Assembly: GCA_003166955.1 (NCBI GenBank)
Contig: PMUI01000056.1
Coordinates: forward strand, 1-45,111
Origin: Acidobacterium sp.
GTDB taxonomy: Bacteria > Acidobacteriota > Terriglobia > Terriglobales > Acidobacteriaceae
Length of the DNA stretch: 45,111 bases
Reading direction: 5' to 3'
Shown: positions 1 through 45,111 of the stretch, in pieces
How the letters are laid out: the number at the start of each line of letters is the position of its first letter
Numbering within the stretch: the stretch's first letter is position 1
Position numbers and translations under genes: made by a program
Notes under the pieces: generated by a model
What the model was told of the DNA's origin: nothing
What the model saw: the letters and a program-made list of their open reading frames with translations, nothing else
The model's database searches: none

Positions 1-1355
1 TCCGCCCGCGAAGTGAACATCCGGTAAGGCTCGTTCGTACCCTTCGAAATCAAATCGTCGATCAGGATCCCCGTGTACGCCTCCGTCCGATCAAGCGTGA
101 ACACCGCCTCCCCCTTCACGCTCAGCGCCGCATTAATCCCCGCCATGATCCCCTGACACGCAGCCTCTTCGTACCCTGACGTCCCATTGATCTGCCCCGC
201 CAGATACAGCCCCTCGAACTTCTTCAACCGCAGCGCGCGATCCAGCTCCGTCGGATCGATCGCATCGTACTCAATCGCGTACCCCGGCCGCAGCATCTCC
301 GCATTTTCGAGCCCCGGTATCGACCGCACGATCTGCCACTGCACCTCCATCGGCAGCGACGTCGACATCCCGTTCACGTAGACCTCGTGCGTATTCAGCC
401 CCTCCGGCTCCAGGAAAAACTGGTGCTGCTCCTTATCCGGAAACTTCACCACCTTGTCTTCAATCGATGGACAATACCGCGGCCCAATCGCCTGAATCTG
501 CCCCGAGTACATCGGCGACCGGTGCACGTTCTCACGAATAATTTGTAACGTCTCCGGTGTCGTATACGCGATGTGGCACGAAACCTGCCGCTGCGGCAGC
601 GTCCGCGTCCGAAAACTAAACGGCGTTGGATCCACGTCGCCCGGCTGCTCCGCGAACTTCGACCAGTCAATCGTTCGCCCATCCAGCCGCGGCGGAGTCC
701 CCGTCTTCAGCCGGCACCCGCGCAGCCCCAGCTTCTTCAGCGCCTCACCCAGCAGCACCGACGGTGGCTCCCCGCTCCGCCCCGCAGGATAATGCTCCTC
801 CCCGCAATGGATCAGCCCATTCAAAAACGTGCCAGTGGTGATTACAATTGCACCCGCAAGAATCACCCGCCCATCCCGCAACCGAACGCCGGTGACCCGA
901 GTAGTCTCCGCGCATTCGCCCTTCTGAACGCTGAACGCCGAACGCTGAGCGCTCGACGTCGTGCTCAGCACGACGTCGATAACCTCCGCCTGCTTGATAA
1001 ACAACCCCGCCTGCGACTCCAGCACCTCGCGCATCTTCACCCGGTACTGCTGCTTGTCGCATTGCGCCCGCGGCGACCACACTGCCGGCCCTCGCGAAGT
1101 ATTCAGCAGCCGGAACTGGATCCCCACAGCATCCGCCACCTCGCCCATGATCCCGCCCAGCGCATCCACCTCCCGCACCAGGTGTCCCTTCGCGATCCCG
1201 CCAATGGCCGGGTTGCAGCTCATCTGCGCTATCAGGTCCAGGTTCAGCGTGAACAAGGCAGTCCGCAGCCCCATGCGTGCAGCCGCCATCGCCGCCTCGC
1301 ATCCGGCGTGCCCTGCGCCCACCACCACCACATCGTATTGTTCCGTAAACGCCAT
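1..1355 (-). CDS. mnmG: MnmG (GidA), tRNA U34 carboxymethylaminomethyl synthesis enzyme, C-terminus outside window
   Basis: FAD-dependent subunit of the MnmE-MnmG complex, which modifies the wobble uridine of several tRNAs in the cytoplasm. About 451 residues from the N-terminus are visible, of roughly 620-630 usual for the family. The dinucleotide-binding motif [12 protein letters not shown] lies near residues 11-22, followed by the family signatures [13 protein letters not shown] (46-58), NTSRGPAV and LKTGTPPR, with [21 protein letters not shown] at the window edge. The start is the ATG at 1355; no strong Shine-Dalgarno sequence precedes it. Residues about 128-147 are an extra segment compared with E. 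coli MnmG. They are encoded by a perfect palindrome followed by tandem GAACGCT-type repeats and lie in a variable loop before the conserved ITTGTFLNG stretch. The reading frame is intact across the insert. Confidence 0.97.
921..979. repeat. palindrome plus GAACGCT tandem repeat inside mnmG
   Basis: Positions 953-965 and 967-979 form a perfect 13-bp inverted repeat (TCGACGTCGTGCT, one-base loop). Next to it, 922-950 holds imperfect copies of TGAACGC/CGAACGC. A related TGAACGCTGAAC string occurs in the intergenic region at 18543. On the mnmG strand the block is translated in frame. Confidence 0.8.
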
Positions 1356-1475
1356 ATTGACTCGAAGCGGTTGCGCGACAACTTTGCGGCGTCATTAGAG
1401 CGACTCAGGCCTGGGGGCCGATCCACAAAACGCAAACCGCCGCATCCTCATTCTACCGGCCTGCTCCTTTGCCCC

Positions 1476-1504
1476 AAAAAAACGCGGCGGCCGAAGCCGC
1501 CGCG
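1476..1504 (-). terminator. intrinsic terminator after first Oar-like receptor
   Basis: On the minus strand a perfect 9-bp stem (1483-1491 with 1496-1504, CGCGGCGGC type) closes a TTCG tetraloop and runs straight into seven T residues (1476-1482). It lies 19 bp past the stop of the receptor at 1523. Confidence 0.95.
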
Positions 1505-1522
1505 CCATCCTTATTACCAGCC

Positions 1523-4500
1523 TCAGAAGTCCAGCTTCACTCCCAGCTGAATTTCCCTCTGGCTGTACACAAACGTCGAATCGGCATTCGAAATCGCTCC
1601 GAACCCCGATTGGCCGCTCTTGCCCAGCCCCGGACCGAACGACTGATACGTCAGCGTCCCCGTCGACCCGATCGAGTACGCCGTGCTGTTGATGCCGGTC
1701 ACGTTCATGTGGTTCAGCACGTTGAACGCCTCGCCCAGCAGTTCGAGGTTGAAGCGTTCGCCGAGCCCGATATCCTTCTGCAGCCGCGCGTCCAGATCCG
1801 CCGTGGTCGGCTGCCTTACAGTGTTCCGTCCGATCTGCAGCAGGTAGCCCGAAGACCCCGAGCCCGCCAGGCCCGACGCCGCCGCGCCCGAAATCGTCCC
1901 GCTCACGCCCGCTGAATACGGCAGGCCATTCTGCACCTGAAGAACCGGATTCAGGTGCCATCCATTCTCAAAAAGCTTCTGCCAGCCAGTTGCCGTCCCC
2001 GGCCAGGTCAGCAGCCCCCACGCCACAAACCGGTTCGGCACGTTGAAATTCGAGTTGCCGTAGTTTGCCCGCGGATTGTTCCACGGATCGAACCAGTTGT
2101 TCGCGCTCGGCGCCGTGCCCTGGTTCTGGTTGAAATCCAGCGCATGCGACCACGTATAGTTCACATCGAACTGCGCGTACTGGTTCCCGCGGTTCTGCAG
2201 GTCAACCACCATCCCGTGATAGCTCGAGTTGATGTTGCTCGTCACCTCGGTCACGTTGCCATAGTGTGTGTTGATGTACGGCTTCACATAGTAAGTCGTC
2301 GGGATCACCGTGCCGCAGGTCAGCTTGCCGCAGGTTCCATCGCTTCCCGCCACCACCGTGAGCGAACCGGACTTCATCGTTGCCGGGTTCAGGTTCAGGT
2401 TCAGGAAGTTCGGCAGCTCGCGAGCCAAAGCGCCCATGTAGTCCACCGAAACATAGGTTCCCCTCCCCACCTGCTGCTGAATCGTCAGGTCGAATTCGTT
2501 CACTTCCGGGTTCTTGAAATTCTTCGCGAAGAAATCCACCCCCGGCGTCGGGAAGCTGCCCCCCGGAATAATCTGCGGGAACACCGGGGCTCCGGAGCTT
2601 GGCAGCGCTCCAAAAAGCGTCGGGATCGTGTACTGCCCATGCGGGCTTCCGGCAGCCTCATACGTGTTCAGGATGTCGGCGTTAAAGTTGCGCCCGAAGT
2701 AGAGACCGTAGCCGCCATGCACCACCGTCTCTCCCTTCCCAAACGGATCCCACGAGAAGCCGACCCGCGGCCCGTACTCCGTCGTGTCGCTGGGCTGGTT
2801 CTGCACCTGCGCCGCCGCGTCCGGATAAGGCCCGACTGTCGTCCCGTTCACCTTCACGCCCGTGTTCAGCACCGACGTTGCCAGCAGCGCCGGATACGGC
2901 GGCGGCACATGCTCGTAGTCGTACCGCAGCCCCAGGTTCAGCGTCAGCCGCGGCCTCATCTTCCAGTCATCCTGCGCGAAGAACCCGTAGTCGATCGTCG
3001 ACATCGAGAACTTCGGTGTTCCGAAGCCCTGCGTGAATCCGAAGTAGCAGGGATACGCTACCCCATTCGTCGAAAGCCCCAGCTGCGACTGGCTGTTATC
3101 GCACGTCCCGTTCGGCTTCAGAATGTCCGCGAAGAAATCCGAGAAGTACGTGTACGTGTATACGCCGTTGCTCTCGTATAGATTGTTCACTTCGTCGCTG
3201 TTGCGCAGAATGTCGAATCCGAAACGCAGCCCGTGATTGTGGTGCTGCCAGCTGGCCGTGTCGCCCACCTGATCCTTCCATTCCGCCGGATACGCCGCCC
3301 GGAACGAGTAGTAGGGCATGCCCACCGTGAAACCGTTGCTGCTGCTCGAGCCGCCGTAGATCATCAGCTGCACCGGCGTTGCGGTGGTGTTGTTGAGGTA
3401 CGCCTTGGTAAAGCTGCTGAACGGCTGCTCCCCCTCGTCGTCCAGCTCGTGCCCATACTGAAAACGCAGCTCGTTCGAGAAGTTCGCCGAGATCAGGCTC
3501 ACCAGCCGCGCCATCCCGTAGTCCAGCTTCACAAAGTCCGTTCCGAACGTGTCGATCGCGTAGTTATTCGAAGTCTGCGTCTGCACGCCACCCGGTGAGT
3601 CCCAGCGCAGCCGGTGGAACAGAAAACTCGCCCGCTCCTTGTCCGTGATGTTCCAGTCCAGCTTCGGCGTGTTCAGCAATTCGTCGCCCGTGCGCGGCGT
3701 CGTGCCGTTGTCATCCAGCAATCCCGGATTGCTGAGTCCCGTGATCGACGAAACCGCCTTGCCGAACAGCAGCTGATCGTAATTCGCCGCCGCCGTCGCA
3801 TAATTCCCCGCATACACGCGCTGCGCCAGCGCGCACGCATTCGTGTCGCCCGCTGTGTTCGCCGTTCCCGACGTCCCCGCCGAGAACTTCGCAGCAACCG
3901 TAGTCGTTCCCGCACTCGTGGTCGTTGCCGTAGTGCAACTCGCTCCGCTCGGCAGTGTCAGGTCCGCAAACTGGTTATAGAACGCCGCCGGCGATCCCGG
4001 CTTCGACACCCCCGGGAAATTCCGCCGGTACTGGTCGTAGGCATAAAACCAGAACAACTTGTTCTGGACCAGCGGCCCGCCCGCCCCGAATCCCCAACGC
4101 TTGCGCCAGTCCACCGGCCTGAATGGAACACCCGTAATGATGTTCGGTGCGCCGCCGCTCGAAGGCTCGCTCACGCGGGTCAGCGTCGTAAATGGATTGA
4201 TCGCGCCCCAGTCGTTGTCGCGATCCTGGAAATACGCTTGGCCGTGAATCTGGTTCGTCCCGCTTTTCGTGATCGAGTTGATCACCCCGCCCGCGGCGCG
4301 TCCGAATTCCGCCGAATACACCCCCGTATTCACCTGGAATTCCGCGATCCCGATCTGCGACGTCGAATACCCTTCGCGTGTGCGCCCTCGCTCTTCCGAG
4401 AAGAACGCCTGGTTGTCGTCCGCGCCGTCAATTTCCACGTTGTTCAGCAGTGGGCTGATGCCGCGAAACACAATCAGACCGAAACCGTTTCCGTCGGAAA

Positions 4501-5017
4501 CCGCGCCTGGCGTCAGCAGCGCCAGATCGGACCACCGCCCGCCGTTCAGCGGCAAATCCACGATCTCCTTCGATGTCAGCGTCTCGGAAATCTCCGGCGA
4601 TTCCAGCTTCAGCACCGGAGCATCGCCCGTCACTGTAACCATTTCTGAAGCGGTTCCGGTCTTCATCACCGGCTGCAGTTCCGTCAGCGAACCCACCGTC
4701 ACCGCCACGGCATTCGCCGTATAGGTTCCGAAACCTGCCGCCGTGACCGTCACCGTGTAGGTGCCCGCCGTCACCAGCGCAGCCTTGAAATAGCCGCTGC
4801 TGTCTGTGCTCAGGCTGATCGTCTCGCCCGTGCCTGTGTTGCGGATGGTCACTGCCGCGCCGGGAATCACTGCGCCCGATGTGTCGAAGACCGTTCCCGC
4901 AATTCCGCCTTCAGTCACCGACTGGGCCGCGGCCATCGGCGCGCTCACCGTCAGAACCGCAGCGAGGATGAAACCAAGTCCTGCCACCAGCAGGAATTTG
5001 TAACAGAAGTTGCGCAT
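1523..5017 (-). CDS. Oar-like TonB-dependent receptor with carboxypeptidase-regulatory domain (receptor 1)
   Basis: Outer-membrane beta-barrel protein of 1164 residues, of the Oar-like family abundant in Acidobacteriota; substrate unknown. The signal peptide covers residues 1-32 (MRNFCYKFLLVAG..., cleavage probably after AAA). A carboxypeptidase-regulatory Ig-like domain follows at about 37-118 (GGIAGTVFDTSGAVIPGA). The plug begins near 130 and includes LPLNGGRWSDLALLTPG. The large barrel ends in a phenylalanine (QLGVKLDF), as usual for outer-membrane proteins. I chose the ATG at 5017 because AGGAGAG sits 5 bases upstream and the signal peptide begins there; an upstream in-frame start at 5206 adds a basic, unlikely leader. 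The gene is followed by its own terminator. It is first of three same-strand paralogues and probably a separate transcription unit. Confidence 0.93.
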   Translation of the reverse strand: MRNFCYKFLLVAGLGFILAAVLTVSAPMAAAQSVTEGGIAGTVFDTSGAVIPGAAVTIRNTGTGETISLSTDSSGYFKAALVTAGTYTVTVTAAGFGTYTANAVAVTVGSLTELQPVMKTGTASEMVTVTGDAPVLKLESPEISETLTSKEIVDLPLNGGRWSDLALLTPGAVSDGNGFGLIVFRGISPLLNNVEIDGADDNQAFFSEERGRTREGYSTSQIGIAEFQVNTGVYSAEFGRAAGGVINSITKSGTNQIHGQAYFQDRDNDWGAINPFTTLTRVSEPSSGGAPNIITGVPFRPVDWRKRWGFGAGGPLVQNKLFWFYAYDQYRRNFPGVSKPGSPAAFYNQFADLTLPSGASCTTATTTSAGTTTVAAKFSAGTSGTANTAGDTNACALAQRVYAGNYATAAANYDQLLFGKAVSSITGLSNPGLLDDNGTTPRTGDELLNTPKLDWNITDKERASFLFHRLRWDSPGGVQTQTSNNYAIDTFGTDFVKLDYGMARLVSLISANFSNELRFQYGHELDDEGEQPFSSFTKAYLNNTTATPVQLMIYGGSSSSNGFTVGMPYYSFRAAYPAEWKDQVGDTASWQHHNHGLRFGFDILRNSDEVNNLYESNGVYTYTYFSDFFADILKPNGTCDNSQSQLGLSTNGVAYPCYFGFTQGFGTPKFSMSTIDYGFFAQDDWKMRPRLTLNLGLRYDYEHVPPPYPALLATSVLNTGVKVNGTTVGPYPDAAAQVQNQPSDTTEYGPRVGFSWDPFGKGETVVHGGYGLYFGRNFNADILNTYEAAGSPHGQYTIPTLFGALPSSGAPVFPQIIPGGSFPTPGVDFFAKNFKNPEVNEFDLTIQQQVGRGTYVSVDYMGALARELPNFLNLNLNPATMKSGSLTVVAGSDGTCGKLTCGTVIPTTYYVKPYINTHYGNVTEVTSNINSSYHGMVVDLQNRGNQYAQFDVNYTWSHALDFNQNQGTAPSANNWFDPWNNPRANYGNSNFNVPNRFVAWGLLTWPGTATGWQKLFENGWHLNPVLQVQNGLPYSAGVSGTISGAAASGLAGSGSSGYLLQIGRNTVRQPTTADLDARLQKDIGLGERFNLELLGEAFNVLNHMNVTGINSTAYSIGSTGTLTYQSFGPGLGKSGQSGFGAISNADSTFVYSQREIQLGVKLDF

Positions 5018-5220
5018 ATAGGCTCTCCTAAAGAAAGATTTGTGCGGTTCGGTGCGCGGACAGCCGGTACTTGCCCACTCTCGCGCCCGTTTTCGGACCC
5101 CGTCTGGCCAATTCCCAGAACCCAGCCAGTTACGTGCGAGTTCCCACTGCTGTCTGCAACGATTTTGCTGTACTTTTCGCCTGGATCGACGAAGCCAGCT
5201 TTCCACAGTTTGATTAAGCT

Positions 5221-5280
5221 GTGATTACGGCATGGATTTGCCCCACCCCGGCAAAATTTTGTTCCGCCGTGTGGAAAATT
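5221..5280 (-). promoter_or_regulatory. conserved upstream block of receptor 1 (candidate promoter)
   Basis: This segment, 204-263 bp upstream of receptor 1, aligns with 9581-9652 upstream of receptor 2. Read on the minus strand, both carry AATTTTCCAC, then a CAAATCC core and a TGCYGTAAT string. Both show GG-N10-GC spacing around the CAAATCC core, as in sigma-54 promoters, but the flanking bases fit that consensus only partly. The conservation is seen; the promoter role is inferred. Confidence 0.45.
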
Positions 5281-5290
5281 CCGTAACCCT

Positions 5291-5324
5291 CAAAAAAACA
5301 AAGGGCCCCCGTTTCCGGAGACCC
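5291..5324 (-). terminator. intrinsic terminator after receptor 2
   Basis: The minus-strand stem GGGTCTCCG/CGGGGGCCC (5303-5324, two G-T pairs) with a GAAA loop is followed by TTTGTTTTTTTG (5291-5302). It lies 24 bp past the stop of the receptor ending at 5348. Confidence 0.93.
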
Positions 5325-5347
5325 TCAGCCTGTTCGGATCGACAATC

Positions 5348-8300
5348 CTAGAACACGATGTGCAGGTCCATCGTCACCACGCGCGAGCCGCCAATTGTGC
5401 CTGTGACTGATCCAAAATTCGCCCCATTGTTCGGACACCCACCCGTGATCGTCGCCTTGGAGCACGACAGCGTCCCCGCCGGCAGCGTCGTCGGAATGGT
5501 CGTCGTCTTGCCCGACCCATTGTGGAACGGCAACTGATCTAAATTCGTCAGCGCCGACTGTTGATCCACAGCACTGTTGCTCGTCGCAATCTGCCCGTAG
5601 TTCACGTAATCTGCGGCGCAATTGCCATCCGGAACCGCATACGCCGATGCCGAGCACGCGTCTGCCTGCCGGATCTCCGTCTGGTTTTGCGGCACGTCGA
5701 GGCTGGGCGTGTTCGTCACGTTGAATACGTTGAACCGGTATTCCAGCGTCAGTTTCTCCGACGGGCGGAATTGCTTCCGCACCGAAAGATCGGCCCGCTT
5801 CTGGAACGCCTGCCGGAACAGGTTGCGCTGTCCAGGCGCAAAATCGGTTTCGTAAATGTCCGACGGATCGCTCCCCGTCGAAACCGGAATCCCGTCGGTG
5901 CCCGGCGCCAGGTAGCGGATCGCAATTTGGCTCGGATCGATGGCGGGTATGTAACTGCCGGTGTTACGAAAGGCCCCCGAGTGCCCCGTCAGCGCGCTCT
6001 TCGGATTCGACCCGTTCTTGATCGGCAGCACCGGGTTCATCAGCGTCGGATAATCGCCAAAGAAAATGCTGCCCACCGCTCCATAAAACTCGTACAGCGA
6101 GTAGGGCTCCCCGCTCTGCGCGATCACCAGTCCGCTCAGGTGCCAGTCGTTGGTGAAGTACGACAACAGCGTGTTCGCCTTCGCCGCATTCGGAGCGGTC
6201 ACGTCGAAAGTCCCCGCTATCACATGCGTCCGGTCGAAGTCCGCCGGTGCATAGGAATCCCGCAGCCGGTTCGGATTGTCGCCCGTGAAGAAGAGTCCTA
6301 TGTCGCTCTGCTCGTCATACGTGTGGCTGTACGTGTAACTCACACCGCCCTGAACGTGGTGCGAGAGCCGCTTCTCCAGGTGCGCCTCCAGCCCGTCGTA
6401 GGCCGATGTGCCTGACGTCTCAAAAAACGCCGCGTTCGGACTGTATCCCACGTACGGCGCGCGGAAATCCGCGTTGCCGCCATCCTCCGTGTTCCACGGC
6501 TCGCCCGCTATCGGATCGTAATCGTACCCGTCCGACATGCTGTTCTGGTTCAGCACTTCGAACCCATAGCTCGCCGTCTCGCCGTGTACCGAATTGGTGG
6601 AGGTCGCCAGTAGCGGCTCGTTGAACGGGATCGGAATTACCGCATGCCGTCCGCGATTGCCGGTGTAGCCCAGCGTTACCGCCATGTCCGGCGTCGGCTG
6701 CCACTGCACGTTCAGTGTGAAATTCATTGTGTACGGCAGCACATTGTTCTTGTCGTACGCGCCAAAGTTCAGCGTGTACGGGCAATCCGTATACCCTTCC
6801 TGGTTGTCGATGCCGCCGCAGTTCGGGCCGTTGTACTTGCTCTGCCCCGTCATCCCGTTCAGCGTCGTCTGCAGTGCCGTCTTGATCGTCCCCGGATCGG
6901 AGCTCGGCTTCACCCAGTTCAGCGAGCCGGCGGTCTTCTCCAGCGGGCTCTCCAGGGTCGTGCCGTTGCCCACCACATAGCTGGCCAGCGGTGCCGACTC
7001 CGTAACACCGAACGGTCCGCCGTTGCCGCTGCCTGCCGGCTGCGACAAATAGCTGAAGTTTTCACCGCGGTCGAAGTACAGTCCGAATCCGCCGCGCCAC
7101 ACCAGGTTCCCGTGGTTCCGCTTCGGCGCCCACGCGAATCCTATGCGCGGCGAGATACCCCACTGCCGTCCGGTCAGTGTCGAATCGCTAACTCCCGCCG
7201 TCGGATTGTACTTATTGTTGCCCGCCACAATGAATCCCGCGTTGTTCACCGTGAATCCCGTCGTGGTCGTTCCGCTCACGCTGTACGTGCTCGGATCGAA
7301 GTTAAACATGTTGCCGTACTTTTCCGTCAGGCCACCGTGATAGTCGTAGCGTACCCCTGCCGTGATGTTCAGAGTCGACAGCGCCTGCCACTTGTCCTGC
7401 ACGTAACCCGATATCTCGTTCGTCCGGTAGTACCGGTCCGCATCGTTGCGCCCGCTCTTCGGATCGATCGTCTCCAGCACGTTCGAGCTCTTCACCGACC
7501 CGGCCAGAAACTTCTGGAAGCTCGCGCTCGTGATCTGCGCGATTCCATCGCGATTGTTGTCGATGTTCAGCTGGGTGTAACTGTAGCCGCCCCCGGCGAG
7601 AATCGTGTGCCGGCCCAGCGAAAACACGATGCTGGACGAAGGATTCAGCCGGTTCTGGTAGTAGCCGATGTCGGCAAACGAACTGAACGGACCAACCTTA
7701 AGACCCGGGGACAGACTGGTGTTCGCCGCCATTTCCTTGATCAGCAGCCCCGGCATCCCCGGAGCCGCAAACGGAGCGTCGCCCGGCGCCGCGGTTCCTA
7801 TGCCGAAATTTCCGCCCGGAACCGTCTGCGTGTAATAGCTGTAGGAGAACATCCGCGAATAGCCGAGCGTCTGCACCCAGTTGATCTTCGAGCCCAGCAC
7901 GATCGTGTTGCTGATCGCGCCCACCTGCGATCCGTTGTTCTGCGTCTGCGGGAATCCCCCCGTCTGCGACATCCCGTAAAGCCGCGCCGTCGGATCGTTC
8001 TGGTAGTAGTACTTCGCCGACAACCGGTCCGAGTTGGTCAACTGATAATCGAGAGATCCCGTCCCCTGGTCTCCCGTCAGCACCGACGTTCCGAGCAGCG
8101 TCACGTTCGGTATTCCATACTGATATGGCTGATTCGGCGCCTGCGTCGACGGAATCAGATAGCCGCCCGTCGGCGATTTCGCCTGCAGCATCGCCTGCGC
8201 CACCGGATCGATTGCGCCCGTGTATGCCTTGCCCGCGTTCCAGCTCGTCGCCGCAGCCGTCAGTCCCGCCGCTGTCCGGTCGTCGGTCAGTCCCGCAGGA

Positions 8301-9454
8301 ACATTCATCTGCGAGAGACCCGTCGAATTGTCCGAGTCATACAGCCGCTGGTACGCCGCGAAGAAAAACAGCTTGTTCTTGATAATCGGGCCGCCCACCA
8401 TGCCGCCCGCCGTCCACCGATGCAGCGCGGGATTCTCCAACCCCCCCGGGAACGCCCCCGCACCCTGCTGCGACAGCAGGTACTCCTGCTTGAAGAAGAA
8501 CGGATCGGCGTTCAGGCTGTTATTCGCGAAGCTCCCGTATAGCTGTCCATGAAACTGATTGGTGCCCGTCGAGGTGTTCGCGTCGATCTGCGCGCCGCTC
8601 GTCGCCCCCTGCTGCGCGTCGTACATCGAGGTGTTCACGCGCAGTTCCTGCAGAAACTCCGGCGGAGGAGAAGGCAGACTGTTTCCGTTCGACCCGTATA
8701 CGGACGTGTTGGTCTGCGAAGCCCCGCCTACACTCGCCATCCCGGCCGAGGACGTGCTCGACGTGCTGCCCCCGCCAATGTTGAAGTTGTAACGCTGCGA
8801 AGCGTCGCCGCTTGAGCTCATCCCGTTGAAGATGTTGCTCACGTCCGTACCGTTTACCTGAAACGTGTTGCTCGTCGCGCGCTGCCCGTTCGCCCAGATG
8901 TTCTGGTTGCCCAGACCCGCATTCGTATCGATCCCGCTCAGCAGTTCCGCATTCACGCCCGGCGCCAGAATCGCCAGTTGCGTAAAGCTGCCCGTCGCCA
9001 GCGGCGTCGTCTCGATCTGCGTCTTGTCCAGCGTGTACCCGTTGGTCGTGTCCGTGGCGTTCAGCAGCGGATTCGCCGTAACTGTCACCGACTCGGATAC
9101 TTTTCCCGGCTGCATGGCAGAGTTCAGCGTTTTCGCCTGCATTTCCTGTACCTGAATCGCCGGATAATTCATCGTATCGAAATTTGTCGAGGTCACGGTT
9201 ACCTGATACGTGCCCACCGGCAGGTTCAGGATCTCCCAGTACCCCGTCTTCTGCGTCGTCGTTGTCCGCTTCACCCCCGTCTGGTCGCTCGATACAGTGA
9301 CGGTCGCGCCGGCCATCGCTGCGCCGGAAATATCGGTCACCGTTCCGTTGATGCTGCCGAGCGTCTGCTGCGCTCGCGCCACTTGCGTGGTAAGCAGGAT
9401 GGAGAAAAACAGGCAGAACGCCGCCGGGAACTGGGTGAGAGCAAGCTTTTTCAT
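5348..9454 (-). CDS. Oar-like TonB-dependent receptor with carboxypeptidase-regulatory domain (receptor 2)
   Basis: Predicted outer-membrane receptor of 1368 residues, the largest of the four in the window. The signal peptide (MKKLALTQFPAAFCLFF..., cleavage after ARA) is followed by a carboxypeptidase-regulatory domain (GSINGTVTDISGAAMAGA) at about 34-120. The plug segment contains SVTVTANPLLNATDTTNG, and the barrel ends in MDLHIVF with a terminal Phe. The start at 9454 is supported by the signal peptide and a GAGG about 9 bases upstream; the in-frame ATG at 9523 would add an unrelated 23-residue leader. The gene has its own terminator and shares an upstream block with receptor 1. The ligand is unknown; family members are annotated as TonB-dependent transporters or Oar-like adhesion proteins. 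Confidence 0.93.
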   Translation of the reverse strand: MKKLALTQFPAAFCLFFSILLTTQVARAQQTLGSINGTVTDISGAAMAGATVTVSSDQTGVKRTTTTQKTGYWEILNLPVGTYQVTVTSTNFDTMNYPAIQVQEMQAKTLNSAMQPGKVSESVTVTANPLLNATDTTNGYTLDKTQIETTPLATGSFTQLAILAPGVNAELLSGIDTNAGLGNQNIWANGQRATSNTFQVNGTDVSNIFNGMSSSGDASQRYNFNIGGGSTSSTSSAGMASVGGASQTNTSVYGSNGNSLPSPPPEFLQELRVNTSMYDAQQGATSGAQIDANTSTGTNQFHGQLYGSFANNSLNADPFFFKQEYLLSQQGAGAFPGGLENPALHRWTAGGMVGGPIIKNKLFFFAAYQRLYDSDNSTGLSQMNVPAGLTDDRTAAGLTAAATSWNAGKAYTGAIDPVAQAMLQAKSPTGGYLIPSTQAPNQPYQYGIPNVTLLGTSVLTGDQGTGSLDYQLTNSDRLSAKYYYQNDPTARLYGMSQTGGFPQTQNNGSQVGAISNTIVLGSKINWVQTLGYSRMFSYSYYTQTVPGGNFGIGTAAPGDAPFAAPGMPGLLIKEMAANTSLSPGLKVGPFSSFADIGYYQNRLNPSSSIVFSLGRHTILAGGGYSYTQLNIDNNRDGIAQITSASFQKFLAGSVKSSNVLETIDPKSGRNDADRYYRTNEISGYVQDKWQALSTLNITAGVRYDYHGGLTEKYGNMFNFDPSTYSVSGTTTTGFTVNNAGFIVAGNNKYNPTAGVSDSTLTGRQWGISPRIGFAWAPKRNHGNLVWRGGFGLYFDRGENFSYLSQPAGSGNGGPFGVTESAPLASYVVGNGTTLESPLEKTAGSLNWVKPSSDPGTIKTALQTTLNGMTGQSKYNGPNCGGIDNQEGYTDCPYTLNFGAYDKNNVLPYTMNFTLNVQWQPTPDMAVTLGYTGNRGRHAVIPIPFNEPLLATSTNSVHGETASYGFEVLNQNSMSDGYDYDPIAGEPWNTEDGGNADFRAPYVGYSPNAAFFETSGTSAYDGLEAHLEKRLSHHVQGGVSYTYSHTYDEQSDIGLFFTGDNPNRLRDSYAPADFDRTHVIAGTFDVTAPNAAKANTLLSYFTNDWHLSGLVIAQSGEPYSLYEFYGAVGSIFFGDYPTLMNPVLPIKNGSNPKSALTGHSGAFRNTGSYIPAIDPSQIAIRYLAPGTDGIPVSTGSDPSDIYETDFAPGQRNLFRQAFQKRADLSVRKQFRPSEKLTLEYRFNVFNVTNTPSLDVPQNQTEIRQADACSASAYAVPDGNCAADYVNYGQIATSNSAVDQQSALTNLDQLPFHNGSGKTTTIPTTLPAGTLSCSKATITGGCPNNGANFGSVTGTIGGSRVVTMDLHIVF

Positions 9455-9580
9455 TTGTCTGGCCTCAGAAAAGGTTGGTGCTTTTTTTCCACGAAGCCCT
9501 GGAGAGAGCCCATGGATCTCCACGCTGGGGAATCTACGCGGATCGGCCCCACAAGGGTGTCACGAATCAATGAACGTCGC

Positions 9581-9652
9581 GTCAATTACAGCACGGATTT
9601 GGCCGCGGCCGGCGGCATTTTTTTATTTGCAGTGGAAACTTGGTGGAAAATT
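9581..9652 (-). promoter_or_regulatory. conserved upstream block of receptor 2 (candidate promoter)
   Basis: Counterpart of 5221-5280, placed 127-198 bp upstream of receptor 2. It has the same CAAATCC core with GG-N10-GC spacing, the TGCTGTAAT string and the AATTTTCCACC edge. Receptors 3 and 4 do not show it. Confidence 0.45.
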
Positions 9653-9674
9653 ATCTGTCACAGCTACAAATTCG

Positions 9675-12600
9675 TCAGAAAACCAGCCGGATTCCCGCCT
9701 GAATCTGCCGTTCCCTGTTCACCGCGCCGCTGTTGGCGTTCGTCACGCCCCCAAACGCCGCCGTCGGATCGAAAACATACTGCGTCTGGCTGCCGCCGTT
9801 CACCAAAACCGTTTTCGTTCCCGGCTTCTCCCCGCTCTGCCACGTCAGATTCGCCATGTTCGCGTGGGTCGTATCATTGCTCACGCGATAGCCCACCGTC
9901 TGAATATTCGTCACATTGCGATGGTTCGATGTGTTGAACGCCTCCCCCATCACATCGAATGAGCAACGGTCGCTGATACGAATTCTCTTCGTAAACCGCA
10001 AATCCAGATTCACCGCCACCGGATAGCGAAACGTATTCCGCCCCATCGCCGGAATCAGATCCTCCCCGCCCGACCCGTTCAGGTTCTCACCCAGGCTTGG
10101 AATGGGAACCGCCATCCCCGCCGTGTTGTTCGTGAACGTCTCGTCCGGCTGTGTCACCGCCTTCAGACAATTCGCCCCGTCCCCCGTCGCTCCGCCCGCA
10201 TTCAGCCAGTTTTCGTACGAACACGACGGCGTCGGCACCGCGCCTGTAGTCCGCATCGAATACGGCAGTCCCGTCCTCCACGCTCCCGCTGCCGCCAGCG
10301 AATAGCCCCCGAAGAACATTCCCGCAGGCCCGCGCAGCCGCCACGGCTCCCGCACCACCACGCCTCCCGCCACGCGTTGCCGCACATCGTAATTCGACGT
10401 GCCATGCTCCACCCGCAGATCCGCCGGATCGTAAACATCGTTCCGCTCCGCGAATGTCGCCTCGTTCTGGTTGTCGTCGATCGCATGCGCCCACGTGTAT
10501 GCCGCATTCACCTCCAGCGCCCGCGACATCCGCCGCCTCAGCCGCACCACCGCTCCGCGATAGCTGGAATTGGTCTCGCTCACCATATCCGTAATCGCGC
10601 CGTACGCAGGATGCAGCCGCTGATAGTAAAACCGCGCCGACGCATAAACCCGGTTCGTGTACCCGGAAACCTGCCCGCTCGCCTTCCCCAGCGGCCCGAT
10701 GTTCCCCTGATTTCCCGGCGCTATCACGCTGTAAAACAATGTCGCCGTATTCGTCAGATCGATATTCGTATCGATGAACTGCGTCAGATCGCGCCCATCC
10801 GTCGCCATTCCCGTAAGCGTCAGCACCGTGCGCGCCCCCAGTTCCTGCTCCAGCGACAACTCCATCTGATTGATCTGCGGATGCCGAAAACGCGGGTCGA
10901 AATAAACCGCCTCCGGCGCCGTTGAATTGTGATCCGGCGCGCCTGGATTCATATACGGCGTCTCGTTGCTCGCAAACACATGCGGAAATTGCGGCGCCGC
11001 CACGTCCATCGGCCGATACGAATAAGTCCGAGGCGAACCCGCCGCCCCCGTCGACGTCAGCGCGCTGAATACCATCGCGTTCGGTACCCGAGCGTAGTAG
11101 ATCCCATAGCCCCCACGCAAAACCGTGCGCCCCTTGCCAAAAACATCCCACGCAAATCCGCCCCGCGGCCCCAGCCCATCCTTATTGCGCGGCAAGTGCG
11201 CCGTCTCCGGAATATCCGCGTTCACCAGCGTGGAATTTGTATCAGGCACCTGTTCATATTCGTAGCGCGCGCCCAGCGTCAGCGTCAGCCGCTGCCCCAC
11301 CCTCCATTCATTGGCCACGTACGCCGCATAGTCGGCCGTCTCGAAACTCCAGTTCGTGCCGCCCACCGTCTGCCGAAACCGCGCGTAGCACGGATACGGC
11401 CCCGTTCCCGTCGTCGTGCCGTCACAGCTGTTCGGCGCCAGCATGTCCGATAGAAAATTCAGCAGGCTCGCGTACGAATACTCGCCGTTCTCGCCATTCA
11501 CCCCGTCGATTGCATCCGTCACGTAGTTGTAGTCATACCCAAACCGCAGAGCCTGTCTGCCATGGATCCACGTTGCTGCATCCATCAACTGCTGCCGCGT
11601 CTCCAGCGGATACTCCCGCTTGTTCACCGTCCCCAGCGTCCCAAAACTCAGCCCCTGGCTGCGATCGATCGACACCTGCGGTGGCAGCCCCCACCAGTTG
11701 TTCGCAAATTGTTCCTCAAAGGCGCTCGCCGCGCCCGGCGTCTGCGACAGCAAATCCCGGCTGTACTGATAGCGCATGCTGCTCAGCAAACCCGGCGTGG
11801 CAAAGAAATCCCAACGCGCTACCGCAGCGTCGTCGCTCGTCGAGCTGTTCCCGAAGCTCCCAATCGCGTCCGTCTCCGACGCCCCGCTCAGCGCCCCGTG
11901 CGGTGCCGTCCTCCGCATCGAGTTGTACTGCACGGCGATCTGGTTCCGCGGATTGATCCGCCACTCCAGCTTCGGAAACAGAATCGTCTGCCGCGTCGAG
12001 CGCGGCACCGTCCCCAGCATCCCATTCAGTTGCCCCAACACCGTCGTCCACGCGCATTCCGCCCGCGCCGTCGATCCCGATCCCGCACTCGCCGCCGCCG
12101 GGCAGCCCTTCAGCAACGGATTCGTGCTCGTCGCAATCCGCCCCTCCAGCGTTGTCAGCGATACCGCTGATGGCGGCGAGAAAAACACCTCCGGCTCATT
12201 CGCCCGCGCTACCGCCGGATCGTTCCGCTCATGCTGCGACCACGCCAAAAACCACCACAACCGATCCCGCCGAATCGGCCCGCCCGCCGACATCTCACCC
12301 TGCTGCCTGCGATCTGGCGCGTGATACGGCACCTCCACATATGTGATGGGCTGCCCGTTCAGATACAGCACCGGCTGCCCCGTCGACGTCACCGTCGTTC
12401 CCGCTGGCTCCTCCACCATCGTCTTGCTGAACGCATTGAACGCCTGCCCAATCGCCCCGCGATCATAAAACACCGCCTGCCCGTGCATCCGGTTCGACCC
12501 GCTCCTCGTCACGGTGCTCATCGCCCCGCCCGCCCCACGCCCCCCTTCTCCCGCGGCCCCACCCCCGCCAACCCGAAATTCACCCACCGCCGACTGCGCC

Positions 12601-13268
12601 GTCGCAAATCCGTTGCCCCCACCCTCACTTGTCCCGCGCTCCCGCGACCGAAACGCCAGCGTGTTGTTCATTCCATCCAGAACAATGCTGTTCATCAGCG
12701 GACTCAGCCCGCGGAAACTCGATCCACCGTCCTCCCCCGTCGTCGACCCGGAAAACAACGTTGCCAAACTCGACCAGTGCCCGCTGTTGTTCGGCACCTC
12801 GCCCGCCAGCGAATCGCCCGAACCGCCTCCCGCTCCAGCCTCGCTCTCGCGCCTCTCCGCCGCGCCGGCATCCACCAGCCCAGCATCGACGAGTATGGTC
12901 CGATGCATCCAGCTCGGCGCCAGCCGCGCCGTCAGTTGCGCCGTCGTCCCCAGCCCCACCGTCAGATGGTCAGCCTCCCACTCCGACAGTCCCTGCGCAC
13001 GCACCCGCAGCGTGTAGCTTCCCGGCGCCACTTCCGCGAATCGAAAATTGCCCCGCAGATCGCAAACCGCCTCCCCATGCTCCCCGGAAGACGCATCCTC
13101 CAGCCGTACCTGCGCCGCGGCGACCCCCTTACCTTCCTGGTCCACCACCCTCCCTGCCACCGACCCGCCCGTCTCCGCCTGCCCGGCACAAATCCGCACG
13201 AACGTCCCCAGACCGAGGACAAGCCACACACACAGCACCGCCGTTTTCTTGTATCGGGGGAGGAGCAC
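9675..13268 (-). CDS. Oar-like TonB-dependent receptor with carboxypeptidase-regulatory domain (receptor 3)
   Basis: Predicted outer-membrane receptor of 1197 residues starting at a GTG (13268). The signal peptide is [19 protein letters not shown], with cleavage near CAG. The carboxypeptidase-regulatory domain ([18 protein letters not shown]) spans about 34-115. The segment after the plug is unusually rich in glycine (about residues 215-255), around the family signature SGSNRMHGQ. The C-terminus is IQAGIRLVF. Downstream towards receptor 2 I see no convincing intrinsic terminator. It resembles receptor 1 more than receptor 2 ([37 protein letters not shown]). No neighbouring gene indicates the ligand. 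Confidence 0.92.
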
Positions 13269-13308
13269 CTTAACTCACCAAAACCGCGGCTCAGCGAATT
13301 GCTTTTCC

Positions 13309-13366
13309 GCTAACCGCTTCTTAGCTAACCGGTCTTTAGCTGACCGGTCTTTAGCTGGCTGCTTTA
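13309..13366. repeat. 15-bp tandem repeat upstream of obg
   Basis: Three 15-bp units (GCTAACCGCTTCTTA, GCTAACCGGTCTTTA, GCTGACCGGTCTTTA) are followed by a 13-bp degenerate unit. The array lies 51 bp before the obg start, so it falls in the promoter or leader region. Confidence 0.85.
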
Positions 13367-13416
13367 GCAGCCCACGTGAGTCAACCGTAGCTCTTTCGTT
13401 AAACTGGTTACAGCGA

Positions 13417-14475
13417 ATGTTTATCGATGAAGCCAAAATTCGGGTCAAAGCCGGTGACGGGGGTAATGGCTGCATGGCCTTTCGCCGTGAAAAGTTCGTT
13501 CCCCGCGGTGGACCCTCCGGCGGCGACGGCGGACACGGCGGCGACGTCGTCCTCGAAGTCAGCCAGCGCCACAACACCCTGATCTACTTCCGCTTCAATC
13601 CCGAGCACAAAGGCGAGCGCGGCGAACACGGCATGGGCTCCAACTGCACCGGCCGCGACGGCAAAGATACCGTCCTCAAGGTTCCCGTAGGCTCCATGCT
13701 CTTCGACGCCGACACCGGCGAGCTCATCCACGACTTCACCCAACCCGATGAGCGCCTCATCATCGCCCGCGGCGGTCGCGGTGGCCGCGGCAATCAGCAC
13801 TTCGCCACGCCCACCCACCAGGCCCCGCGCGAGCACGAACTCGGCCGCGCCGGCGAAGAGCGCACCTACCGCCTCGAACTCCGCGTCCTCGCCGACGTCG
13901 GCCTCGTCGGCTATCCCAACGTCGGCAAATCCACGCTGATCTCGCGCATCTCCGCCGCCCGCCCCAAAATCGCCGACTACCCCTTCACCACCCTCGAGCC
14001 GCAACTCGGCGTCGTCACCATCGGCGACGAACCCTACGAAGAAAGCTACGTAGTGGCCGACATCCCCGGCCTCATCGAAGGCGCGCACCTCGGCGCCGGC
14101 CTGGGTACTCAGTTCCTCCGCCACATCGAACGCACCCGCATCCTCGTCCACCTCGTCGATGTCTCCGACGCCGATGGCCGCCCCGACCCCGTCGAAGATT
14201 TCCGCGTCATTATGGATGAACTCAAAAGCTTCGGCCACGGCCTCGACCAGAAGCCAATGATCGTCGTCGCCTCCAAGGTCGACGTCGCCAATCCCGCCAA
14301 GCTTAAAAAAATAGAAACCATGGCGAAGCGCCGCAAGCTCCCCTTCTACGCCATCTCCGCCGTCACCGGCCTGGGCGTAGACAAGCTCAAATACGCCATC
14401 GGCGACCGTGTCCGCGAGTTGCGAAAGGAATCGGCGAGCGTGGAGGTGAAAGAGGCCGAGCGCGCCGCGGGGTGA
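13417..14475 (+). CDS. obg: GTPase Obg/CgtA
   Basis: Essential ribosome-associated GTPase acting in late 50S assembly; 352 residues. The N-terminal Obg fold (1-158) shows the glycine-rich repeats [23 protein letters not shown] and [11 protein letters not shown]. The G domain follows: G1 GYPNVGKS (165-172), the switch II segment DIPGLIEG, G4 ASKVD and G5 SAVTG. The C-terminal extension (OCT domain) is absent. The ATG at 13417 is chosen because family members begin MFIDEAKI; a longer open frame upstream starts inside receptor 3 antisense and carries repeat-derived residues. The Shine-Dalgarno signal is weak. The usual neighbours rplU and rpmA are about 22 kb downstream on the same strand. Confidence 0.97.
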
Positions 14476-14644
14476 TGCACTCCCAACCATGGATCACGGC
14501 TGTTCCTTATTTCATTAGTTCAGCTACCTTACTCCGCCAATAGTCAATTACATCGGATCGTTTCCGCTCTGGGTGTTGCACTGGCCAAGCACGACGCCCC
14601 CCTTTTTATCCTTACTCTGTATCCTCTGTGCTCTCTGTGGTGGA
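14476..14644. other. convergent intergenic region without recognised elements
   Basis: The region holds short TCTGTG-type direct repeats (about 14608-14641). I see no clear hairpin terminator for obg or for the convergent methyltransferase gene. Confidence 0.5.
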
Positions 14645-15601
14645 CTACACCCGCTCAATCCAGAAACTACAAGGCCACACATTCCTGCCATCCAGGGTCG
14701 GAGCAAACATCTTCAACCCCGCAGGCATGCGCGTATAGCTGCCTTCCCATCCCGGAAATGCCTGCAGCAAAACCTCGGGATGGAACTGCTGCATCGCGCT
14801 GGCCGACCACATCACCCGAAACGCCGAATTGAACGACAAAAATGCTTCCAGCAGATACTGCTCGCCCCAGAAACACAGGTTCGTCTTCACGAACTTCTCC
14901 GGATAGTCCAGCGGCGTGAAGATATCGTGAAAATGCACCAGCACTCCCGGTGCCAGCTCTGGCAGGATGCGCAGGCATTCGTGCACCACATCGCTATCCA
15001 TCGACACCACATGGCTCGAGTCGATGAACAAAATATCGTTCTCCCGCAAATCGTGGAACACGCTCAGCGGTACCTGTTGCACCGGCATCTGCATCATGCG
15101 CGTCAGTCCCGGTACCCCCTCTTTCAGGAACCGTGCCGGATACGGCTCAATGCTGATCAGTTCCCCTTCGCATCCCTCCGCCGCGTTGGTCTGCAATGCA
15201 GCCCCGAGCACCAGCGTCGTGTTCCCACCGCCGATTTCAATCACCCGCTTCGGTTTCCGTTGCCGCACAAAACCGTACGCGACCTCGGCATCCACGTGCT
15301 CGAAATAGCCGTTGTTGAAGTGAAACTCGCGCTGCCCGTTCCCGTTTCTCTCCGCAAACGTCCGTTCCGTCGAGAACGGAATCAGCTCCGTCCGCAGCCG
15401 CTCGATCTGTTCCTCCAGACGGAAGTCCACGGCCGAGCACGGCCGGCACGCACTCCAGTCCTTTCCCCGGAATGACTTCAGTCTCGGCACCGGAAAGTAG
15501 AAGTGCGAGGGCGTCACACTCACTCCCAGCCCGGTTTGCAATGCCTGAAACAACGACGCCGCAGTCGTGCGGACGGTGGCGCTTCGCAGAATATTGCCCA
15601 C
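14645..15601 (-). CDS. class I SAM-dependent methyltransferase (Methyltransf_24 type)
   Basis: 318-residue cytoplasmic protein. The SAM-binding motif I is RVIEIGGGNTTLVLG (about 120-134), followed by ISIEPYPA (motif II acidic residue) and the strand LFIDSSHVVSMDSDV, with HFHDIF further on. This pattern matches class I methyltransferases related to cephalosporin hydroxylase/CmcI-like or sugar methyltransferases; the acceptor cannot be told. The start is a GTG at 15601 with GAGGG 4 bases upstream; later starts would cut into the LGVSVTPSHFYFPVP segment, which looks native. It is preceded on the same strand by a membrane protein, with a large inverted repeat between them, so co-transcription is uncertain. 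Confidence 0.85.
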   Translation of the reverse strand: MGNILRSATVRTTAASLFQALQTGLGVSVTPSHFYFPVPRLKSFRGKDWSACRPCSAVDFRLEEQIERLRTELIPFSTERTFAERNGNGQREFHFNNGYFEHVDAEVAYGFVRQRKPKRVIEIGGGNTTLVLGAALQTNAAEGCEGELISIEPYPARFLKEGVPGLTRMMQMPVQQVPLSVFHDLRENDILFIDSSHVVSMDSDVVHECLRILPELAPGVLVHFHDIFTPLDYPEKFVKTNLCFWGEQYLLEAFLSFNSAFRVMWSASAMQQFHPEVLLQAFPGWEGSYTRMPAGLKMFAPTLDGRNVWPCSFWIERV

Positions 15602-15754
15602 TACTCCCTCACAAGTTCCGTTCAGGCCGATATCCGGCTCGCGAACCCCAACGATGGGTTTCCTTCACCTTGGACTGACAGATCGGCGCCAAAAGCTGCC
15701 TCGTATCCGTGAAATACTCGCAATTAATTGCGCCATGCTGCCACCGCACCCGGA

Positions 15755-15852
15755 GAGCTTGTGACTTTATCGATTTTGGACACCTTGTGAGGTGCTTAAG
15801 CTGTTCGTTTGCAGCGTCGCATTTTCCGATAGAACGATAAAGTCACAAGCTC
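15755..15852. repeat. 98-bp element bounded by perfect 18-bp inverted repeats
   Basis: GAGCTTGTGACTTTATCG at 15755-15772 is repeated exactly inverted at 15835-15852. The 62-bp interior holds a smaller hairpin (CACCT-TGTG-AGGTG, 15781-15794). It lies between two minus-strand genes. No T-run follows either arm, so a simple terminator is unlikely; it may be a miniature mobile element or an RNA structure. Confidence 0.85.
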
Positions 15853-15869
15853 GGAGGTCCGCTACTCCG

Positions 15870-17036
15870 TCATCCCCACAACCCCACCACGCACAACACC
15901 GCCTGCCCCCCCACCACCACCCCCGTAGCCCACAGAAAAGCCCTCCGCCAGCCAGTCTCCAGCGCATCCGCAAACACTCCGCCCACAAATGCAATCAGAA
16001 ATGGCAGCGACCACAGCCACGGCCCCGACTCCACCCCCGTCGTCACCAGCAGCATCAGCGGCACGCCCACCACCAGCGGCGACGTGTTCCCGAAATACCG
16101 GGACCGCCGCGACACCGCATACAACAACAGCGCCCCAACCAGCCCAATCGTGAACGCTGCATTCGCAGGATTCCCGAAGAACCACCTCGCCCCGTCGAAC
16201 GAAACCCACATCCGCCCCGCCCCGCTCCGAAACACATAGCTGAATGCGTCCGGATGAAACGCATACGACGCGAACAGCAGAAAAAACGCGCCCACCACCC
16301 ACACAATCAGCAGCGTCGGAATATACGCCCGCCGTCCCTCCGCCACCCACGCCATAAAAACCACAGCAAAAATCAGCGCCACCGCAAACGCCGCCACATG
16401 CGCCGCCGCCGTGAACCCTAATGCCACCGTCAGCAGCACAATTCTCGGCCGCCATTTCCTTCGCGGACCCTGCAGCGCATGCCCCACCCCAATCGCCGTG
16501 TAGATGACCGAGAAAACACCAAACGCCGCCAGAATCTCGTTGTTCGGCGCCGTTGACGCCCGCACCACCGCCGGCATAAAGCAATACAGTGCCAGAGATA
16601 TGTAACCGCCCTCGTTACCAAATAAGCGTCGCGTCACCCACCACAGGCAAGCCCCCAGCGCCACCCCCGCAAGAATGAATGGAAGCCGCAGCAGCAGCTT
16701 GATCTCCCCCGCCTCGTGCCGCATCTCCCACGTCGAAGTCGTCGCCGCCTGTCCCAAAACGATGCGCTCCAGCGTCAGCGGCAGCCCCGCCGCCCGATAC
16801 GCCAGCGTCCCATCGTGAATATTCCCGCACGTCGTGAAATATCCCGCCACGGGCGATGGCCGCTCCCACATCTCGCGCCCGCAGCGCGCGTATTGGTAGT
16901 CCGCCTCCCCCAGCGGCCGCCGCACGCTCACCCACAAACACTGCCCCAGCAACAGAAACAGCATCCCCGCCGCTATCTGCTGGGGCCGCTCGAATCGAAA
17001 TTTTCGCAGCTTCTGTGCCGTCCGCCCTGATCCCAT
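15870..17036 (-). CDS. polytopic membrane protein, possible GT-C glycosyltransferase
   Basis: About 388 residues with around nine hydrophobic segments. Conserved-looking charged motifs lie in the first periplasmic loop (REMWERPSPVAGYFTTCGNIHDGTLAYR), before the second membrane segment. This topology resembles GT-C glycosyltransferases that use polyprenyl-linked donors, but no decisive motif is recognised. The ATG at 17036 is preferred; the in-frame start at 17102 adds a poorly structured leader, and neither has a strong Shine-Dalgarno sequence. It is divergent from the EAL-HDOD gene and upstream of the methyltransferase on the same strand. Confidence 0.7.
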   Translation of the reverse strand: MGSGRTAQKLRKFRFERPQQIAAGMLFLLLGQCLWVSVRRPLGEADYQYARCGREMWERPSPVAGYFTTCGNIHDGTLAYRAAGLPLTLERIVLGQAATTSTWEMRHEAGEIKLLLRLPFILAGVALGACLWWVTRRLFGNEGGYISLALYCFMPAVVRASTAPNNEILAAFGVFSVIYTAIGVGHALQGPRRKWRPRIVLLTVALGFTAAAHVAAFAVALIFAVVFMAWVAEGRRAYIPTLLIVWVVGAFFLLFASYAFHPDAFSYVFRSGAGRMWVSFDGARWFFGNPANAAFTIGLVGALLLYAVSRRSRYFGNTSPLVVGVPLMLLVTTGVESGPWLWSLPFLIAFVGGVFADALETGWRRAFLWATGVVVGGQAVLCVVGLWG

Positions 17037-17168
17037 CGAGACTTTCAGCAGTGTACAGAACGCGCCGTCCCCAAACTCCCTACCCCCCCTCGCTGATGCC
17101 AACCTCGCCCCTGCCGATAAACAACGTGAGTCGCCGCATCGGACCCTCCGGCGGCCTCACGAGCGCGC

Positions 17169-18443
17169 ATGTCACCCGTCGCATCCCCGGCCCCTTCCGA
17201 AGCACCCAGTCCCACCGCGCCCCATCCCCCCATCTCCGCTCCCAGCCGCTTTCTCGGCCGCCAACCCATCCTTGGCGCCCAGCGTCACCTTTTCGGCTAC
17301 GAGCTCCTCTACCGCGCCTGCAAAACCGACCACTTCTCCGGCGATCCCGAACAGGCCACCCGCGAGGTCATCGACCACTGGCTCCTTCTCATTCCCTACT
17401 CCACCCGCACCGCCTCCTTCGTCAACTGCACCCGCAATACCCTCACCGAAGGCCTCGTCACCCTGCTCCCGCCCGCATCCACCGTCCTCGAAATCCTCGA
17501 GAACATCGAGCCCGATCCCGAGCTGATCGACTGCTGCCTCACCCTCAAAAAACAGGGCTATCGCTTTGCCCTCGACGGCTTCCTTCCCCAGTCCTCCCGC
17601 GCTCCCTTCTTCCACTTCGCCGACTTCATCAAACTCGATTTCCACGCGGCCGGTTACGATCTCCGCAGCGAAGTCTATGCCATGGCGGCCGGCTCCGGCG
17701 CCCGCTTCCTCGCAGAGAAAATCGAAACCGAAATCCAGCTCCGCATCGCCATCAGTGAGGGCTGCACCCTCTTTCAGGGATACTTCTTCTCCCAGCCGGT
17801 CCTGCTCAGCTCCCGCGTCATTCCTCAGAATTACTTCGTCTACCTGAAACTCATCGCCGAGCTCCATCGCGATCCCGCCAGCCTCCGCAAAATCGAAAAG
17901 CTCATCTCCGCCGACGCCTCCCTCTGCTATCGCGTCCTCCGCCTCGCCAACTCCGCCCTCCAGGGCCATCCCGGCATCGTCTCCACCATCCGTGAAGCCC
18001 TCCTCCTGGTCGGCGACGACGCTGTTCGCAAGATGGTCACCGTCGCCATGGCTGGTGCCCTCACCGCCCATCGTTCTCCCGCGCTCATCTCCATGGTTCT
18101 CTCCCGCGCCCACTTCTGCGAACTCCTCGCCCCCGCGCTTTCTCTCCAACCCGCGCAGCTCTACCTCCTCGGCATGCTCTCGCTTCTCGATGCGCTCTTC
18201 GAGATGCCTCTCAGCCGCATCCTCGAAACCCTCCCCATCACCCCCGCAATGAAAGCCGCCCTCGCCGGCGATGACAGCCCCCGCAGCCTCGCCCTCCACC
18301 TGGTTCGCAGCCTCGAAGCCTGCGACTGGATCGGCTGCGAAAAAATCCAGCACCGGCTCGGCCTCGCTGAAGGCGCCATCGCCGCCATGTACGCGCAGTC
18401 CCTCCGCTGGGCCTCCACCATGATCGGCCAGGAACTTCCCTGA
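17169..18443 (+). CDS. EAL-HDOD signalling protein (YuxH type), copy 1
   Basis: 424 residues. After a Pro/Ala-rich N-terminus (1-26), a divergent EAL domain runs to about 225. The EAL signature is FGYELLYR (about 41-48), with FVNCT, FALDGF, FIKLD, AEKIET and a GYFFSQP end. A HDOD domain follows (about 230-415; LISADASLCYRVLRLANSA, REALLLVGDDAVRKMV). Several metal-binding residues of active c-di-GMP phosphodiesterases are replaced (ELL for EAL, ALDGF for the DDFG-type motif), so it probably binds ligand or acts by protein contact. This is known for YuxH-type proteins; the claim for this copy is inference. It is followed by a close paralogue 251 bp downstream, a tandem duplication. Confidence 0.92.
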   Translation: MSPVASPAPSEAPSPTAPHPPISAPSRFLGRQPILGAQRHLFGYELLYRACKTDHFSGDPEQATREVIDHWLLLIPYSTRTASFVNCTRNTLTEGLVTLLPPASTVLEILENIEPDPELIDCCLTLKKQGYRFALDGFLPQSSRAPFFHFADFIKLDFHAAGYDLRSEVYAMAAGSGARFLAEKIETEIQLRIAISEGCTLFQGYFFSQPVLLSSRVIPQNYFVYLKLIAELHRDPASLRKIEKLISADASLCYRVLRLANSALQGHPGIVSTIREALLLVGDDAVRKMVTVAMAGALTAHRSPALISMVLSRAHFCELLAPALSLQPAQLYLLGMLSLLDALFEMPLSRILETLPITPAMKAALAGDDSPRSLALHLVRSLEACDWIGCEKIQHRLGLAEGAIAAMYAQSLRWASTMIGQELP

Positions 18444-18694
18444 ACCTCCCCGGGTGCCCCCCAACCGTGGCTCGATTCGGGCACGCGTCCCTTCCGCAAC
18501 CCCAGGCTGTCGGTGTTGCTGAGCAAGGCCCTGACGGCTTTTTCTGAACGCTGAACAGAGCAATGTCACCCTCGAGGTGAGCGTAGCGAGCCGAAGGGCT
18601 GCCCCGCGCCTCTTTTCTGGCCACCGTTGACGAACTCCCCGCTCCCGCCGATAACCCCAGTGCAGCACTAATTGGCTCGCCCAACTGCCTACAC
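18444..18694. repeat. spacer with interspersed repeat remnants
   Basis: It contains TGAACGCTGAAC (18543), also seen inside mnmG, and a GTGAGCGTAGCGAGCCGAAG string (18576-18595) of the GAGCGTAGCGAGC type common in acidobacterial spacers. No gene is evident. Confidence 0.5.
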
Positions 18695-19971
18695 ATGGCT
18701 ACAACATTCGCTCCTCTAACTGAATCCACGCCGCGACCACCCGACCGCGATCCTGCTCCGCGCACGCCCAGCCGTTTCCTCGGCCCCCAGCCTATCCTCG
18801 ACGCCCAGCGCCGCCTCTTCGGCTACGAGCTCCTCTACCGCGCCGGCAATATCGACCACTTCTCCGGCGATCCCGAGCTCGCCACCCGCGAGGTCGTCGA
18901 CCACTGGCTCATGCTCATTCCCGAGTCCAACCAGGTCGCCTCCTTCGTCAACTGCACCCGCGCCGCACTCGTCGACGGCCTCGTCACCCTCCTTCCCCCC
19001 GAGTCCACCGTCCTCGAAATCCTCGAAGACATCGACCCCGATCCCGCCCTCATCAACTGCTGCCTCTCCCTCAAATCCAAAGGCTATCGCTTCGCCCTCG
19101 ACGGCTTTCTTCCCCGCCCCTCCCGCGCTCCTTTCCTCGCCCTCGCCGACTTCATCAAGATCGACTTCAGAACCGCCGACTTTCTCGCCCGCCGCGAAAT
19201 CTATGCCCTCGCCTCCGGCACCCCCGGTCAACTCATCGCCGAGAAGATCGAAACCGATACCCAGCTCCACATCGCCATCTCTGAAGGCTGCTCCCTCTTC
19301 CAGGGATACTTCTTTTCCCAGCCCATCCTCGTCGCATCCCACGCCGTCCCCCAGAACCACTTCGTCTACCTCAACCTCCTCGCGCAGCTCCACCACTCCC
19401 CCTCCGATCTCCGCAAGCTCGAAAAAGTCATCTCCGCCGATGCCGCCCTCTGCTATCGCATGCTGCGCCTCGCCAACTCCGCCCTCCAGCATCATCCCGG
19501 CGTCATCACCACCATCGGCGAAGCCCTCCTCATGGTCGGCGAAGACTCCCTTCGCCGCATGGTCACCGTCGCCATGGCCGGCGCCGTCGCCAGCCAGCGT
19601 TCCCCCGCGCTCATCTCCATGGTCCTCACCCGCGCCCGCTTCTGCGAGCTCATTGCCCCCTCCATCGCCGAGGATCCCGCCCAGCTCTACCTCCTCGGCA
19701 TGCTCTCCCTTCTCGACGTCCTCCTCCAGACGCCTTTCCCCCGAATTCTGCAATCCATTCCCATCAGCAACGAAATGAAGCTCGCCCTCGCCGGCGATCT
19801 CAGCCCGCCGGCCTCGCCCTCCAAATCGTGCGCAGCCTCGAGGCCTGTGACTGGAGCCGCTGCGAAGAAATCCTGCTCCAGCTCAACCTCGCCGAAGGCG
19901 CCATTGCCTCCATCTATACCGAGTCGCTGCGCTGGACCTCCACCATGACCGGCGAAGACCCTCAACCCTAG
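18695..19971 (+). CDS. EAL-HDOD signalling protein, copy 2, with -1 frameshift near the 3' end
   Basis: Paralogue of 17169-18443 with the same order: divergent EAL (FGYELLYR, FVNCT, FALDGF, FIKIDF, AEKIET), then HDOD (VISADAALCYRMLRLANSA, GEALLMVGEDSLRRMV). The start ATG at 18695 matches the paralogue's register. The uninterrupted frame ends at 19948 with a Pro/Ser-rich tail unlike copy 1. In the next frame the paralogous C-terminus resumes immediately (GLALQIVRSLEACDWSRCEE) and runs to the TAG at 19969-19971. Alignment with copy 1 (AGCCCCCGCAGCCTC against AGCCCGCCGGCCTC) places a one-base loss near 19803-19812. It is either a real frameshift that replaces the last 50 or so residues or a sequencing error. 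Confidence 0.88.
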
Positions 19972-20009
19972 TGTCCCGTCCCAGAAGTTCGGTGCAGAAT
20001 TGCGGTTTG

Positions 20010-20083
20010 TTTTTGTATCAGGGCACGAGTTCACTCGTGCCGTAAAGGGCCGAGAATCAAACGGGCTTTAGCCCCCGAGGCTT
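20010..20083. repeat. dispersed double-hairpin repeat, family 1, copy a
   Basis: TTTTGTATCAG is followed by hairpin 1 (GGCACGAGT-TC-ACTCGTGCC, 20022-20041), a linker of about 21 bases and hairpin 2 (GGGC-TTTA-GCCC, 20063-20074). The same order occurs at 25942-26020, 32585-32650 and 36989-37058. Confidence 0.88.
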
Positions 20084-20166
20084 TTCTTTCGGATCAATTC
20101 GACACCCTGAGTTCCTCAACGAACTTCGGAGACAGGACCCTAGCGCGGACCGCTAGTCCGCGAACA

Positions 20167-20197
20167 GCTACAGGCTACCGGCTACAGGCTACCGGCT
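20167..20197. repeat. 14-bp tandem repeat before glycosyltransferase gene
   Basis: GCTACAGGCTACCG is present in 2.2 copies, ending 29 bp before the ATG at 20226. A related GGGCTACAGGCTTC string precedes the tandem array at 43753. Confidence 0.8.
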
Positions 20198-20225
20198 GCC
20201 TCTGAATCCCTGTACCCTGTAACCG

Positions 20226-22010
20226 ATGACCACCCTGCGCACGGCCAAGCGCTTCGTCTTCCCCCTGCTCGGCCTCTGGGTGTTGCTCTACGCCTCCTTC
20301 TCCTTCGTCAAGCCCCCCCTCCTCGACGGCTCCGACGCCCTCAGCGCCGAAATCGCCCGCGAAATGCTCACCGGCGGCCACTGGCTCACCCCCTTCGCCA
20401 ACGGCATCCGCTATCCCCACCATCCCCCCTTCCTCTACTGGACCGTCGCCGTCAGCTTCGGCCTCTTCGACATCTCCGACTGGGCGGCGCGCGTCCCCGT
20501 CGCCGTCGCCACCCTCGGCCTCTTCATTGCCACCTTCTCCCTCGGCCGCCGCATCTTCCTCTCCCCAACCGCCGCCTTCTACGCCGCCCTTTGCCTCCTC
20601 ACCTCCTACGGCGTCTTCCTCTTCGGCCATCTCCTCCTGCCCGACGTCTTCCTATGCCTTTTCGCCACCCTCGCCCTCAATTTCTTCTGGCGCTCGCACA
20701 CCCAGGAAAAACGCCATCTCCAAAGCGCCCTCGGCTTCGCTGCCTGTTGTGCCCTCGGCGTCCTTACCCAGGGATTCGCCGGCCTCGTTCTTCCCACCGT
20801 CATCGCCGTCCTCTATCTGCTCGCAACCGGCAGGATCAGGCGCCTCCTCCACTGGCATCTCATCCCCGCCACCCTCGTTTTCCTCGCCCTCTACCTGCCC
20901 TGGCACATCGGTGCCCGCCACGCTCTCCGCCATCAGGACCTCATCAACCTCCTGCCTCCCATGACCGGCGGCCGCGTCCCCCTCCTCGTCTTCTGGCTCC
21001 TCCTCCTTCTCTGGATCGTTCCCTGGTCCATCTACTCCATCCGCGCCCTCCGCATCGGCGCCTCACCCAACCCCGACCGCCGCCGCGAAGCCCGCCTCTT
21101 CTGCCTCCTCTGGATCCTCGTAGTCCTCGTCTTCTTCAGCTTCACCGCGCGTCAGGAATTCAACCTCCTCACCGCGCTTCCGCCCATGGCTCTACTGGCC
21201 GGCGGATGGCTCGCCGAAGACGAAGATCAGCCCCACCACCAGGGCCGCATCGCCGCGTGGATCCTCTTCTTCATCGGCCTCGCCGCCGCCGCCCTCGTCG
21301 CCTGGTTCCTCATCGCTGCACCGCGCCCTGCGCCCGGCGTCGACATCGCTACCCTCCTCCGCCCCAACGCCGGCCATCACGCCGTCTTCTTCGGCTTCCT
21401 CTTCGACTTCACCCGCCCCGCCATGGGCCTCTTCCGCGCCCCCCTCTGGATCGCCCTCCTCGCGATCCTCGTTGGCGTCTCCGCCTGCCTCTTCTACCGC
21501 CTCCGCGACAACGCCCGCATGGCCAACTGCTTCCTCGCCGGCATGATCGTCGCCCTCCTCATCGCCGCGCACCTCGCCCTCAATACCTTCTCCCCCGTCC
21601 TCTCCTCCGCCATCCTCGCCGAAGCCATCAAGCCCGAAGTCCGCCCCGCCGACCTCGTCATCGTCAACGGCTCCCTCGACAGCGCCTCCTCCTTCGTCTT
21701 CTACATCGAGCACCCCGTGCTCCTCCTCAACTCCCCAACCGCATCCTCTCCAGCTCCCACTCCCTGCACGCAAAAAATTCAGCTCCGCAGCGAACTCACC
21801 GCAACCGTGACCATGGGCCCTCCCACCCCGCCCGCCTTCTTCATCGACTCCGCCGCCCTCTGCGGACTCTGGCAGGGTCCCGCCCGCGTCTGGCTCTGGA
21901 CCACTCCCCAGACCCTCCCCTCCCTCCCCGGCGATGCGTATGTCATCGGCCGCAGCGGCGGCAAAGAAATCCTCAGCAACCAACCCAACATCGGCGGCGC
22001 CAGCTTCTAA
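20226..22010 (+). CDS. ArnT-like/PMT family glycosyltransferase (GT39/GT83 type)
   Basis: 594-residue inner-membrane protein. An N-terminal membrane helix is followed by the first periplasmic loop with DGSDALSAEIAREMLTGGHW (residues about 37-56) and HHPPFLYW, the arrangement of ArnT-type enzymes that transfer sugars from undecaprenyl phosphate. About ten more hydrophobic segments follow, then a soluble C-terminal part (from about 480). Family members glycosylate lipid A or proteins; the acceptor here is unknown. The ATG at 20226 gives a normal N-terminus, but no clear Shine-Dalgarno sequence is present. A family 1 repeat and a 14-bp tandem repeat fill the upstream spacer. The sugar-nucleotide genes often found with arn clusters are absent, so lipid A aminoarabinose modification is not implied. 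Confidence 0.88.
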   Translation: MTTLRTAKRFVFPLLGLWVLLYASFSFVKPPLLDGSDALSAEIAREMLTGGHWLTPFANGIRYPHHPPFLYWTVAVSFGLFDISDWAARVPVAVATLGLFIATFSLGRRIFLSPTAAFYAALCLLTSYGVFLFGHLLLPDVFLCLFATLALNFFWRSHTQEKRHLQSALGFAACCALGVLTQGFAGLVLPTVIAVLYLLATGRIRRLLHWHLIPATLVFLALYLPWHIGARHALRHQDLINLLPPMTGGRVPLLVFWLLLLLWIVPWSIYSIRALRIGASPNPDRRREARLFCLLWILVVLVFFSFTARQEFNLLTALPPMALLAGGWLAEDEDQPHHQGRIAAWILFFIGLAAAALVAWFLIAAPRPAPGVDIATLLRPNAGHHAVFFGFLFDFTRPAMGLFRAPLWIALLAILVGVSACLFYRLRDNARMANCFLAGMIVALLIAAHLALNTFSPVLSSAILAEAIKPEVRPADLVIVNGSLDSASSFVFYIEHPVLLLNSPTASSPAPTPCTQKIQLRSELTATVTMGPPTPPAFFIDSAALCGLWQGPARVWLWTTPQTLPSLPGDAYVIGRSGGKEILSNQPNIGGASF

Positions 22011-22065
22011 AACCCGTCACCCACGCCAGCACCTCCCGAACCAGGGGCGCGCGGTCGAGGAACTC

Positions 22066-22170
22066 AACCCATCGGTGGATGTTTCCGCCCATCTCCGGAT
22101 CGAAGACAACAGTAAGGCCTGCAGATATAGTCCAGAGTCAGCACGACACCATGCTTTCGCGCTAAACGGT
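22066..22170. repeat. upstream block of receptor 4, duplicated at 26327
   Basis: ACCCATCG...CGAAGACAAC...AGTCCA.AG.CAGYAC aligns over about 105 bp with 26327-26443 at roughly 65% identity by eye. It lies 161-265 bp upstream of receptor 4 and may be its regulatory region. Confidence 0.6.
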
Positions 22171-22330
22171 TCCCCGGATTGCAGATCGACTGGCTCTCGC
22201 TGAATTCCTTCTGTCATCGTTCCGTTGATTCCGCGAAAACACGCGTGAAGCCAGTACGCATTCGACGTGCACTATCCAACCCTCCGCGCGCGCCACGCGC
22301 GGGATTTGCTGCTCTTTCTGGAGACCTGTG

Positions 22331-25300
22331 ATGACGAAGTTTCTTGCGATCTGTGCCTGTTTCCTGGCGGCCTTTCTGGCCATCGTGCCCGCAACCCATG
22401 CGCAGAGCAATTACGCCGTAGTCCGCGGTTCGATTCTCGATCCGCAAAATCTCCCCGTTGTCGGCGCCCGCGTGCACCTCACCGAGCCGGACACCGGCGC
22501 CGAACGTGTTGCGTCTTCCAACTCCACCGGCATCTATGAAATTGCCGGCTTACAGCCAGGCGCGTACACCCTCGTCGTCGAGAGCACTGGTTTCCGCGAG
22601 GCAAAACAGACCATCAACCTCGAAGTGGGCCAGCAGGCCGCCATCGACGTTCACCTCATCGTCGGCGGCAAGTCGCAAACCGTAAACGTCACCGCAAATG
22701 GCGAGTTGCTCAAAACCCAGGACGCCAGCATCGGCGAGGTCGTCGATCAGCGCTCCGTCGACTCGCTCCCCCTCAACGGACGCATGTTGATCGACCTGGT
22801 CCTCACCGTCCCCGGCGCCCACGTCAGTCACGGCGCGGCCACCGGCGATATGAGTTCCCTCTATTGGCGCCCCGGCCAGCGTTCCGCCGTCAGCATCGGC
22901 GGCAATCGCCCCAACGCTAACTACTTCCTCCTCGATGGCGCCACCAACACCGACCCCACCTTCAGCACCCAGAACTTCAGCGCCTCCCCTGATGCCGTGC
23001 TGGAGTTCCAGGTCGAAACCGGCAGCTATTCCGCCGACATGGGCGGTGCCGGTGGCGGCCAGATCAACGTCGTCACCCGCTCCGGATCCAGCCACTTCCA
23101 CGGCACCGCCTATGAGTTCCTCCGCAACGGTGCTTTGGATGCCCACTCCTTCAATCAGATGGGCGGCTCCAATTTCCTCGTTCAGAATAATTTCGGCGCT
23201 GCGTTAGGCGGCCCCATTTGGCATGCCGGCAAAACCTTCTTCTTCGCCAACTATGAAGCCCTGCACAGCGTCGAGTTGATGACCATGGTCGACACCGTCC
23301 CCACCGCCGCCGAGGATTCCGGCGACTTCAGCCAGAGCGGCGTCAACATCTACGACCCCAACACCACCCAGCCCAACCCCAGTTACAACCCCAGCCTCCC
23401 GCCCAGCAAAACCAATCCTCAGTACATCCGCCAACAGTTCTCTTACAACGGCGTCCTGAATGTCATTCCCCCCAGCCGCCTTACGAAGGCCGCCTCCATC
23501 ATGCTCAACAAATACACGCCCCTGCCCAACTCCATGAACATGGGCGGCATGACCATGATGGGCCAGCCCACCGTCATCGGCGCCGGCAACGACGCCAATA
23601 ACTACCTCGACGCCCGCAAAGAACGCATGTTTGACGATCAGGGAACCTTCCGCGTCGATCACAACTTCTCGAGCGGCGACACCGCCTTCGCCCGCTACTC
23701 CGCCGGCACCGAGGACGGCTTCATGCCCGAAGGCCTCCCCGGCTTCGGCCTCTATCACGACAATTTCTCCGAGCAGGGAACCCTCGGCTGGTCCCGCGTC
23801 ATCTCCGCGCGGATGGTCAATGTTGCCTCCGTCGCCGCCTCCCGCCTCGCCATGTCCCACACCACCGAAAGCGCCAACAAAAACGACATCGTCGACGAAC
23901 TCGGCCTCACCGGCACTGGCTTCGGCGGGCCCAAAGCCTGGGGCGCGCCTTACTTCAACGTCCAGGGATACTCCCCACTGGGCGACAACTACCTCGCCAC
24001 CCCCATGAAAGCCTGGGACACCGTCATCGAAGGCCGTGACTCCCTCAGCTGGCAGCTCGGCCGCCACAGCACCAAATTCGGCGGCGTCTATCAGAAGTTC
24101 ATCTGGCCCATGTGGGGCTTCTTCCAGAACCGCGGCTACTATCAGTACACCAACGGCTACACCACCCAGGACGCTCTCAATGATGGAACCGGCTCCGCCC
24201 TCGCCAGCTTCCTCCTCGGTCTCCCCGCCGCCCGCCAGGGCCAGGCCGGTGTCCCCCAAATGAACCTCCATCAGTGGTACGCCAACGGCTACGCCCAGGA
24301 CGCATGGCGGCTCAGCTCCAACACCACCCTGAACTACGGAGTTCGCTATGAGTACATGGCTCCCCTCATCGACGTCGACTTCACCAACAGCAACCTCGTC
24401 TTCACCAACGGCACTCCTCAGGTCTTCATCGGCGGCCAAAATGGATACCCGCGCGGCCTCATGTATCCCAACTACGCCCGCTTTGCCCCTCGCCTCGGCC
24501 TGGCGCAAGCCCTGCCCCACCTCGGCATGGTCGCCCACGTCGCCTACGGCGTCTTCTACACGCCCGTCGACATGAACACCTGGTGCAACCAGCGCCACAA
24601 CGTCCCCTACGTCTTCCCCGAAACCTCGCAGAGCGATCCCTACATTCCCAGCATCACCACGCTCAACTTCCCAACCCCGGTCCTCGGCACCACTGTCGTC
24701 AGCTTCACCGGACTCCAGCTCCACGCCCCGCCGCAGTACATCCAGCAGTGGAGCGCTTCGCTTGAAAAACAGCTCGGCACCCAGACCACCCTCGAAGTCG
24801 GCTACCTCGGCGCGGGCGGCTTCCATCTCCAGCGTTCGCACCTCGTCAACGACGCGCAGCCCGGTGCGGGACTCATTCAGCCCCGCCGCCCCTTCCCAAA
24901 GATCAGCTTCGTCCCCAACACCACCTTCCCCTCAACCACCACGGTTGCCAGCACCACATTTCCAGTCAGCACCATGAATCTGCTCGAAAACACCGCGCAG
25001 AGCTGGTATGACGCGGGCTACGTTAACGTCCGCCGCCGCTATGCCCACGGCCTCAGCTTCCTCGCCAACTACACCTTCGCCAAAGCTCTCGACAACGCTC
25101 CCGACTTCCGTTCGCCCATGTTCGAGCCCGCCACCCCGCAGAACAACTACGACCTCGACGCGGAAAAAGGTCCCGCCTGTGATGTCCGCCAACGCTTCGC
25201 TCTCAGCGCCGTAGGCAGTTCAGCGCCTCTCGGATCCAACTACTTCGAACGCGCCGTCACCCGCAACTGGCGCGGCTCCATAGAATACCAGGCGCAAACC

Positions 25301-25717
25301 GGCTTCCCTGAAACCATCAACGTCTTTGGCGACACAGCCAACGCCGGCACCGTCGTCGGCGAGAATCCCATCCGCGCCAATGTCACCGGCAACAAAATCT
25401 TCGGCCCAGGCACGCGGAACTCCACCACCTGGTTCAACCCGACGGCATTCGCTGCGCCGCCCGCCTACACCTTCGGCAACGTCAGCCGCAATTCCGTCTA
25501 TGGCCCCAACCTCCAGAGCATGGACCTCGGCGTAGTCCGTGAATTCAGCGTCGCCGAAAAAGCCCGCTTCGAAGCCCGCGCCGAGTTCTTCAACGCCCTC
25601 AATCACACCAACCTCGGCACCCCCAACCGCTTCGTGAATACCGCCAACTTCGGCAGCATCACAGAAGTCACAACCCCAGGCCGCGAAATCCAGCTCAGCG
25701 GTCGTCTCTCCTTCTAG
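22331..25717 (+). CDS. Oar-like TonB-dependent receptor with carboxypeptidase-regulatory domain (receptor 4)
   Basis: Predicted outer-membrane receptor of 1128 residues. The signal peptide (MTKFLAICACFLAAFLA, cleavage after THA) is followed by a carboxypeptidase-regulatory domain at about 28-112 (VRGSILDPQNLPVVGA). The plug contains LPLNGRMLIDLVLTVPG and SGSSHFHGTAYEFLRNG, and the barrel ends in EIQLSGRLSF. The ATG at 22331 is preferred over the GTG three bases earlier; GGAGA lies 7 bases upstream. A hairpin 41 bp after the stop may terminate it. It differs from receptors 1-3 in strand, and its two flanks recur downstream, suggesting past duplication of this locus. Confidence 0.93.
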   Translation: MTKFLAICACFLAAFLAIVPATHAQSNYAVVRGSILDPQNLPVVGARVHLTEPDTGAERVASSNSTGIYEIAGLQPGAYTLVVESTGFREAKQTINLEVGQQAAIDVHLIVGGKSQTVNVTANGELLKTQDASIGEVVDQRSVDSLPLNGRMLIDLVLTVPGAHVSHGAATGDMSSLYWRPGQRSAVSIGGNRPNANYFLLDGATNTDPTFSTQNFSASPDAVLEFQVETGSYSADMGGAGGGQINVVTRSGSSHFHGTAYEFLRNGALDAHSFNQMGGSNFLVQNNFGAALGGPIWHAGKTFFFANYEALHSVELMTMVDTVPTAAEDSGDFSQSGVNIYDPNTTQPNPSYNPSLPPSKTNPQYIRQQFSYNGVLNVIPPSRLTKAASIMLNKYTPLPNSMNMGGMTMMGQPTVIGAGNDANNYLDARKERMFDDQGTFRVDHNFSSGDTAFARYSAGTEDGFMPEGLPGFGLYHDNFSEQGTLGWSRVISARMVNVASVAASRLAMSHTTESANKNDIVDELGLTGTGFGGPKAWGAPYFNVQGYSPLGDNYLATPMKAWDTVIEGRDSLSWQLGRHSTKFGGVYQKFIWPMWGFFQNRGYYQYTNGYTTQDALNDGTGSALASFLLGLPAARQGQAGVPQMNLHQWYANGYAQDAWRLSSNTTLNYGVRYEYMAPLIDVDFTNSNLVFTNGTPQVFIGGQNGYPRGLMYPNYARFAPRLGLAQALPHLGMVAHVAYGVFYTPVDMNTWCNQRHNVPYVFPETSQSDPYIPSITTLNFPTPVLGTTVVSFTGLQLHAPPQYIQQWSASLEKQLGTQTTLEVGYLGAGGFHLQRSHLVNDAQPGAGLIQPRRPFPKISFVPNTTFPSTTTVASTTFPVSTMNLLENTAQSWYDAGYVNVRRRYAHGLSFLANYTFAKALDNAPDFRSPMFEPATPQNNYDLDAEKGPACDVRQRFALSAVGSSAPLGSNYFERAVTRNWRGSIEYQAQTGFPETINVFGDTANAGTVVGENPIRANVTGNKIFGPGTRNSTTWFNPTAFAAPPAYTFGNVSRNSVYGPNLQSMDLGVVREFSVAEKARFEARAEFFNALNHTNLGTPNRFVNTANFGSITEVTTPGREIQLSGRLSF

Positions 25718-25813
25718 AGAGCGCCCAACCGCATCACCGGAATCCTCCGGCAAGAATCGGGCCTGTCCGCACACCGCGCAGGCCCGTTTCCGCAGCCATA
25801 CGCCTCACCGCGC
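25717..25813. repeat. 3' flank of receptor 4, copy 1 of a direct repeat
   Basis: The 97 bp starting at the last base of the receptor stop codon recur at 26075-26168 with only a few differences. The unit contains the hairpin at 25758-25786. Confidence 0.93.
25758..25791 (+). terminator. possible intrinsic terminator of receptor 4
   Basis: CGGGCCTG (25758-25765) pairs with CAGGCCCG (25779-25786) over a 13-base loop and is followed by only TTTCC. The short T-run makes it a weak call. Confidence 0.5.
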
Positions 25814-25908
25814 TTATCCGGAAGCTGAACGTCTGACGAAACAGGGGGGTCAAGCCCCCAGCATGTCGTTGATTCTACGGGGGCTGTGGGGGCGCGAAGC
25901 CGTGCATA

Positions 25909-25926
25909 TTAACTACGTAGTTAATG
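25909..25926. promoter_or_regulatory. perfect 18-bp palindrome ATTAACTAC/GTAGTTAAT
   Basis: AT-rich perfect palindrome centred on 25917/25918 in a GC-rich spacer. Its size and symmetry fit a dimeric repressor operator, but no gene starts nearby on either strand (the nearest start, plus strand, is at 26786). It may be the remnant of a lost gene's control region. Confidence 0.5.
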
Positions 25927-25941
25927 GGGTCGAGAGGCGCT

Positions 25942-26020
25942 TTTGTATCAGGGCATGACTTCAAGTCATGCCGAAAACCGGACTCAAATCAACCGGGCTT
26001 TAGCCCCTGCGGGCTGTTTT
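25942..26020. repeat. dispersed double-hairpin repeat, family 1, copy b
   Basis: TTTTGTATCAG leader, hairpin 1 GGCATGACTT/AAGTCATGCC (25953-25973) and hairpin 2 GGGCTTTAGCCC (25996-26007). Base changes in hairpin 1 relative to copy a are compensated on both arms (GAGT/ACTC against TGACTT/AAGTCA). Confidence 0.88.
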
Positions 26021-26074
26021 GCATACGCTGTTAGTCGCTGAATTATTGAATGAACTTCCGCAGACAGGACGTTG

Positions 26075-26168
26075 GAGAGCGCCCAACCGCATCGCCGGAA
26101 TCCTCTGGCAAGAATCGGGCCTGTCCGCACACCGCGCGGCCCGTTTTCGCAGCCACACGCCTCACCAT
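26075..26168. repeat. 3' flank of receptor 4, copy 2 of the direct repeat
   Basis: Near-identical copy of 25717-25813, starting GAGAGCGCCCAACCGCATC. One arm of the hairpin has lost a base (GCGCGGCCCG), so the stem is shorter. Confidence 0.93.
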
Positions 26169-26326
26169 ACTCATTCTGAAGAATTTCGAACGGCTGGAGC
26201 GGGCTGTCTTTCAGGCCCCCAAAGTGGCGAACCCGAAGAGCCCAGCCCGCAAACTTACACACCGAAAAACGACCTGCAGCGACAAGGGCTAGAACGGCTC
26301 CCTCCCAATTCCCCCACCAAATGCCC

Positions 26327-26443
26327 ACCCATCGAAGGGTGATCGTCTCCATCCCTGGGCCGAAGACAACCGCGAATCTCAACAGCTACAGTCCAAAGCC
26401 AGTACCCCAGTAGTGTTCTCCGTCAAAACGATTCGCTGAAATT
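26327..26443. repeat. second copy of receptor 4 upstream block
   Basis: It aligns with 22066-22170 and shares ACCCATCG, CGAAGACAAC and the AGTCCA.AG.CAG segment. No receptor gene follows it. Confidence 0.6.
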
Positions 26444-26512
26444 ACATGTTGGCTGAGTTTTTGTCCCGTCGATGGTGTTGAGTTTGTGTTCCGGTTAACA
26501 TTGGCCGCAACA

Positions 26513-26665
26513 CAAGCTCAACAGCTTGCAGAAAAACCACGAATCCAACGAGCGCCAGGTTCACCCATAGCAAGGAGCGTGATCCCTTTCCACTCGGTGA
26601 TCCAGATGCATCCACTCGCAATCAGTTCCGAAAGTACTGCCCTCGTTCCATTCCGGGCGCAGCAC
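26513..26665. repeat. dispersed repeat family 2, copy a (diverged)
   Basis: It shares the landmarks CAGCTTGCAGAAAAA, GCCAGGTTCACCC-ATAGCAA.GAGCG and AAAGTACTG..CT with copies at 32361, 37390 and 40669. This is the most diverged copy. Confidence 0.7.
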
Positions 26666-26690
26666 CGTCCCTCGTTCTAGCTTTTTCTCC

Positions 26691-26724
26691 CCGGAGAGGC
26701 CGGTCCCCAGACCGGCCTCTCCGG
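26691..26724. other. perfect 15-bp hairpin upstream of the MetE-like gene
   Basis: CCGGAGAGGCCGGTC (26691-26705) pairs exactly with 26710-26724 over a CCCA loop. It ends 61 bp before the start at 26786. No T-run follows on the plus strand. It may be a leader structure or a repeat; the sequence does not match a SAM riboswitch core that I can recognise. Confidence 0.75.
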
Positions 26725-26785
26725 ACCTTCGAAGTACCCAGTCCACCAACCGCCGGGGTCCAACCTCCGGAGCAGGGAACCAGCA

Positions 26786-27844
26786 ATGATCACCGAACCC
26801 ATCGGCAGCATTCCCCGTCCAGCTTCGCTCCTGCAGGCAATTACAGGATTCCACGCGGGTACCATCAGTCAGCAATCCCTCGATGACGCCTACGCCGCCG
26901 CGCTCCGCGACACCATCCAGCGTTTCGAGCAGACCGGATCCCCCGTCATCACCGACGGCGAACAGACCAAGTCCAGCTTCGCCACCTATCCTCTCGCTGG
27001 TCTCACCAATCTCGCCCCCGATGGCGTCGTCATCTCCTTCGCCGACGGCCACACGCGCCAGTTGCCGCGCCTCACCGCCGGACCCTTCCGCTACGGCCAG
27101 CATGCCGGGGCATTTGTAACAGCCGCGCGCACCTATACCAAACGCCCGCTCAAGCAGGCCGTCATCTCCGCTTCCGCCCTCAGCCTCCTCTACCCCGGCT
27201 CCGGCATCCCCGGTTACTCCCGCGAGCAATTCACCGCCGATCTCATCGACGAAGCCGCCTCTGACATCCGCGGCGCACTCGATGCCGGCGCCGACTCCGT
27301 CCAGATCGACTTCACCGAAGGCCGCCTCTCCCTCAAGCTCGATCCCTCCGGCAGTCTCCTGCGCAGCTTCATCGACCTCAACAACCAGGTCCTCGACCGC
27401 TTCAGCATCGCCGAGCGCCAACGCATCGGCGTGCATGTCTGCCCCGGCGGCGACCACGACTTCACCCATAGCGCCGACATCGACTACGCCGGCCTCCTCC
27501 CTGACCTCTTCCACCTCAGCGTCGGCCGCTTCTTTCTCCAGATGGCCAGCGAGCCCGACCGCAAACGCATCCTCGCCATCGTCAAAAAAGTCATGGCCCC
27601 AACCCACATCGTCTTTATCGGCGTTATCGACCCCATCAGCCCGGTCATCGAAACCCCGTCTCAGGTCCGCGACCGCATCCTCGAGGCCGCCTCCGTCCTG
27701 CCCCCCGCGCGTCTCGGGTCCACCGACGACTGCGGCTTCTCGCCCTTTGCCGACGACACCTCCACCGCCCGCGACACCGCCTTCAGCAAGATTCGCGCCC
27801 GTGTCGAAGGCACCGCCCTCGCCGCCCGCGAACTCGGCCTCTGA
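26786..27844 (+). CDS. cobalamin-independent methionine synthase C-terminal-like protein
   Basis: 352-residue protein corresponding to the catalytic C-terminal barrel of MetE, without the N-terminal half. It begins with IGSIPRP, followed by VITDGEQ, QIDFTEGRLSLKL, the zinc-ligand-like HVC (His217, Cys219), GVIDP and DDCGFSPF with Cys316, the positions expected for MetE zinc ligands. Short MetE-C-like proteins transfer methyl groups to homocysteine or other thiols from varied donors; which one applies is not visible. The ATG at 26786 follows GGAG...GGGAACCAGCA with modest spacing. The upstream leader contains a 15-bp hairpin and a family 2 repeat. It stands alone, with a spacer before the next gene. 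Confidence 0.88.
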   Translation: MITEPIGSIPRPASLLQAITGFHAGTISQQSLDDAYAAALRDTIQRFEQTGSPVITDGEQTKSSFATYPLAGLTNLAPDGVVISFADGHTRQLPRLTAGPFRYGQHAGAFVTAARTYTKRPLKQAVISASALSLLYPGSGIPGYSREQFTADLIDEAASDIRGALDAGADSVQIDFTEGRLSLKLDPSGSLLRSFIDLNNQVLDRFSIAERQRIGVHVCPGGDHDFTHSADIDYAGLLPDLFHLSVGRFFLQMASEPDRKRILAIVKKVMAPTHIVFIGVIDPISPVIETPSQVRDRILEAASVLPPARLGSTDDCGFSPFADDTSTARDTAFSKIRARVEGTALAARELGL

Positions 27845-27941
27845 CCCGGATTCCGGGATTAAAACTGTGCACCGGCAATAGAACCGGCCTCATTTCGCAC
27901 CCCTGAGTGCATCAAAGCTCTGAGTGAATCAAGGAGACACC

Positions 27942-28397
27942 ATGTCCAAAGTTAGAGCCCTTGTTTTCGCAGCTCTCGCAACTCTCTTGCTGAGCTGTGC
28001 CTTCGTGGCGCCGTTACACGCCCCGGCCCAGGTTGCCGTCGGCGTCGACATCGGCGCGCCCCCCGGCTGCCCCTACGGCTATTTCGACTATTCTCCCTAC
28101 GACTGCGCTCCCTACGGCTACTATGGGCCCGATTGGTATGTCGGCGGAGTGTTCATCGGAGCCGGCCCCTGGTTCCACGGCCATCCCGGTTTCTACGGCC
28201 ATGTCGACAACCGCTACGATCCTCACCACGGGTACAACGGTCCCTTGCCGGGTCGCGGCGAGGAGCAGTTCAACCACTTCCACGGCAATGAGGCGCGCGA
28301 CGGACGAGGCCACATCGGCGATGCCGGCCATGATGCGGGCGGTGAACACGCCCTCCCCGGATATCGCGGCGGCCGTGGTGGCGGACGGCGCCACTAG
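27942..28397 (+). CDS. small secreted Gly/Tyr/His-rich protein
   Basis: 151 residues starting at the ATG at 27942, with AAGGAG 5 bases upstream. A signal peptide (MSKVRALVFAALATLLLSC, cleavage near PAQ at about 30) is followed by a Tyr/Pro/Gly-rich part (PYGYFDYSPYDCAPYGYYGP), a YVGGVFIGAGPWFHG segment and a His/Gly-rich tail ending GGRGGGRRH. Such proteins are frequent in acidobacterial secretomes and have no established function. The two cysteines of the mature protein lie close together (CPYGYFDYSPYDC) and could form a disulfide. Confidence 0.8.
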   Translation: MSKVRALVFAALATLLLSCAFVAPLHAPAQVAVGVDIGAPPGCPYGYFDYSPYDCAPYGYYGPDWYVGGVFIGAGPWFHGHPGFYGHVDNRYDPHHGYNGPLPGRGEEQFNHFHGNEARDGRGHIGDAGHDAGGEHALPGYRGGRGGGRRH

Positions 28398-28433
28398 AGC
28401 GCGATCCGACTCAGCCAGCAAACGAGAGCCCGA

Positions 28434-28513
28434 AAACAAGAGTCCGGACACAGAGTCCGGAGAAGAGAGTCCGGAGATGAGATAAGGCGCTTGCCGTCTT
28501 ATCTCATCTCCGG
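28434..28513. repeat. GAGTCCGGA triplet and 16-bp hairpin before trmJ-like gene
   Basis: Three spaced copies of AGAGTCCGGA-like sequence (28439-28476) lead into a perfect hairpin, CCGGAGATGAGATAAG (28471-28486) with 28498-28513. The right arm ends 29 bp before the next start codon. No T-run follows. Confidence 0.85.
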
Positions 28514-28542
28514 CCACACTCGGCAACTTAAAATGACTTTTC

Positions 28543-29319
28543 GTGCTGACCCCCGCAGAACAAGATCGTCTGTGCGTCGTCCTGGTCAACAGCCGCAACC
28601 CGCTCAATATCGGCGCAGCCGCCCGCGCCATGTCCAACTTCGGATTTCCCCACCTGCGCGTGGTTCATCCCTACGCCGTGGCTTTTCGGGAAGCGAAGTC
28701 AGCCGTCGATGCCGAGCCGGTCCTCACCGCAGCTGAGCAGTTTGACCAGCTAGCTGAGTCCGTCGCGGATTGTTCGCTCGTCGTCGGCACCACCGGCGGC
28801 GCCCGGCGCGACCTCCAGGAGCCGCTCTACCCTTTGCAAGCCGGCGCCGAAGTCGTTCGCGCCCACCTCCGCGCCGGTTCCAGAGTCGCGCTCCTCTTCG
28901 GATCGGAGAAGGTCGGATTATCCAATCACGATCTGAGCCATTGCCAGCTCCTGCTCCGTATTCCCACCCGAACCGGCCACCCCTCCATGAACCTCGGCCA
29001 GGCGGTCGCCATCGTCATGTACGAGCTCATTCGCCAGACGCCCGCGGAGTCCGCAGACGAAGCCCCCGGCACGCCCGCCCTGGATCATCCGCCCATCGCT
29101 ACCGCCCAGGAAAGAGAGCGCCTCATCGCTCTCCTGCTGGAAGCTCTGTCCATCAACGGCTACCCGCATCGCGCCGCGGAAGCCGCAATAGAAGAGAAGC
29201 TCCGCCGTCTGGTGCGCCACCTCGCCCTCACTCCGCCCGACCTGCGTGAGTGGCTCAGCCTTCTTCGACAACTCCTCTGGAAACTCCGCGCCTCAAAAAC
29301 TCCGCCTCCCGGGGATTGA
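28543..29319 (+). CDS. trmJ: TrmJ-like RNA 2'-O-ribose methyltransferase (SPOUT family)
   Basis: 258 residues. SPOUT motif 1 is VVLVNSRNPLNIGAAARAM (about 12-30), motif 2 is ALLFGSEKVGLSN (about 114-126) and motif 3 is PSMNLGQAVAIVMYEL (about 147-162), which together form the SAM-binding trefoil knot. The order and the C-terminal helical extension resemble TrmJ, which methylates position 32 of tRNAs; a sibling TrmH-family specificity is possible. The frame opens only after a TGA at 28534, so the GTG at 28543 is the earliest good start; there is no clear Shine-Dalgarno sequence. It ends 22 bp before the convergent arsR stop codon. Confidence 0.88.
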   Translation: MLTPAEQDRLCVVLVNSRNPLNIGAAARAMSNFGFPHLRVVHPYAVAFREAKSAVDAEPVLTAAEQFDQLAESVADCSLVVGTTGGARRDLQEPLYPLQAGAEVVRAHLRAGSRVALLFGSEKVGLSNHDLSHCQLLLRIPTRTGHPSMNLGQAVAIVMYELIRQTPAESADEAPGTPALDHPPIATAQERERLIALLLEALSINGYPHRAAEAAIEEKLRRLVRHLALTPPDLREWLSLLRQLLWKLRASKTPPPGD

Positions 29320-29340
29320 ACGCCGCGGAGGCAGTAAAAC

Positions 29341-29748
29341 TCAAACCGCGTTCGCCCCCAACTTCGCAGGCACCGGCGCTCCCTGCAGCGCGACCAGCCG
29401 CTGCGGCTCGCAACACGCCCTGCCCAGCCGCACCAGATCGGACTGCATCCCGCGATCCGCCTTCAGACTCTCGAGCGTCGTTCGCAGAATCGCCGCCGCT
29501 CCCGCATCCGCTGGCGTCTCCAGGCTATAGTGCATCCATTTCCCCTCGCGCCGCGCCTTCACCATTCCCGCATTCCGCAGATACGCCAGGTGTCGCGAGA
29601 TCTTCGGCTGGCTCTGTCCCAAAATCTCCACGAAATAGCACACGCACACCTCGCGGCCATTCATCAGATTCAGCAACCGCAGGCGCGTGCGGTCGGAGAA
29701 CGCGGCAAACATCCGCGCCAGATCGAAGGTCTTGGCCGTTCTCCCCAT
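29341..29748 (-). CDS. arsR: ArsR-family metalloregulatory repressor
   Basis: 135-residue winged-helix repressor. The N-terminal helix (FAAFSDRTRLRLLNLM) leads to the metal site EVCVCYF with Cys35 and Cys37, the ELCVCDL-type arsenite site on helix alpha3. The recognition helix is SQPKISRHLAYLRNAGMV (46-63) and the wing is ARREGKWMHYSL. A CC pair near the C-terminus (RACCEP) could add a ligand. The ATG at 29748 is chosen; the frame extends to 29850, but that part overlaps the divergent promoter and arsM. It is divergent from arsM-arsC-acr3 with 89 bp between starts, so it probably represses both directions until As(III) binds. Confidence 0.93.
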   Translation of the reverse strand: MGRTAKTFDLARMFAAFSDRTRLRLLNLMNGREVCVCYFVEILGQSQPKISRHLAYLRNAGMVKARREGKWMHYSLETPADAGAAAILRTTLESLKADRGMQSDLVRLGRACCEPQRLVALQGAPVPAKLGANAV

Positions 29749-29753
29749 ACCCG

Positions 29754-29830
29754 GAAATATACGCCTGAAATATACGTATTGACAGATGTGTCCGACGAGC
29801 ATACATTCGGATTGACATATATGAAGGGGG
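29754..29830 (+). promoter_or_regulatory. ars promoter and operator region
   Basis: A sigma-70-type promoter, TTGACA (29779-29784), 17-bp spacer, TACATT (29802-29807), faces arsM. Just upstream GAAATATACG occurs twice (29755 and 29767), a candidate ArsR site. AGGGGG at 29824-29829 is the arsM ribosome-binding site. A second TTGACA (29813-29818) is too close to the start to be a -35 for arsM. Confidence 0.8.
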
Positions 29831-29837
29831 CCCCGCA

Positions 29838-30722
29838 ATGTCAACAGCATCCGAAATCCGCGAAGAAGTAAAACAGAAATACTCGACCGCTGCCCGCGCC
29901 GTCGCCGAAAACACCAATGTCCAGGCCTGCTGCGACCCCGCCCTCCGCTGTTGCGACCCCATCACCACCAACCTCTACAGCGACGGCGAAAAGGGCCTCA
30001 TCCCCGAGAAGGCTGCCCTGGCCTCCCTCGGCTGCGGCAATCCAACCGCGCTCATCGAACTCCACCCCGGCGAAGTCGTCCTCGACCTCGGCTCGGGCGG
30101 CGGCATCGACGTGCTCCTCTCCGCCCGCCGCGTCGGCCCCACCGGCAAAGCCTACGGCCTCGACATGACCGACGAAATGCTCGCCCTCGCCCGTGAAAAT
30201 CAGCGCCAGGCCGGCGTCCACAACGTCGAATTCCTCAAGGGCGAAATCGAAAACATCCCCCTCCCCAACAACTCTGTCGACGTCATCATCTCCAACTGCG
30301 TCATCAATCTCTCCGCCGACAAAGACCGCGTCCTCCGCGAAGCCTTTCGCGTCCTCCGTCCCGGCGGCCGTTTCGCCGTCTCCGATGTCGTCGTCCGCGG
30401 CGAGGTCCCCGCCGCCGTGCGCGAAAGCATGCTGCTCTGGGCAGGCTGCATCGCCGGTGCCCTCGAGGAAAACGACTACCGCGCCCGCCTCACCGCCGCC
30501 GGCTTCGCCGCAATCTCCGTCGAGCCCACCCGAACCTACAACATCGAAGATGCTCGCCAGTTCCTCACCGAAGCCGGTATCGACGTCGACACCATCGCCC
30601 CGCAGATTGAAGGCAAGTTCCTCAGCGCCTTCATCCGAGCCGCAAAACCAGAAGCCAATGCAGTCCAGCCCTGCTGCGCCCCAGGCTGCTGCGCCCCTGT
30701 CAAGGCCGAGGCAAAGGAGTAA
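29838..30722 (+). CDS. arsM: ArsM arsenite S-adenosylmethionine methyltransferase
   Basis: 294 residues. The SAM site is DLGSGGGID (83-91). The three cysteines that bind arsenite in characterised ArsM are present: Cys66 (LGCGNP), Cys154 (SNCVIN) and Cys204 (WAGCIAG). An N-terminal [10 protein letters not shown] motif (31-40) and a C-terminal CCAPGCCAP tail add further thiol pairs, as in many bacterial ArsM that hand As(III) to the active site. It methylates trivalent arsenic to mono-, di- and trimethyl species. First gene of arsM-arsC-acr3; the stop at 30722 is 3 bp before arsC, with AGGAG overlapping the stop region. Confidence 0.96.
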
Positions 30723-30725
30723 CCG

Positions 30726-31217
30726 ATGCCCAGTCACTATAACGTCCTGTTCCTCTGCACCGGCAACTCCGCCCGCTCCATCATGGCCGAGGCGATTCTC
30801 AACCACCGCGGCAAAGGGCGTTTCACGGCGTACAGCGCGGGCAGTCATCCTTCCGGTCAACCGCGCCCAGAGGCGCTGACCCAGATCGAATCCTCCGGAT
30901 TATCGACCACCGGCCTCCGCAGCAAATCGTGGGACGAGTTCGCGGTGCCAGAAGCGCCGAAGCTCGATTTTGTCTTCACCGTCTGCGATAACGCTGCGAA
31001 GGAGCAATGCCCATACTGGCCCGGCCAGCCGATGACCGCGCACTGGGGCATCCCCGATCCGGCAGCCGTCAAGGGCCCGCCGGAGGAGATCGCGCGCGCT
31101 TTTCGCGATGCCTTCGTCGTGCTCGACCGCAGGATAGGTTTGTTCCTGTCCCTGCCGCTCGGCACCCTCGATCAACTGGCCATCAAACGCGAAATCGACA
31201 CCATCGGTCGCTCGTAG
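30726..31217 (+). CDS. arsC: thioredoxin-coupled arsenate reductase (LMW-phosphatase fold)
   Basis: 163 residues. The P-loop CTGNSARS (CX5R, Cys11-Arg17) and the redox relay cysteines Cys87 and Cys95 ([10 protein letters not shown]) match the pI258-type ArsC, which uses three cysteines and thioredoxin; the DPA segment near 111 supplies the general-acid region. It reduces As(V) to As(III), the substrate of ArsM and Acr3. Start ATG at 30726, with AGGAG just upstream. It is translationally close to arsM and 22 bp before acr3. Confidence 0.95.
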
Positions 31218-31239
31218 CAATCCGGGGAAGGAAACCCAG

Positions 31240-32322
31240 TTGAAAAAAAGTCGTCTGTCGTTTCTCGACCGTTACCTCACCGGATGGATCTTCGCCGCCA
31301 TGGCCTTCGGCGTCGCGCTGGGCTGGCTGGCCCCCGGAGTCGTGCCGTTTCTCAATCGCTTCAGCGTCGGCACCACGTCGATTCCCATCGCGGCGGGCCT
31401 GATCCTCATGATGTATCCGCCCTTCACCCGCGTCCGCTATGAGGAACTCCACGAGGTCTTCCGCAACAAGCGCGTGCTGGGCCTTTCTCTGCTGCAGAAC
31501 TGGCTGATCGGACCCATCCTGATGTTCACCCTCGCGATTATCTTTCTGCGTGGCTATCCCCAGTACATGGCCGGTCTCATCATGATTGGCCTGGCTCGCT
31601 GCATCGCCATGGTGATCGTGTGGAACGAACTGGCGAAGGGTGACACGCAATACGCCGCCGGACTGGTGGCCTTCAATTCGCTCTTCCAGGTGTTCTTCTA
31701 TTCCGTCTACGCGTGGGTCTTCATCACCGTTCTGCCGCGCTGGTTTGGATTACACGGCGCGGTCGTCAAGATCTCCATCGGTGAGATCGCCCGCAGCGTC
31801 TTCGTCTATCTCGGAATCCCCTTCATCGCCGGCTTCCTCACGCGCACCGTGCTCGTACGTGCGAAGGGACGCGAATGGTACGACCGCAGCTTTGTTCCGC
31901 GCGTCAGCCCCCTGACACTGCTGGCCCTGCTCTTCACCATCGTAGTGATGTTCTCGCTGAAGGGCAGCTACATCGTGCGTCTCCCGCTGGACGTGCTCAG
32001 GATCGCGATTCCGCTCCTGATCTACTTCGTCGTCATGTTCCTCGTGTCCTTCTACATGGGGCGCAAGCTGGGCGCCGACTATTCGAAGACCGCCACGCTC
32101 GCCTTCACCGCCGCCTCGAATAACTTCGAGCTGGCAATCGCCGTGGCCGTCTCGGTCTTCGGCATCAACTCCGGTGCAGCCTTCGCCGCGGTCATCGGGC
32201 CTCTGGTCGAAGTTCCCGTGATGATCGCCCTCGTGAACCTGGCCCTGTATTTCCAGCGCCGATACTTTGCGAATCCAGACTCCAGCGAAGTCGCGGGTGT
32301 CTGCGCGCCCAGCCCCCGTTAG
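31240..32322 (+). CDS. acr3: Acr3-type arsenite efflux permease
   Basis: 360-residue inner-membrane protein with ten predicted helices. The conserved Acr3 cysteine lies in [19 protein letters not shown] (Cys121). Later signatures are [20 protein letters not shown] and [14 protein letters not shown], with the conserved glutamate. It exports As(III) in exchange for protons. The start codon is TTG at 31240, preceded by GGGGAAGG about 8 bases upstream, and the sequence [17 protein letters not shown] matches the family N-terminus. Last gene of the ars operon; no clear terminator follows, and repeats fill the next 500 bp. Confidence 0.96.
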
Positions 32323-32360
32323 GGAAACTCTGAGTAAGCCGCTGTTTTGAAGGGGCACGG

Positions 32361-32555
32361 CTTCACAGCTTGTAGAAAAATCACACCCCCAACGTGGAGA
32401 CGGCCAGGTTCACCCAATAGCAAGAAGCGGACTCTCCTCCCACCCGAAAGTCAATGCGAATCGATCCTGCGTTTACCCCGAAAGTACTGTCTTGAACCAT
32501 TTTGGGAAAAAAGCACAGGCCCAACTCCGCCCATGCACTTTTCCGCAAGCTGTTT
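32361..32555. repeat. dispersed repeat family 2, copy b, fused to a family 1 stub
   Basis: The landmarks CAGCTTGTAGAAAAA, GCCAGGTTCACCCAATAGC-AAGAAGCGGA, GTCAATG, AAAGTACTGTC, ACCATTTTGG, AACTCCGCCCATGC and TTCCGCAAGCTGTT are in the same order as at 40669. It is directly preceded by a truncated family 1 start (GAAGGGGCACGGCTTCA, 32349-32365). Confidence 0.85.
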
Positions 32556-32584
32556 GGCCTTTCTCCGGCTCTTCGGCGCGCAGC

Positions 32585-32650
32585 TTTGAAGGGGCATAGC
32601 TAGCCGTGCCGTAAACATCAGTGAGAAATGGTCTTTAGCCCCTGAAGGAC
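32585..32650. repeat. dispersed double-hairpin repeat, family 1, copy c (degenerate)
   Basis: TTTGAAGGGGCATAGCTAGCCGTGCC and TTTAGCCCCTGAAGG keep the order of the family, but both stems have mismatches. Confidence 0.75.
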
Positions 32651-32828
32651 GGCTCTCAAAGGCTTAATCAGAGGTTCCTTAGGTTGGATCCGCCGCCCGG
32701 TGCAGGGAAGCCGCCACCATTCATCCGCCCCAACCAACCACCCATCCAAAACTCCCACCCTCGGTCGCAAACCCCGTGCCCCCGCGCGCCCCCAGTGCCA
32801 CACTCTCCGCATTGGGAGGACCAATCCA

Positions 32829-33704
32829 ATGTTCTTCAAAACGAACTTCGTTTCCCTCATCGTCTGCGCCGCGTCCATGCTGCTCGCCCAGCCCCTCCGC
32901 GCGCAATCGCCCTCACCCCAAACCTGGGACCTGCCCCACGCAACCGCCGTCAAAGACCTGGGCCCCCGCACATATCACTTCGACGTGACCTACTACACCG
33001 CCAACCGCACCGGCGAGATTGTCCACCGCCACCAGGTCACCGCCGACTATACCCGCGGCCTCCCCAACAACGAAGTCCAGTGGAAAAACGTCGTCGACGC
33101 GCAAGTCGACGGCGCCACTGCGCCGTTCCCCACCACCCCGAAGCTCGACTTCATGGAAGGCTTACGCTATCGCAACGACATCGGCGCAACCATGTCCCCC
33201 GATTTCTTCAAATCCTTTCCCCCCACCGCCATCATGGAGCGTAACCTCGTCTGGGATACCGGCATGTTCGAGCTCTTCGGCCAGAATTACTTCGACCAGC
33301 TCAAGCTGAACGAGCCTCTGCACATCGACAAAGACCAGGACGTAAAGTTGCCGGACGTGGGAACATTCCGCAACCGTGATGTAGTCCTCGAGTGGGTCGG
33401 CCGCTCCCAGCGCAACGGCCAGGACTGCGCCCTCATCGACTACCGCGCGTTCTTCAACCCTGTCACCATCGCCATGGGTGGCATGACCATGAATGCCCGC
33501 AGCGACTACTGGGGAGAAATCTGGGTCTCCCTCGCCACCAAACAGATCGAGTACGCCACCCTCTATGAAGAGGTCAACGGAGAGATGAAGCTACCCGGTC
33601 AGGACACCCCACAGCTCGTCAGCGTCTTCCGCATCGGCAACTTCACCCCCATCAGCGCGCCTCTCACCGCATCCGCAAACTCAGCCACGAACGCAAAGAA
33701 CTAA
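32829..33704 (+). CDS. secreted hypothetical protein
   Basis: 291 residues. The ATG at 32829 follows GGGAGGA at good spacing and begins a signal peptide (MFFKTNFVSLIVCAASMLLA, cleavage after LRA). The mature part has no domain I recognise. It contains YHFDVTYYTANRTGEIVHRH, a Met-rich AMGGMTMNARSDYWGEIWVS and predicted beta strands throughout, consistent with a periplasmic beta-rich fold. It ends 12 bp before the LytS-type kinase gene and is probably co-transcribed with the kinase and regulator, so it may be an accessory or sensor protein of that system (inference from position only). Confidence 0.8.
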   Translation: MFFKTNFVSLIVCAASMLLAQPLRAQSPSPQTWDLPHATAVKDLGPRTYHFDVTYYTANRTGEIVHRHQVTADYTRGLPNNEVQWKNVVDAQVDGATAPFPTTPKLDFMEGLRYRNDIGATMSPDFFKSFPPTAIMERNLVWDTGMFELFGQNYFDQLKLNEPLHIDKDQDVKLPDVGTFRNRDVVLEWVGRSQRNGQDCALIDYRAFFNPVTIAMGGMTMNARSDYWGEIWVSLATKQIEYATLYEEVNGEMKLPGQDTPQLVSVFRIGNFTPISAPLTASANSATNAKN

Positions 33705-33716
33705 GGACGCAATGCG

Positions 33717-34802
33717 ATGACCGCCGCCACAGCTCCCTTCAAAAACAAATGGGCGTTCTCGCTGCTGTGGACCAACGCTGCCGTGGCGTTAGTGGGCCTG
33801 ATCGTGTTCGCAACCACTCCGGTCCACAACGCCCGCTCCATTCTGCAAACCCTGGCCTTCACCTTTGTCTACGCCAACGTCACCAGCATTCTCGCCCTCT
33901 TTCTCCTCGGCTGGCTGGTCGAAAGACTTGCCGCCCCCAGGGTTCCGCAGTGGACCGTGCTGATTCCCGGAATCGTTCTCTTCACCGCGGGCGGCTGCCT
34001 GTTGGCCCAGGCGCTGCTCACGGCCCTCGGCTTCTCCGCATCCCAGCATTTTTGGCTCGACTACTTCCACTCCCTCCGCATCGCCATGCCCCTCGCCCTC
34101 GTCTTCGGCCTCGGCGCCATGACCCACGGATCCCTCCTCGCCCGTGTGCACCTCATGGAGCACCAGCTCCACGAAAAAGAATTATCCGAAGAGCGCACCC
34201 GCAAGCTTGCCGCCGAATCCCGCCTCCGCTCCCTCGAATCCTGGATCCACCCCCACTTCCTCTTCAACACCCTCAACTCCATCAGCGCCCTCATCCCTCA
34301 GGACCCCGCCCGCGCTGAGCAAATCGTCGGCCGCCTCGCCAATCTCCTCCGCGCCTCCCTCGACACCAGCTCCCACTCCCTCATTCCCCTCCGCCAGGAA
34401 CTCGCCCTCGTCGAAAGCTACCTCGACATCGAGCGCGTTCGCCTCGGCGAAAAACTCCACGCCACCATCGACGTCCCCGCCGCCCTCGCCGAAACCAAAG
34501 TCCCACCCATGTCCATCCAGTCCCTCGTCGAAAACGCCGTCAAGTACGGCATCACCCCGCAGCCCAACGGCGGCGCCATCCTCATCACCGCCGCAGCCGG
34601 CAACAACGGCACCGTCCACATCGACGTCCGCGACTCAGGCCCAGGCTTCGACCTCGCCGCCATCCCCGCCAACCACGGCCTCGACAAGCTCGTCCAGCGT
34701 CTCGACGCCCTCTTCGGCGAAGACGCCACCCTCAAAGTCTTCCGCCCCGGTCCCGGTTCTGACAACGCCTCCATCGTTGAAATGGTCGTCCCACGCCCAT
34801 GA
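33717..34802 (+). CDS. LytS/YehU-type membrane sensor histidine kinase
   Basis: 361 residues. Four hydrophobic segments cover about residues 13-135, then a short coiled-coil linker. The His_kinase domain carries the phospho-acceptor signature HPHFLFNTLN (His178/His180). The ATPase part has VENAVKYG (N box) and DSGPGFDL (G1 box). It phosphorylates the LytTR regulator encoded next; the two genes overlap by ATGA at 34799-34802, indicating coupled translation. Unlike many LytS proteins it lacks a recognised 5TM-LYT sensor motif, so the stimulus is unknown. Confidence 0.93.
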   Translation: MTAATAPFKNKWAFSLLWTNAAVALVGLIVFATTPVHNARSILQTLAFTFVYANVTSILALFLLGWLVERLAAPRVPQWTVLIPGIVLFTAGGCLLAQALLTALGFSASQHFWLDYFHSLRIAMPLALVFGLGAMTHGSLLARVHLMEHQLHEKELSEERTRKLAAESRLRSLESWIHPHFLFNTLNSISALIPQDPARAEQIVGRLANLLRASLDTSSHSLIPLRQELALVESYLDIERVRLGEKLHATIDVPAALAETKVPPMSIQSLVENAVKYGITPQPNGGAILITAAAGNNGTVHIDVRDSGPGFDLAAIPANHGLDKLVQRLDALFGEDATLKVFRPGPGSDNASIVEMVVPRP

Positions 34803-35602
34803 CCCTCCGCGCTTATCTCGTCGACGACGAACCCCTCGCCCTCGACCGCCTCCGCCGCCTCCTCGCGCAAACCGGCCGCGTCGAAGTCCTCGGCGCAACC
34901 ACCAAACCCGAAGAGGCCGTCACCGCCCTCACCGCCAATCCACCCGACCTCTGCTTCCTCGACATCCAGATGCCCCGCCTCAACGGCTTCGAAGTCCTCG
35001 CCCGCCTCCCCACCCAGCCCATCGTCATCTTCACTACCGCCTGGGACCAGTACGCGCTCCAGGCTTTCGGCGTTAACTCCGTCGACTATCTCCTCAAGCC
35101 CATCGAGCCCGAAGCCCTCACCCGCGCTCTCGATAAAGTCGAGCGCCTCCGAGCCTTAAGTCAGGCCTCCGTCGACACCCAGCCCCAGTCCGCCCCAACC
35201 CAACCCGACCTGCAAACCCTCCTCCAACAAATCGCCAACTCCCTCCACGACGCGACGCCCGACTACCCCGACCGCATCGCCTCTCGCCTCGGCGACCGCC
35301 TCTGGTTCCTCAACCTCGACCGCGTCACCCACTTCTACGCCGAAGACAAACTCACCTGGGCCGTCTCCGAAGGCAAACCCCACTGCGTCGACCACACCAT
35401 CGCCCAACTGGAAAAGAAACTCGACCTCAAAAAATTCTTCCGCATCCACCGCGCCACCATCGTCAATCTCTCCTGGATCGCGGAAGTCTCCACCCTACCC
35501 GGCGGAGCCCTCAACCTCCGCCTCAGCGACCCCAAACGAACGGACCTAACCGTAGCCCGCGACCGAGCCCACCATTTCAAAACCAAGCAGGCCTGTAGAT
35601 AG
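34799..35602 (+). CDS. LytTR-family response regulator
   Basis: 267 residues. The receiver domain (1-120) has the acidic pair Asp9-Asp10, phospho-acceptor Asp55 in FLDIQMP, Thr in FTTAWD and Lys in LLKPIEP. After a Gln/Pro-rich linker, a LytTR DNA-binding domain (about 160-263) shows DRLWFLNLDRVTHFYAEDK and FFRIHRATIVNLSWI. It is a cytoplasmic transcription factor controlled by the overlapping kinase gene. Targets are unknown; the preceding secreted-protein gene is a possible candidate. Confidence 0.95.
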   Translation: MTLRAYLVDDEPLALDRLRRLLAQTGRVEVLGATTKPEEAVTALTANPPDLCFLDIQMPRLNGFEVLARLPTQPIVIFTTAWDQYALQAFGVNSVDYLLKPIEPEALTRALDKVERLRALSQASVDTQPQSAPTQPDLQTLLQQIANSLHDATPDYPDRIASRLGDRLWFLNLDRVTHFYAEDKLTWAVSEGKPHCVDHTIAQLEKKLDLKKFFRIHRATIVNLSWIAEVSTLPGGALNLRLSDPKRTDLTVARDRAHHFKTKQACR

Positions 35603-35639
35603 CATCCGCGCCCGCACTCGTCGCTTTCGCCATCCGGGT

Positions 35640-36169
35640 GACTTGTCTCCTCCTTATCTCCGGGCCTCCACGCCGGAATGCTGGCCACGCTCATCGTCGG
35701 CGCCACCCGCACCGCCGCCACCTTCACCACCGATCCGGAAAAGATTCTCGCCCTCCTGAACGAACGCCTGCAGGGCCGGGGCCTCGTTACTTGCCTGGCG
35801 CTCCACATCGAGCGCGATGGAAGTTCCGTTCTCGTCAACGCCGGCCATCTGCCGCCTTACGTCAACGGCAGAGAACTGCCCATCGAAGGAGCGTTGCCGC
35901 TCGGCGCAATTCCCGGCGCCACCTTCTCCGTCCTCCGCTTCCATCTTGCCGAAGGCGACTCCCTCATGCTGATGTCCGACGGCGTCGCCGAAGCCAAAGA
36001 TGGCAAGGGTCATCTCTTCGGCTTCGACCGCATCACAGAAATGCTGAACACGCGCACCACCGCCGCCGGCCTCGCATTCGCCGCACAGAGTTTCGGGCAG
36101 GAAGACGACATCACCGTCCTCACCACCGCCCGCGACCGCGCCTTCGCTCCGCCCCGCCTCAACCTGTAG
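35640..36169 (+). pseudogene. remnant of a SpoIIE-type PP2C serine phosphatase
   Basis: The frame from 35678 gives 163 residues that match only the second half of a SpoIIE phosphatase domain: NAGHLPPYVNGRE, ALPLGAIPG, LMLMSDGVAEAKDGKG, FGFDRI and the final QEDDITVLT. The first half, with the GDVSGHG metal-binding motif, and any sensor domain are missing. Just upstream, GDLS is readable in another frame (about 35638-35649) and GLHAGM in the frame of the remnant, so the junction is scrambled. It could still be translated from the ATG at 35678, but it lacks metal-binding residues needed for catalysis. Confidence 0.72.
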
Positions 36170-36247
36170 CCTGGTCTTGAGAACCCTGGCTAGCCATGGC
36201 CACTCCTCCCCGCGCTCGCTTCTTGCTCGCCTTCCAGCTTCCCGCAA

Positions 36248-36276
36248 TTGACCCACTTACCCAATCCCGATAAACT
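36248..36276 (+). promoter_or_regulatory. sigma-70-type promoter of rplU
   Basis: TTGACC (36248-36253), a 17-bp spacer and TAAACT (36271-36276) lie about 150 bp upstream of rplU. The long leader between them is GC-rich and could fold, as ribosomal-protein leaders often do; I cannot show an L21-binding structure. Confidence 0.6.
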
Positions 36277-36426
36277 AAACAGGTTTGGCGATTCTGCCTG
36301 TCCCGCGTGTCTCCGGGGCCCTCCAGCCGCTTTCCGCCGGAGTTGAAGCACAGTTTCCGCCCAGCTCGAGTTTTGTTATCGCGCCCGCCGTTTCGGTGGA
36401 GTCTCACCCCGGGCGCCGGAGGAATT

Positions 36427-36750
36427 ATGTACGCGGTCATCCGCACTGGTGGTAAGCAGTACCGGGTCTCCCCCGGCGACCTCGTCAACGTCGAGAGCCT
36501 CGCTGCAGGCGAAGACGGCAAAGTCGAATTCGGCGACGTCCTCGGCTTCTCCGGCGAATCCGGCTCGCTCGTCAAGCCGCAATCGGCGAAGGTCCTCGGC
36601 ACCGTCGTTCGCCAGGGTCGCGACAACAAGATCCTCGTCTTCCACTTCAAGCGCAAGAAGCAATACAAGAAGCTCCAGGGTCATCGCCAGGGCTTCACCC
36701 AGGTGCGCATCAGCGAAATTCAGGTCGACGGCAACACCTACACCGCCTAG
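36427..36750 (+). CDS. rplU: 50S ribosomal protein L21
   Basis: 107 residues, the usual L21 length. It starts MYAVIRTGGKQYRV and contains the family signatures VRQGRDNKILVFHFKRKKQYKK and GHRQGFTQVRISEI. The ATG at 36427 has GGAGG 4 bases upstream and matches the family N-terminus; the open frame extends further upstream without support. L21 binds 23S rRNA next to L20 in the large subunit. rpmA follows after an unusually large 314-bp spacer packed with hairpin repeats. Confidence 0.97.
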   Translation: MYAVIRTGGKQYRVSPGDLVNVESLAAGEDGKVEFGDVLGFSGESGSLVKPQSAKVLGTVVRQGRDNKILVFHFKRKKQYKKLQGHRQGFTQVRISEIQVDGNTYTA

Positions 36751-36835
36751 TCGAGCTGGAATGCGTGAAGCCCGTTTTGTATCAGGGCAAGACGCCAACC
36801 GATTAGGGAAACAGCGGATCGTCGGAAGTAGACTT

Positions 36836-36930
36836 GCATTTTGGTGCCGCGCGAGCGGCACGACGGTAAAAGCCCCGGCCTTCAGGCCGGGGAATACAGC
36901 AGTTCTCAACGGGGGCCTTCAGGCCCGGCG
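36836..36930. repeat. hairpin cluster between rplU and rpmA
   Basis: Three stems follow one another: GTGCCGC/GCGGCAC (36843-36860), CCCCGGCC-TTCA-GGCCGGGG (36874-36893) and GGGCC-TTCA-GGCCC (about 36913-36926). A truncated family 1 leader (GTTTTGTATCAGGGCA) sits upstream at 36774. Confidence 0.8.
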
Positions 36931-36988
36931 AGTCGGGTTTTGGTTTTGTATTAGGACACGACTTCAGCCGTGCCGCACGCATCGCAGG

Positions 36989-37058
36989 TTTGAAGGGGCA
37001 CGGCTTCAGCCGTGCCGTAAGGATGAGTTGAGAGATTTGGGGCTTGAGCCCCTGAGGA
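36989..37058. repeat. dispersed double-hairpin repeat, family 1, copy d, next to rpmA
   Basis: Best-formed copy: GGCACGGCT-TC-AGCCGTGCC (36997-37016) and GGGGC-TTGA-GCCCC (37039-37052), followed by CTGAGGAAA. A half copy (GTATTAGGACACGACTTCAG) precedes it at 36948. The GAGG at its end (37054-37057) is the only Shine-Dalgarno candidate for rpmA. Confidence 0.9.
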
Positions 37059-37064
37059 AATCGA

Positions 37065-37328
37065 ATGGCACACAAAAAAGGTTTAGGCAGCTCCAAAAAC
37101 GGCCGCGACTCCAATGCCCAGCGCCTCGGCGTCAAAATCTTCGCCGGCCAGGTCGTCACCGGCGGATCCATCATCGTTCGCCAGCGCGGCACCAAACTCA
37201 AGCCCGGCCTCAACGTCGGCCGCGGCTCCGACGACACCCTCTTCGCAAAAATCGATGGCCGCGTGAAGTTCATCAACCGTGGCCGCACCGGCCGCTATGT
37301 AGCCGTCGAAGCGATCGCCGCCGAGTAA
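37065..37328 (+). CDS. rpmA: 50S ribosomal protein L27
   Basis: 87 residues. [19 protein letters not shown] is the standard L27 N-terminus that reaches the peptidyl-transferase centre; [11 protein letters not shown] and [12 protein letters not shown] follow. No N-terminal cleavage leader (as in Firmicutes) is present. The ATG at 37065 has GAGG 7 bases upstream, contributed by the tail of a family 1 repeat whose second hairpin ends 12 bases before the start. Probably transcribed with rplU. Confidence 0.97.
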
Positions 37329-37346
37329 TTCACCGCACCACCCAGG

Positions 37347-37692
37347 AACCAGGGCCAGGAAACCACCCCCAGGAAACCACCCCCCGGGCCCAGCGGCGAC
37401 CAGGTTCACCCCATAGCAAGAAGCGGAATCTATTTCCAACCGAATATCAATGGAATTTCGGTTCTGAGTTAACCCGCAAGTACCCCTCCTGGACCATTTT
37501 GGAACTGCCGTCTGAACTCGCCCATGCTGCGTTTCCGCAAGCATCGCCGCCGAGTAACTTGAGCCGCGTTCCGGGCGTGAGCGGACGGGGGTCCGGAGGC
37601 GAAATCCTGACCCTGAGCAAGTCGCCGGCAAGGCGGCGCGGCGAACGGGGAAGGACCACCGCCGAACAGCAGGGAACCCAACAACCAGGGCC
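37347..37692. repeat. repeat-rich insertion bounded by a 10-bp direct repeat
   Basis: AACCAGGGCC occurs at 37347-37356 and 37683-37692. Between them lie short CAGGAAACCACC repeats, family 2 copy c and a further GC-rich segment shared with the 40669 copy. The direct repeat could be a target duplication, but chance is possible. Confidence 0.5.
37390..37660. repeat. dispersed repeat family 2, copy c
   Basis: GCGGCGACCAGGTTCACC, ATAGCAAGAAGCGGAATC, TCAATGGAA, CGCAAGTAC, CTGGACCATTTTGGAACTGC and GTTTCCGCAAGC are in the order of the copy at 40669. Similarity resumes at CCTGACCCTGAGCAAG (37609) and GGCGGCGCGGCGAA. Confidence 0.85.
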
Positions 37693-37724
37693 GGACTCCC
37701 TACGAGTCCGGCCTTCTCTTTTTG
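37689..37724 (+). terminator. intrinsic terminator, probably of rplU-rpmA
   Basis: A perfect 9-bp stem, GGCCGGACT (37689-37697) with AGTCCGGCC (37705-37713), over a 7-base loop, followed by TTCTCTTTTTG. It lies 361 bp after rpmA, pushed away by the repeat block. Confidence 0.88.
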
Positions 37725-37856
37725 CTCCGGCGATCTTCACCGGCTGGACCTGCGATCACCCGCTTCCGCATGCTGAGAAGGTGAGGTGGCACACCCATGG
37801 CTGCGTGCCATTGCCGCGGCGAAGAGGAGGAATCTCGCTGCGATACACTCAGCGTC

Positions 37857-38399
37857 ATGAAAAAGTGCTGCGTCCTCTTGTTGATTCTCTCTTGCGTTTC
37901 ATTGTTCTCTGCTGAGCCGCGCTCAGCTGAGCCGCGCTCAGCTGAGCCGCGACAAAACGACGTGGCCGAGAAGTTGGTAGGAGCCTGGCGATTGGTATCC
38001 GTGGAGGGCACAGATGCCACTTTTCACTTTGCTTATGATCACCCTACCGGCATCATCACCTATGATCGATCCGGCTGGATGTCTGTCCAAATCGACGTTA
38101 AGGGTATCCGCAAGCCCTTCGTTAACGGACCCGCCGGCGGTACTGACGAAGAGAAGGTGGCCGCCTTCGACAATTACATCGCGTATTACGGCACCTACAC
38201 GCTCGATTTGAAAGCGCAAACGATCACTCACCACGTGGAAGACGCAACCCCACCAAATTTGCGCGGCGTCAATAATGTCCGATGGTTCGAATTTCAGGGC
38301 GATGATCGCCTTCTCCTTATCCCCCGCGAGGACGGGAAAGGCGGAGTGATCGACCGAAAGAATGCGTCGTATAAGCTCCTGTGGGTGCGCATCAAATAG
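37857..38399 (+). CDS. secreted lipocalin-like domain protein
   Basis: 180 residues from the ATG at 37857. The signal peptide MKKCCVLLLILSCVSLFSA is followed by three SAEPR repeats encoded by a 15-bp tandem repeat. The lipocalin-like domain (about residues 36-178) shows KLVGAWRLVSVEG, GIITYDRSGWMSVQI, YYGTYTLD and FQGDDRLLLIPR, typical of the Lipocalin_5-type fold in acidobacterial secreted proteins. Ligand and role are unknown. The in-frame GTG/ATG starts further upstream would bury the signal peptide. No Shine-Dalgarno sequence is obvious close to 37857. Confidence 0.85.
   Translation: MKKCCVLLLILSCVSLFSAEPRSAEPRSAEPRQNDVAEKLVGAWRLVSVEGTDATFHFAYDHPTGIITYDRSGWMSVQIDVKGIRKPFVNGPAGGTDEEKVAAFDNYIAYYGTYTLDLKAQTITHHVEDATPPNLRGVNNVRWFEFQGDDRLLLIPREDGKGGVIDRKNASYKLLWVRIK
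37911..37951. repeat. 15-bp tandem repeat inside the lipocalin-like gene
   Basis: GCTGAGCCGCGCTCA occurs twice in full and once in part (11 bp), in frame, encoding SAEPR repeats at the signal-peptide junction. Unit length equals that of the array before obg. Confidence 0.92.
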
Positions 38400-39055
38400 C
38401 GACTTCTCCGCAAGTCCGGTTTCCGGACGAGCGGGCCGGCAATCCGGAAGTATCACCCACGGCGGCACGGAACTCATCCTGCCACGATCCCATCGGGGCT
38501 CGCGCGATTCCCGCGCCCCTGCTTCGGTTTGGATCGCAGGCACTTCGCCGTGTTTCCGTGTTGACCTGTGCTCATGTTGACCTGTGCGTATTTTGTGCTT
38601 GTACCGAAACTCACGCACATTACCGGGAGCGGCCAGGAGACGGAGCCGCTCACTTCCGGTTTACCGGCGATCTACCCGAAACACGTTGTTCGCACGGATT
38701 CACGTGTGAAATCAAATCACCATTGCACTTAGCTCGTCTTGGAATTCCTGTGTGGAGATCGCCCCAGAGATAAAGAGTGCAGGCGGTATTCGGATTATGC
38801 AGCGAGAATGAAACCCGAAGCGTCACCGCCAGACGATGGCCTCCCTAAAGTGCCAGGACAAACTGTGGCGGTTACAGCAGCCCCTTACAAATAGAAGCCT
38901 CTTGCCAGAATCCATCGCTTGAACCCTATGAACAATCTACGGTTCGACCGGCGCGAACAAGGTGTGTTGTCGGCGATACGGAGGTTATCGACTTAGAGGA
39001 TCTGGCTGAGGGGCGGTTTCGTACGAAGGGCGGTATATACTTCGCACACCGGTTG
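38400..39055. other. 656-bp intergenic region
   Basis: It holds family 3 copy a (38441-38545) and a short direct repeat of GTTGACCTGTG (38570-38600). From there to 39055 I see no convincing gene, although TATATA-containing sequence near 39034 could belong to a promoter of the next gene. Confidence 0.5.
38441..38545. repeat. about 100-bp direct repeat, family 3, copy a
   Basis: It matches 40467-40572 with few differences (CCGGAAGTATCAC, CACGATCCCATCGGGGCTC, TTGGATCGC.GGCAC). It includes an imperfect GGGGC...GCCCC stem. The two copies flank the gene at 39056-40411. Confidence 0.93.
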
Positions 39056-40411
39056 ATGCCGATGGGACCTAAGCACTGGTTGATCCTCGTTTTTTTGCTC
39101 TGCGTGGCAATTTGCGATGCCCAGCAAGCGAATGACCGTAAGGCTCCCGATGGCGTCGAAAGGGCCGCGCCGGACGCGACGGTCACCGGTCATATCTATC
39201 TCGACGACACGAAAGCGCCCGGCCGCAAGGCGACCGTCTATCTGGAACCGGCGGCCGCGCTGCAGGCGGATGCGCCGCCGAACCGGAGTGGCGGTCAGGA
39301 CAAGGGCCCGGTGACAGCATCGGTCGAGACTCAGTTTGACGGCAGTTATTCGTTTACCCACGTCGCGCCCGGCTCCTGGTATGTGATTGCAACCTGCCGG
39401 GGGTATGTGTCACCCTTTCTCGCGCTGTCCCTGTCCGAAGGCCGTTCCGGATACGGAGACTGGGCGCCTCTCGGTCCGGCACAGAAGGCCGCCAAGGACC
39501 GGATTCTTGATTCTCTGCCGAGGGTGGATGTTCAACCCGCTGTGCCCGCCACCGCGGACCTGACCCTCGAGCGGGGCGGCGCGGTCAGCGGCAACATCAC
39601 GTATGACGACGGCGGGCCCGCGGCGGGCCTCGTAGTGACGGCCCTGGCTCACTGGGTCACGCGCGGAAAGGAGACCTGGTCTCCGCTCCCATCCGAGCCC
39701 AATTCTCTCGCGGCCTGGAACCATACCGACGATCGTGGAAACTATCGCATCAGCGGTTTGCCTCCGGGAAAGTATGTGGTGGAGGTCTTGGTGGACTTCA
39801 CCAATACAAAGGGTTACATCTCGCCGTCCGGCTCCGGTGGGTTCTCTTCCGACAACTTTCACGCTTCGCGGTTATCTCTGTATTCGGGGAATACGCCGCG
39901 CCAGTCCGACGCCGCCGCTTTCACCCTGCAGGCGCGGGAGGAACGCACCGGAGAAGACATCCTGCTGCCGATGACCAGGCTGCATACGATCAGGGGCAGC
40001 ATCGTCTCGGCGCTTGACGGCCATGTGGTAAACAGCGGCCAGGTTAACCTGCTCCGCGCCGGCGATCACTCGCTTGCGGGGTATCAAAACCTGACGGAGG
40101 ACGAACCAGGCTTCACTTTCAGTTTCGTCTTCGAGGGCGACTACACTCTCTCGACACCCCTCTCTTCGGATGTGGACTATGAGCCTGTTGCGCGGCCTGG
40201 TGTTTTGGGCCCCCCGCAGTTCAGCGCCCACATTGTCCGTTTTTATGGCGCCGCTTCTCAGTCGCTTCATGTAACTGGCGATATGCAGGGAGTGACGATC
40301 GCCGTACCGGAACCCACACCCAACGAAGCGCAGGCCGATCAGGACATGATGCGGCAGCAGGAGGAGCAGGACCAGAAGCAGAATCAGAAGCCCGCGACGG
40401 CGCCGCAGTAG
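39056..40411 (+). CDS. secreted carboxypeptidase-regulatory-like domain protein
   Basis: 451 residues from the ATG at 39056; a TTG at 39053 and an ATG at 39062 are alternatives, none with a clear Shine-Dalgarno sequence. The signal peptide (KHWLILVFLLCVAIC, cleavage after CDA) is followed by several Ig-like regulatory modules: VTGHIYLDDTKAPG with FDGSYSFTHVAPGSWYVIA (about 40-125), GGAVSGNITYDDGGPAAGLV with DDRGNYRISGLPPGKYVVEV (about 180-245) and RLHTIRGSIVSALDGHVV (about 305-400). The tail is rich in Gln/Glu (QQEEQDQKQNQKP). It has no receptor barrel and may be periplasmic or surface-bound. Codon use looks less skewed to C-ending codons than in its left neighbours. Confidence 0.85.
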   Translation: MPMGPKHWLILVFLLCVAICDAQQANDRKAPDGVERAAPDATVTGHIYLDDTKAPGRKATVYLEPAAALQADAPPNRSGGQDKGPVTASVETQFDGSYSFTHVAPGSWYVIATCRGYVSPFLALSLSEGRSGYGDWAPLGPAQKAAKDRILDSLPRVDVQPAVPATADLTLERGGAVSGNITYDDGGPAAGLVVTALAHWVTRGKETWSPLPSEPNSLAAWNHTDDRGNYRISGLPPGKYVVEVLVDFTNTKGYISPSGSGGFSSDNFHASRLSLYSGNTPRQSDAAAFTLQAREERTGEDILLPMTRLHTIRGSIVSALDGHVVNSGQVNLLRAGDHSLAGYQNLTEDEPGFTFSFVFEGDYTLSTPLSSDVDYEPVARPGVLGPPQFSAHIVRFYGAASQSLHVTGDMQGVTIAVPEPTPNEAQADQDMMRQQEEQDQKQNQKPATAPQ

Positions 40412-40466
40412 AAACCAGTTGACTGAGCCGATCACGGTTCGTCGAGTGCCTGTCGGCTTGTCGCCA

Positions 40467-40572
40467 AACCGGAAGTATCACGCACGGCGGCGCCGGAACT
40501 CATCGTGACACGATCCCATCGGGGCTCGCGCGATTCCCGCGCCCCTTGCTTCGGTTTGGATCGCTGGCACCT
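40467..40572. repeat. about 100-bp direct repeat, family 3, copy b
   Basis: Second copy of 38441-38545, 56 bp after the stop of the carboxypeptidase-regulatory-like gene. Confidence 0.93.
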
Positions 40573-40668
40573 CCCCGATGAAAGCTGCGCCGGCGAGAAT
40601 CGAACGCCGGAAATGCATTCGCGCGGCAGGGCACGACTTCAATCCACTCCCGTATCAACGCCTGACTC

Positions 40669-40905
40669 CACAGCGTGCAGAAAAAAAGACCACACCCCCA
40701 ACCCAGCGGCGACCAGGTTCACCCAATAGCAAGAAGCGGAATACCCCACTAACCGAACGTCAATGGAACTCGATTCTGAATTCACACGCAAGTACTGTCC
40801 TGGACCATTTTGGAACTGCCGCCTTAACTCCGCCCCATGCCACGTTTCCGCAAGCTGTTCAAGAGCCTGCCCTGAGCAAGCCGCTGAAAGGCGGCGCGTC
40901 GAATG
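40669..40905. repeat. dispersed repeat family 2, copy d (most complete)
   Basis: It begins CACAGCGTGCAGAAAAA, contains GCGACCAGGTTCACCCAATA, GCAAGAAGCGGAATAC, GTCAATGGAACTCGATTC, GCAAGTACTGTCCTGGACC and TTTCCGCAAGCTGTTC, and ends near CCTGCCCTGAGCAAG...GGCGGCGCGTCGAA. A family 1 stub (CAGGGCACGACTTCA, 40627-40641) precedes it, as in copy b. Open frames across it are not conserved between copies. Confidence 0.85.
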
Positions 40906-41030
40906 GGTGTTCCAAAAAAAACGGCGCGCACACCGGGCCCCCCGGCACGCCCGTCGTTGGCGTGATGGCGCGGAGGAGCGCCTTCCCCGCCTTTCGGTTC
41001 GAAACCAACGAGCCACCCACCTCTTCCCCA

Positions 41031-41061
41031 CAAAAGCAAAAGCCCCGAGGAACTCGGGGCT
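41031..41061 (-). terminator. intrinsic terminator of the 7-TM protein gene
   Basis: A perfect 9-bp stem (41041-41049 with 41053-41061, AGCCCCGAG type) with a 3-base loop; on the minus strand it is followed by TTTGCTTTTG. It lies 29 bp past the stop at 41090. Confidence 0.88.
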
Positions 41062-41089
41062 CTTGCTTATAGACGGAGGAGGGAATAGC

Positions 41090-41974
41090 TTATCGCGGAG
41101 CAACCACCGGATTCTTAGCCAGCACCCGATCGACCACTCCTTCAATATCCTGCAGGAAGAAGCCCGTCGGCGCCCCAACCATAACCGGCTCGGGCATCTG
41201 TCCCAGGCCCTTGGCCAGCGCGTTCCACCGCGCCAGCATCGAGCTCGGCGGCAGCACGATCATATTGCGCTCGGCTTCCGGCTCGCGGACCAGGAAGTAC
41301 ACGGCCCAGGTCACAAGTACCATCGAAGCCACGGCCTGTTGGGAGACGTTCTGATACGAAGTGAGTCCGGGGCAGCTCGAGGGAATCGCTGAGAAAATCA
41401 GCTCTGTGGCCGCCTGCACCCCGAATCCAAGCCCGATGCCAAACAGCCGGCTGCGGAACGACCGGCCCAGCGAGTGAATCGAAAGCGCCAGGAACGCGAG
41501 CAGGCAAAGTTCCATCACGCTCACGCACCGCATCATCTGCACGCAAACCGGACCGATCTTGTTCGCATCGTGTGAAGCCATCGCGTTCGGCAACGCAACC
41601 GCGCCAACGGCCACTACGATCGAAACCACGCTGATCCAGCGGAAGGCCATCAGTCCAAGACGGCGAAGCCCAGGCACGGGTTCCATAACCCGCTTGAATA
41701 CTTCCTGGACGACAAAGAAGACCGAGACTGTAATAGCGACGTAGGTAACCCAGAAGCCATAGAAGTAGGCCTCGTAGCGCGCGGAGGAAGTCGTCGTCAT
41801 CGTGCCACCGAGGTTGTAAACAACCTCAAGGTAGGCCAGCGAAGCGAGGCGCACCACAAGATAAGTTGCCACAGCCGGCAACCGATGCGCGGACTTGGAC
41901 CTGAAGAATGAAAAGGCCGCTAGAACGACGAGTACGGGCTCGAGCCGGATAAGAATATCCTGCAGATGCTCCAT
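41090..41974 (-). CDS. seven-helix integral membrane protein of unknown function
   Basis: 294 residues starting at the ATG at 41974, with GAGAGGAAG just upstream. A short amphipathic start (MEHLQDILIRLEPVLVVLA) opens about seven hydrophobic helices: 12-22, 33-55, 68-92, 108-130, 144-170, 180-200 and 212-230. A soluble cytoplasmic-type C-terminal tail of about 65 residues follows. Cysteines occur in VCVQMMRCVSVMELC. I recognise no catalytic motif. It is transcribed in the same direction as the repeat-peptide gene, which ends 140 bp upstream, and has a clear terminator, so the two could share a transcript. A functional link is only inferred. Confidence 0.75.
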   Translation of the reverse strand: MEHLQDILIRLEPVLVVLAAFSFFRSKSAHRLPAVATYLVVRLASLAYLEVVYNLGGTMTTTSSARYEAYFYGFWVTYVAITVSVFFVVQEVFKRVMEPVPGLRRLGLMAFRWISVVSIVVAVGAVALPNAMASHDANKIGPVCVQMMRCVSVMELCLLAFLALSIHSLGRSFRSRLFGIGLGFGVQAATELIFSAIPSSCPGLTSYQNVSQQAVASMVLVTWAVYFLVREPEAERNMIVLPPSSMLARWNALAKGLGQMPEPVMVGAPTGFFLQDIEGVVDRVLAKNPVVAPR

Positions 41975-42113
41975 CGCTTCCTCTCAGAGCTTCGAGGATA
42001 GCGAAGTCACGTTACCGGCTCAAGCAAATTCCTCAGCCAAAACGGCTTACACGCTGCCACTTTCGTGGTAGCGTGGTTACCGTAGTACTGATGGCTGCCT
42101 TTAGTTCAATAGT

Positions 42114-42434
42114 TCAGTGGCACTTTGCGCCCGGACTGCAGGTCGGGATCGGCATAGCAGCAACCAGGACCTTGCACTTTGCACCCGGACTGCAGGTTGG
42201 GATGGGCATCGCAGCATCCAGGAGGTGGCACTTTGCACCCGGGCTGCAGGTCGGAATCGGCATCGCTGCCACGTGGCACTTTGCACCCGGACTACAGGTC
42301 GGGATCGGCATCGCCCCAACCAGTGCCTGGTGACTCGTGACCATCGGGACCGTGCCGATGTGCGACGTGGCAAACGCTGCTGTCGCACCTGCAACACACA
42401 TTCCGAGAACGAGAGTCTTAACGGCAATTTTCAT
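42114..42434 (-). CDS. secreted four-repeat cysteine peptide precursor
   Basis: 106 residues. The ATG at 42434 has GAGGAG 10 bases upstream; a TTG 21 bases earlier overlaps that signal and is rejected. The signal peptide MKIAVKTLVLGMCVAGATAA ends FA/TSH (cleavage near 22). After a linker (23-40) the 13-residue unit AMPIPTCSPGAKC appears four times without amino-acid change at 41-53, 57-69, 75-87 and 93-105, each followed by His or Lys and separated by 3-5 residues. All four DNA units differ, but only at synonymous positions (seven variable codons). Each unit has a CX5C pair with nearby Met and His. It could be a multi-core peptide precursor, a metal-binding secreted protein or a structural repeat; no modifying enzyme is encoded within the window. 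I know no described family with this motif. Confidence 0.85.
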   Translation of the reverse strand: MKIAVKTLVLGMCVAGATAAFATSHIGTVPMVTSHQALVGAMPIPTCSPGAKCHVAAMPIPTCSPGAKCHLLDAAMPIPTCSPGAKCKVLVAAMPIPTCSPGAKCH

Positions 42435-42953
42435 GACTGTTGTACTCCTCAACAAAAGTTGTACGGGCCTGACTACTGTAGTTGTAGAGATTTCTGCTTA
42501 CACCGAGGACTATAACTGCTAAGTTGACTGTTTGTTTTTACTTCTCGGTATTATCAAAGTATTCAACACCAACGATTACCGCCGTCCTCTCCTCCCCACC
42601 CGACCCGCTACGTCAGCTCTCCCAAGCCCCTCAATAGAAGCGGCACGACCGCGCAGGTAGACCGTCATAAATTGCTCAATTTAAACTGTTTATACGAATG
42701 CACTCGGCCTTGCCCCTCTCCTTTCCGCGCTCCTGCAGGCCGCGCCCAGCCAGTCCGCGACCCCGAAAGCCGCGCATTCCGTCCCAGTTCAGTTCAAAGC
42801 CATTGGCTTCTTCGCCATTGGCGGCACCGGCGATAGTGCAAAGAACAGCGTTGATCCATGCCGCACCTCGGCTCCGGATCACCCCAAACGCCCGTCTTTG
42901 AGCAAGTCCCGCCTGGAATTCCTGGGCGCAGCCAGCGAAGAGTGCCGCCTCCG
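42435..42953. other. 519-bp region upstream of the repeat-peptide gene
   Basis: AT-richer than its surroundings between 42435 and 42700, consistent with promoter DNA for the minus-strand peptide gene, though no confident -35/-10 pair is seen. From about 42700 to 42956 a plus-strand frame has protein-like sequence (SVPVQFKAIGFFAIGGTGD) but lacks a start codon. Confidence 0.4.
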
Positions 42954-43628
42954 TTAACCCCGCGCCTTCTTCTTCCCCGCGATCTTCAGCGCCTCTTCGA
43001 TCGCCTTCTGTGCCCGCTTCTGCCGCGACTCGGGGCTCTGGTAATAAAAGATGCCCAGCAGGTGGCCCCGCCGCTGCACCGGTGTCATCGCCCCCCATCC
43101 TTCACGCGCCTTCGCATGCCGCTGAAACGCCACCTCCAGAATCGGTGGCGTCACCTGCTCCCCCTCCATCGCCAGCATCATCCGCTCCGCCCACAACTCC
43201 GCCCGCCCCGCCCGGCCCTCGGCGCTTTTCGGCTGCACAATCTGGTCGACGATCGCCTTCCGCATCGAATCGCTCAGCTGCTCATACCACCTCTTCAGCG
43301 CCCGATCCTCCCGCAAAAATTTCTCCAGCTCCGGCGGCGTCCCTACCTGCCGCTCCTCCAGATCCGGCTCGAGCACCACCTCCGCCACGTGCCCATTCCG
43401 CACCCCCGCGCCCTTTTGCATTCGCTTGTTGACCAGCAGAATATAGCGGCCGTCCCGCGCCTTGAACAGCGACGTCCGAAACGCGAATCCGTTGATCGTG
43501 CCCCGCACCCGCAGCCGTTGCCGCTTCGGCCACACCTTCGTCGGATCGAACGGAACTATGATGATCGTCCACCGCAGCCCCGTGCCGTCCGGCCGCAGCG
43601 TGCCTTCGAATTTCTGCCTCGCCCCCAC
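42954..43628 (-). CDS. YdeI/OmdA-family protein with DUF1905 domain
   Basis: 224 residues from a GTG at 43628; the nearby ATG at 43639 is out of frame. The N-terminal DUF1905 part (1-95) reads RWTIIIVPFDPTKVWPK, RVRGTINGFAFRTSLF and YILLVNKRMQKGAG. The C-terminal part (about 103-215) matches the YdeI/OmpD-associated pattern: PPELEKFLREDRALKRWYEQ and LGIFYYQSPESRQKRAQKAI. This family is named for bacteriocin protection in enterobacteria; biochemical function is unsettled. The basic tail AGKKKARG is typical. It is the next gene upstream of the repeat-peptide gene on the same strand, about 520 bp away. Confidence 0.9.
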   Translation of the reverse strand: MGARQKFEGTLRPDGTGLRWTIIIVPFDPTKVWPKRQRLRVRGTINGFAFRTSLFKARDGRYILLVNKRMQKGAGVRNGHVAEVVLEPDLEERQVGTPPELEKFLREDRALKRWYEQLSDSMRKAIVDQIVQPKSAEGRAGRAELWAERMMLAMEGEQVTPPILEVAFQRHAKAREGWGAMTPVQRRGHLLGIFYYQSPESRQKRAQKAIEEALKIAGKKKARG

Positions 43629-43752
43629 GCCAAAAGCATAACGTGGAGCCGCGCATGTGCGAACCGAGCCACCCGACCTACTATCCTCGGACCTTTTCCG
43701 CGCGTCTCTTCGGAGCGCACTGCGCTACGCGCTACCGTCTACGGGCTACAGG

Positions 43753-43829
43753 CTTCCTGCTTCCGGCTTCCTGCTTCCGGCTTCCTGCTTCCTGCTTCCT
43801 GCTTCCTGCTTCCTGCTTCCTGCTTCCTG
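43753..43829. repeat. 7-bp tandem array (CTTCCTG/CTTCCGG) x11
   Basis: Eleven perfect-length units, nine CTTCCTG and two CTTCCGG, in the spacer between the YdeI-type gene and the gene ending at 43838. It is likely unstable by replication slippage. Confidence 0.97.
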
Positions 43830-43837
43830 CTAGTTTT

Positions 43838-44299
43838 CTACGGCACCGCCGGCATATTCGGCAGCTGATTCTGCTGCTGCAGATTGTGCACGTGCACGAA
43901 GCCCCAGATCGTAAGCCCCGCCATGGCCCCAATCCCCGCCCCCATGAAGATCCAGAACCCGCGCGTCGGGCCCGTGCGCATGTCGACGACGTCCGCATAG
44001 TTCACCGTCACCGGCTGCGGATCGTTGAACAACTGCAGCGTGAACGAGTCGGTATTGATCGCGATAATCCTGCCCCACAGTTCGACGCCGTTGTTCAGAG
44101 CCACCGCAACAGGGTTGTCGATCCCGCGCTTCATGATCCGCGCGTGCACCGTCACCGCATCCAGCGGCTTCGCTTTCGCATACGCTCCAGGGGGAACAAC
44201 GAAGAGAGCAATCAGAAGGGAAGCGACCGCGGCATAAAACCGGGCAGAGAACCGAGCAGAAAAACCCAAAGCAGAAGGACTACCCAAAGCAGATCCCAT
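43838..44299 (-). CDS. small exported/membrane-anchored hypothetical protein with Sm-like segment
   Basis: 153 residues. The N-terminus has a signal-like segment (FYAAVASLLIALFVVPPGAYA). The middle part, VALNNGVELWGRIIAINTDSFTLQLFNDPQPVTVNYADVVDM, follows the alternating pattern of an Sm-like barrel (NG..l.G.i..i..dsf.l). A C-terminal hydrophobic helix follows (GFWIFMGAGIGAMAGLTIWGFV) with a Gln/Asn-rich tail. Similar proteins occur in acidobacteria without known function. Start ATG at 44299, with AGG nearby; ATG/GTG codons further in would shorten the leader. The Sm-like reading is inference from pattern. Confidence 0.72.
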   Translation of the reverse strand: MGSALGSPSALGFSARFSARFYAAVASLLIALFVVPPGAYAKAKPLDAVTVHARIMKRGIDNPVAVALNNGVELWGRIIAINTDSFTLQLFNDPQPVTVNYADVVDMRTGPTRGFWIFMGAGIGAMAGLTIWGFVHVHNLQQQNQLPNMPAVP

Positions 44300-44609
44300 A
44301 CGCCTGCCTCAGCGCGGAACTGATTGCCAACCTTCAGTTCATCTTGCGCTGTCGAAGAAGACGCGTGACCCAATAAATAGTTTCGCTGTTGTGACGTCGC
44401 TGCCCTCCAGGCGCTGGGCGAACGCGCTGATTGCGGCGGTGTTTCTGGCGGCGGGGATCTTTTTTGGGCGGCAGGCGAAGCGGAGTTCGGGGCGGGGGAA
44501 CGGGAGACGGCCGTTGGAGTAGGCGGGCTTCCACTGATTGTTCCGGAATGCCGACCACACAGTCCGAATGGACGGAAGAAACAGTCTGAAATGCTAGGAT
44601 GTTGCCGTC
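44300..44609. other. 310-bp intergenic region
   Basis: No confident gene. A 43-codon plus-strand frame (44391-44522) would encode one hydrophobic helix but has no Shine-Dalgarno sequence. Confidence 0.4.
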
Positions 44610-44942
44610 ATGCCGGAAACCTGCACTGTTTCGTTTGTCATCGAGCCGCTGTCGAATGATGAGCCAGTGCCCTCGATTCTCCCTGTAGTCGATGGGGTTC
44701 GTTTGACCGATCTGATCGCGGAATTTGAGCGTGCTCGCCACTATGAACCCACAGGCGGCTACGCGGGTTTAGTGCCGAGCTTTTTCAGGCTTGGTCGCTT
44801 GGACGAATACTTCATGGGCGTCAATGCAGAACCTGTGGTCGCAGGCGGCCGCTATTACTTGCTCGGCTGCGAATGTGGAGAAGCCGGTTGCTGGCCGTTA
44901 GAGGCTCGTATTCTCACTAGAACTGGTCTCATAAATGTCTGA
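44610..44942 (+). pseudogene. hypothetical protein gene truncated by an IS5-family element
   Basis: The 110-residue frame starts at the ATG at 44610 and contains TDLIAEFERARHYEPTGGYAG and YYLLGCECGEAGCWPLEARI, a pattern I associate with a small conserved bacterial family whose proteins continue beyond this point. Here the last nine residues (LTRTGLINV) and the stop are read into the end of the adjacent transposase unit, whose stop codon is at 44929-44931. The natural C-terminus is therefore missing. The CXC....C cysteines suggest metal binding. Function unknown. Confidence 0.7.
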
Positions 44943-45111
44943 GCAGCAGGTGAAGACAGGCAAGGTGGACAAAGCCGAGGAAGTTCTCGATGTGGTATTC
45001 CCATCGAGTGACGAGGCGGCGGAAGTTGTGCATCCAGGCAAAGCGCCGCTCCACTTTCCAGCGTTTTCGATAGCGGCGGAGCTTGCGGCCATCCTGAGTT
45101 CTGCGCTTGCG
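44910..45111 (-). mobile_element. IS5-family insertion sequence, one end only
   Basis: The window ends inside this element. The left boundary lies somewhere around 44908-44920, judged from where the disrupted gene loses its family pattern; CTAGAACTGGTCTC is a candidate terminal sequence. The other end and any target duplication are outside the window. Confidence 0.65.
44929..45111 (-). CDS. IS5-family transposase, C-terminal part
   Basis: The last 60 residues of a DDE transposase enter from the right edge and end at the TGA at 44929-44931. [20 protein letters not shown] and [20 protein letters not shown] are the C-terminal signature of IS5-type transposases and include the final catalytic glutamate region (WKVERRFAW). 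The upstream part lies outside the window. Its 3' end overlaps the disrupted plus-strand gene by 14 bp. Confidence 0.92.

Follow-up and report, generated by a model that had tools for sequence, protein, structure and literature searches.

The peptide precursor encoded on the minus strand at positions 42114 to 42434 of the window, the 45,111-nucleotide stretch of DNA analyzed here, belongs to a family of short secreted peptides whose defining feature is their pairing with a seven-transmembrane (7TM) protein encoded by the next gene downstream. The peptides carry an export signal, their cores are conserved within a genome, and the cores can be present in several copies, either within one precursor or in tandem genes. 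From these properties we infer that the two genes constitute a peptide-ligand/membrane-receptor module in which the peptide would bind to the 7TM protein and the latter would signal; we give this reading a probability of about one half.

The precursor gene contains four identical core units

The window comprises the entire contig C63 of genome G000. The open reading frame (ORF) of the precursor runs from an ATG at 42434 to 42114 on the minus strand and encodes 106 residues followed by a stop codon. The sequence GAGGAG is located 10 nt before the ATG (42445 to 42450, minus strand), and for this reason the strong Shine-Dalgarno site claimed in the original prediction holds. The N-terminus, MKIAVKTLVLGMCVAGATAAFA (42369 to 42434, minus strand), was read as a signal peptide, in line with the family alignment, and by the AxA rule we place its cleavage after AFA. 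It is followed by a spacer of about 18 residues and by four exact copies of the unit AMPIPTCSPGAKC, located on the minus strand at 42276 to 42314 (unit 1), 42228 to 42266 (unit 2), 42174 to 42212 (unit 3), and 42120 to 42158 (unit 4). Each unit contains a Met and a CX5C motif followed by His or Lys. Candidate forms of the core peptide are AMPIPTCSPGAKC and MPIPTCSPGAKCH.

Seven of the 13 codons differ among the units and every difference is synonymous, resulting in a pS of 0.39 (21/54) and a pN of 0 (0/180) for the six pairs of units. The signal peptide, the four perfect repeats with their CX5C, Met, and His/Lys residues, and the seven codons varying only synonymously had all been read correctly from the DNA alone. 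The substitution counts support the assumption that selection holds each unit constant and, together with the homologues described below, the proposal of a secreted precursor with a pheromone-like multi-copy architecture. The plus-strand frames across this region are open as well, but it is the minus frame that has been conserved in relatives.

No second match to the precursor better than E 0.196 was obtained in G000, and an Rfam scan of the window gave no match at the gathering score. A promoter/terminator scan of positions 41800 to 42900 found no promoter-like site and three terminator-like sites, compared to 1.3 (standard deviation 1.3) in shuffled sequences. Weak library matches of the precursor (DUF3082, ExtJ, PRK09290, phrog_12661) were considered noise.

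Homologues of the peptide in the bacterial family

When 200 genomes of the bacterial family were searched with the single sequence, 47 of them had a match at E ≤ 0.01, and many of these matches were weak. The convincing homologues are peptides of about 53 to 73 residues with one unit, which follow the pattern MK..(V/I)RA.VLG...A..AA, spacer, xPxPxCxP..xC. M1, A19, P44, P46, C48, and C55 were invariant in 20 aligned homologues. Homologues with conserved units, which the original prediction could not draw on, do exist: a peptide profile (A1) matched in 176 of 398 family genomes and in 28 of 79 genera (E ≤ 0.01), mostly to single-unit peptides. When the same profile was applied to 297 genomes of the phylum, 31 had a match, 23 of them within the family. 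The matches in the other eight genomes, which had E values of 8e-4 to 9e-3 and in several cases contained stop codons, were judged to be due to chance, as was a Phycisphaeraceae stretch found by scanning genome contigs with the precursor, which matched residues 62 to 89 in an ORF unlike a secreted peptide. Weak single-sequence matches in long ORFs (at L017, L024, L029, and L033) were considered unrelated.

Multiplication of the core has taken two routes, tandem genes (two to six copies, e.g., at loci L108 and L120 to L126) and internal repeats. Internally repeated precursors of the window's genus have species-specific cores, with CSPGAKC present four times in G000, CGPKGC five times in G208, CGPSGC three times in G220, and CSPGTIC three times in G241. 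A fifth repeat homologue of the genus, that of G232, does not read through because of an unknown base and a break in its frame.

The peptide gene is paired with a downstream 7TM gene

For the window and 40 wide loci, a single ORF cluster was common to 39 of the 41 loci. It represents a hydrophobic protein of about 300 residues encoded by the next gene downstream on the same strand, which in the window is located at 41090 to 41974 (minus strand). Of the two remaining loci, L101 has a partial 7TM copy at the contig end and L091 is cut by the contig. The next most shared cluster was present in 23 of the 41 loci. The original prediction had seen no partner for the precursor, a view that the conservation of this gene in 39 of 41 wide loci overturns.

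We then considered 107 peptide places in 106 genomes, hand-picked among the matches listed by taking the copy nearest to a 7TM gene and omitting the second G097 place, which is cut by the end of contig C25 (L091). In 90 of these 107 listed places, a 7TM gene followed on the same strand within 1.5 kb, and the gap between the two genes had a median of 134 b (range 80 to 1129). Inspection of the other 17 places revealed a 7TM gene in 15, including those in G062, G012, and G212, which raises the count to 105 of 107. The two places without a 7TM gene, in G172 and G298, are located at contig ends. As in peptide pheromone/receptor pairs, a short exported peptide is encoded beside a membrane protein at these places. 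At three loci, two 7TM genes in tandem were observed behind one peptide gene (L093, 7197 to 9321; L105, 9071 to 10889; L106, 8766 to 10560), and the second of them was the more divergent.

The pair has housekeeping surroundings. A gyrB cluster is found upstream on the opposite strand in 17 of the 41 loci (one gyrB ORF was checked with Pfam), and a cluster for ribosomal protein L21 is found downstream in 21 of the 41 loci, including the window (two L21 ORFs were checked with Pfam). A YdeI/DUF1905 protein is encoded near the pair in the genus of the window.

Properties of the 7TM protein

The partner encoded in the window has 294 residues. Family-averaged hydropathy showed seven hydrophobic segments, and a single-sequence AF2 model, which was poor (pLDDT 47), contained seven long helices plus tail helices. 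The topology was analyzed with 14 sequences and segment borders set by us. Loops 1, 3, and 5 contained 2.29, 2.71, and 2.50 K/R per sequence, respectively, and the N-terminus and loops 2, 4, and 6 contained 0.08, 1.47, 0.71, and 0.65. By this charge distribution, an N-out/C-in orientation is predicted. The predicted cytoplasmic tail is conserved. Entropy was 2.0 to 2.5 in the N-terminus and the predicted outer loops versus 1.3 to 1.6 in the inner loops.

Comparison of the 7TM protein with Pfam, NCBIfam, PADLOC, PHROG, and PDB sequences gave no credible match, and none of the Pfam profiles of known 7TM receptor families matched significantly. No PADLOC model for anti-phage defense matched the pair. 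A match to 2HCT (E 0.0047) in one of 14 members, other library matches of single members, and matches of the 7TM profile to JNK kinases in the PDB (E 0.14 and higher) were dismissed as noise. At E ≤ 1e-5 the 7TM profile (A2) itself, which also picks up divergent members and paralogues, had matches in 76 of the 79 genera of the family and in 368 of its 398 genomes; a plasmid collection contained no homologue. A fusion of the 7TM protein to an output domain was not found. The apparent N-terminal fusions at L306 and L307 look like out-of-frame read-through, as the extensions are rich in Arg and the 7TM parts have a Met of their own.

Divergent 7TM paralogues are often preceded by peptides of their own

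Divergent 7TM members often have a short secreted peptide encoded just upstream, such as ..ADGLPVPSCDPTVTKNCPMPIKL (L146), ..AGGNPLPLCDPSTGICRKP (L202), and the cysteine-free ..STAPPPTPHGLRK (L226, two copies). A strict detector found a small ORF resembling a signal peptide-bearing protein (SP-like) upstream of 112 of 141 distinct 7TM genes and upstream of 52 of the 77 that were reached through the 7TM protein alone. The background of this detector was 5.5% at random positions (682/12418) and 7.7% upstream of other long ORFs (15/196). As it misses real peptides (e.g., at L199, L204, L243, L253, L095, L225, and L271), some of the 25 of 77 genes without a detected peptide are misses of the detector. 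A looser detector, applied to more loci, found an upstream SP-like ORF for 134 of 174 7TM genes, a number that includes loci reached through the peptide; the background rates above are those of the strict detector.

PxP or PP was present in 126 of these 134 ORFs, and C-x2-9-C after residue 20 was present in 111. Other 7TM paralogues are preceded at this position by peptides without cysteine (L226, L296, L328, and L330). Because of these peptides the thiol metal-binding role considered in the original prediction has become less plausible, although two cysteines are found in 111 of the 134 ORFs. About a dozen 7TM genes had no upstream peptide on reading, among them L138, L140, L178 to L180, L183, L188, L193, L196, L201, L242, and L244.

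Fourteen of the 44 genomes with a match lay outside the family. In these, peptide-like ORFs before the 7TM gene were present in G566, G458, G552, and G404 and none was seen in G484, G492, G531, G545, G465, G596, G600, G614, and G635; the locus in G516 is cut by the contig. In G000 there are two 7TM members, that of the window pair and one at C61:43754-44542, which is preceded by ..AFAGPGGDDPPPPPPPASLGF, so that both members have a peptide and the two peptides differ (2/2). G050 contains eight 7TM members, seven of which are preceded by mutually different peptides. We also noted a second family of pairs (L150, L253 to L255, L282), in which the peptide is mostly free of cysteine and ends with LSLGDYA.IV.SV.GL, a hydrophobic end that is not rich in proline.

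Multi-copy precursors and possible release of the core

Repeat precursors precede 12 of the 174 testable 7TM genes, and four of the 12 are from the window's genus. The 12 precursors comprise eight core types. The precursor at L225 has six units of SFGPGIPFPDPTTG, the first one being a variant, that at L296 five units of NMPVFPTPPAVKTA, that at L297 eight units of SPMVVPPNPFPQPQPKGNSSKVAF, that at L227 seven or eight units of SLPRPAGTLQAKGIIG, and that at L330 seven units of MSPASPHPVPPP. Three units of GPWPFPDDSAGGN were found at L268, which belongs to another bacterial family, and G458, from a further family, has three units of DGMTGIPP at L271 and two units of DGGSGIPP at L312. The eight core types have little in common except Pro-x-Pro or Pro-Pro. 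A degenerate three-copy precursor (L327), a Gly/Ser low-complexity sequence (L094), and antisense frames of repeats were kept outside the 12. A repeated hexamer was present in 3 of 159 background SP-like ORFs, of which one is the precursor gene of the window and the other two are different frames of a single DNA repeat. Repeat-containing DNA open in two frames was also observed in L106 (about 15240 to 15300), where the 7TM genes are over 2.5 kb away.

An A-x-A-like pattern is typical of signal-peptidase sites. In four related precursors, A, V, I, or T is present three residues before the Met in 14 of 15 units, and the residue directly before the Met is A. As this A belongs to the conserved unit, only the -3 position is informative. 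The units are linked by ALA at L330 and by IAA at L268. Such sites are not universal, and since the linkers in L227 and L297 are different, no general protease can be named.

Selection on the core

The core is mostly kept identical within a genome, while it differs between genomes and between paralogous pairs. The other internally repeated genes had pS/pN values of 0.36/0 (G220), 0.66/0 (G241), and 0.34/0.05 (G208), and the nonsynonymous changes in G208 are all located after the second Cys. For tandem gene copies at 11 loci, pN was 0.016 in the core (41/2590), 0.076 in the spacer, and 0.042 in the leader, with pS between 0.19 and 0.26. Seven of the 11 loci had a core pN of zero, and changes occurred at L101, L108, L109, and L119. 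The core is therefore under purifying selection within a genome and diverges between species.

A proposed ligand/receptor module and its alternatives

According to our proposal, the precursor would leave the cytoplasm through Sec and be trimmed beyond the inner membrane, for which the AxA-like sites before the units of several precursors are candidates. Trimming would release a Pro-x-Pro peptide of roughly 13 to 20 residues, with two cysteines in the window's subgroup that may form a disulfide. The released peptide would bind from outside to the 7TM protein of its own gene pair, whose conserved inner loops and cytoplasmic tail could relay the signal to a partner. The distance between peptide cores showed a partial r of 0.30 with the outer loops, which is barely above the 0.24 obtained with the inner parts (72 pairs). 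No regulator was found to travel with the pair, as kinase or LytTR genes were near only L096 and L097 (several other loci were short). In the window, two overlapping genes for a LytS-like histidine kinase (PF06580) and a LytTR response regulator are located at 33717 to 35602 (plus strand), 6.5 kb from the pair.

The main alternative is an antimicrobial peptide that inhibits relatives, with the 7TM protein protecting the producer. A gene pair with species-specific cores, multiple copies, and a membrane partner would be expected in this case too, but no exporter or maturation gene was seen to travel with the pair (no other cluster was shared by more than 23 of 41 loci), and some genomes hold a 7TM gene without a recognizable peptide. 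We consider an immunity function unlikely because, in contrast to the patchy distribution of bacteriocin loci, members of the 7TM family are present in 368 of the 398 genomes of the bacterial family and the locus keeps its housekeeping neighbors (gyrB in 17 and L21 in 21 of 41 loci). The constant pairing and the C-x2-9-C motif in 111 of 134 upstream ORFs would also be consistent with a peptide that stays in the periplasm as an accessory subunit of the 7TM protein or as a metal or thiol carrier and is no messenger. Cysteine-free peptides in the same place (L226, L296, L330), the differences of the cores between species, and the head-to-tail multiplication, which suggests that identical units are released, speak against such a role, and we rate it as less probable again.

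A role of the 7TM protein in processing or transport of the peptide, by AgrB-like maturation or as a channel, with the receptor located elsewhere, appears improbable to us: the peptide has its own signal sequence, the conserved 7TM columns show no evident conserved His/Cys or Ser/Asp pair, and no credible peptidase or transporter was matched in Pfam or NCBIfam, even if the two genes are adjacent and the repeats must be processed somewhere. Finally, the cores might be those of a ribosomally synthesized, modified peptide (RiPP) altered by enzymes encoded elsewhere, with the 7TM protein as an auxiliary, as multi-core precursors are known among RiPPs (PMC5934393). A modifying enzyme was not found with the precursor, either as a cluster above 23 of 41 loci or when 20 ORFs of the window other than the peptide and 7TM genes were scanned with Pfam, in agreement with the earlier statement that the window encodes no such enzyme. 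A class I methyltransferase is encoded 11 kb from the pair, at 29838 to 30722, but has no known link to it, and the precursor has a Sec-type signal peptide rather than a cytoplasmic leader. We regard this explanation as very improbable. The multi-core RiPP reading of the original prediction lacks a linked enzyme in its support and the thiol/metal reading is weakened, whereas the secreted precursor, the selection on its units, its pheromone-like architecture, and the existence of homologues are supported.

Returning to the ligand/receptor module, a family of peptide signals with matching partners is suspected because relatives carry the same gene pair with different peptides. It is possible, with a probability somewhat short of even, that the phylum harbors a large undescribed family of peptide-ligand/7TM-receptor pairs, with seven pairs in G050 and prohormone-like precursors that have arisen repeatedly, as a convergent bacterial counterpart of the alpha-factor and neuropeptide precursors and their 7TM receptors. 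In the open-access full-text literature we found no description of the peptide/7TM pair. If the peptides are ligands, communication would be genetically simple, with one gene for the message and one for the receiver, and readable from genomes. Stand-alone 7TM proteins whose peptide partners are encoded by genes would then represent a rare case in bacteria, as would the prohormone-like multi-copy precursors. More than 100 predicted ligand/partner pairs, single-core and multi-core, are available.

Comparison with known systems

In peptide quorum sensing of Gram-positive bacteria (Agr, Phr/Rap, ComX/ComP), a short exported strain-specific peptide is encoded beside its receptor or target. The adjacency and the strain-specific sequence resemble the pair described here. 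In contrast, the Gram-positive receptors are kinases or cytoplasmic TPR proteins, whereas the shared neighbor in our loci is a stand-alone 7TM protein without a kinase domain and not the set of receptor histidine kinase, AgrB protease, and LytTR regulator that characterizes an Agr-type system. Unlike the Gram-positive signals, the peptides here sometimes have several cores per precursor. All bacterial peptide-signaling systems known to us use kinases or cytoplasmic receptors. A 7TM sensor architecture is shared with the sensor regions of bacterial kinases and with 7TMR-DISM receptors, but those are fused to output domains, whereas the partner described here stands alone and has no Pfam match.

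The alpha-factor acts on a 7TM receptor. Kex2-processed repeat proteins, including the precursors of alpha-factor and other fungal pheromones, are described as having a signal peptide followed by head-to-tail cores (PMC7329392), as is the case here. According to the same source, these repeats are highly diverse, and the mating-factor types mostly have no linked cyclization gene (PMC7329392). The fungal precursors are cleaved by Kex2 in the Golgi, whereas the bacterial ones have AxA-like or other linkers and an adjacent 7TM gene; the likeness is one of architecture, with no homology shown between the fungal repeat proteins and the window precursor. Microviridins, which are multi-core RiPPs, likewise have several core peptides per precursor, but a dedicated cyclase is described for them (PMC5934393), and no linked enzyme was seen at our loci.

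Other features of the window

At about 43700 to 43840, near the YdeI-like gene, the window contains a short tandem DNA repeat that reads LLPASCF on the plus strand and SRKQEAG on the minus strand. It also encodes four large beta-barrel proteins of the outer membrane that have carboxypeptidase-regulatory-like domains (OMP_b-brl_4), three of them in a row, at 1523 to 13268 (minus strand) and 22328 to 25717 (plus strand).
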